A stretch of DNA of 64,000 nucleotides, taken from Sinohyriopsis cumingii (lineage: Eukaryota > Mollusca > Bivalvia > Unionida > Unionidae). Position numbers and translations under genes: made by a program. Positions 1 to 64,000 of the stretch are shown here, in pieces; the first letter of the stretch is position 1; each line of letters opens with the position of its first letter. Where the stretch lies: positions 2,063,001 through 2,127,000 of the forward strand of contig JAPYKE020000263.1 of the NCBI GenBank assembly GCA_028554795.2. Direction: 5' to 3'. Below the pieces are notes generated by a model. That model ran no database searches and was not told the DNA's origin. It was given only the letters and a program-made list of their open reading frames with translations.

Positions 1-284
1 TAACTATAAATATGGATATATCATTCACTGATACATGCATAGAAATATCGGACAGTCGTAGTCTATTGTAACAAGATTGTTCTAATTCATGATATTCAAT
101 CAAAGATTGAGGCATATATATCTTGTTGATTATTAAGAAGAAACCTAGTTGCATGATTAAAGAGGATTCAGTGAACCTGCAAATTTGATATAATTTCTCA
201 TTTACAACAAGTTATACTAGTATGTTCCTTTTTATATTGATATTTATCAGTGTCATGTTATTGAGCTCTTGATATATCTGTTCC

Positions 285-320
285 TTCTATGATATCCTTC
301 ACAAAACAGCTCGTTAGTAT
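285..320 (+). other. Triplet cassette CTC (310-312)
   Basis: Acceptor ACAAAACAG, triplet CTC, donor GTTAGTAT. The donor carries one change from GTAAGT, so use as a splice site is less certain than in the right-hand array. Confidence 0.5.
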
Positions 321-992
321 TATATCTCTAAATAGTGATTGAATCATCTTGGAGACAGAATAAAAAGGCATAAAATAAAATTATTTTCTCTAAATAGCCT
401 TTTGGTTTGTTCAAAAGAATCATCGATGATGAAATTAGGAAAGGAAAATTTGAAAGAATAAATAGAGGTTCTAACTATACACTAAATGACGTAAGCTAAA
501 ACTATAGGCTGGAGTCAGGCTACATAGAATGGTGGCCTTGATAGCAAAGTTTGAATGTTTGTTATATTTATATTTTCCGTAACAAACTTAGAATTCGTAG
601 CTTCTTTTTCGTTATCATCCATCAATTTAATGTTCGAATCCTTCGCACTATTTTGTTGTCAATTTCCTATTATATCCAGTAAGCATTACCAAAATCAGGA
701 TGTTGAATCCCATCTGCCTCGAAAATGTGATATTTATTTTCTTGTTCAGGTTTCGTTTGAGATAATTTCCAAATAATATAATGAATGCAGAAGAATGTGA
801 TTGTTTTGTGGAAATGCAAAGATTAGCTGAATAATTTAGATTTATGAGTTTATTTATCTAGCATGGTTTGCAGTTATTTTGTACTACTGAGTGCAATTCA
901 GCAATATATGAATACTTTGTGAAGATAGGTTGAGTCATTTGCAAAAGATACTTAGTTTTTCCTAATATACTAATTGAGAATGACAAACTAAG

Positions 993-1245
993 TTGTTGTT
1001 GTTGTTTTGGGGCTTAACGCCATTTTTCAGCACACGATAGGCTATACATGGCGGCCAGTATTAATGGTGGAGGAAGAACCCGGGAAAACCCCGGAAAGAA
1101 CCACCGACCCACGCGAAGCTACTGGCAAGCTTTCTCACATACCCACATTGTCTGAATCCTAGACTCGAACCGCCGCAGACAGAGGTGAGATGGCAGTGAT
1201 CCGTAATGGAGAGCGCTTTAGACCACTCGGCCACTCGGGGCCCCG
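993..1245 (-). mobile_element. tRNA-derived SINE, full-length, minus strand
   Basis: Read on the minus strand it begins GGGGCCCC and has a tRNA-like head with a box A resembling leucine/serine tRNAs (GGCCGAGTGGTCTAAAGCGC) and box B GGTTCGAGTCT. A body with GGTCGGTGGTTCTTTCC follows, then a tail ending GGCGTTAAG and AAC repeats. Target-site duplications ACAAACTAAG (983-992) and ACAAAGTAAG (1246-1255) flank it, differing by one base. Length is about 253 bp. It interrupts a unit of the array. Confidence 0.88.
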
Positions 1246-1429
1246 ACAAAGTAAGTAGACTACAAGCTAAAATACATATGTACATGGGTACATGAATGAT
1301 TTTATACCCATAACATTGCAAGAAACATTTACTGATACATGCATAAAAATCCGATAACGTCCAAGTGTATGGTTACACGTTTGTTGCTATACAACATATA
1401 TATTGAAACCTATTCAGGCATATAAATAT

Positions 1430-1674
1430 GGGGCCCCGAGTGGTCTAAAGCGCTCTCCGTTACGGATTACTGCCATCGCACCTCTGTCTGCATTAGTTCG
1501 AGTCTCGGATTCAGCGAATTTGGGTATGTGAGAAAGCTTGCCAGCAGCTTCCCGTGGGTCGGTGGTTCTTTCTGGGGTTTTCCCAGATTCTTCCTCCACC
1601 ATTAATACTGGCGCCATGTATAGCCTATCTTGTGCTGAAACATGGCGTTAAAACCTACCAAGATAACAACAACT
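1430..1674 (+). mobile_element. tRNA-derived SINE, full-length, plus strand
   Basis: Same family as the neighbouring minus-strand copy, with the tRNA-like head missing a short box A-proximal stretch. Perfect 10-bp target duplication GCATATAAAT at 1418-1427 and 1675-1684. With the copy at 993-1245 it forms an inverted pair separated by about 185 bp. Confidence 0.88.
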
Positions 1675-1847
1675 GCATATAAATCTTCCTGATTCTTAAG
1701 AAGAAATATTTTTGTATTATTATAGAGGATACACGTAACGAATATTTTTGACCAAGTTTTCTCTTACAACACTTTATACTTGTATGTTCAAGTTTATATT
1801 GAGGGTAATCAGTATCATATTATTGAGTTCTTGTCATCTTACTTCTT

Positions 1848-1883
1848 GTTCAAGATATACTTCCCAAAGCAGAAGGTAAGCAT
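1848..1883 (+). other. Triplet cassette AAG (1873-1875)
   Basis: Acceptor CCCAAAGCAG, triplet AAG, donor GTAAGCAT. Here the triplet also matches the usual exon end before a donor. It lies about 200 nt after the + strand SINE. Confidence 0.55.
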
Positions 1884-2331
1884 TATATCTCGACATTTTC
1901 TGTAACTTTGTCTGAACAGTTATACCGAAATCTCATAGACAGAATAAAAAGCAGCTGATGAAATTATTTTCTCTATTGTCATTGTGTTTTGTGTAAAAGA
2001 ATCCCTTGCATGAAACTGGGGATGGAGTGCTTGATGAACATGTAATGAAGAAATAACATATCTACATTTACTGTGGATGAGATAAGCTAAAATGATAGAT
2101 AAGAATCAGATGACATGGAAATTATGGATGGCTTTTATAGCAATATTGGTACATTTTGTATATTGTCTTTTCTCTTACAATCCTTTAATCTTTAATTTGT
2201 TTTTATTATCATCCATTAACGTAACGTTTTTATCCTTTGTTATATTATTGTCAGTTTCCTGTTATATCCAGTAAGCATGATCCGAATCATGCAGTGGAAT
2301 CCCATCATTTGTAATCTTCTTGTTCAAATTG

Positions 2332-4480
2332 TATTAAGGTGAAAAAGGAGACCTTGTGGTTGAGCTCACTGACAGTGGTGGAATCAGATACTGTCATGTG
2401 TCGGTTGCGTTTTTCAAAAACTATATCGGTATAGATAATATTGCAATAATGCAATTCGTTCAATAAGAAATCGCTCCCGTTCCCATAATTTAGTAATTTC
2501 AAATTACTCAATATCAGGATCGATAATCAAAGAAAAAAAAATACACTGCCGCAGCCTTAGTGAATGGTATATTCATCTTAACTTCTCTTATTGAAAATCC
2601 ATTTGATAGATCTAAAAGCCACATATTAAATGTGTGCTAGTCTGGATCATATTTGTTTAACATAACTTTAAGTGATGGTGCGTAAGTTCGAATGGGAATG
2701 TTGATAAATGATAAATGGTATATTGGTTGATATCATGTACCATTAACATCACGAATTACCAGGCGGAACGGTGAAAGTTTACAATGTTGCATTGCCAGCA
2801 TCATTAGTCACTGAAGATAAAATTCAATTTAAGCACTAAAAGCTTATCCTGGCGGGTTCTTAACGGTCTTGGATGTTTATGTTTATGATGTATTTTACCC
2901 TTATGTATAAGTGAAGGATTCAGACCGTGGTGATAAGTTGTGGCATTTACGATGGGGTTCTAGACCATCTGGAATTGGATGATATAATCAATACCAAAAA
3001 TTTGCTCAACTTCTCGAGGAATATCGGTTTCAGAATGATGTTACCAAACCCTGGCACAAACCGTCATATACTTCTGTTAAGGGCAAGTAGAAATTTTCAT
3101 TTTGAATCACTCTGACGTGCACAACCGATTCCAGGCCAGTTAGGAATCATCGCATGTGCACGTAAAAATGCTGAATCGTACACTGTCGCATCTGGTGCAA
3201 GACTACTCCGGGATTTTTTCTACAAAGGCCAAGTGGAATTCACCGATGTATCCACTCACTTTAGGTTCACCGTCATCTGAAAACAGAAAGGTCTCGACTG
3301 TTGTTCAACAGCTTTAACCCACTTGTTTGGGTAACATTTATTGTGCAAAGACGACAATTGGGAAAGTTCCTGGCATAATCGGCGTGGTTTTGAATGAGAG
3401 GGGTACCTGAACACCAGAGCGCACAATCGCTAAAATTTAAGTATTCCCGAGGCATACATATATTTTAGCTGCATGAGATTGTGCCAGGCAAAAAGGGTAA
3501 TTGACTTGAAGTTCGCGTGCTTACTGCGCTTTGCGTGATGACAAGAGCGGATACGGACTGCCTGTCATGCAATTAAAATATGCAATTGAACAGTTAACAC
3601 AATAACTATGACAAACCCTCATTCTTACCGATATGAAAAAAGATCAAAGTGGAACAGCAGGTTCAAAAGGAAATCACCAAGTCCACAGCACGGATCTTAA
3701 CATACAAATACATATGTCTGGTCGTATATGCAATTTGCGGTCTCGTGCAGCAACAACTGCCGGTCTTGGCGTGATAGAATCATGAGGACATCCACCTGTG
3801 TTATGCGTCAATTGGTATTGTTGTCAGAAGTATATCGATCATAATTTTGACGCAACTGCATTCCCAATCGCTTGGGGCCACACAGAGTAGTTTCAATTCG
3901 ATTAGTCAATTGTACTGGGATGCAACATAGACTACAATAATCAATGCGGCCGAGTTTGAGATTGTTCTGGAGGAATATAAAAATTAAAGACAAATCTGAG
4001 CACAAAAAATAAACCGTGGGTTGCAGATTTACAGACAATACAAGTTGAGTAAAGAATATTTTCATGGAGTGTGTTTATCATTCATCTCTGCAGGATTATC
4101 TTTTCCACAATCACTGCATACTATAGTAGTACGAAAGGTGGCTTTGCCTTATTCGCTACCCTATTGGGACAAGATCAGCAGTACGTGACTCTCACCCCTT
4201 TGACTGGCCCACTCGCGTTATATGTGTGTTTGCACTTGAAGGTTCCTCTTCCAGTAGGACCAAAAACGTGAACTACAGACAACAGCCCACATATGGCATA
4301 ACTTGTCATGATGGTTAGATGGAAGGAGTGGTGTCATGGGACACATAAGGCAAAAACGGTAGGGCCTTACTACTACAACACTATAAATTGCTACATCGCA
4401 GACAGCGTAACAATATGGCTAACATTTTTAGAGGTACATTAAAAATCCAACACAAACATTATTTATAACACGTCGTACGA
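2332..4480. other. Unidentified 2.1-kb insert, copy 1
   Basis: Base composition is more balanced than in the units, and the sequence is unlike them. Unit sequence stops at about 2,332 after CTTGTTCAAATTG and resumes at about 4,480, with roughly 500 bp of unit missing between the two edges. Short ORFs occur on both strands but none is long or recognisable. It may be an old transposon fragment. Target duplications or terminal repeats were not found. Confidence 0.7.
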
Positions 4481-4534
4481 GGCATGTTAAATTTTTATAT
4501 AAATCAATATTATTCAATTCTTTATACTTTTCTT

Positions 4535-4570
4535 TTTCGTGATATCGTTCACAATATAATTCGTAAGTAT
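4535..4570 (+). other. Degenerate cassette TTC (4560-4562)
   Basis: The donor GTAAGTAT is perfect, but the acceptor AG has become AA (CAATATAA before the triplet). It lies just after the 2.1-kb insert. Probably no longer usable as an exon. Confidence 0.5.
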
Positions 4571-6504
4571 CATGTCTCAACCTTTTTTGTTACTTTCTTA
4601 CATGTATGTTACTTTGTCTAAACAGTGATAAATTCATTTCAAAGAACAAAAAAAATTGAAAATATAATTATTATCTTATAAATTCTGAGATGAAACCGAT
4701 ACGCAAAGCTGCAGAAAATAAAATAAAAAATAAAGATCTAACGTTACTGTAAATGATGCAAGCTAAAATCAAAGATATGTCAGATGACACGGAAATTAGA
4801 GCTGCCACTGATAGAAATTTCGGCATGTATTTTTTTTTCTCTGCAACAATCTTCTAAAATTTAGCTTGAGTTTTGTTTCTTCCAGAAATGTAATACTGGT
4901 TAGCTGCAGCTTATATTTTACCAATTTCCTTATATATGCAGACAGTATGATCCGAATTATAATGTGAAATCCCATCTGCCTCAAAAAATTAGATTTTCCA
5001 CCTTCGTCTTCAGATTGTGTTTGAATTTGTTTCCAAAATATCATGTATGCAGCAGAATACGAGGGCTTTGTGGACGTGTAACAGTTCCTTGATTTTTTTA
5101 ATTTCTGAGTTTAATTTTCTAATGCTGCTTGAAATGATTTCCAAAGTTAAGTGCTATCCAAAAAGAATACAAATTACGTGGCGAATAACAATCCTTTCAA
5201 GTGCACTGGATCCATCAAGGTATCTCGTGTGTCAGGGATTGATTAATATAAATAAGTAGAGTTAGAGAATTATTTAAAAATCAATGTGTGGGCTGCAAAA
5301 GATAACTGACTTTAGCATGGTTGTCTTTTTCTAGTCTTCGTGGTATAAACCGCTTGGTTTCAATTTTCAAAGGTGGCATATCCAGTAAGATTTCTTTCAT
5401 TTCCTGGTTTTGAGACTCCAGTTGGGGTTGTGAGTAATTGCAATAAGTGTTATATAACTGAAAGTGTGGAGGAATTTCAAGGAATACATAGTGGAATGAA
5501 TATCTACTTGGACATATGCATGCAGACACATAAAAATGATTATATTCTGAATAGAAATATGCATAAAATAGATAGTCTGTGGTAAGATGTTTGTTGTAAA
5601 CACTATATATAATGGAAGAGATCTAATATATAATAATATCTCGAATTTCTTTGTACTTTTTAGAACATAATTGATCAGATGAATTGAGGAAGGAAAGTTT
5701 AAAAAACAATGACTGGATAAATGTAGCATCTAACTGTGCTCTAGGTTACGTAAACGAGAATCACATATAAGATTCAGATGACATGTACTGTATAGATGCC
5801 TTTGATAGCAGTGTTTGTGTGTTTAGTTTAGTTTATTTCTATAAGGATCTTAGAATTTAAAAAAAAAAAATTCTTTTATCATCCAGCAATATAATGATGT
5901 CATAGTTCACGGTGTCAATTTCGTGTTACATCCAGTAAACTCTATCCAAATCATTCAACAGAATCTCATCTGCATCCAAAAGTGTAATTTTATTTCCTTA
6001 TTGTTCAGATATTTTGAGCGTTTTCCCAAACATATTAAGTGGGCAGCAAAATGCCACGGCTTTGTCGAAATGTAATGATTCGTTGAATAATTTTAATTTC
6101 TGAGTTTATCGAATTTTGCTTCCGATCATTTCCACTTCTAAATGAAAGCCTGAAACTATATGGAAACTTTATGAACATAGATCGATTCATTTGCAAAAGT
6201 TAATTTCATTTCCCTCGTATACTAATAGAGAATGACAAATTAAGACCAAGACATATCCACTTGAATACTTGCATGCATGCATAGACATAAACATGCATAT
6301 ATCATTATTGAATATAGGAATGTCATAGTCTATGGAAACAAGTTTGTTAGATGTTAAATAGAATTGTTTTGTATTGATATAGATGATACAGTCAACCGGT
6401 AAATTTGATATAATTTCTCTGTTACAACAAGTTATACTAGTCTGTTCCTTTTAATGTTGATATGAGTCAGTATCATATTATTGAATTCTTGTTGTTTTCT
6501 TCTT

Positions 6505-6540
6505 TTTCATGATATCCTTCACAAAACAGCTGGTGAGTAT
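6505..6540 (+). other. Triplet cassette CTG (6530-6532)
   Basis: Acceptor CACAAAACAG, triplet CTG, donor GTGAGTAT, which is a good alternative donor consensus. TGCATG copies lie about 260 nt upstream at 6,270-6,279. Confidence 0.58.
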
Positions 6541-7338
6541 TATATCTCTACATATTTTATATTACTTTGTCTAAGCAGTCATACAGTCAATTTAGACAGA
6601 GAGAACGAAGAAGGAGAAATATAATATTTTTTTTCTTTCTTTCTAATAGCTTTGTGTTTTGTGCAAAATAATCCCCGAAATGAAGCTGAGAATATAATGC
6701 TGCAGAAACCGGCAGTGCAATCCCATTTGGTCGCAAAAAATGTCATTTTGTAACTTCTTATTCACATGTTGTTTGAGTTTATTTCCAACATATCATGTGT
6801 GCAGCTGAATGTGAGAGCAGATTTTGTGTACATGTAATGATTCATTGAAGAATGTTCAGTTCTGAGTTTTTTTCTAATGATGCATGAAATTATTTCTAAA
6901 ACTGAGTGATGTCTAGCATAATTGAAAACCTTATTGACATATACTGATCATTTATAAAAAATATTTTTCAGTTTCTTCTTATAATTCTGGTGAATGGCAA
7001 AATCAGGAGAATAATTGCTAATATAATTATTTATATGGATACCTGACTGACTGCATACAAATAAGTGCGCGTAAATCATTCTTTCATGCATGCATATCTC
7101 GCTACGTCCAAGGTGATGGTAAAACGATTGTTGTAGTACAAGACATATAATGAAAGTTTTAGGCATATATAGCTCGTTGATTGCTAAATGTTCAGTTGAA
7201 AATATGTTATATTATTAAAGAGGATGCAGTTGGCAAGTAAATTGGATATACTTGTTTCTTTAAAGCACGTAATACTGACATGTTTCTGTTTATGTTGATA
7301 TTATTCAGTGACATGTTATCGAGTTATTGTGATCTTAT

Positions 7339-7374
7339 TTTTATGGTATCCTTCATAAAACAGCTCGTGCTTAT
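7339..7374 (+). other. Triplet cassette CTC (7364-7366), weak donor
   Basis: Acceptor CATAAAACAG, triplet CTC, donor GTGCTTAT. The acceptor is intact and the donor is poor. TGCATG lies at 7,087-7,092. Confidence 0.45.
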
Positions 7375-8888
7375 TGTATCTTTACATTTTCTGCTGCTTT
7401 GTCTAAACCTTCATAGTGTCTTTTTAGACACAGAACAGAAAGGTAGAAAATATATTTAGTGTTCCTGTAAACAATGAGTAGTATCAAAATAACCCCTAAG
7501 ATGCAACTTCGGAGAAAAAGCTGCAGAAACAGAAACAGAAAAATAACATAGCTCACAGTTCTATAGATAACATAAGCTAAAATCATAGGTAAGGGTCACA
7601 GGACACAGAAGATACCTGGAGAGCAATGTTGATGTGTTTATTTTCTATTCTTTTCCTTTACAATCTTTAAAACTTTAGAGTGATTTCAGTTATCATCCAG
7701 GAAGGTGATGTTCGTATCCGTCACTATATTTTTGTCAATATGTTATTATATCCAATAAACTCGATCCGAATCAGGAAGCGGAATGCCATCTGCCTCCAGA
7801 AATGCTTCTTTTATCTTCTTGTTCAGATTCCGTCAGCGTATTTCCAAAATCTCGTATTTGCATCAACATGCAAGGGCTTTGTTCACATGTAAAAGTTCGT
7901 TGAAGAATTATAATTTCTGTGTTTATGTATCTAATTTTGCTTGAAATCGTTTGCAAATTGAGTGCCAACAAACACTTTATGAAATCCTTTTGGATTCATA
8001 TCGCTTGGTTCCTAAAAGATAATTTGCAATTTCCTATTATCTTCATTGATATTGAACAAATAAGAGGATTACATGCTAAAATACATATTTACATATATCG
8101 CATCTAAATGATAGATGCCTTTGATAGCATTATTGACGTGTTCATTTTATTTGTTGATCTGTAACAATCATTCAGTCTTTAGGTTTTCGCTCATCATTTA
8201 AAAATGCAATCGTGGTATCTCTCACTATAGGTGTTATCAGTATTATATTATCTCATGTAAGCATGATCCGAATTAGCCTAGGAGCATCTTAATGTTTGTC
8301 TTCTTGTTATGATATTGTTTGAGCTTCTTTCCAAAATAGCATGTATGAAGCAGAGTGCGATGGGTTTATGGACATGTTTCTCTTCTTTGAATAAGTTTAT
8401 ATTCTGAATATATTTATATAATTTTGCTTTAAATCATTTCCAACATTGAGTACAATCCAGAACTATATGAAACCTTGTGAATATATAACGATTCATCAGT
8501 AACATATAACTTGCATTATCCTAGTATGTTGGTTGAGAATGAAAACGTAAGAGGAATAAATACTAAAATACGTATCTTCATGGATCCAAGCATTACTGCA
8601 TGCATACAGATACACCTCCATGCATTATTCATTGATGCACACCAAAAAGCCATCGGAACGTAATAGTCTATGGTAACAAGTTTGTTATAATAAAAGATAT
8701 GTAATAAAATCGATTTAGGGATATATAGCTTTCTGATTGTCAATTTGACGTCAGTTGTGTTGCTGTAGAGAATACACTTAAGCAGTAACGTTGATATAAT
8801 TTCTCCATTACAACATGTTATATTAGTATGTTCTTATTTATATTGATATTAAACGGTATATTATTTTTAAATTATCGTTCTCTTTCCA

Positions 8889-8924
8889 TTGTCTGACATC
8901 CTTTGCAAAACAGGTGGTAAGTAT
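8889..8924 (+). other. Triplet cassette GTG (8914-8916)
   Basis: Acceptor TGCAAAACAG, triplet GTG, donor GTAAGTAT. Because the triplet itself begins with GT, a zero-length recursive site (AG followed directly by GT) is an alternative reading, though GTGGTA is a weak donor. TGCATG lies at 8,597-8,602. Confidence 0.6.
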
Positions 8925-9943
8925 TATATCTCGACATTTTCTTTTACTTAGTCCACATAGTTGTTCAGTCATTGCAGAGAGAGATGATAAAACTGAATAT
9001 ATAATTATGATTTCAGATATAATTGTGTTTTGTCTGAAATAAACTCCGAGATGAAATTGAGAATGGAGAGGTACGGAGATTGTGAAGGAAGAAATGAAAG
9101 ATCTCAATATGTTGTAACTGGAGTGAAATTAAATCATAGATAAGAGTCAGATGGCGAGGAAATTATAATGGAATTTGATGAGAAAATTTGTTTATTCTAA
9201 TTTCAGTAAAACTCGTGCAATTATTAGCTTGTGTTTCGTTATAATCGACCAATGTAATGTTGATATCTTTCTCTCTACGTTTTGTCGATTTCCGGTTACA
9301 TCCAGGAATCAAGATCTCATGTGCCTCCAACAAATTTGATTTTTCATCTTGTTGTTTATATTTTCATTGAAATGATTTGCCGAATATCATGTATGCATCA
9401 TAATGCGAGGGCTTTCTAGATATGTAACAATTCGTTGAATAAATTTAATTAATTTATTTAATTGAGTTTATTTATCTAATTCTGCATCAAAACTTTTTCC
9501 AGAATTTTGTGGTACCCAGCCCCATATTAAAACCTTGTAGATATATATCGATTTATATGTAAAAGATGATTTGCAATTTTTTGGCATACCCGTTGCAATG
9601 AGAAGATAAGAGAAATGCACTCTGAAATATATTTCTTCATCGATACATGAATGATTGCATAACTATAAATATGGATATATCATTCACTGATACATGCATA
9701 GAAATATCGGACAGTCGTAGTCTATTGTAACAAGATTGTTCTAATTCATGATATTCAATCAAAGATTGAGGCATATATATCTTGTTGATTATTAAGAAGA
9801 AACCTAGTTGCATGATTAAAGAGGATTCAGTGAACCTGCAAATTTGATATAATTTCTCATTTACAACAAGTTATACTAGTATGTTCCTTTTTATATTGAT
9901 ATTTATCAGTGTCATGTTATTGAGCTCTTGATATATCTGTTCC

Positions 9944-9979
9944 TTCTATGATATCCTTCACAAAACAGCTCGTTAGTAT
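9944..9979 (+). other. Triplet cassette CTC (9969-9971), copy 2
   Basis: Copy of the cassette at 310: AG, CTC, GTTAGT. Confidence 0.5.
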
Positions 9980-10651
9980 TATATCTCTAAATAGTGATTG
10001 AATCATCTTGGAGACAGAATAAAAAGGCATAAAATAAAATTATTTTCTCTAAATAGCCTTTTGGTTTGTTCAAAAGAATCATCGATGATGAAATTAGGAA
10101 AGGAAAATTTGAAAGAATAAATAGAGGTTCTAACTATACACTAAATGACGTAAGCTAAAACTATAGGCTGGAGTCAGGCTACATAGAATGGTGGCCTTGA
10201 TAGCAAAGTTTGAATGTTTGTTATATTTATATTTTCCGTAACAAACTTAGAATTCGTAGCTTCTTTTTCGTTATCATCCATCAATTTAATGTTCGAATCC
10301 TTCGCACTATTTTGTTGTCAATTTCCTATTATATCCAGTAAGCATTACCAAAATCAGGATGTTGAATCCCATCTGCCTCGAAAATGTGATATTTATTTTC
10401 TTGTTCAGGTTTCGTTTGAGATAATTTCCAAATAATATAATGAATGCAGAAGAATGTGATTGTTTTGTGGAAATGCAAAGATTAGCTGAATAATTTAGAT
10501 TTATGAGTTTATTTATCTAGCATGGTTTGCAGTTATTTTGTACTACTGAGTGCAATTCAGCAATATATGAATACTTTGTGAAGATAGGTTGAGTCATTTG
10601 CAAAAGATACTTAGTTTTTCCTAATATACTAATTGAGAATGACAAACTAAG

Positions 10652-10904
10652 TTGTTGTTGTTGTTTTGGGGCTTAACGCCATTTTTCAGCACACGATAGG
10701 CTATACATGGCGGCCAGTATTAATGGTGGAGGAAGAACCCGGGAAAACCCCGGAAAGAACCACCGACCCACGCGAAGCTACTGGCAAGCTTTCTCACATA
10801 CCCACATTGTCTGAATCCTAGACTCGAACCGCCGCAGACAGAGGTGAGATGGCAGTGATCCGTAATGGAGAGCGCTTTAGACCACTCGGCCACTCGGGGC
10901 CCCG
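10652..10904 (-). mobile_element. tRNA-derived SINE, minus strand, copy 2
   Basis: Duplicated with the 9.65-kb block; counterpart of 993-1245, with the same target duplications. Confidence 0.88.
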
Positions 10905-11088
10905 ACAAAGTAAGTAGACTACAAGCTAAAATACATATGTACATGGGTACATGAATGATTTTATACCCATAACATTGCAAGAAACATTTACTGATACATG
11001 CATAAAAATCCGATAACGTCCAAGTGTATGGTTACACGTTTGTTGCTATACAACATATATATTGAAACCTATTCAGGCATATAAATAT

Positions 11089-11333
11089 GGGGCCCCGAGT
11101 GGTCTAAAGCGCTCTCCGTTACGGATTACTGCCATCGCACCTCTGTCTGCATTAGTTCGAGTCTCGGATTCAGCGAATTTGGGTATGTGAGAAAGCTTGC
11201 CAGCAGCTTCCCGTGGGTCGGTGGTTCTTTCTGGGGTTTTCCCAGATTCTTCCTCCACCATTAATACTGGCGCCATGTATAGCCTATCTTGTGCTGAAAC
11301 ATGGCGTTAAAACCTACCAAGATAACAACAACT
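11089..11333 (+). mobile_element. tRNA-derived SINE, plus strand, copy 2
   Basis: Duplicated with the 9.65-kb block; counterpart of 1430-1674. Confidence 0.88.
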
Positions 11334-11506
11334 GCATATAAATCTTCCTGATTCTTAAGAAGAAATATTTTTGTATTATTATAGAGGATACACGTAACGA
11401 ATATTTTTGACCAAGTTTTCTCTTACAACACTTTATACTTGTATGTTCAAGTTTATATTGAGGGTAATCAGTATCATATTATTGAGTTCTTGTCATCTTA
11501 CTTCTT

Positions 11507-11542
11507 GTTCAAGATATACTTCCCAAAGCAGAAGGTAAGCAT
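11507..11542 (+). other. Triplet cassette AAG (11532-11534), copy 2
   Basis: Copy of the cassette at 1,873: AG, AAG, GTAAGC. Confidence 0.55.
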
Positions 11543-11990
11543 TATATCTCGACATTTTCTGTAACTTTGTCTGAACAGTTATACCGAAATCTCATAGACA
11601 GAATAAAAAGCAGCTGATGAAATTATTTTCTCTATTGTCATTGTGTTTTGTGTAAAAGAATCCCTTGCATGAAACTGGGGATGGAGTGCTTGATGAACAT
11701 GTAATGAAGAAATAACATATCTACATTTACTGTGGATGAGATAAGCTAAAATGATAGATAAGAATCAGATGACATGGAAATTATGGATGGCTTTTATAGC
11801 AATATTGGTACATTTTGTATATTGTCTTTTCTCTTACAATCCTTTAATCTTTAATTTGTTTTTATTATCATCCATTAACGTAACGTTTTTATCCTTTATT
11901 ATATTATTGTCAGTTTCCTGTTATATCCAGTAAGCATGATCCGAATCATGCAGTGGAATCCCATCATTTGTAATCTTCTTGTTCAAATTG

Positions 11991-14139
11991 TATTAAGGTG
12001 AAAAAGGAGACCTTGTGGTTGAGCTCACTGACAGTGGTGGAATCAGATACTGTCATGTGTCGGTTGCGTTTTTCAAAAACTATATCGGTATAGATAATAT
12101 TGCAATAATGCAATTCGTTCAATAAGAAATCGCTCCCGTTCCCATAATTTAGTAATTTCAAATTACTCAATATCAGGATCGATAATCAAAGAAAAAAAAA
12201 TACACTGCCGCAGCCTTAGTGAATGGTATATTCATCTTAACTTCTCTTATTGAAAATCCATTTGATAGATCTAAAAGCCACATATTAAATGTGTGCTAGT
12301 CTGGATCATATTTGTTTAACATAACTTTAAGTGATGGTGCGTAAGTTCGAATGGGAATGTTGATAAATGATAAATGGTATATTGGTTGATATCATGTACC
12401 ATTAACATCACGAATTACCAGGCGGAACGGTGAAAGTTTACAATGTTGCATTGCCAGCATCATTAGTCACTGAAGATAAAATTCAATTTAAGCACTAAAA
12501 GCTTATCCTGGCGGGTTCTTAACGGTCTTGGATGTTTATGTTTATGATGTATTTTACCCTTATGTATAAGTGAAGGATTCAGACCGTGGTGATAAGTTGT
12601 GGCATTTACGATGGGGTTCTAGACCATCTGGAATTGGATGATATAATCAATACCAAAAATTTGCTCAACTTCTCGAGGAATATCGGTTTCAGAATGATGT
12701 TACCAAACCCTGGCACAAACCGTCATATACTTCTGTTAAGGGCAAGTAGAAATTTTCATTTTGAATCACTCTGACGTGCACAACCGATTCCAGGCCAGTT
12801 AGGAATCATCGCATGTGCACGTAAAAATGCTGAATCGTACACTGTCGCATCTGGTGCAAGACTACTCCGGGATTTTTTCTACAAAGGCCAAGTGGAATTC
12901 ACCGATGTATCCACTCACTTTAGGTTCACCGTCATCTGAAAACAGAAAGGTCTCGACTGTTGTTCAACAGCTTTAACCCACTTGTTTGGGTAACATTTAT
13001 TGTGCAAAGACGACAATTGGGAAAGTTCCTGGCATAATCGGCGTGGTTTTGAATGAGAGGGGTACCTGAACACCAGAGCGCACAATCGCTAAAATTTAAG
13101 TATTCCCGAGGCATACATATATTTTAGCTGCATGAGATTGTGCCAGGCAAAAAGGGTAATTGACTTGAAGTTCGCGTGCTTACTGCGCTTTGCGTGATGA
13201 CAAGAGCGGATACGGACTGCCTGTCATGCAATTAAAATATGCAATTGAACAGTTAACACAATAACTATGACAAACCCTCATTCTTACCGATATGAAAAAA
13301 GATCAAAGTGGAACAGCAGGTTCAAAAGGAAATCACCAAGTCCACAGCACGGATCTTAACATACAAATACATATGTCTGGTCGTATATGCAATTTGCGGT
13401 CTCGTGCAGCAACAACTGCCGGTCTTGGCGTGATAGAATCATGAGGACATCCACCTGTGTTATGCGTCAATTGGTATTGTTGTCAGAAGTATATCGATCA
13501 TAATTTTGACGCAACTGCATTCCCAATCGCTTGGGGCCACACAGAGTAGTTTCAATTCGATTAGTCAATTGTACTGGGATGCAACATAGACTACAATAAT
13601 CAATGCGGCCGAGTTTGAGATTGTTCTGGAGGAATATAAAAATTAAAGACAAATCTGAGCACAAAAAATAAACCGTGGGTTGCAGATTTACAGACAATAC
13701 AAGTTGAGTAAAGAATATTTTCATGGAGTGTGTTTATCATTCATCTCTGCAGGATTATCTTTTCCACAATCACTGCATACTATAGTAGTACGAAAGGTGG
13801 CTTTGCCTTATTCGCTACCCTATTGGGACAAGATCAGCAGTACGTGACTCTCACCCCTTTGACTGGCCCACTCGCGTTATATGTGTGTTTGCACTTGAAG
13901 GTTCCTCTTCCAGTAGGACCAAAAACGTGAACTACAGACAACAGCCCACATATGGCATAACTTGTCATGATGGTTAGATGGAAGGAGTGGTGTCATGGGA
14001 CACATAAGGCAAAAACGGTAGGGCCTTACTACTACAACACTATAAATTGCTACATCGCAGACAGCGTAACAATATGGCTAACATTTTTAGAGGTACATTA
14101 AAAATCCAACACAAACATTATTTATAACACGTCGTACGA
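11991..14139. other. Unidentified 2.1-kb insert, copy 2
   Basis: Near-identical copy carried by the second 9.65-kb block. Confidence 0.7.
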
Positions 14140-14193
14140 GGCATGTTAAATTTTTATATAAATCAATATTATTCAATTCTTTATACTTTTCTT

Positions 14194-14229
14194 TTTCGTG
14201 ATATCGTTCACAATATAATTCGTAAGTAT
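14194..14229 (+). other. Degenerate cassette TTC (14219-14221), copy 2
   Basis: Copy of the cassette at 4,560, with the same lost acceptor AG and intact GTAAGT. Confidence 0.5.
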
Positions 14230-16161
14230 CATGTCTCAACCTTTTTTGTTACTTTTTTACATGTATGTTACTTTGTCTAAACAGTGATAAATTCATTTCA
14301 AAGAACAAAAAAAATTGAAAATATAATTATTATCTTATAAATTCTGAGATGAAACCGATACGCAAAGCTGCAGAAAATAAAATAAAAAATAAAGATCTAA
14401 CGTTACTGTAAATGATGCAAGCTAAAATCAAAGATATGTCAGATGACATGGAAATTAGAGCTGCCACTGATAGAAATTTCGGCATGTATTTTTTTTTCTC
14501 TGCAACAATCTTCTAAAATTTAGCTTGAGTTTTGTTTCTTCCAGAAATGTAATACTGGTTAGCTGCAGCTTATATTTTACCAATTTCCTTATATATGCAG
14601 ACAGTATGATCCGAATTATAATGTGAAATCCCATCTGCCTCAAAAAATTAGATTTTCCACCTTCGTCTTCAGATTGTGTTTGAATTTGTTTCCAAAATAT
14701 CATGTATGCAGCAGAATACGAGGGCTTTGTGGACGTGTAACAGTTCCTTGATTTTTTTAATTTCTGAGTTTAATTTTCTAATGCTGCTTGAAATGATTTC
14801 CAAAGTTAAGTGCTATTCAAAAAGAATACAAATTACGTGGCGAATAACAATCCTTTCAAGTGCACTGGATCCATCAAGGTATCTCGTGTGTCAGGGATTG
14901 ATTAATATAAATAAGTAGAGTTAGAGAATTATTTAAAAATCAATGTGCGGGCTGCAAAAGATAATTGACTTAAGCATGGTTGTCTTTTTCTAGTCTTCGT
15001 GGTATAAACCGCTTGGTTTCAATTTTCAAAGGTGGCGTATCCAGTAAGATTTCTTTCATTTCCTGGTTTTGAGATTCCAGTTGGGGTTGTGAGTAATTGC
15101 AATAAGTGTTATATCACTGAAAGTGTGGAGGAATTTCAAGGAATACATAGTGGAATGAATATCTACTTGGACATATGCATGCATACACATAAAAATGATT
15201 ATATTCTGAATAGAAATATGCATAAAATAGATAGTCTGTGGTAAGATGTTTGTTGTAAACTCTATATATAATGGAAGAGATCTAATATATAATAATATAT
15301 CGAATTTCTTTGTACTTTTTAGAACATAATTGATCAGATGAATTGAGGAAGGAAAGTTTAAAAAACAATGACTGGATAAATGTAGCATCTAATTGTGCTC
15401 TAGGTTACGTAAACGAGAATCACAGATAAGATTCAGATGACATGTACTGTATAGATGCCTTTGATAGCAGTATTTGTGTGTTTAGTTTAGTTTATTTCTA
15501 TAAGGATCTTAGAATTTAAAAAAAAAATTATTTTATCATCCAGCAATATAATGATGTTATAGTTCACTGTGTCAATTTCGTGTTACATCCAGTAAACTCT
15601 ATCCAAATCATTCAACAGAATCTCATCTGCATCCAAAAATGTAATTTCATTTCCTTATTGTTCAGATATTTTGAGTGTTTTCCCAAACATATTAAGTGGG
15701 CAGCAAAATGCCACGAGTTTGTCGAAATGTAATGATTCGTTGAATAATTTTAATTTCTGAGTTTATCGAATTTTGCTTCCGATCATTTCCACTTCTAAAT
15801 GAAAGCCTGAAACTATATGGAAACTTTATGAACATAGATCGATTCATTTGCAAAAGTTAATTTCATTTCCCTCGTATACTAATAGAGAATGACAAATTAA
15901 GACCAAGACATATCCACTTGAATACTTGCATGCATGCATAGACATAAACATGCATATATCATTATTGAATATAGGAATGTCATAGTCTATGGAAACAAGT
16001 TTGTTAGATGTTAAATAGAATTGTTTTGTATTGATATAGATGATACAGTCAACCGGTAAATTTGATATAATTTCTCTGTTACAACAAGTTATACTAGTCT
16101 GTTCCTTTTAATGTTGATATGAATCAGTATCATATTATTGAATTCTTGTTGTTTTCTTCTT

Positions 16162-16197
16162 TTTCGTGATATCCTTCACAAAACAGCTGGTGAGTAT
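16162..16197 (+). other. Triplet cassette CTG (16187-16189), copy 2
   Basis: Copy of the cassette at 6,530: CACAAAACAG, CTG, GTGAGT. Confidence 0.58.
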
Positions 16198-16997
16198 TAT
16201 ATCTCTACATTTTTTATATTACTTTGTCTAAGCAGTCATACAGTCAATTTAGACAGAGAGAACGAAGAAGGAGAAATATAATATTTTTTTTTTCTTTCTT
16301 TCTAATAGCTTTGTGTTTTGTGCAAAATAATCCCCGAAATGAAGCTGAGAATATAATGCTGCAGAAACCGGCAGTGCAATCCCATTTGGTCGCAAAAAAT
16401 GTCATTTTGTAACTTCTTATTCACATGTTGTTTGAGTTTATTTCCAACATATCATGTGTGCAGCTGAATGTGAGAGCAGACTTTGTGTACATGTAATGAT
16501 TCATTGAAGAATGTTCAGTTCTGAGTTTTTTTCTAATGATGCATGAAATTATTTCTAAAACTGAGTGATGTCTAGCATAATTGAAAACCTTATTGACATA
16601 TACTGATCATTTATAAAAAATATTTTTCAGTTTCTTCTTATAATTCTGGTGAATGGCAAAATCAGGAGAATAATTGCTAATATAATTATTTATATGGATA
16701 CCTGACTGACTGCATACAAATAAGTGCGCGTAAATCATTCTTTCATGCATGCATATCTCGCTACGTCCAAGGTGATGGTAAAACGATTGTTGTAGTACAA
16801 GACATATAATGAAAGTTTTAGGCATATATAGCTCGTTGATTGCTAAATGTTCAGTTGAAAATATGTTATATTATTAAAGAGGATGCAGTTGGCAAGTAAA
16901 TTGGATATACTTGTTTCTTTAAAGCACGTAATACTGACATGTTTCTGTTTATGTTGATATTATTCAGTGACATGTTATCGAGTTATTGTGATCTTAT

Positions 16998-17033
16998 TTT
17001 TATGATATCCTTCACAAACCAGCTCGTGCTTAT
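16998..17033 (+). other. Triplet cassette CTC (17023-17025), copy 2
   Basis: Copy of the cassette at 7,364, with a slightly different acceptor (CACAAACCAG) and the same weak GTGCTT donor. Confidence 0.45.
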
Positions 17034-18538
17034 TGCATCTTTACATTTTCTGCTGCTTTGTCTAAACCTTCATAGTGTCTTTTTAGACACAGAACAGAAA
17101 GGTATTTAGTGTTCCTGTAAACAATGAGTAGTATCAAAATAACCCCTAAGATGCAACTTCGGAGAGAAAGCTGCAGAAACAGAAGCAGAAAAATAACATA
17201 GCTCACAGTTCTATAGATAACATAAGCTAAAATCATAGGTAAGGGTCACAGGACACAGAAGATACCTGGAGAGCAATGTTGATGTGTTTATTTTCTATTC
17301 TTTTCCTTTACAATCTTTAAAACTTTAGAGTGATTTCAGTTATCATCCAGGAAGGTGATGTTCGTATCCGTCACTATATTTTTGTCAATATGTTATTATA
17401 TCCAATAAATTCGATCCGAATCAGGAAGCGGAATGCCATCTGCCTCCAGAAATGCTTCTTTTATCTTCTTGTTCAGATTCCGTCAGCGTATTTCCAAAAT
17501 CTCGTATTTGCATCAACATGCAAGGGCTTTGTTCACATGTAAAAGTTCGTTGAAGAATTATAATTTCTGTGTTTATGTATCTAATTTTGCTTGAAATTGT
17601 TTGCAAATTGAGTGCCAACAAACACTTTATGAAATCCCTTTGGATTCATATCGTTTGGTTCCTAAAAGATAATTTGCAATTTCCTATTATCTTCATTGAT
17701 ATTGAACAAATAAGAGGATTACATGCTAAAATACATATTTACATATATCACATCTAAATGATAGATGCCTTTGATAGCATTATTGACGTGTTCATTTTAT
17801 TTGTTGATCTGTAACAATCATTCAGTCTTTAGGTTTTCGCTCATCATTTAAAAATGCAATCGTGGTATCTCTCACTATAGGTGTTATCAGTATTATATTA
17901 TCTCATGTAAGCATGATCCGAATTAGCCTCGGAACATGTTAATGTTTGTCTTCTTGTTATGATATTGTTTGAGCTTCTTTCCAAAATAGCATGTATGAAG
18001 CAGAGTGCGATGGGTTTATGGACATGTTACTCTTCTTTGAATAAGTTTATATTCTGAATACATTTATATAATTTTGCTTTAAATCATTTCCAACATTGAG
18101 TACAATCCAGAACTATATGAAACCTTGTGAATATATAACGATTCATCAGTAACATATAACTTGCATTATCCTAGTATGTTGGTTGAGAATGAAAACGTAA
18201 GAGGAATAAATACTAAAATACGTATCTTCATGGATCCAAGCATTACTGCATGCATACAGATACACCTCCATGCATTATTCATTGATGCACACCAAAAAGC
18301 CATCGGAACGTAATGGTCTATGGTAACAAGTTTGTTATAATAAAAGATATGTAATAAAATCGATTTAGGGATATATAGCTTTCTGATTGTCAATTTGACG
18401 TCAGTTGTGTTGCTGTAGAGAATACACTTAAGCAGTAACGTTGATATAATTTCTCCATTACAACATGTTATATTAGTATGTTCTTATTCATATTGATATT
18501 AAACGGTATATTATTTTTAAATTATCGTTCTCTTTCCA

Positions 18539-18574
18539 TTGTCTGATATCCTTTGCAAAACAGGTGGTAAGTAT
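18539..18574 (+). other. Triplet cassette GTG (18564-18566), copy 2
   Basis: Copy of the cassette at 8,914: AG, GTG, GTAAGT. Confidence 0.6.
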
Positions 18575-19592
18575 TATATCTCGACATTTTCTTTTACTTA
18601 GTCCACATAGTTGTTCAGTCATTGCAGAGAGAGATGATAAAACTGAATATATAATTATGATTTCAGATATAATTGTGTTTTGTCTGAAATAAACTCCGAG
18701 ATGAAATTGAGAATGGAGAGGTACGGAGATTGTGAAGGAAGAAATGAAAGATCTCAATATGTTGTAACTGGAGTGAAATTAAATCATAGATAAGAGTCAG
18801 ATGGCGAGGAAATTATAATGGAATTTGATGAGAAAATTTGTTTATTCTAATTTCAGTAAAACTCGTGCAATTATTAGCTTGTGTTTCGTTATAATCGACC
18901 AATGTAATGTTGATATCTTTCTCTCTACGTTTTGTCGATTTCCGGTTATATCCAGGAATCAATATCTCATGTGCCTTCAACAAATTTGATTTTTCATCTT
19001 GTTGTTTATATTTTCATTGAAATGATTTGCCGAATATCATGTATGCATCATAATGTGAGGGCTTTCTAGATATGTAACAATTCGTTGAATAAATTTAATT
19101 AATTTATTTAATTGAGTTTATTTATCTAATTCTGCATCAAAACTTTTTCCAGAATTTTGTGCTACCCAGCCCCATATTAAAACCTTGTAGATATATATCG
19201 ATTTATATGTAAAAGATGATTTGCAATTTTTGGCATACTCGTTGCAATGAGAAAATAAGAGAAATGCACTCTGAAATATATTTCTTCATCGATACATGAA
19301 TGATTGCATAACTATAAATATGGATATATCATTCACTGATACATGCATAGAAATATCGGACAGTCGTAGTCTGTTGTAACAAGATTGTTATAATTCAAGA
19401 TATGCAATCAAAGATTGAGGCATATATATCTTGTTGATTATTAAGAAGAAACCTAGTTGCATGATTAAAGAGGATTCAGTGAACCTGCAAATTTGATATA
19501 ATTTCTCATTTACAACAAGTTATACTAGGATGTTCCTTTTTATATTGATATTTATCAGTGTCATATTATTGAGCTCTTGTTATATCTGTTCC

Positions 19593-19628
19593 TTCTATGA
19601 TATCCTTCACAAAACAGCTCGTTAGTAT
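19593..19628 (+). other. Triplet cassette CTC (19618-19620), copy 3
   Basis: Third copy of the cassette at 310: AG, CTC, GTTAGT. The cassette is unchanged although this copy is more diverged around it. Confidence 0.5.
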
Positions 19629-20300
19629 TATATCTCTAAATAGTGATTGAATCATCTTGGAGACAGAATAAAAAGGCATAAAATAAAATTATTTTCTCTA
19701 AATAGCCTTTTGGTTTGTTCAAAAGAATCATCGATGATGAAATTAGGAAAGGAAAATTTGAAAGAATAAATAGAGGTTCTAACTATACACTAAATGACAT
19801 AAGCTAAAACTATAGGCTGGAGTCAGGCTACATAGAATGGTGCCCTTGATAGCAAAGTTTGAATGTTTGTTATATTTATATTTTCCGTAACAAACTTAGA
19901 ATTCGTAGCTTCTTTTTCGTTATCATCCATCAATTTAATGTTCGAATCCTTCGCACTATTTTGTTGTCAATTTCCTATTATATCCAGTAAGCATTACCAA
20001 AATCAGGATGTTGAATCCCATCTGCCTCGAAAATGTGATATTTATTTTCTTGTTCAGGTTTCGTTTGAGATAATTTCCAAATAATATAATGAATGCAGAA
20101 GAATGTGATTGTTTTGTGGAAATGCAAATATTAGCTGAATAATTTAGATTTATGAGTTTATTTATCTAGCATGGTTTGCAGTTATTTTGCACTACTGAGC
20201 GCAATTCAGCAATATATGAATACTATGTGAAGATAGGTTGAGTCATTTACAAAAGATACTTAGTTTTTCCTAATATACTAATTGAGAATGACAAACTAAG

Positions 20301-20553
20301 TTGTTGTTGTTGTTTTGGGGCTTAACGCCATTTTTCAGCACACGATAGGCTATACATGGCGGCCAGTATTAATGGTGGAGGAAGAACCCGGGAAAACCCC
20401 GGAAAGAACCACCGACCCACGCAAAGCTACTGGCAAGCTTTCTCAAATACCCACATTGTCTGAATCCTAGACTCGAACCGCCGCAGACAGAGGTGAGATG
20501 GCAGTGATCCGTAATGGAGAGCGCTTTAGACCACTCGGCCACTCGGGGCCCCG
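20301..20553 (-). mobile_element. tRNA-derived SINE, minus strand, copy 3
   Basis: Counterpart of 993-1245 in the truncated third block, with a few extra substitutions. Confidence 0.88.
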
Positions 20554-20737
20554 ACAAAGTAAGTAGACTACAAGCTAAAATACATATGTACATGGGTACA
20601 TGAATGATTTTATACCCATAAAATTGCAGGAAACATGTACTGATACATGCATAAAAATCGGATAACGTCCAAGTGTATGGTTACACGTTTGTTGCTATAC
20701 AACATATCTATTGAAACCTATTCAGGCATATAAATAT

Positions 20738-20983
20738 GGGGCCCCGAGTGGTCTAAAGCGCTCTCCGTTACGGATTACTGCCATCGCACCTCTGTCTGCA
20801 TTAGTTCGAGTCTCGGATTCGGCCAATGTGGATATGTGAGAAAGCTTGCCAGCAGCTTCCCGTGGGTCGGTGGTTCTTTCTGGGGTTTTCCCAGATTCTT
20901 CCTCCACCATTAATACTGGCCGCCATGTGTAGCCTATCTTGTGCTGAAACATGGCGTTAAAACCTACCAAAATAACAACAACT
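20738..20983 (+). mobile_element. tRNA-derived SINE, plus strand, copy 3
   Basis: Counterpart of 1430-1674. It retains the GGCCGCCATG form of the tail region, whereas copies 1 and 2 read GGCGCCATG, so those two share a derived one-base loss. Confidence 0.88.
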
Positions 20984-21156
20984 GCATATAAATCTTCCTG
21001 ATTCTTGAGAAGAAATATTTTTGTATTATTATGGAGGATACACGTAACGAATATTTTTGACCAAGTTTTCTCTTACAACACTTTATACCTGTATGTTCAA
21101 GTTTATATTGAGGGTAATCAGTATCATATTACTGAGTTCTTGTCATCTTACTTCTT

Positions 21157-21192
21157 GTTCAAGATATACTTCCCAAAGCAGAAGGTAAGCAT
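21157..21192 (+). other. Triplet cassette AAG (21182-21184), copy 3
   Basis: Third copy of the cassette at 1,873: AG, AAG, GTAAGC. Confidence 0.55.
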
Positions 21193-21640
21193 TATATTTC
21201 GACATTTTCTGTAACTTTGTCTGAACAGTTATACCGAAATCTCATAGACAGAATAAAAAGCAGCTAATGAAATTATTTTCTCTATTGTCATTGTGTTTTG
21301 TGTAAAAGAATCCCTTGCATGAAACTGAGGATGGAGTGCTTGATAAACATGTAATGAAGAAATAACATATCTACATTTACTGTGGATGAGATAAGCTAAA
21401 ATGATAGATAAGAATCAGATGACATGGAAATTATGGATGGCTTTTATAGCAATATTGGTACATTTTGTATATTGTCTTTTCTCTTACAATCCTTTAAACT
21501 TTAATTTGTTTTTAATATCATCCATTAACGTAACGTTTTAATCCTTTATTATATTCTTGTCAGTTTCCTGTTATATCCAGTAAGCATGATCCCATTCATG
21601 CAGTGGAATCCCATCATTTGTAATCTTCTTGTTCAAATTG

Positions 21641-22995
21641 TATTAAGGTGAAAAAGGAGACCTTGTGGTTGAGCTCACTGACAGTGGTGGAATCAGATAC
21701 TGTCATGTGTCGGTTGCGTTTTTCAAAAACTATATCGGTATAGATAATATTGCAATAATGCAATTCGTTCAATAAGAAATCGCTCCCGTTCCCATAATTT
21801 AGTAATTTCAAATTGCTCAATAGCAGGATCGATAATCAAAGAAAAAAAAAATACACTGCCGCAGCCTTAGTGAATGGTATATTCATCTTAACTTCTCTTA
21901 TTGAAAATCCATTTGATAGATCTAAAAGCCGCATATTAAATGCGTGCTAGTCTGGATCATATTTGTTTAACATAACTTTAAGTGATGGTGGGTAAGTTCG
22001 AATGGGAATGTTGATAAATGATAAACGGTATATTGGTTGATATCATGTACCATTAACATCACGAATTACCAGGCAGAACGGTGAAAGTTTACAATGTTGC
22101 ATTGCCAGCATCATTAGTCACTGAAGATAAAATTCAGTTTGAAGCACTAAAACCTTATCCTGGCGGGTTTTTAACGGTCTTGGATGTTTATGTTTATGAT
22201 GTATTTTACCTTTATGTATAAGTGAAGGATTCAGACCGTGGTGATAAGTTGTGGCATTTACGACGGGGATCTAGACCATCTGGAATCGGATGATATAATC
22301 GATACCAAAAATTTGCTCAACTTCTCGAGGAATATCGGTTTCAGAATGATGTTACCAAATCCTGGCACAAACCGTCATATACTTCTGTTAAGGGCAAGTT
22401 TAAATTTTCATTTTGAATCACTCTGACGTGCCACAACTGATTCCAGGCGAGTTAGGAATCATCGCACGTGCACGTAAAAATGCTGAATCGTACACTGTCG
22501 CATCTGGTGCAAGACTACTCCGGGATTTTTTATACAAAGGCCAAGTGGAATTCACCGATGTATCAACTCACTTTTTGTTCACCGTCATCTGAAAACAGAA
22601 AGATCTCGACTGTTGTTCAACAGCTTTAACCCACTTGTTTGGGTAACATTTATTGTGCAAAGACGACAATTGGGAAAGTTCCTGGCACGATCGGCGTGGT
22701 TTTAAATGAGAGGGGTACCTGAACACCAGAGCGCACAATCGCTAAAATTTAAGTATTCCCGAGGCATACATATATTTTAGCTGCATGAGATTGTGCCAGG
22801 CAAAAAGGGTAATTGACCTGAAGTTCGCGAGCTTACTGCGCTTTGCGTGATGACAAGAGCAGATACAGACTGCCTGCCATGCAATTAAAATATGCAATTG
22901 AACAATTAACACAATAACTATGACAAACCCTCATTCTTACTGATATGAAAAAAGATCAAAGCGGAACAGCAGGTTCAAAAGGAAATCACCAAGTC
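21641..22995. other. Unidentified insert, copy 3, truncated
   Basis: First 1.35 kb of the same insert. The right part is cut off at the junction with the duplicated SINE half. Confidence 0.7.
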
Positions 22996-23098
22996 TGGGG
23001 TTTTCCCAGATTCTTCCTCCACCATTAATACTGGCCGCCATGTATAGCCTATGTTGTGCTGAAACATGGCGTTAAAGCCTACCAAAATAACAACAACT
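22995..23098 (+). mobile_element. SINE 3' half at a rearrangement junction
   Basis: Only the second half of the SINE is present, starting at TGGGGTTTTCCC directly after unique insert sequence. There is no target duplication at its left edge, so it was placed by recombination, not by retrotransposition. Confidence 0.85.
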
Positions 23099-23271
23099 GC
23101 ATATAAATCTTCCTGATTTTTAAGAAGAAATATTTCTGTATTATTATAGAGGATACACGTAACGAATATTTTTGACCAAATTTTCTCTTACAACACTTTA
23201 TACTTGTATGTTCAAGTTTATATTGAGGGTAATCAGTATCATATTATTGAGTTCTTGTCATCTTACTTCTT

Positions 23272-23307
23272 GTTCAAGATATACTTCCCAAAGCAGAAGG
23301 TAAGCAT
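23272..23307 (+). other. Triplet cassette AAG (23297-23299), re-duplicated
   Basis: Fourth copy of the AAG cassette, created by the rearrangement at about 22,995: AAAGCAG, AAG, GTAAGC. Confidence 0.55.
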
Positions 23308-24678
23308 TATATCTCGACATTTTCTGTAACTTTGAACAGTTATACTGAAATCTCATAGACAGAATAAAGGCAGCTAATGAAATTATTTTCTCGATTGTCA
23401 TTGTGTTTTGTGTAAAAGAATCCCTTGCATGAAACTGAGGATGGAGTGCTTGATAACCATGTAATGAAGAAATAACAGATCTACATTTGCTGTGGATGAG
23501 ATAAGCTAAAATGATAGATAAGAATCAGATGACATGGAAATTATGGATGGCTTTTATAGCAATATTGGTATGTTTTGTATATTGTCTTTTCTCTTACAAT
23601 TCTTTAATCTTTAATTTGTTTTTAATATCATCCATTAACGTAAAGTTTTTATCCTTTATTATATTCTTGTCAGTTTCCTGTTATGTCCAAAAAGCATGAT
23701 CCGAATCATGCAGTGGAATCCCATCATTTGTAATCTACTTGTTCAAATTTTGTTTATTTCCAAAATATCATGTATGCAGCAGAACAGGAGGGCTTTCATG
23801 ACATGTAACGATCATTTGAGTAATTGCCTTTTCTTAGTTTACAGTTTTGATTTTTCCTGATTTCATTTCCAAAATTAATTGTTATCCAGCAACATATGAA
23901 AAGCTTGTTGAAATATATTAATTCAGTTGAAAGATATCACTTGTATGTCATGTTAAACTCATTGCGATTATGAAAATAACAGGAATATGTTCTATTGCGA
24001 GTTTATGCCCTCAAAATAAATAATATGAGAGTGGACAGCAACAAGCTTTGTAATATTCAACAAATACTTTATTTCCCAAGAATACAAAGTGAAAATGAAA
24101 AATGAAAAACAGAGAACCTAGAGTATTGCAATCCAGTAAGCAAGATTCAAATCTGACAGTGGAATCATATCTGCTTCGGACGATTTATTTTGTTTTGTCT
24201 TGTTGGTAAGATTTTGTTTGAGTTAATTTGCAAAATATCGTGTATGTGGCAGAATTAGAGGGCTTTATGGACATGGAAATGTTCACTGAATACTTATAAA
24301 TTCTGAGTATATATTTATAACGTTCGCTTCAAGTCGTTTCTAAAATTACTTGCTATCAATCAATATATTAAAACTGAATATATAACGATTTTGTTGCAAA
24401 TGATAACGTGTATTTTTCTAGTAAACTGAAGAAAAATGGCATACTAATAGAAATAAATTATACAATACATATCTACATGGATAACTGCATGCATACTCAT
24501 ACAGATATATTAGTCCTTCATAAATACATGCATAAAAGTATTAGCATTTCCTTGCCGATAATAGCAAGTTTGATATAATAGAAGTTATCTAATTAAATAA
24601 TAAATTTGATACAACATGTTATACAATTATGTTAATATTTGTATCGATATTAATCAGTGTCAATTTATTGAGTTCTTA

Positions 24679-24714
24679 TTTTTTTATATGGCTCTCAAAT
24701 CGGATCGTAATGTC
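24679..24714 (+). other. Degenerate cassette ATC (24704-24706)
   Basis: The aligned acceptor reads GG instead of AG and the donor is GTAATG. The unit is otherwise recognisable, with TGCATG at 24,486-24,491. Likely a decayed site. Confidence 0.4.
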
Positions 24715-24969
24715 TTAACCGTTTTTGTAACTTTGTCTGAACCATCATATAGTTATCGCAGAGACAGAACATACTCGCAGAAAATACATACGTTTTCTAA
24801 TAAGCTTGTGTTTTTCTGTAAAATAATCCCAGACATGATATAAGGAAGAAAAGCTACAGAAATTTTGAAAGAAGAAATAAAAAATTTAACTATGCTGTAT
24901 ATGTCAATTAGAATGATAGATATGAGTCAGATGACATTGAAGTTAGACATGTCTTTGATCACAATATTG

Positions 24970-25935
24970 GATCGGATTCGGATAATGTGGGTATGTGACA
25001 AAGCTTGCCAGTAGCTTCTCGTGGGTCGGTGGTTCTTTCCGGGGGGTTTCCGGGTTCTTCCTCCACGATTAACCCTTTACCTCATACAACCGTCTTTGGA
25101 CGCCTCTACAAAAGTCAGATCGAAGCGACCTTTGACGCTTCTACAAAAGTCCCATGGAAGCGCCTTTTGACGTAGGCTGTAAACATCAGCCATTTTAAGC
25201 CGATTTTCGTAGCGCCACCTTCGGGGAAAACCCCTTATTAGATACTACATTCATTTCTGCGAATGACAATTACGTCAGATCACGTGGTCACTGTTTATGT
25301 ACTGGTCGATATCTGCTATTTAAAGTAACTGGGTCTTAATCTCCACTCTCCAAAATGGCGGTTGCGGATTTCATTCAGTTCTTACGAAGTTTTCATGATT
25401 AGAATCATAACTATGAAAGATTCAGTAACCTAGGTAAAGGCTCTGATATTCATATAGGCTGCAATTAGTTTTTATAAATTATCAAATTTAGATGACTTAG
25501 TGATGTAGACGCAGACAAAAATCTTGTAAATTTCGAGTATGAGAAATGGCAGCTACGGTTGGTCACACGGCCTCACTGACATGACGGTGAACGAGTTTTC
25601 TCCAGATTTTAAAGCACATAACACATTCTTCCGGGATAAATAATTACACAGGTATAACAATCGGACTTTACTCTTAAATTGTTCCACATATAATAGATGT
25701 GTACCAAAAATGTAAAATGGTAAAAATTGCTGTTAAACGTAACATACACTACATTGCTTAACAGTTCACAGGCAGGCTATGCGTATGCGGTCGACTAGGT
25801 AACAGGTGTTCTGTTTATAGCAAGAAGCACTTTGTCACTATGTTCTATGAGGTAAAGGGTTAATACTGGCCGCTATGTATAGCCTATCTTGTGCTGAAAA
25901 ATGGCGTTAAACCCATCAACAACAACAACAACAAC
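24970..25935 (+). mobile_element. SINE lacking the tRNA head, split by a MITE
   Basis: The body starts at about 24,970 (GATTCGGATAATGTGGG), lacks the tRNA-like promoter part, and is interrupted at a TTAA by the element at 25,073-25,859. It resumes at TACTGGCCGC and ends in AAC repeats. The flanking unit sequence overlaps by roughly 75 bp on either side (AGCAATATTGG before; TGAGCTAAAATAG and a second AGCAATATTG after), so the locus also carries a partial unit duplication. Confidence 0.85.
25073..25859. mobile_element. Non-autonomous piggyBac-type MITE
   Basis: A 787-bp insertion bounded by TTAA on both sides (25,069-25,072 and 25,860-25,863). Its termini are 14-bp perfect inverted repeats, CCCTTTACCTCATA at the left and TATGAGGTAAAGGG at the right. 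TTAA target duplication plus CCC...GGG ends is the piggyBac signature. Near the left end there is a subterminal direct repeat (GACGC-TCTACAAAAGTC twice within about 50 bp). It carries no transposase ORF, so it would have depended on a transposase encoded elsewhere. It lies inside a SINE and is therefore younger than that SINE. Confidence 0.88.
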
Positions 25936-26689
25936 GTGAGCTAAAATAGGAGTCAGACGGCATGGATATTATAGATGCCATTGATAGCAATATTGACATG
26001 TACAGTTTAGTTTCGTTTCTGCAGCAATCTTTGTATATTTTTTGCTATCATCTATCATTGCAGTGTTGGTGTCCTTCACTGTATATGTTGTCACTTTCCT
26101 CTAATATCCAATAGGCATGATCCAAGACAACGTTCCTGAAAAAGTTTGCGTTTTGATCTATGTGTTTAGTTTTGGTTTAATTGTACTTTTAAAATATCAT
26201 GTATGCAACAGAATGCAAGGATATTACAGACAGGTTCGTTGAATTATCATAATTTTTTAGTTTTTTTTATAATTTGTTTCAAATAATTTCCAAATTTGAG
26301 AGTTATCCAGTAATGTATGAAAAGCTTGTGGAAACATATCGATTCATTTTCAAAAGATAACACATTTTCCCCGTGAACTCATTGAGAATGGTAAAATAGC
26401 ATGATTACATACGATAATAATATCTACCTGGATACATGCATACATGCTTACATATAAAAATGTATACATATATGACTGATAATAGCATGGGAACGTCCAA
26501 GTCTATGCTAATATATTTGTTATAAGATATGTAATGTAACAGATTTAGCCATTTATCATTTGTTCATTGTTGAGAAAAAATTTAGTTGTATAATTACAGA
26601 GAAAATACCTAATTTTGTTGTTGTTTCTCATTGACATGTTATGTTAGTTTTCTGTATCATATTATTGAGTTCTTATTGTTTGATTTCTT

Positions 26690-26725
26690 TTCCACAATAT
26701 CCTTCACTATTCAGCGCGTAAGAAT
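26690..26725 (+). other. Triplet cassette CGC (26715-26717)
   Basis: Acceptor CACTATTCAG, triplet CGC, donor GTAAGAAT. The acceptor is good and the donor differs from the array consensus only at its sixth base. Confidence 0.58.
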
Positions 26726-27989
26726 AACGTTGTTGATACCACCAGAAAGTCATCTCAAAGAAAGAACAAAAAAGGTAATATTATTATTGTTGTTATAGTT
26801 TTTTGTTTATGTCAAATAATCCCCAAGATGAAACCGAGGAAGATAATATGCAGAAACTGTGAAAGAAGAAATGAAAGATATAACTATGTTGTATAGGACG
26901 TAAGCTAAAATCACAGATCAGAATCACTTGAAGTGGAAATTACAGCTGTCGTTGATAACAATACTGGGATGTTTGGGTATTTTCTTTTCATCTTTGTTTC
27001 TTGTTATGATCTAGCAATATAATGTTGATATCCTTATGAATGACACAATAACATGAATGCATACGAAAATACATATATACATAGATTTTATAATGGATGC
27101 TTAAGCATAAACACACATACACACTTCAAATGTACAAGCATGAAAAGATCTGAACGTCCTAACACGTTTGTTATAGTAGAAGTTATGTAATGAAAGACGT
27201 GGTCATTTATGGCTAGTCCATTAAAAAGAAAGAATTTTATTATTGTAGAGGATATAGAAATTAGAACTTCTCCTTTACAATACCTTATATGAATGTGTTG
27301 CTAATTTTGCTGATATTCATCAGCATCATTTTAGTGTGTTCTTATTGTTCCTCTTGTCTGTAAAATAATCCATGTTCTTCTCTGTAAAATAATTCCCGTG
27401 AGAAACCTGAGGAAGAAAAGCAGCAGAAACTTTGACAAATGACATATCAGTTCTAACTATCCTATTGATGATGTACGTTAAAATCACAGAAAAGATTCGG
27501 ACAATACTGTAATCATAGATGCGTTTTAGAGCAATATTGGTATCTTTAATTTGTTCTCTTTTCCGTACCAATATTTACATATTTGATCTTTTTTATCCTC
27601 CGGCAATGTAATATTAGTGCCTTGAAATATATATTTTGTCAAAGTCCTGTTATATCCGGTAAGCATGATCAGAGTCAGGCAGAGGAACATCTAGTCTAGG
27701 TTTTATTTGATTGTAATTCTGTAAAACATACATGCAACAGTATGTGAGGGATTTGCTAACGTGTAACTGTTTATGGATAGTTTAAATAATCTACGTAATA
27801 TCTTTCATTGAAGACATTAGCAAAATTAAGTAAAATTTGAAAGCCTCTTGGAATAACTCGATTCATTTGCAGATGATTACGAATATTGTCCTCACGAACA
27901 CGTTGAGAATGACAAAATAACAACACTACAAAACAAAATACATCTATACTTGATTGCTTGCATACACACAAACTTGCATACATTCTTGA

Positions 27990-29990
27990 TAAAACCCGCA
28001 GAATGCAAGCACGTGAGACACCGGCTTCACTACATTAGTCCACAACGACAAGCTCTTGCCCTTAAATTCCCTCGTCGTTATTAGATTCTACAGTGATTCT
28101 TGAAAACTCAGCCGTACAGTGTTGGACTAAACAAGTTTTCATCCAACAACAAATCGATGGACTGTCCTCATTTCTCTGCAAAAGCTACCTTGTCTGCAGT
28201 TCTGACTGACATCAAGTGCTCAATGTCTAAAACAGATTTGCTCTCAATTGCTTCCACAGTCTGACAAAATTACTGACATGCTGAGTTAATTACATTGTAA
28301 ATAACAAGCCCCATGCGTCTATCGACGGTAGTTCGGCAGTTCGTCAAACCTCACATGCAATTTGCATATTCATCTGTAATTTCATGACCGTGGGATCAAC
28401 GTTGGATCCGGTATATATTGCGATCATTCAATTGGAGAAACAACTATTATTTTCTCCCACCCCGATTCTCATTGAACATGCGTGGGGCCAGTTTGCAGAA
28501 AGGTCCACTTAGTAACAAAAGAGGCCCAACATAGCATGGCCATGGCCGTAACTGCAGGTATCTTCCCACAAATGGCGGAACGAAGTGCATTAGCTTAACC
28601 TCCACGTTCTTAATGACAATTATAGGCCATGTCACACATCCGTAATTATCATAACTCTTTAATTATTAGATCAACCATGAAGAACTATCTTTCCGCGAAC
28701 GTAAGTGGAAATGAGGCAACGAAAAGGCGATCATTGCCTAAAGAGTTTTGCAGCACTAGACAATCCTTGCTCTGAAATATCATCATTTTTACGACCCCTT
28801 ATCAGTCTTCCCTGCAGGAGAATGCTCCAATCCGTGTGGCCAAAAGGGGAAGAATGGCCATGACGATGTATGGACATGCCCTTTGGCCATAGTAACTTCA
28901 GCTCTAAACACGTCACTCTTCTATTTTTGTCGTCATCGTAAGTGCATTAAATCAAATTGTTTTCACTCTTGGGTTCACGATGGAATGCAACTATGGGTTT
29001 TAAATGACGTTATTTGCAGAATCAGTATGTATATACAAGAGGGGTGAGTTCATGCCCCCCTTCACTCGGCTTCCTGACGTTTCGTGATTCGCCTACAAAA
29101 ACAAAAGGAAACACACAAGTAAGTTTTATCTTAGAGCACGATATGATATCACTTGTTTCCCTTATTATCAGTTTCAGTCTCCTTCCCAACAAGGACATAC
29201 CAGACCTCACACCATCTTAAGATTTCTGTCGTCGAGTTGTGGAACGCAACATTCAAGTAGACAGAATATATCTCCCATATAAGGAGAATGGAATTAGTAC
29301 AGTGGTAGATTCCTTGCTTTTTCGGAACAATCAATCGCTTAGTGAATTACATCACCTGCGGACTTTGGTGCAGTGGACATCTTAATCATATGTCGCATTT
29401 TTGGGCTCCATTTACACATATTATGTGGTCAAAATGGATACCAAACTTTGATTCTCAGAACAATGTTCACGATCTGCGGTTCCATCTCGAAGTAGGGAAA
29501 CCTCACTGGACTCGCGTTGGGGATACCTTTGAATGTACAACCTCAGCCAATCTCAATCTGTATAGAAGAGACCCATCTCCGGATAATTATTTACATATAA
29601 ACTTTATCGAGATCAAAACCTTTTAGAAAGTCTTTCACTGGTGGCTGGAAAACAGACATGGAATAACAGTTCTCATTTTGTCCGACAACTCTTATATGGC
29701 AGGGCGAAACCAAGTCTCCAGACGTTTGAATTATTGTCCGGGATTTTCTAAAGTGGTGTCCTCAACAGCAAATCCATGTCCACGTTCTACATCTCCTAGG
29801 TTGACTAATCTATTGGCGGACCTAATTTCCCTCAAAACAATTACATTTAATACCAACAGAAACGGTAATGGTAATACCAACAGAAACGGTAATCCAGAGA
29901 GCTGGATAATCGTTGGTCCTTCTATGGATTTCAACGGCACTTTATCTACAAAAAATCAGGCTACTATAGTGATACAGGAAGAAAAGGAAC
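27990..29990. other. Unidentified GC-richer insert of about 2 kb
   Basis: Unit sequence stops near 27,990 and resumes at 29,991; a stretch of roughly 600 bp of unit, including the cassette, is missing. The longest ORFs (29,342-29,626 and 29,678-30,037, + strand) are short and not recognised; a tentative resemblance to retroelement pol-like text is too weak to name a family. No terminal repeats were found. It contains a perfect 21-bp direct repeat. Confidence 0.6.
29849..29893 (+). repeat. Perfect 21-bp direct repeat, two copies
   Basis: Copies at 29,849-29,869 and 29,873-29,893 are separated by GGT. In the frame of the ORF at 29,678-30,037 they would give an Asn/Gly/Arg/Thr-rich stretch. Probably replication slippage. 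Confidence 0.85.
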
Positions 29991-30745
29991 ATGATCCAAA
30001 TCAGGCAGTGAATTCCCATCTGCGTGGAACTATTTGACTTTATATCTTCTTATTCAGGTTGCGTTTGAGCTTATTTCCAAAATAACATGTATGTACCGTT
30101 ATCCGAATTTTTGTGGAGATGTAAAGATTAGCAAGATGATTTCGTTTATGAGTTTATTTCTCTAAGTTTGCTTAAACTTATTTCTAAAATTGAGTCCCAT
30201 CCAGCAATACATCAAAACCTTGTGGAAATATATTGCTTTATTTGTCAAATATAACGCGTATTTTTTTGAGGTTGTTTCCTAAATTTGTTTGAAATCATTT
30301 CCGAAGCTGAGTGGTGTCCATAAATGTATGAAAACTTTGTGGAAAGATATAGTGTCATTTGCAACATATAACTCGCATTTTCTGTGCAAACTCGTTTAGA
30401 ATAACAAACTACCATGGGTACATGCTAAACAATATATATCTACATGGATGCATGCATGAATGCACATAAGCATGCATAAAGCCTTCATATATACATGTAT
30501 CCAAATATTGGAATGTCTTATTCTATGGTAATAAGTTTGTTGTAATGCAAAGTATGTAACGAAAGAGATTTAGCCATGTATAACTTAACTATTGTTAAGA
30601 AAGAAATTGTTTTATAATTATGTAGGATAAATGTATTCAGTAAATTTCATGTAATTTTAATTTTATAGCAAGTGATAGTAGTACGTTCCTATTTATATTA
30701 TTATTAATCAGTATCATATTATTGAATTCTTGTTATTTTCTTCTT

Positions 30746-30781
30746 TTTCAAGAACGAGTTCTCAAAATAGGTGGTAAGTAT
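30746..30781 (+). other. Triplet cassette GTG (30771-30773)
   Basis: Acceptor TCAAAATAG, triplet GTG, donor GTAAGTAT. It is followed 103 nt downstream by another acceptor-like site (CTAACTTTTCTTAG ending at 30,876), making an unusually short potential intron. TGCATG copies lie at 30,449-30,458. Confidence 0.62.
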
Positions 30782-30876
30782 TATATCTCAGCAATTTCTT
30801 TAACTTGGTCTTAACAACCATACAGTCATCTTAAAAACGGAATCAAAATGGCTGAGAAATACCTAACTTTTCTTAG

Positions 30877-31226
30877 AACCTTGAAAGAAAATGTAGTTTG
30901 GCAACTGTTTGTAAATTTGGCAGGTCAAGTGTTTAGTGTGATTTGTTGTATAGACTATAAACCAGGCTAATGTAATTGTCATGCTAGTGTTTGTGTACAT
31001 AGTTTGTTTTTGGATTTAATCAGCAAGTTACTATTGTTTCCAGGATTTGATTGATATTGCTAAAGGATTGGGTTGTTTGTTCCTTTTTAATCGATGTTAT
31101 AATGATCACATCCCACACATCAAGTCATCAGTTGAAGTTGGTGCAGTCTGTTGGATCTTTTCTTTACAAAATTCATCCCTGTATGTTATATGTAAATTAA
31201 GCCACTGACCTGAGTCTTCAAATAAA
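30877..31226 (+). other. Possible 3'-terminal exon with polyadenylation signal
   Basis: CTAAC followed by TTTTCTTAG ending at 30,876 looks like a branch point and acceptor. In one frame the following sequence has 30 codons, ending in TAA at 30,968-30,970. An AATAAA lies at 31,221-31,226, followed by T-rich sequence. A related segment at about 32,150-32,500 also ends with AATAAA. The preceding GTG cassette donor is only 103 nt upstream. The call is weak: the two segments differ by indels that change the frame, and the array continues for 33 kb beyond. Confidence 0.25.
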
Positions 31227-31265
31227 TGATTTTCTTTGTATTTTTATTTCATTCATTGTTGCATG

Positions 31266-31267
31266 TA

Positions 31268-31323
<56 letters not shown>
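31266..31323. repeat. TA/TG microsatellite
   Basis: A run of alternating TA passes into alternating TG. Confidence 0.97.
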
Positions 31324-31325
<2 letters not shown>

Positions 31326-32149
31326 ACAAACAAAGCCTAATCAAAACCATTTGTTTAGTCGTTAGTTGTTACAATTGAGCACTAATAATGTTAACACCTA
31401 GCTCCTTAATATATATGCGAGAAAATACAAGTACAAGGATACATTTTTAACACTGGAGAAAGCATTATCGCAATTGAAAGAAGTGAAAAAGAAGAAACTA
31501 TTTCAAAATAGTAGATTAAAAGGTCGGCGAAACAATCTTCAGGGTGTTGTAAAATAAAAGGAGTAAATTAGAAATGATTGTATATGCCAATTCATGTAAT
31601 TACATCTACAAATATAAATGTGATTGACATTTAATCTTTCAAGTATCTCTTTCTGGCCATATATTTTTGATTCCACATGAATCCATGCAATAGTTTTCCA
31701 AGAACTATGAATATTGAAGCTGATATATGTAAAGTAATTGTGGTGTTTTACCTTCTTCTAAAGTACTGAAATTTTACCGTGGATTCTGGTCTTTTTGTAC
31801 AGGCTTGCTATTAGAGACCACATGTCTTGAGAGAACATTTTTTATTTTGTGATGAAGTGGTCTCTCAAAACAGGGCTTATTTCATCTTTAGTTGTTATTT
31901 GTTTTAACCAGCAATGTAATGTTGGCATCCTTTACAATATTTTGTTTCGATTCCTCTTATATCTTGGAAGTATGATTTAAACCCCAATGAGGGAGTTTGA
32001 TGTCAACTTTCCCCAAAAAATTGTATTTTCGTTAATCTTATTTTTCAGATTATGTTTTCTTTTATATATGTTTTTATTCATGTATACATCAGAATCTAAT
32101 ATTGAAGAAAGAAAAAAAAACGCAAAATGAGCATGGCAATCGTTCGGTC

Positions 32150-32500
32150 AATTTGACAAGTCACATATTTAGTGTCATTTATAATAAAACTGTGAACCAG
32201 ACTAAAGAACATGCCACGAAGTGCCACTTTTGTGCGAGAAAGGTAGTAGTCATTTTTGGAGTTAATCCTTATTGCGTGTTATTAAAAGAAGTTTTTGGTT
32301 ATTAAACCAGCAGGGCATAATTGTTTCCCGGATTTCCTTGACATTGATTGTGTTGTTTTTTGCATTTTTTTCCGAAGTTACATCGCATACATAAAGGCAT
32401 AGTCTCTTGAAGTTGTTGTGGTCGATTACTATCTTTGTTTATAGATTTAATCCCTGTATGTTATGCAAATTAAGCCACTGACCATGGTTTGTGAATAAAC
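32150..32500 (+). other. Paralogue of the possible 3'-terminal segment
   Basis: Shares the TTTAGTGT-ATTT and AACCAG-CTAA stretches, then CCCTGTATGTTAT and TAAGCCACTGACC, with 30,930-31,226, and has AATAAA at 32,494-32,499. The 67-codon ORF at 32,102-32,305 is not conserved in the first copy, so coding is doubtful. Confidence 0.3.
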
Positions 32501-32572
32501 TATAATGTTTGTGGATGGAATAATGGTGTATTGTTATGTCAGTTATTCCTACATGCCCAATGTACATATATC

Positions 32573-32640
32573 TCTATCTCTATATCTACATATCTGTCTC
32601 TCTGGCTCTGTCTCCGTCTGTGTGTCTCTATCTCTCTCTC

Positions 32641-32704
<64 letters not shown>

Positions 32705-32714
32705 TATATATATT
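32573..32714. repeat. Pyrimidine-rich run and TA microsatellite
   Basis: CTATCTCTATAT and CTCTCTCTGTCT motifs are followed by about 35 TA dinucleotides (32,645-32,714). The overlapping Tyr/Ile-rich ORFs are artefacts of this repeat. Confidence 0.95.
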
Positions 32715-33540
32715 AATAGTAGTTACTGTTGAGCACTGGTAATAAACGTTTAGTACCTTAATCACCATAACAGAAACTCCAACTAAAAGGAGACAAATTT
32801 TAACGATGTAAAGAAATACTGACCCAGAAAGTAGTGAAAAAGTATAAATTTAAACATCGGTATATTTGAGATACTAATTCAGTTACATGTCTTTAAGGAT
32901 GAATGTGATTCATATTTAATATTTGGATTATCTCTTTTTGTAGTTTGGTTTTAGATGAATCCATACAATATTTTGTCATTAAATATGAATATCTACAAAG
33001 TGACTACGGTTGATTTTCCTTCTTCAAAAGTGCTGCAATTCTACCTTGGATTCTATTCTTTTTGTACATGCCTGCTATTGGAGACCACTTGTCTTGAGGG
33101 AACACGTTTGTTTGGTTTGAGATGAAGCGGTCTTTCAAGACATTTTTTGCTGTGCCTTTACTTGTGTTTTGTTTTTATCCAACGATGTAATGTTGGCATC
33201 CTTTTCTTTTTTGTGTCAATTGTTCTTATATCCGGGAAGTATGATTCGACCGTGGAAGTATATTATTCAGCTTTGAATCGTGGCTTCTTGTACAAGTCTG
33301 CTTCAGAGACCACTTGTTTTAAGTAACATATTTTGTTGGCAGGTCGGGTGGTCTCTCAAAACAGTTTTAACTGTTTGTTTAGTCGTTTTAGTGTTTTCAT
33401 CTAGCATTGTAATGCTTAACTATATTTGTGTCAATTTCAAATTGCATACATTAAGAATGATTCAATTATAATTAGGCTCTGAACTGTCATCTACCTAAAA
33501 AATTTGATTTGTTTTATCTTCTTGTTCAGATTTTGTTTCC

Positions 33541-33608
33541 ATTTATTTATTTGTTTATTTATATATTTATTTATTTATTCATTTATTTTTATTTATTTAT
33601 TTATTTAC
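33541..33608. repeat. ATTT microsatellite
   Basis: About 17 imperfect tetranucleotide repeats within a unit fragment. Confidence 0.95.
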
Positions 33609-34123
33609 TCTTATACGCAACAGAATGTAAGAACTTTGTGGATATCTAACGATTCATTGAATCAGTTTAATTTTTGATGATGTTTTCTAATATTGCTGAA
33701 ACGATTTCTAAAATTGTGAGCTATCCAGAAATGCATGAGAACTTTGTGGAAATATATTGATTTATTTGCAAAATATAACTCGCAGTTGCTTCGCAATATC
33801 AGAATCATAAAATACAAGGAATGCATCCTAAGTACATGGATTCATGCATGAATACACATAAACATGCATAGTTCATTCATATCTTCATTCATACATGTTT
33901 TGGATTTTCCGACTACAGTAAGAAGCGTGGTGTAATGCAAGTTATGTATGAAAAGAGATTTAGACATATATAGATTGTTGATTTTCAAGGAAGAATTTAT
34001 TTTAATTGATTTTACGTGTAAGCAAAAAGTTTGATTTAGATACACTTTTACAGCGAGTGATCTTTGTATATTTATATTGATATTGATATTAATCATTTAT
34101 TATTGAATTCTCGTTATTTTCTT

Positions 34124-34159
34124 TTCCAAGATGTCCATCAAACAAGAGTTTGTAAGTAT
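34124..34159 (+). other. Triplet cassette TTT (34149-34151)
   Basis: Acceptor AACAAGAG, triplet TTT, donor GTAAGTAT. TGCATG lies at 33,845-33,850, about 300 nt upstream. Confidence 0.6.
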
Positions 34160-34460
34160 TATATCACGAAAGTTTATGTTACCTGGTATAAATAGTCATA
34201 TTGTCAGCTCAAACGAGTTAATGAAAAGGAAGAAATAATTATTTATATTTCTAATAAACTTGTGTTTTGTGAAAAATAATCCCTAAAATGAAACTGATAA
34301 ATATAGCTAGGCAAACTGCGAGAAAAAATCAAAAATCTAACTTTGCTTTTGATGGCCTAAGGCGAATTCATGACCAAGAGTCCGAAGACAAGGACATAAT
34401 ATAATTTTTGATAGAAAAATTAGCATGTTCAGTTTTTACTTATCATAAAAATGTTTGTAC

Positions 34461-34790
34461 AGTACAACCGTCTTGAGAGACCTGTACAATGTGTGACCAT
34501 TTGTGATTTACATCCACAATTGTAATGAACAGTGGATTTGTTATATATATATATATATACCAACTATGTGACTGCCTGCTGAACATGACCAGACTCCTTA
34601 ATGTCTCTAAACATTCTGCATTTTGATGCTACTAAGAATGAATACAATGCAAAAACAGAGGTTAACACCACCAAACTATATTTATTACTTGGCAACGATG
34701 ACTGTTTTCAAACTTTTCTTTTTACTACAGACTCCTAAAATGGCATAGGTCATGCCTGTAATGTTATATATTTTAGTTTGTAAAGAAAAC
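34461..34790 (+). repeat. Interspersed repeat, copy a
   Basis: Matches 35,230-35,566 in shared order: CTTGAGAGACCT, TGTAATGAA, AACTATAT or related text, CTTAAAATGG-like, TAGGTCATG and TTAGTTTGTA. It interrupts a unit directly after its TTTGATAGCAATATT-like block. Family unknown. Confidence 0.55.
34541..34559. repeat. TA microsatellite
   Basis: About nine TA dinucleotides. Confidence 0.93.
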
Positions 34791-35029
34791 TCAAGTATAT
34801 TGAGGTTGAGTCAATGTCAACAAGTTTGTTGTAATGCAAGATATGCATCAAAAGACATTTGGCCATATGTTGCTTGCTGATTGTTAAGAAAGAATTAATT
34901 TGTTTATGATAGAGGATGCATTTAACCAATGAATTTGATAGAATTTCACTGTTACAACAAGTAATATTAGTATGTTCCTACTTGTCTTGATATTCATCAA
35001 CCATATTATTGAATTCTTATTTTCTTCCT

Positions 35030-35065
35030 TTTCATGATATCCTTCACAATACAGATTGTAAGTAT
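35030..35065 (+). other. Triplet cassette ATT (35055-35057)
   Basis: Acceptor CACAATACAG, triplet ATT, donor GTAAGTAT. This is the last cassette before the retroelement-bearing interruption. Confidence 0.62.
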
Positions 35066-35229
35066 TGAAACTACAATATTTTTGTTACTTGGTCTAAACT
35101 GTCATAGTCATCTCAAAAATAGAAAAAAAGGCTGAAGAAATATTTCAATTTTGTGGAAAATAATCCCTGAAATAAAACCATTGATAGCAGTATTAGTATG
35201 GTTAGTTTATTTTCTTTACTGTAGCAATG

Positions 35230-35566
35230 TAGGTACATATCTTCTTGAAAGACCTCTGCAATTAGCGACCACTTGTCATTTACGCCCACACTTGTAATGA
35301 ATGGATCAATTGTGTTCTGTAAACGAACTGAATAACCATATACTGAAAATGACCAGGGATCATGATGTCTTGGCAAAATCTGCATTTAGGTACTTCTATG
35401 AACAGCCGCAACGCACAAACTGAGATATACATAATAAAACGTTTTATAATCCCTTGTAATCATGACTACTTTCACCATTCTTAAAATAGGCTGGCTACCA
35501 ATTTATAACGTTTCATAGGTCATGAATATCACGATAAAAATTGTAGTTTGTAGAAAAGACTAAATT
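35230..35566 (+). repeat. Interspersed repeat, copy b
   Basis: Related to 34,461-34,790 and sits at the equivalent position in the next unit, so the insert was probably duplicated together with its host unit. Confidence 0.55.
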
Positions 35567-35758
35567 ATATGCATATTGTTGATGGACTGTGAAATACAGT
35601 ATTATGTGATTAGAGACAAATACCACTGACCTTGTGTAACCCTTTGTAAAATCTACTGATTGGAAACTAAACACTTGTGTATATATACGAAAAAGGAAAA
35701 TAGCTGGAAAAAAGAGTCTGTCAATCGATTTCTACATTTGATAGGTTGGGTGTAGTAG

Positions 35759-35820
35759 TGTTCTAGAAGGAGTAGTACTATACGGTAATATAGACTTTCC
35801 CCCTGCTGAATTGGCATGTT
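35759..35820 (+). repeat. LTR-like remnant, 5' side
   Basis: Shares AATATAGACTTTC and flanking text with 40,402-40,459 at roughly three quarters identity by eye. The true LTR limits could not be set. Confidence 0.5.
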
Positions 35821-38800
35821 AGAGATCGGAGACATGGCTGATAGATATGGTGCTAGATGAAGGTGTGACAAACAAGTCAGTAATTTGTATGCTATGGAAT
35901 AAACATGTGATTGTAGAAACATGTCTTTTCCTCTTTCATTACAAAACCCAAACATTACAATGGCGACGAGCATATGGCTGAAAATGCTGAGGATAATAAG
36001 GGAAAAATAAGGACAGTTCTGTCACTCTACTCAGAAAATCATTACAGACCTGATACCGTGTTGTATTGAAAGTATATATATATCTGATAATGGCAGCAAG
36101 TTTGCACATTTTCCCACCATTCTCAGTCCACGAAAATGCACCTGATGTTTGATGGAAGAAGTGGGTGAAACTACTTGATAACCTTCTGATTGGAATGGAC
36201 ATCAGAAACACAAAGCGTAGACGTGCATTGCTTTTACACTATGCAGGAGAGGAAGTAAACGATGTTTGAAACGGTCCAAGAGAAGCAGAAGATTATTTAA
36301 CCGCCGTAGAAAAGTTGGCAAACTATTTCCCACCAAAGAAGAACCACTAATTTGAAGTCTACACATTTTGGCAAGAAAAACTACAAAATGGATAATTGAT
36401 TGATGATTTCCACACCAAACTAAGGAGGCTTTCAGCATGTGCTACTTCAATGATGTCGACAAAGAAATAAAATCACAAATAATTCAGTGATGTTTGTCAA
36501 CACGTCTTAGACGTCTTGCTGTCTGTTTTTGAGATGAACCTAGCACATATTACACTTGCCGTGCCATGGAACTATCTGACAGACAAGCAACATAAATAGA
36601 AACATCCGAAAGAGAGAATGCCAATGCCATAACGAAACGACGGACACTGAGTCATCTTAGAAACAAGACTCATTTCATTGAGAAAGCTAAAGGCATCAAC
36701 AGACAACAATACAAAAACCAAACATGCAGAAATTATGCTGGCGAATATGGACACAAAGATAAGCAGTGTTCCGCAAAAGGGAGACAATGAAATTTCTGCG
36801 AGAAGAAAAAACAATTTGCTAAAGTCTATAGATCAAGACGCAAGGTAGAAAGCAAAGGTTACTCAAGTAGAACGCCAGCAAAATAGAGGTAGTACATCTG
36901 ATAGCTCAGGTGTAGAATACACCTTTGACCTGCGAACTCGAGATAAAGTCAATATTCTAAAACCAAAACAGCCTCACACAACGGTAGAACTAGATGGAAC
37001 ACAAATAGAGGTACACAATGACACAGGCTCAAGCATCAATGTCATGAACAAGCATACATTTCCAAAGCTGAAACCAAAGCCTAAACTGCAGAAAACAGAC
37101 ACAAATGTATTTGCCTTTGGATCAGAAACGCAATTACATATTGTTAGCAAATTTCAAGCCAAGACTGAAACAAAATACAGGACCACTACAGCTCCGTTCT
37201 CTGTAACGAAAGGAACTTTTAGAAACCTACTTAGTTATGACACAAGCATACAGTTGCAAATAATTCCAAGAATCTGTGCTACAGTGAAGAGCAAGTCTGC
37301 AGAATTGTGTAAAAAGTACCAAGATATCTTCAAAATAATTGGAAAACTAAAAGACGTACAGATACACATTCACACTGATGATACTGTAACTCAACCCCCA
37401 TCGACTGGTTCCATTTCATATTCGGAAGAAAGTTAAAAACAAAGATGGCAAGACATGGAGAATTAGACATTATCGAAAAGATAGACAGACCAAATCCGTG
37501 GGTATCTCCAATTGTGGTTGCTCACAAACCTAAAAACCCTGTCGAAATTATGATCTACGTTGATATACATTTGCCAAATAAGCAGTACTTCGAGAGAGAT
37601 ACATCACACCAGCAAAAGACGACTTTATAGCAGATATCAACGGTGCAACCATATTCTCCAAGCATGGCCTAAATTCGGATTACCATCAACTGAAAAATCA
37701 ATAACTATTACAACATTCTCAAGTCATATTGGACTACGAAGATATCAACGTCTCATTTTCTGCAACGGAAATATTTCGAAACACACTCTGTACAGCACCG
37801 GAAAGACTGAAAGGCACACTGAATATTACCGATGACATTCTAGTATTCGATCGCACTTAAGAAGAACATGACGAAAACTAGAGTCTACATTCACACGCAT
37901 AAAGCAAAAGGGATTGCCACTAAATAAACACAAATGTGAGTTCCACAAAGGCGAAATTGAGTTCTTTGGATACATTTTCAGCAACGATGGAATTTATCCA
38001 GATCCGAAGACAGTGGAAGCAATCAAAAGTGCCACGATTCCATCAAACACATCAGAAGTACGCAGTTTCTAGGCATGACAAACTATGTGGGACGATTCAT
38101 CCTAATTTGTGCAAGACTCAGTGAGCCTCTTCGAGCCCTAACCAAGCAAAATAAACCATGAGAATGGACTAAAAAAGCACAAAAATGCCTTTGAAAAACT
38201 CACACAAGACCTAGCTACTAACACAATAATAGCGTATTGCGATTCTAATAAGGAAACACAATTAATTGTAGATGCAAGTCCTGTTGGTCTAATCGCGTTA
38301 TTAACTCAGACTGGAAAGCTCATCGCCTACGCCAATAGAGCACGTTCAGATGTGGAAAAACGATATTTGCAGACGGAACGTGAAGCACTTGCAACAGATG
38401 TGAGCACTTCCATCTGTACCTGTTCGGTCATACGTTTAAGCTAAGTAGTGACCACAAGACCCTCGTAGTCATTTTCAACAATCCAGAATCGAGAGATGGA
38501 GATTGAGATTAGAAGCATACATATTCAAAGTAGTATACAAGCCAGGTAAAACAAATGCAGGAGATTACAGTTCACGACACCCCAAGACTGTAACTGAATA
38601 CTATAGGCATTCCGAAATTGCAGAAGCTTATATTCAGTTCACATTCGTCAATGCTGTACCCAAGGACATGACCGTTGAAGAAATTCGGACGGCTACATGG
38701 CCGGACCAAGACCTTCAACATGTTATCAAAGCAAGAGAATTTGAAAATTGGAACCATTCTTACAAGCAAAACAAAACCTTGGAAACATTTTCATGGCTCA

Positions 38801-40401
38801 GACATAAACTCACGATCGTTCCAGTTACAAATGGTTTTGTCCTACTGTGTGACCGGAAGCTAGTAATACTAAAAGTTCTACAAAACAGAGTGACAGAGCT
38901 AGCACATGAGGGCCACCAGGGCATAGACAAGAAAAACAACTTCGTGAGAAAGTATGGTTTCCTGGTATTGACAAACAAGCAGAGGATTTCTGTCAAAGTT
39001 GTATACCATGCATTGTATCAACGCCAAAGCAAACGACAGAGCCAATCAAAATGACAGTTCTACCAGACAGCCCTTGGAGTCAAATTAGCACGGACTTCAG
39101 TGGCCCTCTTCCATCAGGAGTCTTCTTAATTGTACTTGTTGATGACTACTCAAGTTATCCAGTAGTTGAAATTATTAACTCAACATCTGCAAAAACAGCC
39201 GTTCTTCAACTTGCAAAATATTTTCAATGTTCTGAATACCAGAAGTTGTGAAAATGGATAATGGACCCCCATTCAATGGACAAGAGTTTACAAAGTTTGA
39301 AGAATACATGGGATTTAAGCATAGGAAAATCTCAACTGTATGGCCTCAAGCCAATGGCGAAGCAGAAAGGTTTATGGGGACTATAGGAAAAACAATCAAA
39401 GCCGTTAATGCAGAACGTAATAGCTGGAAACAAAAAAATTACAACTTTTTACGCATTTACAGATCCACACCTAATGCAGCAGCCAACAAATCTCCAGCCG
39501 AATTTATATTTGGACGATAAATGAGAACTAAACTCCCAAGTATACAAATCAAATAAGACGACAACAAAACTAGGAAGACCGATAAAGAGAAAAAGGAAAA
39601 GATGAAGAACTATGCAGATCAAACTAAGAAACCTAAGAAGTCAAAATTTCAAAGTTTGAGACAGTGTTCTAGTAAAGCAAGCAAAGCGTGACAAGTTGTC
39701 AACTCCATTCGACCCCAAACCATATGAAGTTGGCAACAAAAATAGATCAATGATAACAGCGAGAAGAACATCATATAACTAGAAATTCGTCATTTTTCAA
39801 GACAGTAAAGAATTTACCCTATATTGCACCATCTGATGACCAGAAATATAATGCAGTACGTCTAAAGAAAGATGGTGATAGATGTGACACATATCCAAAA
39901 TCCGCCATGGCATTAAGATCAAACCAAATCAGAAAATCACCAGACTACCTAAAGGAATATGTGTATGCAAAATAATATAAAACTTTTAAAAGCTTTACCA
40001 CATACATTGTTTTGTATGATGTTTGCTTATAAATAGTGTAGTATGTTAAAACTGTAAGCTGTTCTGTAGATCTAGATACTTAACAATAACATGCGTGTCT
40101 CATCAAATGGAAATTTAGTTTAACATAGTGAATTTGAACTCTGCCATCAATCAAAACCTAGAATTGTATAGGACTTAGCCGTGAGAACTGTAAATCTACA
40201 CATCGCTAAGTTGACCATGTTATACTTTATGAACAAGAAAACAATCAAAATGCAAATTCTATTACAATCATTAATTTATACTAAGTGAATTTCTGTTGTT
40301 ATTCAGGGTATTATTATCATTATGACTAGTTCGAAATATGCTGAACTGATTTTCAATTTATAAACAAACATTTTAAATCTGAAAGAATCAGAGGAATGTA
40401 A

Positions 40402-40459
40402 TGCTATAGAAGAGGTGCTATGCAGTAATATAGACTTTCGAACTGCTAAATCAGCATCT
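40402..40459 (+). repeat. LTR-like remnant, 3' side
   Basis: Partner of 35,759-35,820. Similarity fades on both sides, consistent with an old element. Confidence 0.5.
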
Positions 40460-40469
40460 TCGAGTGCTC

Positions 40470-43400
40470 TCCTCTTGATACTAAAGCCAGCGAATACTCT
40501 AGATACTACTTCCTCTCGTGCCTTCCGGTTAGCTCTGTCTGCAGAATGATATACTTTGAAATCGAAATATGGGTAATTGCAAGATACTTGCCTTAAAGCA
40601 AGTCGGTTGAGTGTGCTGTACAATGGGACGTATAATTCATCTAAACATTCGAACTTGTATTTACTTTGCACATTTAGATGCTTTTGGCACACAATTGCAT
40701 GGGTAGCTAGTGGGTTCCTTCAGATTGCTATATATGTGTTTTACGTAAGTGCAGGTCTAGTCAGTGATAGAAAAAACTCGTACGATTTTGCTGTATGATT
40801 TCCGCTACAGTCGGATATATATGGATAAGTTATTTATAAATAGTTTAGACGTTTCGTCATAGTTACTGTAAACAACACTTCAATTTGTATTGTATAGGCA
40901 GTCTAAGCTTTATTAGAATTTGTTATATGTTTGCTTCAACTTCGTAATTATTAATAGAGATAACCTTCAAGTACTGATTGAAGTTCTTGTCGGCACATGG
41001 CCCATTTCCCACCCACCCACCCTTAAATGCTGCTTTGAATAGTGTGTAGCTCTGCACGCATACTCGCAGGGTTCATACAGAAGGATGTGTGCCTTGAGAC
41101 ACCTGCATACTGTCTGCTCTATTTTGTCTTACAAATTTGGAACATGGGCATGACTAAGTGTAATCTTTGGAACCGTGGGTCATAAAACGAATCTTCAAGT
41201 GACGCTTGCTCCGGATGCCAATCTACGAATACATGTCAGACTTGCACATTATGGAAAAACGGTTAGTTGGCTGGAGTAATAAGTGGTACTAAATACGTAC
41301 TCAGTTTTAATACTGACTTCACTTCGGGGATTGACTAGCTCCTCTATGAATATCTTATTCAACAAAGATGAGAGCCAGCTGATCATGGTCAGCGACAACA
41401 ACGACTCCTCCCTCGCCGTCGCATCATGATCAGACTTTCTTGACAGAACCATCAGGCCGTTTACCGTTTACCGCATGGATTCGAAAGCGAATCAGCCTTG
41501 GAATTTGCCATTAAACTAGAAAGCAATCGTAATAAACCAACGTAGTTAGTGGCTACGTGGATCAGATAGCGTGTGCCCTTCCCCATCTAAGTGACATAGA
41601 CATGCCAACTACAATGGTTCTGTTATTCCACGGGCAGATTCTGCCATATGACTCTGATCGCTACATGTCAATATCAAAACCAAGTTTCCATAGTTAGCCA
41701 CCAGATGAACGATGTTTGTCAAGATTACCGACCCCACGTAATACAGGCACTTTCGTGGATCAGCCTAACCCCCATAGTACTACGAGATGCTTTCTGAAAA
41801 TGATACCAGTTGTGTGCCCTGGTACTCAGGTGATGTCGCTTCACTTTCTTATCGATCGGTCCTTCTCAATGGGAACTATGGCTTAGGAACAGCTTGAAAG
41901 TTACCTTTTCTCACCGACACAGTCCATCTTACATCTTACATCTTCCTATCCCAAGAAGGTAAGTCTTTATCCACTACATTGCAGTGATATATAGATCGAT
42001 TACACATATATTATCTCTCAGGATAGTATGGTCTTTATTTGTGGATCACATTTCCCATATCCTGTCTCAGCACAAATAAAAGCACAAAGTCATACTGGAC
42101 GCTGCAATACCTATCATTTCTGAACAGGTCACGACCACAGTCGATCTCACCATTTATCCCAAAGGATGAGATATCTTTCTTTCAGCTATATGCAGAAGTT
42201 ACATGAATCAAAGATCGGCTAACGCGTCTCAACAAAACAACCAACTCAGTATCATGAAAGAAAAACTGTTACTTTTCCAACAAAAGTGGACTATGCCATA
42301 GATGTTTGACCATAACAACTAACTACTAACCAAAAGACGAATAATGTTTGTGCATTTTACGTAATCAATTCTTAAAAGAATCGCTACAGGTCACGGTTTA
42401 GTACCACAGTAAATACATACTATGGGCTCAATGTGATGTCAATCATTTGTCACTCAAATCCAAATCAGAAGGTTCTGAGAGAATGGTGGGCCGCTGCTTT
42501 AGACAGTCGTTTCCAGTTTCATAATAGATTGCATAGGAGGTGTCAGCATTGCCACTTTGACCTAGACTCTACAAAATCTGCTCACAAGCTCAATCGTATT
42601 TGATAGATCGCACCAACAAGAGCAGCCTTCAGGTCATCAGTCACGGTAGTCTTTCACTTGTTGCAACTAGAGTTTAGTTATCCTTCTCGATCACTAGCAT
42701 GAATAAAACTTAAAGCATTTGTTGAAATCTTAGTCAGCAAAGACCAACAAACATTCACTATTATCGCTGTCGAGTGTCTGCCTGGAAGGGCATTATAGAC
42801 ACATACCACCACATTAGTAGGCTACTTAGATGCTGTCTTGCATGGTAGGAACAGCGACTCTGTTAAATCACTATGTTAAATTATAGACAAGTCTGCTCTC
42901 ATCAACATACCATTTATTGTCCCAACATCTGTGCTCTGGCTCTTAAGGCACAGCTTACCAATAGTACCCCTATGCATCCAGCTCGCTCTTGGTGCAAATA
43001 GTCCTGAACATGTAGTTAAAAGCCACGGGTTTGGAGTATTTATACGAATAAAAGTACACAGAAATGGATCATTGGACCCCAGTTGCTCTCCATGCCACCA
43101 TATATATATCACTCAGGTGAATACAGAAACCAATCTAAGTTTTATATATACATGAGGGGACTGTTTACGTGATCCAATATCACGTCTTCCGTCCCCGAAT
43201 AACTACAGAAACAAGCAATTTGGTGGAAATATATTGCGTAGTACAATCACGGTTCCATGCCACTCTACAGACAGTGTATTTTGTGTCCAGTTCCTATTAC
43301 TCACCAAGAGGAGAAGTTTCGTACATACCACCGTCTAACAGCCCGAGAGTCCTTAGCTGTCATAATTTCTCATTGCTCACATTTGTTGCCAGTCCTATAC

Positions 43401-43575
43401 TGTTACAATATTGTTGTCCCAATGGCAGTCAAAACTTTGCTCCTTTGAGCAAACGGCGCATTGCGGTCCCATATCAGCAATGGGAGAACCTCACCTGGCT
43501 TTCGTCATTTGGTCGATTGCAGGTACAACGTTCAAATAACGTTTTGTACGGGCGCAAGCACAACGATCAGGGGTG
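40470..43575. other. Unidentified GC-richer region
   Basis: No unit-array landmarks, no convincing ORF and no terminal repeats were seen. It contains a short CCCA run at about 41,008-41,022. Short ORFs on both strands (such as 42,876-43,112 minus and 43,169-43,582 plus) do not resemble known proteins. Probably mixed old transposon debris. Confidence 0.5.
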
Positions 43576-43715
43576 CTCTTGATGTCCCACCCAGTCACAT
43601 TATCCTGACACCAGGCCGAGCAGTCTCAACACTAACCTTAGGTATGACTCGGCTGCGATTCGAACCGCAACCTCCCGCATCCGAAACGGACTCTCTAACG
43701 ACTGGAGCGTTTCTT
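43575..43715 (-). mobile_element. Second type of tRNA-derived SINE, minus strand
   Basis: On the minus strand, GTCGTTAGAGAGTCC (box A region, 43,688-43,702) is followed by GGTTCGAATC (box B, 43,657-43,666). This is a lysine-like tRNA head distinct from the SINE family at 993. Beyond it lies AATGTGACTGGGTGGG, resembling a conserved central SINE segment seen in invertebrates. The 3' end was not located. Confidence 0.6.
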
Positions 43716-43973
43716 TAATAATAATTATCTAATCCTAACATGCACACTCCCTCCCAGCCTCTCCTCAGTTACATCCATATGGAGAGCGTACTTCCAACTT
43801 AAGTAGTAATGGTATTTTATGCAAGTGGAGATGACTCAGATAACTTAGTTTTTTGTTGATAATACGGTGTAGCCTTCGAGCGATTAATTTGCGAGGTAGT
43901 AGTATTTCTACCAATTAATGATGCAGTATTATAAAACAAACGTATTTTACTACAATTTTTTTATTGTCTTCTG

Positions 43974-44009
43974 TTTCATTATATCGTACACAAAACAGTA
44001 AGTAAGTAA
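43974..44009 (+). other. Triplet cassette TAA (43999-44001)
   Basis: Acceptor CACAAAACAG, triplet TAA, donor GTAAGTAA. Inclusion in phase 0 would add a stop codon; in the other two phases it need not. It is the first cassette after the retroelement region. Confidence 0.63.
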
Positions 44010-44839
44010 TACATCTCTCTATTTTCTAACACTTGACCTAAACTTTCTTTTGCGAGAGAGAGCTAACGATTTTCCAATAACCTTGTTTTGAGTGTAAATA
44101 ATACCGCGAAAAAAGCAAGAAAATGTCTGCAAAACCTCTGAAAGGGGAAAAGATCTAATTATACTGTGGACGATTTAATCTAAATCATCAATAACGGGCG
44201 GATGACCAACACAAAATTGATGCATGTAATATAAATATTGCATTATTTGAGTTTGATTTATTTTTGTTACAATCTTACATTTGTTTGATTGTTCGTTATC
44301 ATCCAGGATCATAATGTCGATTTATTTGTCGGAATTTTATGTCGGTATTACCAGAGAAGCAGTGGAATGTCATCAACTTGATCTTGTTGATCAAATTCTA
44401 TTTGATGTCTGTTCAGAAAAACGGAATCCACCAGAAGAGGCTTTGTGCATATATAATTGTTTGTATAATTCGATTTCTTATTTCGTTTATCAAACTTTGT
44501 TTGAAATAATTTCCATATTTGACTGATATCGAGCCGTATATGATTACCTTTTGCAAATATATTGTCGATACGCATTGGTAATATAATATGCATTTCATCA
44601 TTTGTCTGGATTACATACCAAAATTTACATCTTTATAGATACATGCATGCATGCATATACATGTACATATACATACAGCTTACAAACATCCACGGATAAT
44701 AAGATTCAGACATCCTAATCTTTTGGTGCAAGTTTGGTTTAATACACATTGAAATAGATATACATATTTTGTTCACTGTTTATAAGAAATTGAGTTAGGC
44801 ATGCATTGGTAGTATGAAAATATTGAATTTTGTTATCGT

Positions 44840-44875
44840 TTTCATTATATTGTTTGCAAAACAGTTGGTAAGTAT
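44840..44875 (+). other. Triplet cassette TTG (44865-44867)
   Basis: Acceptor GCAAAACAG, triplet TTG, donor GTAAGTAT. Three overlapping TGCATG motifs begin at 44,644. Confidence 0.65.
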
Positions 44876-45859
44876 TACATCTCATCAGTTTCTAAAATTT
44901 CTAGAATTGTCATCAATGAGACAGTATATACAAATGAAGAAAATCTTATTCCTTTCTTCCAAATAACCCATTTGTGTGTAAAATAATCATTTGAAAATAA
45001 CACAAGAAACTACGAATATAAGTCTACTTCAGACGACGTAAGTTAAATTATAGATCAGACTCAAATGATAAATTGTAGGTACCCTTTTTGATAGCAATTC
45101 TGTTATGCTGAGTTTATTTTCTATTCAGTAAAAATGTTAACATTTTTAGTGAATTTCATTAATTTCTTGTCATTATCCAGCAGGCAGCACTATTGGGTAT
45201 CTTTCACTGTATGTCATGTAAATTGGTAAAAATATCCAGTAAACCTGGTCCACTTCAATCAGTTGCATCTCATCAGCACCAGATAATTTGACTTGTTTTA
45301 TAGTTAGACATCTTTGAATTTATTTTCAATAGTATTTGTATTTTCCCGAATTACAAGTCTTTGAGAACATATTTTGATTCCTGGTATAATTGTATTTGTT
45401 ACTTTATTTTTAATACTATTGTTTTGAAACAATTTCTAAGATGTAGTGCATTTCATCGCTATTTCTAGACTTTGTGCACTATATCAATTAATTTCTGAAA
45501 CATGCGTTTTCATCCCAAACAAGACGAGCATGACTAATAATCAGGAATGCATAACAAAATAAGCATCTTCATGCATCCATTATACACATAAGCGTGAATG
45601 TATTATTACATACATTCTACCATAAATATATAGAACAGATCATAGTCAACGGGACGAAGCTTGCTATAATAAATTTAGACAAGTACATCGAAAGAGATCC
45701 AACTATGGTTTGTTAATTTTTAAGAGCGAATTTAGTTGCATTATTATAGAAGATATACCTCTAAAGTAAAGTTCATATAATTTGTACGTTGTAACACATA
45801 TCCTCGTGTTCCTATTTGTATTGATATCAATAATCTTATTAATATTATTTTTTTCTCTA

Positions 45860-45895
45860 TTTCATTATATCATTCACGAAACAGATGGTAAGTAT
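45860..45895 (+). other. Triplet cassette ATG (45885-45887)
   Basis: Acceptor CACGAAACAG, triplet ATG, donor GTAAGTAT. The zinc-finger-bearing insert begins shortly after its donor. Confidence 0.65.
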
Positions 45896-45987
45896 TGTTA
45901 CGACTCAAAAACTATGCAACATAAAGAGCTAAACCAACAGGTTTTGTAAGTGTTAGGAAATAAATTTGATTATCAACATGAACTTGC

Positions 45988-46190
45988 AGTGTTTTCTCCA
46001 GCAAAGAAAAGAAAACAGAAATGGAAGGAAAATTATGCCGTCATATTTAGATTTTGCGTTTTGAAAATTGTGTAATTGTGATTTTTCTTTTGAGCCTGGA
46101 GGTGGCGATGGCATAACAAAGCATGAAAAAGCCAATACACACAAACTTGTTGATTCATCATTAACAACCCAGCCTGAACCTTCAATGTTT
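45988..46190 (+). pseudogene. Relic of a BED/ZMYM-like zinc-finger domain (hAT-type transposon protein)
   Basis: At 45,988-46,080 one frame reads a basic, tryptophan-containing stretch (KKRKQKWKENYAVIF). In a different frame 46,071-46,140 reads CNCDFSFEPGGGDGITKHEK and a further His four residues on. The pattern Cys, then DFS, then a Gly-Gly-Gly turn, then His and His matches the modified zinc finger preceding hAT-like transposase or ZMYM-type domains in many invertebrate proteins. The frame change and the stop between the two parts show that it is not functional. The residual ORF 46,068-46,283 has no further recognisable domain. Confidence 0.55.
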
Positions 46191-46474
46191 ATATATACCA
46201 GAGAGTACCTTGCTATCATTGGATCGGAATATCATTTTAGTAAACTTCTTTTAAAAATGAAAAATTCTTTTTTCTGTTGCTAATGTTGCTGGCGATTTTT
46301 CCAGAGATCGAAATTTAAAGAATTACTAGTGTGCTAGACCTAAACAGTTTCGTAAGACAAAATCGCAAAGAAGTCAGATTATTGATGAACGATGGTGCAT
46401 TTCAATTGATAATAATTATTAAAACAAACATGGTATGGAAAAGGCTGCGATAAATAGCCCGTTTCTGCATGTGA

Positions 46475-46557
46475 GCGTGTTGCAATCTTGCACCTTCACA
46501 ATGACCACCCGAATGGAACTGTGTACCGCTCAGAAGGTGCAAGAGTGCAACACACGC
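46475..46557. repeat. Imperfect inverted repeat (hairpin)
   Basis: The left arm at 46,475-46,497 (GCGTGTTGCAATCTTGCACC and onward) pairs with the right arm at 46,533-46,557 (GAAGGTGCAAGAGTGCAACA and onward), with a 35-nt loop. There is one mismatch and a 2-nt gap. It could be a very short MITE or the collapsed ends of one. Confidence 0.75.
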
Positions 46558-47707
46558 ATCGTTGACATTAAATAAGTATGTTATTGCCCTACATTACAGA
46601 TTGTTGATGATTTTATAATTAGTTACATATGCATTAGAGTTTCAAACTTCAGTATCTGTTCCTGAACAGCTGTAGTTTTATCTTAAGCAATCAGTAGTTT
46701 TGGGGTTGACAGCTATGAAAATTAGGTAACATCATATACCTGACGTTACAAAAACAAAATTGATATACATAACAGCATTGTGTCTTGACATTTTGTAATG
46801 CTTGCTCTAATCGGTCATCTGAAACACAAAACCAAAGGATAGAGAATCTGTAATTTTTCTTCCGATAACCTTCATTGTTGTAAATGAGTTAAAATTGAGA
46901 ATATACTATAAAAATAGTATGTACAATTCAATAGTTGATAGTCAGATCACAAGTTCTAGTTGGCTTTTATAGGAATATTGCTATAATGAGGGTTTTTTCC
47001 TGCTGCATTAGGAACATTAATTTCCCCCTTCATCAATCAGCGTCATGTCGCCATCCAACAATGTATTGTATGTGCGTTTGAGATTTTAGCCAGTAAACAT
47101 GATTCAAGTGAAGGAACGTGATAACATCAGCATTGGATAATTGTATTCTTTATGTTGTTGTTTGAACTTTTTTTCCAATATACAAAAAAATATCCAACAA
47201 AATATGAAGCTTTGTTGCAGTATAATGAGCCATATCCTTCTTCAATTTCTTTTTAAGCTTACGAATTATGTTTGAAATTGTTTTATAAATTGAATGCTGC
47301 CCAGCTGTATATGAAGATATTTGCGCAACACGAATTTATTGATTTGTGAAACATAAGGTGTGTTTTCATCATAAACAAGCTGAGAACAGCTAATAAGTAG
47401 TGCTACATACCAAAATGTATATCTTCATGAGCAGACGCATACACATAAACTGGCATACATCCATACATACCTGTAATCATACAAATATTGAAACAGCCTA
47501 GTTTAAATTATAATATAATTAGACAAATATAGTAACAGAGATATGTTAATACATAACTTGTTGATAGTTAAATTGTATTATTATAGACTATGCATCTTGC
47601 AAGCGAAGTTGATTAAATTTCTAAATTCCAACACATAATACCCACATTGTTCCTGATTATACTTATATTAGTAGCTTGCTATTTGTAGCAACATGCTATA
47701 GAATTTG

Positions 47708-47743
47708 TTCTTTTCTATTTCACCCTTCACAGGCAGTAAGTAT
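47708..47743 (+). other. Triplet cassette GCA (47733-47735)
   Basis: Pyrimidine-rich tract CCCTTCACAG, triplet GCA, donor GTAAGTAT. The usual AAAA before CAG is deleted, yet AG-N3-GT spacing is kept. Confidence 0.65.
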
Positions 47744-48681
47744 TATTTATATCTCGGTATTCTCTAATACTTGGTCTAACAAACCAACATTGGCACAGGA
47801 CCTAATTGTACAAAATCGGATGTTTTCATCCAATAACCTAGTATGCAAAATAATCCCAAGAGAAAACTGAAAAGAAAAAAAAACAACTGCAAAACATTTG
47901 AAAGATATCTAAGTTTTAAATGACATAAGATAAATCGCAAATAATAGATGACAAATTATAGACGTCTTTGATAGCAACATTTGTATGATTATTTTCTTAC
48001 GTGTAACAAGATGTTTCGTTTCTTTTCTCTGATGATTCAACAACGTAATATTCATATTTTTCACTAATTTTATGTCAGTTTTGAATTATCATGTGCACTT
48101 ATCCAAATCAGGCAGTAAAACCTCTTAAGCATTGAATATTTTATTTTGCTCTTGTCATTGTTGAATTTATTTCCAACATACTGCTAAGCTAAACCCAGCA
48201 GAACAATAATGCTTTATTGCACATATAATGATTTATTTTCTCTTTTGTTTCTAGTTTGGTTTGACATAAATTAGTAGATTCCGTGCCATACAAACTACAT
48301 GAATATTTTTCGCAAGTGTACATTTTTATCCTTAGTAAATTAAGAACGAAGAATAATCAAGAATACTTACCATTATTCATATAATCATGGATACAGCCAT
48401 GCACGAATATAAATAAACAGACATGCATCTTTCCATACAGGCTTTCATACAAATATGGCAACATCTTAATATGTTGGAACAAATGTGTTATAATACAAAC
48501 AAATATAGTGATATAGAATAATCATAGATAGCTTGTTGATGGTTAGAAGGAATCAATTATAGTGTTGTAGGGAATAAACCTAACAGGTAAAATAAATAAA
48601 ATTTCTCCATTACTACATACATCAGATCCTATTCTCATATTGATCAGTGGTATCGTTACTGATTTTTTCTTCCTCTTTTTT

Positions 48682-48717
48682 TTTCATTATATTCGTCAAC
48701 AAATAGAAAGTAAGTAA
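48682..48717 (+). other. Triplet cassette AAA (48707-48709)
   Basis: Acceptor CAACAAATAG after a long T-rich tract, triplet AAA, donor GTAAGTAA. Confidence 0.65.
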
Positions 48718-49646
48718 ACTATCTCGACATTTTCCATTACTTGATCCAAACAGTAATAAGTAAGAGTAACAATCTAATTATTCTACGGATAACCTTAATT
48801 TGAGTATAAATAATCCCTGAGAAATAAACTGATGAAGAAATTTGGGAAACTGTACAATACGAAACAACTGGTCTAACCATATTGTACAAGACATAAGCTA
48901 AATAAAGTAGGTCAAATGACAAATTTAAGACTCCCTTCATAGCAAAATCATTATGTTTGGCTTGTTTTATTTTAAGTAGCAATCTGAATATGTTTGGTTT
49001 ATTTTTCATTTTCATCAATGAACGTAATCTCTTTAATATCTAATAATTAACTAGTTATTTTATTGTTACAATTGTATTTGAATTTGATGCCAAAATGTCA
49101 TAACAATTTTCTCTATACTTCAGTTAATTTTAGTTTAGGTCCTTCAATTTGTTTATCAAATTTATTTTTAAAAATTTGAATATCTTAATTTATATCTATT
49201 TTTTTTAAAACAAAATACCTTCCAAAAGTAAGTTTCGTCCTAGAGTATGTAAAAGACTTTACGCAAATATTTTCTTTAATTTCCGAAACACATTGTGGAT
49301 TTTCATCACGAACAATTACAGAATGCCTAATACTTAGTTAATATATACAAAACTTCATTTCTTCATGGATATATGCATGCATGCACACATCATTAGATAC
49401 ATATTCATATAAATATTGGAACACCCAAGTCTATGGGGTTACATTTTCATATAATACATACAGACAAATACAATGAGACATATATAGTTATAAGTTGCTT
49501 GTTGATTGCTATAAAGGAGTTTATTTGTGTTATTACTGTGGATCTATGTAATGAGTAAAGTTGACGTCCATTACAACACATTATATCATCATATTCCTTT
49601 CAATTTGATATTAATAAGAGGCATCCTATTAATAATTTTTTTCATT

Positions 49647-49682
49647 ATTTGATCCTGTCCTTCTCAAACAGTCCGTAAGTAT
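49647..49682 (+). other. Triplet cassette TCC (49672-49674)
   Basis: Acceptor TCTCAAACAG, triplet TCC, donor GTAAGTAT. TGCATG copies begin at 49,374. Confidence 0.65.
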
Positions 49683-49984
49683 TATACCTCAAGACTTTCT
49701 AACACCTGCTATAAAGAGTTATGTACTGATTTAGCATGTAAGAAGCAAAACGGATCCTTTTCTTCCACTGACAAATATTGTTGTGTATGCAAAATAATTC
49801 CAGAGAAATTACTGAATAAAAAGCTTCAAAAACTGAAAACAGGAAACAAAAGCTCTAATTATCCTGTAGACGAAATAGACCGAAACCATAGATAAGTGTC
49901 AGATGTTAAAGAAATTATAGGCGTCTTTGAAGTTATTATTGTCAAGCTGAGTTAATTTTCTTTATATTCATATGGTTTATTTTT

Positions 49985-50780
49985 TTCAACAAATTTTATT
50001 AAAAAAATAAGCAAATAATTTAATTATGAAAGTTACAAAATGAAAATTTAAATGGAATTTACTGTATTACTAATTAAATCCAAAATAATTCCAAAAGTTA
50101 TATCATAAGTTCTAAAGTATCAAGATCACGGAATGTACTGTTTTCTCAACAGTCCTGGTGTATCACAATGACATGGTCCAGAACAACTTTGAATAAATTC
50201 ACAGTAGTCCCAGAATAATATTTTAGTCCAAGGAGTAATTTGAAATTCCAATAAATAGGCAAATGTTTCCGCTCAAATTATGTCATATGAGAAATATTAA
50301 ATGTGCCTATACACTGCTACGCAAGAACATAAGAAATAAGAATCCGAAATAGGAGTGAAAATATGTCCAGATCTTTCTTCTTATATGCACCCTTATGACC
50401 TTAAGAAGCAGTTTTCTCCTACGCCCTAAGTGACATTTTGGAACAATCCACGTCGTTAAAGAGCCCACGTGACAGACCCATGCAATGGGAAATTGTCTTA
50501 ATTTTTCTAAGAACGCACATGACCTCCCCAATGAGGAATTAAAACAAACAAGTATACAGGATTATTGAGATTATTATTAATGATTGTAAACATCTTTTTT
50601 TATGCAAAGAATAGGCACTGTTAGTATCTTAAAATATAATAAATACCCGTGTTTAAAAATTGGCTACCTAATATTTTGTTTTTAGGTGATCATTAAAATT
50701 TATAATCGCAAACAAAATTATACATAAAACTGATAGTCATATATCAATAGTTACACAAAATATAGATATACATGACATTG
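49985..50780. other. AT-rich gap between units with no identified feature
   Basis: Unit landmarks are absent until GATATCTAGTAAACATGATCC at about 50,785. The ORF at 50,307-50,531 (minus) is not recognised. It may be an old insert. Confidence 0.45.
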
Positions 50781-51778
50781 TGAAGATATCTAGTAAACAT
50801 GATCCAGACCAATAGTCGAATCTAATGGGCATCACACAGTTCGAGTTTTTATTCTTTTCATATTTTCTTTTAATTTATTTCAAAACACAATTGAATCTAT
50901 CGGAATGTAAAAATATTCTTGCATGCTTATCCTTTTAAGCAACATCATAGTCTATCTGAACAAGTAGGGAAAAAATGAGGAAAATTACTGCTGAAACTAT
51001 GACCATGAAATAAGAAGCAACATAGCTATCAATACTGTAAGCTAAATGATACCTAAGAGTCATATGACAATTTATACATGTTTCCATAGCACTAGAGTTA
51101 TAGTTTCTTTTCTTTTCTGGAGTCATATTACTATGTATATTTTATTTATATTTTTGTATCCAAAAATGTAATTCTGGCATTTATCTGACATAAGTTTGAA
51201 AATACATTCCGTTATCATGATCCAAATCAAGCAGTTGGTCCACATGTGAATCGGAAAATTTGATTTTCTCTGGTTAACTTTCTTTTTAATTTATTTCTAA
51301 AATAAGATGTATGCTAAATAGTGTGAGGTCTTTGTGTATATGCCACGAAGCATTGTATAGTTTAGTTTCTTATTTCAATTGTCGAATTTAGATTGACATA
51401 GTATTCAAACCTTAGTGCAACCCCGTAGTATATGAAGACGTTAATTTGTGAAACATACGTTGCATTTGAATCACACATTGCGAACCACTAATAACATGAA
51501 ACATTCAAAATTACACATCTTCATGAATGCGTGGATACAAATAAACAAACGTAAGTCTTTATATACATTCATGGATTAAAATATTGGAAAATCCTAGAAT
51601 ATAATGTAGTTATAATAAACGAGACACATATAGCGAAGTAGATATAGTAATACAAAGCTTCTTGAATATATCTGTGAAGTAAAATTGATATAATTTCTCT
51701 ACTACAACACAGAAAATTCAGTTTCAGTGTTTACTGATTTTAGTTGCATCATATTATTAACGTCGTCTTTTCGTTCTT

Positions 51779-51814
51779 TTTCATTACATCCAACATAATA
51801 CAGACAGTAAGTAA
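51779..51814 (+). other. Triplet cassette ACA (51804-51806)
   Basis: Acceptor CATAATACAG, triplet ACA, donor GTAAGTAA. The preceding unit (about 50,930) has lost its cassette by deletion, giving a gap of 2.1 kb. Confidence 0.65.
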
Positions 51815-53174
51815 TACCTCAACATTATATATTATTTACTCAGAACATTCATCTAAGAAAACGAGCAAAAGGGTTTAAAATCTAATGATTTTTCTTACCG
51901 TATCTTTGTATTTTTGTAAAACATTCATGAAAAAGAAATAAATGAAGGAAAATGTGAAAGAATAAATATGTATAACTATAGTGTAGACGCTGAAACGTAA
52001 ATCATACATTGGTAGTAGTTAGATCTAAAATAAATTATGGATTCCTTTTGGCCGCAATTTTGCTTTGTTTCGTTTGTTTCGTTTTCTGTAACAAAGTTAA
52101 TATGCTAAGTTAATTTCTCGTTATCACGCAGCAACATAATGTCGTTATCTTTCACTATATTGTATGTAAGTATGTTACTATATGCAATGAACATGAGCCG
52201 AATAATTCTTTGAGAATTTTTTATCTTATTTAAAAGTTTTCTTTTTTTTATTTTTCCCCCCAAAATCCATTTGAAGGTTTTATGCATATATAAAAATTCA
52301 TTGAATACAATGTCTTATTATTTTATTTTATTTTTGATTTCGTTTAAAATAATTTCTAAAATTGAGTATAATAAAGACCTCATACAACTATATATATTTG
52401 CGAAATTCAAAGTCATTGCTTTTTATACGCAAGATAAGAATGACCAATAACCAGTAGTAAATACCAAAATATATAAATTTATAGATGAATGCATCTACCC
52501 ATTCACATAAATAAACATGGATATGGTGCTAATCTAATATTGAATTTGTCCTCCATGTCATCGATCTGAAAAATAAAGGCATATGGTTTACACCAAATAT
52601 ATCCCTATAATGTCTTGCTGGTCCGAAATTAAAATGGTGGTGTCAAACTTACATCCAGAAAATCCACCACAGCAGCTAATTTGAAAAACATCACTCAATT
52701 TGATGGAATCTTATTTATTTTGTTGCTTAATGTCCATTGGAATTATTTCCAAAATGATATCGTATCCAGCAGAGTGTGGAGGCTCTGTGCACATATAACG
52801 ATTTATTGTATAATTCAGCTTCTTTACTTTCTCATATTTTGTTTTAAATAATTTAAATTCAATGTTGTCTGGCAGTATCTGAATACTTTTTGCAATTATA
52901 TTGATTCATTTACAAAGCAATATGTATGTTCATCTTTGACAAATAACTACCAGGAATAAATACCAAACTATATCTTAAGAGTGATTCAAACATACACGAA
53001 TACACTTAAACTTACCTACATCCTAACATACATACATGCATAAAACTATCACATCATTCTTGTACACATTAAGACATTTTTCTCATAATATGTGGTGATA
53101 AGTGTAGTGCAAGACATAGAACCTTAATAGGTTTCTGATTGTTACAAATGAGTTCAGTTGAATTTTCTCCTCTT

Positions 53175-53210
53175 TTTCATCCTATTCTTCACAAAACAGT
53201 ATGTAAGTAT
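53175..53210 (+). other. Triplet cassette TAT (53200-53202)
   Basis: Acceptor CACAAAACAG, triplet TAT, donor GTAAGTAT. Confidence 0.66.
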
Positions 53211-54001
53211 TATATCTAAACTCTGGCCAATATTTATATAACAGGCAGAACATGAGAGTAGAGGCTCTTGTTTATTTTTAATAAAAATCTTGTTTTCTGT
53301 TAAGAATAATCCTGATTAAACAAACACTTGAAGAGAACACTGCATACATGATAAAAGAGAAAACAAAATATATAGTTACATTGCAAACAATTTTAGCTTA
53401 AGTCATAGATGAGAGCCAGATGAGGAATTATAGATGACATTGAAAGAAGTGTTGTTATATTTAATTTACTTTCTTTTCTGTAACAATAGTCATATGTTTT
53501 GTTTATTTTCATTATCATCCATAAACGTAATGCTTGTATGTACGTTTTCTGTTACATCTAGGAAATATTATATGTAAAGTTAAATTTCTTATTTGATTTT
53601 TCGAAATTCTGTTTGTAATAATTTTCTATGTTTACTACAATCAGACAGTATGTAAAGACTTTGTGAAATATATTGACACATTTGCAACACATAACATTCA
53701 TTATTATAACAAACAAATTGAGAAGGATTAATAACCAGGAATACATAACATAATACTATTTTCATGGATACATGCATGCATATATACATAAACATAAATC
53801 CACATATAACTAGTCTATTTGAACAAGTTTGATCTGATACAAAAAATGCAGTTAAATAAATACAGCCTTACACAAAATAATCTATTTATGATATAGGATA
53901 TATCAAACACGAAGATTTAATATAATTTCTCCATCGCAACACATCATATTACTATCTATATTGATATTAATGAATATTATTGTTTTTTATTTTCATTTTC
54001 T

Positions 54002-54037
54002 ATTCATTATATCTTTCCAAAAACAGTCCGTAAGTAC
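54002..54037 (+). other. Triplet cassette TCC (54027-54029)
   Basis: Acceptor CAAAAACAG, triplet TCC, donor GTAAGTAC. TGCATG lies at 53,773-53,778. Confidence 0.65.
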
Positions 54038-54665
54038 TATGAATCTAATTCATTTAATTCAAACAGTATAATTTCATCAGCATGATATAAATTTGTTTTT
54101 ATCTTGTACTCAATAATTTGTTCAAATTTATTTATAGAATAAGGTGTATCCAATTATATGCAAAAGCTTTGTGTACATATAATAATCCATTTCATATTTC
54201 ATTGTATCTCAATTCTGCAATTGTGTTTTAAATAATTTCCAGACATGAATGGCACTGAGCAGAAGATGAAGACCATTTTGTGGATATATTGATTCATTTG
54301 TGAAACATGTGTTTGTTTATCATACACAAGTTGAGCACGAGTAATTGCAAGTAATACCAAAAATACATATCGTGATGGATATAAGGGATCATCGCATACA
54401 CATTAACATCCATTCATCGTTACAAATATACATGGGAAGAAAGATACTTGAACGTCCTAATCTATCTGAACAGTAGATAGAAATATGATGAAAGAGGTAT
54501 AACCATACATAACTGTTGAGATTTAAGAATGCATGTTTAGTTATTACTATGGAGGCTACACCAAACCAAGATCATATAATTTCTCCCTGCAACACATCAT
54601 GTCATTAGGTTTCTATTCATCTGATATTAATCACTGTTATCTTATGATTGATTTTTTGTCGTCTT

Positions 54666-54701
54666 TTTCACGATATCCTTCGCAAACCAGCGCGTAAGTA
54701 T
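54666..54701 (+). other. Triplet cassette CGC (54691-54693)
   Basis: Acceptor CGCAAACCAG, triplet CGC, donor GTAAGTAT. Its distance from the previous cassette is only 664 nt. Confidence 0.65.
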
Positions 54702-55835
54702 ATCTCCCAGCAATGGATAATGCTTGTTTGAGACAGTTGCCTGAGAGATAGAAATTAAGAGTTGGGAATCAGTTTTTTTATATAATTTCCAATACCAATC
54801 TTTTCTGTGTTAAAATGTCCCTCAGAAACAATTATTGAAGCATTCAGAAACTGTGAAAGAAGAAACAACATATACAACTGACCAGAAATGACGGAAGCTA
54901 AAGTGATGCATTAGACTCTAATGATAATTACATTATAGATGTCCTTGATATGAATATTATGTTCCCTTTAGTTTATTTTCCTTTCACTAACATGAGCATG
55001 CGAGACTGTTAGGCAGTAGTTTCCAACGGGTCGATGGTTCTTTTTCAGTCTCCCTTGGTTCCTCCTCCACCAAATGTATAGGCATCCGTGTATATCATAT
55101 CATATACTTCAATCTGTCGAAATAATCCCAAAATATCAAGGTTTTCCTTTCTATAGCAATATACATCTCTTTAGTTTGTGTTTTCATACAAGAATATAAT
55201 TTCGAGGTGTTTTACTGAATGTTATGCCAATTGCAATTATATTCATTAACAATATCCGAATCAGTCAGTGGAATCTTATAAGTATCAAATAATTTCTCAT
55301 TCTATCATGTTTAATATTGCTTTGAAATTGTTTCTACACCTTGATTTTTCTAGCGGAATATTAAGGGTTTGTTCATGTATAGTGGTTCTTCGGAAGTTTG
55401 TTTTGGATTATTTTCCGAATTTTGTTTGAAATAATTTCCAAACGTTAGCGCTATGCAACAGTATATGAAGACATGAAAATATATCAATAGCTTTCTACAA
55501 CATAACGCATTTGTATTCTGAGTATTGTGAGAACTATAAATCTTGTTGGATACATGCATGTACGCATCAATATACATGGACAAGCACAATTACACATGCA
55601 TGCAGATGTTGGACAATGTTAGTCTGTAAGAAGAAGTTTCCTAGAATACCTAACGTACATGTAGTAAAGGAGATATAGGTACATGTAGCTTTAGATATTA
55701 AGAAGGGATTTAGTTATTATATTATATAGATTCCACCTGACAAGTAAGACTTATAATATGTCTCCATTACAATATAAATGATTTTCCTCATGTTTGCACT
55801 AATTAGTGATAACATTGTATTGATCGTTTTCTTAT

Positions 55836-55871
55836 TTTTTATTATATCCTTCAAAAACAGATTGTAAGTAT
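55836..55871 (+). other. Triplet cassette ATT (55861-55863)
   Basis: Acceptor TCAAAAACAG, triplet ATT, donor GTAAGTAT. TGCATG lies at 55,555-55,560 and 55,597-55,602. Confidence 0.66.
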
Positions 55872-56863
55872 TTTATATAGCAACATTGTGTAATACTCAC
55901 ATAAGAAGTCATTAAATAGATCAAAAGAGACGAAAATCTATTTTTTATCCTCTAGTAACCATGTTTGCTATGTAAACTAAAACGCGGGAGAAAAACAACC
56001 GAAGAAACAGTTTCCGAAACTATGAAAAAACACATCATATTTAACTGTATTGTTGACAATATAACCCAAATGACATATCATAATCAGATGACAAAACATA
56101 TATTGACATCTTTGATAGCAATATTTCTATGTTAACGTTACTTTACTCTCTGTAACAGTATCAATGTGTGTAGGTGTTTTCCACTATCATCCAGCAACCT
56201 AATGTTGTTATCTTTATCTGTCATTTATTCAAAGTTGGAAGTTTGTCATGTGAAAATAAATCAATCAGTAAAATCTAGTGAGCTTTGGATACCTGTTTCT
56301 GTTCACAAATTCGGTTTGAATTTATTTCCAAAATTATTCGTATCTATCAGAATTTGAATCCTTTGTACACGTATTGAAATACATATTTTCAGTTCCTTAT
56401 TTCATTTGTTTAATAATATTTTTATATTAAAAATTTGTGTTGTACGCTGCTAATGAAGACTTTGTGCAGATATAAGGATACATCTGAGAAACATACCACA
56501 TATTTTCATTATAAACAAGTTGAAAACAAGTTATAAGCAGGAACAAATACCAAAGTAGATATATTGCTGGATACGTGCATTGATGCATACACATAAATAA
56601 TCATACATCATTATCTAAATACACGGAAACATATTGTATCATCATATTCTATTTAAACAAGTTATAACATATACAAGCAAATGTAATGCAAGACACATAG
56701 CCACAGAGCTTGTTGATTGTGAAGATGGAATTGAGTTGTGTCGTTAGTGAGAAGATGCCTGACAAATAAATTTGATATAATTTCTCTATTATAAGACACA
56801 TTACATTCTTTCTATTTATACTAATAATGAACGGTCGTATCATGTTACTGATTTGTTGTTCTT

Positions 56864-56899
56864 TATCATTATACCCTTCACAAAACAGGTAGTAAGTAT
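56864..56899 (+). other. Triplet cassette GTA (56889-56891)
   Basis: Acceptor CACAAAACAG, triplet GTA, donor GTAAGTAT. Confidence 0.66.
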
Positions 56900-57870
56900 T
56901 ACATCTCAACATTTTATTGTACTTGCTCAAAATGCATTCACAAGACAGAAGAAACTTGGACATAATTTTATTTTTCCTCTTCGAATAACTTTTCTTTTTG
57001 TGTGTATGATCACAGCTGGGAAAGGTCTTAGAGACCAAGCAGCGTATCTAACCGTACTGCAGATTATGTAATCTAATCTTAGACATGAGTTATGTTACAA
57101 ATACATTATACATGCCTTTTTATATAAATATTGTTATTTTGAGCATATTTTCATGTCTGTGACAAGATGAATATTTTATTTTTTGTCATCCAGCATCTGA
57201 ACGTTAGGATACTTTACTGATTTATATAAATTGGCAATTATATTATACCCTGTAAATATGATCCAAATCGATCAGCTGTGACTTATTTGATGATTTGAGA
57301 TTTACCTTGTTCAAACTGTGTTTAAATTTATTTTCAAAATAAGTTCTATCCAACTCGATGTTAGTGTGCACACGTGATTCAGTGTTTAATTCAGTTTCTT
57401 GTTTCATTTGTGAATTTTGTTTGGAATGATGTGCAAAAATACAGTACTGTCCATGAGTATATGAAGACTGTATGAAAATATAGCGATTTCATTCATTTGT
57501 GAAATATAAGATGCTTTTATCATAAAACAAAGTGAGAACAACAAATATCTAGGAATATATATCGATTACATATTCATGGATACATGCACTCACGCATAAA
57601 CATAAACATGTAAATACATTAAAACATACACAAACATAACAATATTGGGATATCCCAGTCGATTAGAAAGTTCGTTATAATACATTGACACACATATTGA
57701 AAGAGATAAATCAATATATTAGCTTATTGGTTGCTCACAGGGATTTGTTATATTGTTGTAGAGGATACATCAGATATCTGAAGTTGATATAATTACTCTA
57801 TTCCAGCGCATTATATCGTTTCTGTTTATAATGATATTAATCTGCAGTATCATTGATTTGGTATTTTCTT

Positions 57871-57906
57871 TTACATCCTATCATTCACAAAACAGCGAGT
57901 AAGTAT
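57871..57906 (+). other. Triplet cassette CGA (57896-57898)
   Basis: Acceptor CACAAAACAG, triplet CGA, donor GTAAGTAT. Confidence 0.66.
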
Positions 57907-58602
57907 TATATCTGGACATTTTCTGATGCTTTCTCTGAACATCAATCCAAGAGACAGAAACGATAAGAAAATCAGATATTTTCTTTTTGTAATGAACTTG
58001 TTTTGTGTGTAACGTATTCCCAAAGAGAAACCTCTGAAGGAAAACTGCAGAAACTGTGAAAGAAGAAAACAACAGATCTAACTATCCGTTAGATAACTTC
58101 AGCCAAACCATGAATGAGAGTCAGAGTACAGATAAATAATAGACACCATTCGAGGGCCAAATTGTAATATTTAATTTATTTTGTTTTGTACAACAATTCA
58201 TTGCATGTTGTTTGTTTGTTGTAGTTTTTTTCGTGTTTGGTTATCATCAAGCAACGTAATATCTGCATGTTCCATTGAATTGTGTCGACTTACAATTACA
58301 TTGCGTAAACATGGTCCGAACAAGTCCGTAGACCTGTTGGGCATTGGATAATTTCATATTTTATCATGTTGTAAGTTTTTATCTTTTTGAATATATTTAC
58401 AAAATTAGTTGACTCTAGGGGAATGTGAAGGCTTTGTGTGCATATAACGATTCACCGAATAGTTCAGGGTTTTCGTTTTCTTAATATTATTTGAAATAAC
58501 GTGAAATTTAAGTGTGATTCAGCTGTATATGAAGACTTTATGCAAAGTGTCGATTCATTTGTGAAACAAAACATGCATTTTCATTTTTCTGATATTGTGT
58601 TT

Positions 58603-58638
58603 CTGTTCTTCATTATATTAAAAACAGGCAGTAAGTAT
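58603..58638 (+). other. Triplet cassette GCA (58628-58630)
   Basis: Acceptor TAAAAACAG, triplet GCA, donor GTAAGTAT. The distance from the previous cassette is 732 nt. Confidence 0.66.
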
Positions 58639-59286
58639 TATACCTTGATATTTTCTAATACCTTAAGCATCCAACCAAGGCACACAATACAAAAGAATCA
58701 ACTTTGATTTGTCTTTTTCAATGACACTGTTTCATGTCCAAAATAATACCCGATAAACAACTGAGGAAGAACACTGCATAACCTATGAAAGAGTGAACGA
58801 CTGAGCTGACTGTACTGTAGACGGTGTAAGCTATGTCATTGGCACTGAGTCAGATGACAGCACTAATAATGTATTTGATATGATTAGCGTTATGTGTAGT
58901 TTATTTTATTTTCTGTAACAAAATTAATCTCGGTATATTTCATGCAATACTATATCACTTTGCTTCATTCAAATTATGCACTGAAGTTTCATCAGTATCA
59001 GATAATTTGTATTTTATCTTTCTGTGCAAAGTTTTGTTAGAATGTAATTCGAAAATAAATTGTGATCACCAGACTATGATTGCTTTAATGCTTGTTTAAT
59101 GATCCATTGAATAATTCAATTTCTTATTTCCTTTTGAACTATCTTATAATTTTTTAATTGAGTGCCTTTTAGTTGTATATGAAGACTTTGTGCAAATATA
59201 TAGACTGAGTTCAGAACACAACATTCAATTTCATTACGAACATGATTAGAAGGACTAATAACCAGGAATGCATACCAAAATACACT

Positions 59287-59290
<4 letters not shown>

Positions 59291-59318
<28 letters not shown>

Positions 59319-59350
59319 CATACATACATACATACATACATACATACATA
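59291..59350. repeat. CATA microsatellite
   Basis: Fifteen perfect CATA tetranucleotides. They replace the CATGCATACA-rich block of this unit and probably expanded from it. Confidence 0.97.
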
Positions 59351-59572
59351 ACGATATCGAACATCTAAGTCTATGGAGACCGGTTGTAATGCATTCAGAA
59401 ATTGAGTGAAATTTTTTAACTATACATTGCTTGATGGCTGTTAGCAAGGAATCAAATTAATGTATTATACCAGATAAACCTAACAAGATTGATATAATTT
59501 CTCAGTTACAAAACATGTTCTTGTTTAAATTGATAAGAATATCATCGTATAATTGATTTGTATTGTCCTCTG

Positions 59573-59608
59573 TTTGATTGTATCGCTTACAAAACAGGTG
59601 GTAAGTAT
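59573..59608 (+). other. Triplet cassette GTG (59598-59600)
   Basis: Acceptor TACAAAACAG, triplet GTG, donor GTAAGTAT. A CATA microsatellite sits about 250 nt upstream, where other units carry the CATGCATACA-rich block. Confidence 0.65.
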
Positions 59609-60602
59609 CATATCTCAACATTTTCTATGATTTGCTCTAAACTGTGATCAAACAGATGGAACAAAAGAGTGACTCTATGATTTGTGTTATTATAATTACC
59701 TTGCATTTATGTGTTAAGTAATGAGCCAAAACGTTATAAACAAAATAATTAAATTATAATATGACAATGCAAGCTAAATCAATTGAAAGGGCTTCATGAC
59801 AGGTCATATATAACTTTGATAGCAATATTGTTTTTTAAAAATATATTTTCTTGTCTGTAGCAGCAGTAATATGTTTATTTATGTGTAATTTTCTCACTAT
59901 CATCCAGCGATTTAATTGAGGAGACTTTCACTGAATTTTATATTGCTTTGAAATTAAATCCAGCAAAACGTATCCGAATCAATAAGAACAATCTCTTCAA
60001 CTTTGGATAACTTTTGTCTTGTTGTTCAAAATTTATTTTTATTTGATGCATTAGTTGAATTTACGAGACTGTTAATGCTTTCTACACATATAATGATTCA
60101 GTGATGAATTAAATTGTTTCTTTAATTTGCTAATTTTTATTCAGATAATTTCCAAACCTTTGTTGCCATTCAGGAGTATATACGGCCTTTATGGAAAAAT
60201 ATAGATTTATATGTGAAATATTATGTGGATTTTCACGGTAAAATTGTAGTGTTGAATAATGAAGAAAAATACTAAATTAGATATCTTCGTGGATACATGC
60301 ATGCACGCATACGCACAAATAGGCATACATCGAAAACATGCATAAATACAAGCAGATATAAAATAATTATAGTTTATGGGGACTCGATTGTTACAATATG
60401 AACAACAAATATATTGACCGATATATAACTATTCATAGCTTATTGGTTATTTCGAAACATTTTAGTTTTTTTTATTTTAAAGTGTACAACTTGACAGGTA
60501 AAGATTATTGTATTATTCAATAAAGCAAATTATATCATAATGTTCGTATTTAAATTGATAGTAAGGCAACTTTATCATGTTATTAATCTCATATATTTGT
60601 AT

Positions 60603-60638
60603 ATTTCATTAAATCCTTCAAACATAGCATGTAAGTAT
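60603..60638 (+). other. Triplet cassette CAT (60628-60630)
   Basis: Acceptor CAAACATAG, triplet CAT, donor GTAAGTAT. TGCATG lies at 60,298-60,303. Confidence 0.66.
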
Positions 60639-61140
60639 TATTTAAATATATTCTGATTCCTGCTTTAGCAGTCATCAAAGTGAATAAGGAGTAGAAAATC
60701 TAATTGATTTATTATTTTGCATACCGCAATTATCTGTAAAATAAAACCGGGCAAAAATTTTAAGAAACAATTGCCGAAACTGTGAAAGAAGAAACATCTT
60801 AAACTAACTCATAGGTGAATGCTGGATGACAAATAAATTATAGACACGATCGATAGCAATAATTTGTTTAAATTATTTTCTCCTCCATAACAATGTTAAT
60901 ATGTTTTGTTTGTTTTTATAATCTGGCAATGAAATCTTGATATTTTTTTCTTATTTTCTCTATCAATTTGTAACTATATTAAGTAAATATGATACAACTC
61001 AAGTAGTAGAATGCGTTCATTCGTATTATTATAGAGAATGCACCTAAAACACAGATATTTTTTCATTACAATACAGATCTTTTTCTTTTTATTGATATTA
61101 ATAACATATTATTGATTTGTATTTTCTTCTGTTTCATTAT

Positions 61141-61166
61141 CCCCCCCCCCAAAAAAAAAAAACCCC
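61141..61166. repeat. Homopolymer run C10-A12 followed by CCCC
   Basis: Ten C then twelve A then four C, directly before the acceptor of the GCT cassette. It could be a sequencing or assembly artefact. Confidence 0.9.
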
Positions 61167-61181
61167 ACAGGCTGTAAGTAT
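61146..61181 (+). other. Triplet cassette GCT (61171-61173)
   Basis: A run of C then A replaces the normal sequence before the acceptor, ending CCCCACAG; triplet GCT; donor GTAAGTAT. The distance from the previous cassette is only 543 nt. Confidence 0.62.
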
Positions 61182-61825
61182 TATATCGCAATATTGTCTA
61201 GTGCTTGCCTTTTACATCCCTTTGCAATTAAAGCTAACAAGCATGATCTGAATGAATCACTTTGACCTCATGCACATTGGATAATACGAGATTTTACCTT
61301 TTTTATTCAAATTTTCTTTCAACTTTATTTTAAGATAAGGTGCATTAAACATATGTTATAAAGCTTTGTTTTAATTTTGTGATATTCGTTAGACGTAATT
61401 TCCAGAATAAAGTGCCATCTAGCAGTGTATTAAGTCTTTATGCAATTGTTAAACATGTGTATTTACATCAAGAACAAGATGAGATCGACTAAGGACCATG
61501 GATATTTATTAAAATGCATACCTTCATTGATGACTACATGCACTCATATGCAATCATATATCCGCACATGAATATATGCATATCATTATCGAAATATCAT
61601 AGTCATTGCGATCAGATTTGTTGTAATACATTCAGCCGAATAATGTGAGTGACACGTCGCCAGATAAAGCTTATTGACTGTTAACCAATACATGTTTTTA
61701 TTATAGTATAAACATGACAAGTACAGTTGACATAATTTCTCCATTACGACACCTTGTATCAACATTTTCCTTGTTTTACTGATAGTAATCAGTAATATCG
61801 TATTGTTAATTTCATCTTTCTTATT

Positions 61826-61861
61826 TTTCATTATATTCTTCCAAACACAGTCTGTAAGTAC
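61826..61861 (+). other. Triplet cassette TCT (61851-61853)
   Basis: Acceptor CCAAACACAG, triplet TCT, donor GTAAGTAC. Confidence 0.65.
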
Positions 61862-62822
61862 TATGTCTTGACATTTTCTGTTGCATGCTCTAAACAGTCA
61901 CCATAGTTACAGAACAATACATTAGAAAATCTAATTGTTTTCTTTCAATAATCTTGTTTTGTGTGTAAAATTATCCCGAGAAAATCGAAGAAAATTGCAG
62001 AAACAGTGACAGAAAACACAAATCTAACCATAGTGTAGACGATATCATCTAGATCGTAGATAAACCGGAAGGCAAACAAAGCTAATAGCAATATTTTTAT
62101 GTTTATTTTTCTGCAACAGTAATAATATGGTTTATTTTTCGTTACCCATGAATGTATTGTTAGTATTGTTCAGTGAATTTTGTACAAACTTGTGACTAAT
62201 GCTAGGAATAATGATTTAAATGAATCAGTGGAATTTCATTAGGGTTGATAGCTTGGTTTTTCTACCTCGTTCGTTAACTTTATTTGAATTTATTTCCAAA
62301 AATAATTATATCCAGCAGAATGTTAAGGCTTCGTGCACATATAATGATTCATTGTTAAATTAAATTTTATTGTAATATTTTGAGTTCTGATTGAAATAAT
62401 TTCCGAAACGTAATCCTATCCAGCAATACTTGCAGAATTTGTGCAACTGTATGAATTAGTTTATGAAATATAAGGTGTATGGTCACTATAAACAAGTTGA
62501 AAATGGAATTCATACCAAAAATATCCATCTTCATTGATACATGCATGCGGGCATAAAAGTAAGCATAAACATTCTTCCAGACTGGATGATATGAGGCTGT
62601 GGGAACATTTTTATGATATACAGACGTATATAGAGAAGGATATGTATCCAGATATAGCCTGTTGATTGTTAATAAGGATGTTAGTTGTAGTTATACGGGA
62701 GGCACCAAAGAAATACAGCTGATATAAGTTTGTCCTCCGCAACATATCATGTTTTTATTTATGCTCATATTAATCAGATCAGACATATCATGTTTTTGGC
62801 TTTTATTTTTTCCTCTTTTTCA

Positions 62823-62858
62823 TTATGATCTTCAAACAATACAACAGGTCGTAAGTAT
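62823..62858 (+). other. Triplet cassette GTC (62848-62850)
   Basis: Acceptor ATACAACAG, triplet GTC, donor GTAAGTAT. TGCATG lies at 62,542-62,547. Confidence 0.65.
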
Positions 62859-63246
62859 TACGTCTGGACATCTTGTAGTACTGCCTTTAAACAGTGATCT
62901 AAAAGACTGAAGGAAATATTATAAAATCAGTTTTTTCAAACTTGCATATAGATTTTTTTGTGTGAAATCAACTCCAGAAAAGCATGTATGGAAAAATATT
63001 CAAATCTGTGGAAAAATTTTTTTTTAGATTTTACGATACTTTAGATCATGCATGCTATATCATAGAACACAGCCAGGTCACAAACAGATTATAGAGTAAT
63101 GGAGTATTTTAGATATAGCCATACATAGCATGGTGGTTCTTAAAAGAAGGAATTTAAGTAAAGTTGTTATAATTTCTCCATTAAAATAAATTATATCATT
63201 TTGCTATTAATAGTGATATTTATTAGCATCATTATTTTCACTTCTT

Positions 63247-63282
63247 CTTTTTCATTATTTCCTTAAAAAAGCGAGTAAGTAT
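63247..63282 (+). other. Triplet cassette CGA (63272-63274)
   Basis: Acceptor CTTAAAAAAG, triplet CGA, donor GTAAGTAT. The unit is shortened to about 424 nt from the previous cassette but the cassette is complete. Confidence 0.63.
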
Positions 63283-63698
63283 ATCTCAACCTTTTCTTAT
63301 ATTTTTGATGACGGGTCATCAGTGATATAGAACAAAACAGTTGAAATGTTCTTTGATAAAACGAAACAGTATTTCGAACTATACTGTAAATGATGTTAGC
63401 TAAAACAAAAACAAGAGTCAGATGACAAATAAATTATAATTTTCTTCAACGGCAATATTGTTAAATTTTGCTATATTTTATTTTCTGTAACAACAATGAC
63501 ATGTGAAAGAAACACAAATCTGACAATTCTTTAGACTTTGTAAGCCTCATTATAGAAAAGTCTGACAGCAAATTTTAGATGTGTCTGATATCAATATGTT
63601 TAATCTATTTTTTTCCTTTCCTGAACACTTTTACCATCCTTTTTCTTAAACTCGTATTAATCAAATCTGTTAAAGAACTGTATTTTTTTTTCCTCTTT

Positions 63699-63734
63699 CA
63701 TTATGTTCTATAAAAAAAAACAGTTGACAAATAT
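63699..63734 (+). other. Degenerate cassette TTG (63724-63726)
   Basis: The acceptor AAAAACAG is intact, but the donor position reads ACAAAT, so no GT follows the triplet. It is the only right-hand cassette without a donor. Confidence 0.45.
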
Positions 63735-64000
63735 ATATCTGGACATTTGGTAATAATTTAAATAATGATCTAAGAGACAGAAGAAAAAAATATATATTAG
63801 AAAATCCGATTTTTATGTATGTAGAAATGCACTTTTCCTTGCTTAGTTACACGCGGGAAATTATCGAACAACCTAGTGTATGAGAACAAGTCTTCTAGAA
63901 TACACATAAACAAACAAATGAAGTAAATTACCATACAAAGCTTGGTGATTCTTCAAAGAATGAATTAACTTAGACTATTAGTGAGGATGCACAAACAAGT

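What the first reader, a model, noticed from the sequence alone, without database searches (positions are those of the whole stretch)
43974..63734. Tandem array of AG-N3-GTAAGT cassettes: candidate 3-nt microexon array
Twenty-one consecutive diverged units each hold, at the homologous position, a pyrimidine-rich tract ending in AG, exactly three bases, then a donor. AG is present in 21 of 21 and GTAAGT in 20 of 21. An exact AG-N3-GTAAGT is expected by chance about once in 65 kb of equal-composition DNA. The units around it differ by many substitutions and indels, so purifying selection on paired splice sites around a three-base exon is the simplest explanation. Single 3-nt exons are known (for example the AAG exon of vertebrate NCAM1), and schistosome micro-exon genes show that arrays of tiny in-frame exons exist. 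A long series of 3-nt exons, each with its own triplet, is not something I know to be described.
Basis: partly seen in the sequence, partly recalled or inferred. Interest (0 to 1): 0.96.

Follow-up and report, generated by a model that had tools for sequence, protein, structure and literature searches.

The report
Tandem array of three-base exons
A stretch of DNA, probably from an animal, repeats a roughly 1,000-base unit dozens of times, and most units keep a pair of splice signals around just three bases that differ from unit to unit, as if a gene could add single amino acids from a menu of one-codon exons.

Summary
At 43,997-63,722, 21 of 21 homologous sites carry AG and 20 of 21 carry GTAAGT exactly three bases later. 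AG-N3-GTAAGTA occurs 25 times in the window, all on the + strand, against 0.49 expected. The array also covers much of the left of the window: a profile with the cassette masked finds 19 further sites, 10 of them distinct, with weaker donors. Purifying selection on the right-hand sites is clear: seven columns are invariant in all 21 rows: acceptor A and G, four donor positions, and an A, 20-21 bases before the junction in 15 of 21, that fits a branch point. Distant columns average 0.50 pairwise identity. The three bases behave oppositely, at 0.23-0.24 (random); 0 of 438 other three-column windows are as variable, although a tree-based rate ranks them fourth of 502. Paired splice sites around 3-nt exons are by far the best reading. 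Diversifying selection on the triplets is suggested, not proven. No RNA, host gene or organism could be identified. Single 3-nt exons and flatworm micro-exon genes are known; my ten paper searches showed no long array made only of 3-nt exons.

The parts
43910..64000 (+). right-hand tandem array, units of about 1 kb, cassettes mostly intact; runs to the window end
   Evidence: unit profile hits; cassettes
1..35250 (+). left-hand part of the same array, broken by insertions, with a tandem duplication of about 9.65 kb (copies from 1 and 9660, a third partial from 19309)
36849..39972 (+). broken retrotransposon coding region (RNase H and integrase zinc-binding domains; the label Gypsy-type is recalled, long terminal repeats not sought) lying between the two parts of the array
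   Evidence: ORFs; Pfam PF17919, PF17917, PF17921 in 2 of the 6 ORFs searched here
43997..44007 (+). cassette AG-TAA-GTAAGT
44863..44873 (+). cassette AG-TTG-GTAAGT
45883..45893 (+). cassette AG-ATG-GTAAGT; unit body interrupted by about 870 bases and resuming at 46773
47731..47741 (+). cassette AG-GCA-GTAAGT (branch-point-like A 16 bases before the junction, cassette intact)
48705..48715 (+). cassette AG-AAA-GTAAGT
49670..49680 (+). cassette AG-TCC-GTAAGT
51802..51812 (+). cassette AG-ACA-GTAAGT
53198..53208 (+). cassette AG-TAT-GTAAGT
54025..54035 (+). cassette AG-TCC-GTAAGT
54689..54699 (+). cassette AG-CGC-GTAAGT
55859..55869 (+). cassette AG-ATT-GTAAGT
56887..56897 (+). cassette AG-GTA-GTAAGT
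57894..57904 (+). cassette AG-CGA-GTAAGT
58626..58636 (+). cassette AG-GCA-GTAAGT
59596..59606 (+). cassette AG-GTG-GTAAGT
60626..60636 (+). cassette AG-CAT-GTAAGT
61169..61179 (+). cassette AG-GCT-GTAAGT; a C run and an A run sit just upstream, cassette intact
61849..61859 (+). cassette AG-TCT-GTAAGT
62846..62856 (+). cassette AG-GTC-GTAAGT
63270..63280 (+). cassette AG-CGA-GTAAGT
63722..63732 (+). cassette with lost donor AG-TTG-ACAAAT
308..318 (+). left cassette AG-CTC-GTTAGT (copies at 9967 and 19616)
1871..1881 (+). left cassette AG-AAG-GTAAGC (copies at 11530, 21180 and 23295)
4558..4568 (+). left cassette with lost acceptor AA-TTC-GTAAGT (copy at 14217)
6528..6538 (+). left cassette AG-CTG-GTGAGT (copy at 16185)
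7362..7372 (+). left cassette AG-CTC-GTGCTT, weak or dead donor (copy at 17021)
8912..8922 (+). left cassette AG-GTG-GTAAGT (copy at 18562)
26713..26723 (+). left cassette AG-CGC-GTAAGA (weak: E 0.36 with the masked model, 0.00024 with the unmasked one)
30769..30779 (+). left cassette AG-GTG-GTAAGT
34147..34157 (+). left cassette AG-TTT-GTAAGT
35053..35063 (+). left cassette AG-ATT-GTAAGT

Best explanation
This is part of one large gene, probably of an animal (organism not identified), whose exon-intron unit (a 3-nt exon plus an intron of about 1 kb) was multiplied and has since diverged. Selection keeps each right-hand unit's branch point, acceptor and donor (shown as conservation), so each triplet can be spliced in as an exon that adds one codon without shifting the frame (inferred). 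The mechanism proposed is stepwise splicing: the upstream exon joins a triplet, and the donor directly behind that triplet is then used with a later acceptor (inferred). A 3-nt exon leaves almost no room for exonic signals, and the triplet itself occupies the donor's -3 to -1 positions; this would explain why the intronic donor is the extended GTAAGTA, complementary to the start of U1 RNA (U1 pairing recalled, not tested), while the triplet is free to vary. I think it most likely that varying subsets of triplets are joined in order, giving protein isoforms that differ by single residues, as in flatworm micro-exon genes, and that the triplets have been driven apart by selection for variety (both inferred). 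The confidence given is for the triplets being spliced exons in whatever mode; the first rival, mutually exclusive use, is a part of it, which leaves about 0.5 for serial use.
For: 20 of 21 right-hand sites have AG-N3-GTAAGTA; 25 such matches in the window against 0.49 expected, all + strand. Recovered with the cassette masked. Of 487 well-filled alignment columns seven are invariant in all 21 rows: A and G of the acceptor, four donor positions, and an A in TTTCAT or a close variant, 20-21 bases before the junction in 15 of 21 sites and 16-35 in the rest, fitting a branch point; three other columns are invariant but in only 18-20 rows. The 3-base spacing holds in 21 of 21 although the distance from that A to the AG departs from 21 in 9 of 21. 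In the alignment of 16 whole units the eleven highest of the 12-column windows are the cassette; by eye I saw no second splice-like pair in the consensus. Triplets: pairwise identity 0.23-0.24 against a mean of 0.50 in 490 distant columns, 0 of 438 three-column windows as low; in 120 masked-and-realigned control windows, sampled from 310 possible, the mean is 0.59 and none is at or below 0.26 (lowest 0.27; 0.356 among the 101 that keep register). Triplet G+C is 28 of 63 against 29.3% typed in for the surroundings (binomial p 0.012; composition). Only 3 of the 20 intact right-hand triplets end in G (list), unlike ordinary donors (recalled).
Against: No transcript, host exon, reading frame or organism is known. 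A tree-based rate estimate puts the triplet window fourth of 502, not alone, so diversifying selection is only suggested. The invariant A rests on a gapped alignment; without gaps the same position holds A in 12 of 20 sites, and in the left part it is A in 8 of 10 distinct sites (rows), with G in one copy (16185) of a site that has A. Left donors are weaker (GTAAGT in 5 of 10). Left triplets are less varied (0.37 against 0.65 in other columns; 5 of 134 windows as low) and share T at position 2 in 8 of 10. If read as codons in phase 0, the first right-hand triplet, TAA, is a stop. The triplets show no significant amino-acid restriction (12 or fewer distinct residues in 15-21% of simulations). 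Neighbouring units are no more alike than others (permutation p 0.76), with only a slight overall trend for closer units to be more alike (Spearman -0.15, naive p 0.035); simple stepwise tandem duplication would predict more.
Confidence: 0.72

Rival explanations
1. Mutually exclusive 3-nt exons (a mode inside the best explanation): each mRNA takes one triplet from the menu, as the Dscam gene does with larger exons, so that a single position of one protein can hold many residues.
For: Tandem array of homologous sites with conserved splice signals and diverse contents. The listed triplets cover 12 amino acids and a stop in phase 0.
Against: No docking or selector element was identified, but I did not model pairing between units; apart from the cassette the most conserved blocks are short and A/T- or CATG-rich. 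Nothing in the sequence separates this from serial inclusion.
Confidence: 0.22
2. Stepwise removal of a very long intron (recursive splicing): the paired sites are ratchet points and the three bases are incidental.
For: Acceptor followed three bases later by a very strong donor, spaced at about 1 kb.
Against: Known ratchet points leave nothing behind because acceptor and donor abut (recalled); here three bases would stay in the mRNA at every step. An incidental triplet should drift like its flanks, but it is more variable, though by the tree-based rate not uniquely so.
Confidence: 0.1
3. Each unit is a transposon-like intron (Introner type) whose own ends are GTAAGTA and ACAG, inserted next to one another; the triplets are leftovers of the insertion sites.
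For: Would give random triplets without selection. Nearly star-like relations with no neighbour effect (internal branches 10% of tree length). Introners may carry both splice sites (passages of PMC9860276).
Against: The cassettes found lie in one orientation (41 + strand hits and one - strand hit with E 0.43) with exactly three bases between acceptor and donor; a site duplication passed from insertion to insertion would give equal, not different, triplets. Old dead insertions would not keep their ends near 100% while their bodies fall to about 50% identity; this last argument fails if the elements had already diverged while active.
Confidence: 0.08
4. Conserved DNA or non-coding RNA element unrelated to splicing, such as a protein-binding site in a satellite array.
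For: No transcript is known; I recognised no coding content in the unit.
Against: The conserved positions are those of branch point, acceptor and extended donor, in order and at distances normal for splicing (normal distances recalled).
Confidence: 0.05

Closest known systems
Flatworm micro-exon genes (MEGs; Schistosoma, Echinococcus, Hymenolepis)
   Same: Many tiny exons in multiples of three separated by long introns; exon skipping can give proteins differing by one residue (passages of PMC7653826; passages of PMC10526429).
   Different: MEG exons are of mixed size, mostly 15 bp and 6-81 bp in the text of PMC10526429 (its abstract says 3-81); here every exon-like site recognised is exactly 3 nt and the units are homologous repeats of one another. 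The organism here is not known to be a flatworm.
Single 3-nt microexons (Ncam; Drosophila troponin T lysine exon)
   Same: One-codon exon between introns (passages of PMC8042270).
   Different: Named there as single exons, not as an array of diverse triplets.
Dscam-type arrays of mutually exclusive exons
   Same: Tandemly duplicated alternative exons (start of the abstract of PMC3236188 in the listing; otherwise recalled).
   Different: Exons there code for parts of or whole immunoglobulin domains; no selector system was found or sought in depth here.
Recursive splice sites
   Same: Acceptor and donor close together inside long introns (recalled).
   Different: Three bases lie between them in all 21 right-hand sites.
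Introners
   Same: Repeated elements that behave as introns and may carry their own splice sites (passages of PMC9860276).
   Different: Here head-to-tail, one orientation, fixed 3-base spacing.

Membership tests
Micro-exon gene (MEG), criteria of PMC7653826 | micro-exons with lengths divisible by three, under 70 nt | tested here: inconclusive
   3-nt spacing between acceptor and donor position in 21 of 21 right-hand sites, but exon status not shown by RNA
[quoted passage not shown] at least seven exons, half of them micro-exons | tested here: inconclusive
   20 consecutive exact cassettes; whole gene structure unknown
Micro-exon gene (MEG) | found in flatworms; secreted product | not testable with these tools
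   organism and host gene not identified; no genome held
3-nt microexon | acceptor with branch point, three bases, donor | tested here: met
   branch-point-like A in 21/21, AG 21/21, GTAAGT 20/21 on the right; on the left 8/10, 9/10 and 5/10 of the distinct sites. The branch point is judged by motif and distance only
3-nt microexon | triplet present in spliced mRNA | not testable with these tools
   no RNA data
Dscam-type mutually exclusive exons | one exon chosen per transcript | not testable with these tools
   no RNA data
Dscam-type mutually exclusive exons | docking and selector sequences | not tested
   conserved blocks listed, pairing not modelled
Recursive splice site | acceptor AG immediately followed by donor GT | tested here: not met
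   three bases lie between them at all 21 right-hand sites
Introner | dispersed copies in many genes | not testable with these tools
   only the window is available
Introner | target-site duplication (present in some families only) | tested here: inconclusive
   the triplets on the two sides of a unit differ for all 20 neighbouring pairs; 17 distinct triplets among 21 (list). Families without duplications exist, and old duplications would have decayed

The most novel reading that the evidence does not exclude
A hypervariable gene built codon by codon: dozens of homologous one-codon exons, each with splice signals held fixed by selection and a triplet driven to differ from the others, chosen in combinations so that one locus can make a very large set of proteins differing by single residues.
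Probability: 0.35. Interest if true: 0.95.

Novelty: new variant of a known kind. Interest (0 to 1): 0.84.

Why it matters
If the triplets are spliced, this is an extreme of exon size and number: a long series of one-codon exons that ordinary gene finders and read aligners are likely to miss. It would test how the spliceosome handles exons with no room for exonic signals, and would show a way to diversify a protein one residue at a time.

Tried and rejected
Chance: rejected, 25 against 0.49. Choice bias: rejected by the masked profile. Ordinary satellite drift: rejected, because on the right AG and donor columns stand far above and triplet columns far below the average. Coding exon elsewhere: in the consensus of 16 units I saw no other splice-like pair by eye (no systematic splice-site search was made). 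Pfam on ten ORFs, chosen from the list, gave retrotransposon domains in 2, one match below its cut-off in 1 and nothing in 7. Structured RNA: no Rfam match at gathering scores; tRNA: none with the bacterial code.

Amino-acid restriction: the 32 listed triplets (21 right, 10 distinct left, plus the decayed site 24702) contain no D, E, N, Q, G, P, C or W codon in phase 0 (simulated chance 0.0001-0.0004), but that set was picked after looking; the number of distinct residues gives 0.15-0.21, so I do not claim it. Hypermutable triplets: the 15 copies of six sites in the 9.65-kb duplication keep their triplets unchanged, but at such similarity few changes are expected, so this excludes only a very high rate. 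Rbfox-type TGCATG (name recalled): 17 on the + strand of the right part against 6.4 in a first-order model, but 10 of 21 units have none upstream and the motif lies largely in a CATG-rich repeat; not claimed. Related DNA: no exact match in IMG/VR for TTCACAAAACAG-N3-GTAAGTATT. I did not search the bacterial genome, phage, plasmid or E. coli collections, since the DNA looks eukaryotic; no structure was predicted. In one search the aligner put one right-hand row (47731) out of register in the right and all-31 alignments, so right-hand figures are taken, where all 21 rows are in register.

Organism: I suspect a mollusc or another lophotrochozoan from the TACA-type repeats and the look of the retrotransposon, but this is recall only, with no test.

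Literature: the listings showed no array of 3-nt exons; the library holds open-licence papers only. Papers were seen as listings and passages, none in full; the founding MEG paper (PMC2909574) is not held.


Full report
Observation. The pattern AG-N3-GTAAGT occurs 26 times on the + strand of the window and never on the - strand. Five lie in the left part (8912, 18562, 30769, 34147, 35053) and one (41954, AAG) lies outside the array units, between the two array parts. All 20 right-hand donors read GTAAGTA; AG-N3-GTAAGTA gives 25 matches against a shuffle mean of 0.49, largest 4.

Units. A profile built from 16 units (16 of the 19 intervals between neighbouring cassettes, those under 1.2 kb) matches not only 43.9-64 kb but much of 1-36 kb, on the + strand apart from two weak low-complexity hits. 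The left part contains a tandem duplication of about 9.65 kb, with copies 96-100% alike in the blocks listed, and is separated from the right part by a broken retrotransposon and other inserted DNA. Unit matches reach both window ends, so the true size of the array is unknown. To avoid choosing sites by the feature under test I masked the 12 cassette bases and searched again: 42 hits, of which 21 are the right-hand sites, one a truncated piece at 46773, 19 left-hand sites and one a - strand hit with E 0.43. One of the 19, 26713, is weak (E 0.36). The 19 left sites are 10 distinct ones plus copies. Among the 31 distinct sites AG is present in 30, GT in 30 and GTAAGT in 25 (counted); in the left part alone GTAAGT is 5 of 10, the rest GTTAGT, GTAAGC, GTGAGT, GTGCTT and GTAAGA. 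One more decayed site, 24702 (GG-ATC-GTAATG), was found only by the full-unit profile and is not in these counts. Some units seem to have lost the cassette region by rearrangement, for instance at the joints near 27.36, 50.97 and 52.7 kb (profile coordinates).

What is conserved. In an alignment of the 21 right-hand sites with the triplet masked, columns more than 45 before or 40 after the triplet have mean pairwise identity 0.50 (490 columns); AG is 1.0 and the donor 0.9-1.0. Among 487 well-filled columns, seven are invariant in all 21 rows: the two acceptor bases, four donor bases and one A upstream. That A stands in TTTCAT or a close variant and lies 21 bases before the junction in 12 of 21 sites, 20 in 3 and 16-35 in the other 6. 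It fits a branch point (motif and distance recalled). The gapped alignment helps it: without gaps the position holds A in 12 of 20. In the left part it is A in 8 of 10 distinct sites (rows). Three further columns are invariant but filled in only 18-20 rows. The 3-base spacing never changes on the right although the stretch upstream of AG varies in length, including a C run and an A run in the unit at 61169. This is what purifying selection on a complete set of splice signals looks like.

What varies. The triplet columns have identity 0.23, 0.24 and 0.24, the level of random letters (0.25 from their own composition). None of 438 three-column windows elsewhere is as low, and none of 120 control windows, sampled from 310, masked and realigned, is at or below 0.26 (mean 0.59; 101 kept register). 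The control windows were taken from columns filled in at least 14 of 16 units, which may be better conserved than average. A site-rate model on a tree is less extreme: the triplet sites rank 2nd, 24th and 80th of 558, and the triplet window 4th of 502. In the left part the contrast is weaker (0.37 against 0.65, 5 of 134 windows as low), with T at position 2 in 8 of 10. Triplet G+C is 28 of 63 (44%) in the right part against about 29% around. I read this as faster than neutral change of the triplets in the right part, probably selection for variety, but not proven.

Mechanism. A 3-nt exon leaves no room for exonic enhancers, and the triplet is at the same time positions -3 to -1 of the donor. 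Only 3 of the 20 intact right-hand triplets end in G (list). The intronic donor is instead GTAAGTA in all 20, followed by T in 15 of 20, which matches the 5' end of U1 RNA over seven to eight bases (recalled). So the donor could work whatever the triplet is. Stepwise splicing, with the upstream exon first joined to the triplet and the donor behind it then used again, avoids the clash of two splicing complexes on three bases (inferred). Whether many triplets are joined in series or one is picked per mRNA cannot be told from sequence. I favour series by analogy with micro-exon genes, at roughly two to one. Read in phase 0, the 21 triplets give one stop (the first) and 20 residues; of the other two frames of the joined triplets one has one stop and one has none, so the frame is undecided.

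History. Pairs of right-hand units are 40-63% identical outside the cassette in the 600-base stretch aligned, and neighbours are no more alike than the average pair (0.500 against 0.504, permutation p 0.76); a rank correlation over all pairs shows a slight decline with distance (-0.15, naive p 0.035). This suggests one old burst, much shuffling, or insertion of separate elements. The last is the Introner rival. I rate it low because of the uniform orientation, the fixed 3-base spacing and the conservation of the ends in diverged copies, though the last point would fail if the elements had diverged while active.

Known relatives. Single 3-nt exons are described in Ncam and Drosophila troponin T (passages of PMC8042270), and even 1-nt exons in plants (passages of PMC8831610). 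Flatworm micro-exon genes have runs of small exons in multiples of three and can make proteins varying by one residue through skipping (passages of PMC7653826); in S. mansoni the text gives 6-81 bp and mostly 15 bp (passages of PMC10526429), while its abstract gives 3-81. Their fast evolution is the subject of PMC4350168 (title and passages). The listings of ten searches showed no array made only of 3-nt exons; the library lacks most subscription papers. I therefore class this as a new variant of a known kind.

Limits. There is no RNA, no host gene, no organism and no second genome. The claim that splice signals are under selection is strong, that the triplets are exons is likely, and that they are diversified codons is plausible.

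Noticed in passing
window 1-23665: Tandem duplication of about 9.65 kb (copies 96-100% alike in the blocks listed), third copy partial, with a further 2.1-kb duplication near 21-23.7 kb; may be recent or an assembly effect.
   Followed up: partly
window 36849-39972: Broken retrotransposon (RNase H, integrase zinc-binding domains) between the two parts of the array.
   Followed up: partly
window 1054-1612 (and copies near 10713-11271 and 20299-20983): Inverted repeat arms of 177-240 bases, 88-91% complementary, 205 bases apart, perhaps a pair of SINE-like elements in opposite directions (label recalled); related pieces lie at 24972-25072 and 25860-25932.
   Followed up: no
window 31006-33566: A second repeat pair (31614-31977 and 32899-33246, 73% identical, about 1.3 kb apart) that matches the array unit only in part; may be a diverged branch of it.
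   Followed up: no
window 41954: AG-AAG-GTAAGTC outside any array unit; may be chance or an exon of inserted DNA.
   Followed up: no
window 43950-64000: TGCATG occurs 17 times on the + strand against about 6 in a first-order model; 12 of the 17 lie 200-430 bases before a cassette, near a CATG-rich block; possible splicing-factor sites or only a simple repeat.
   Followed up: partly
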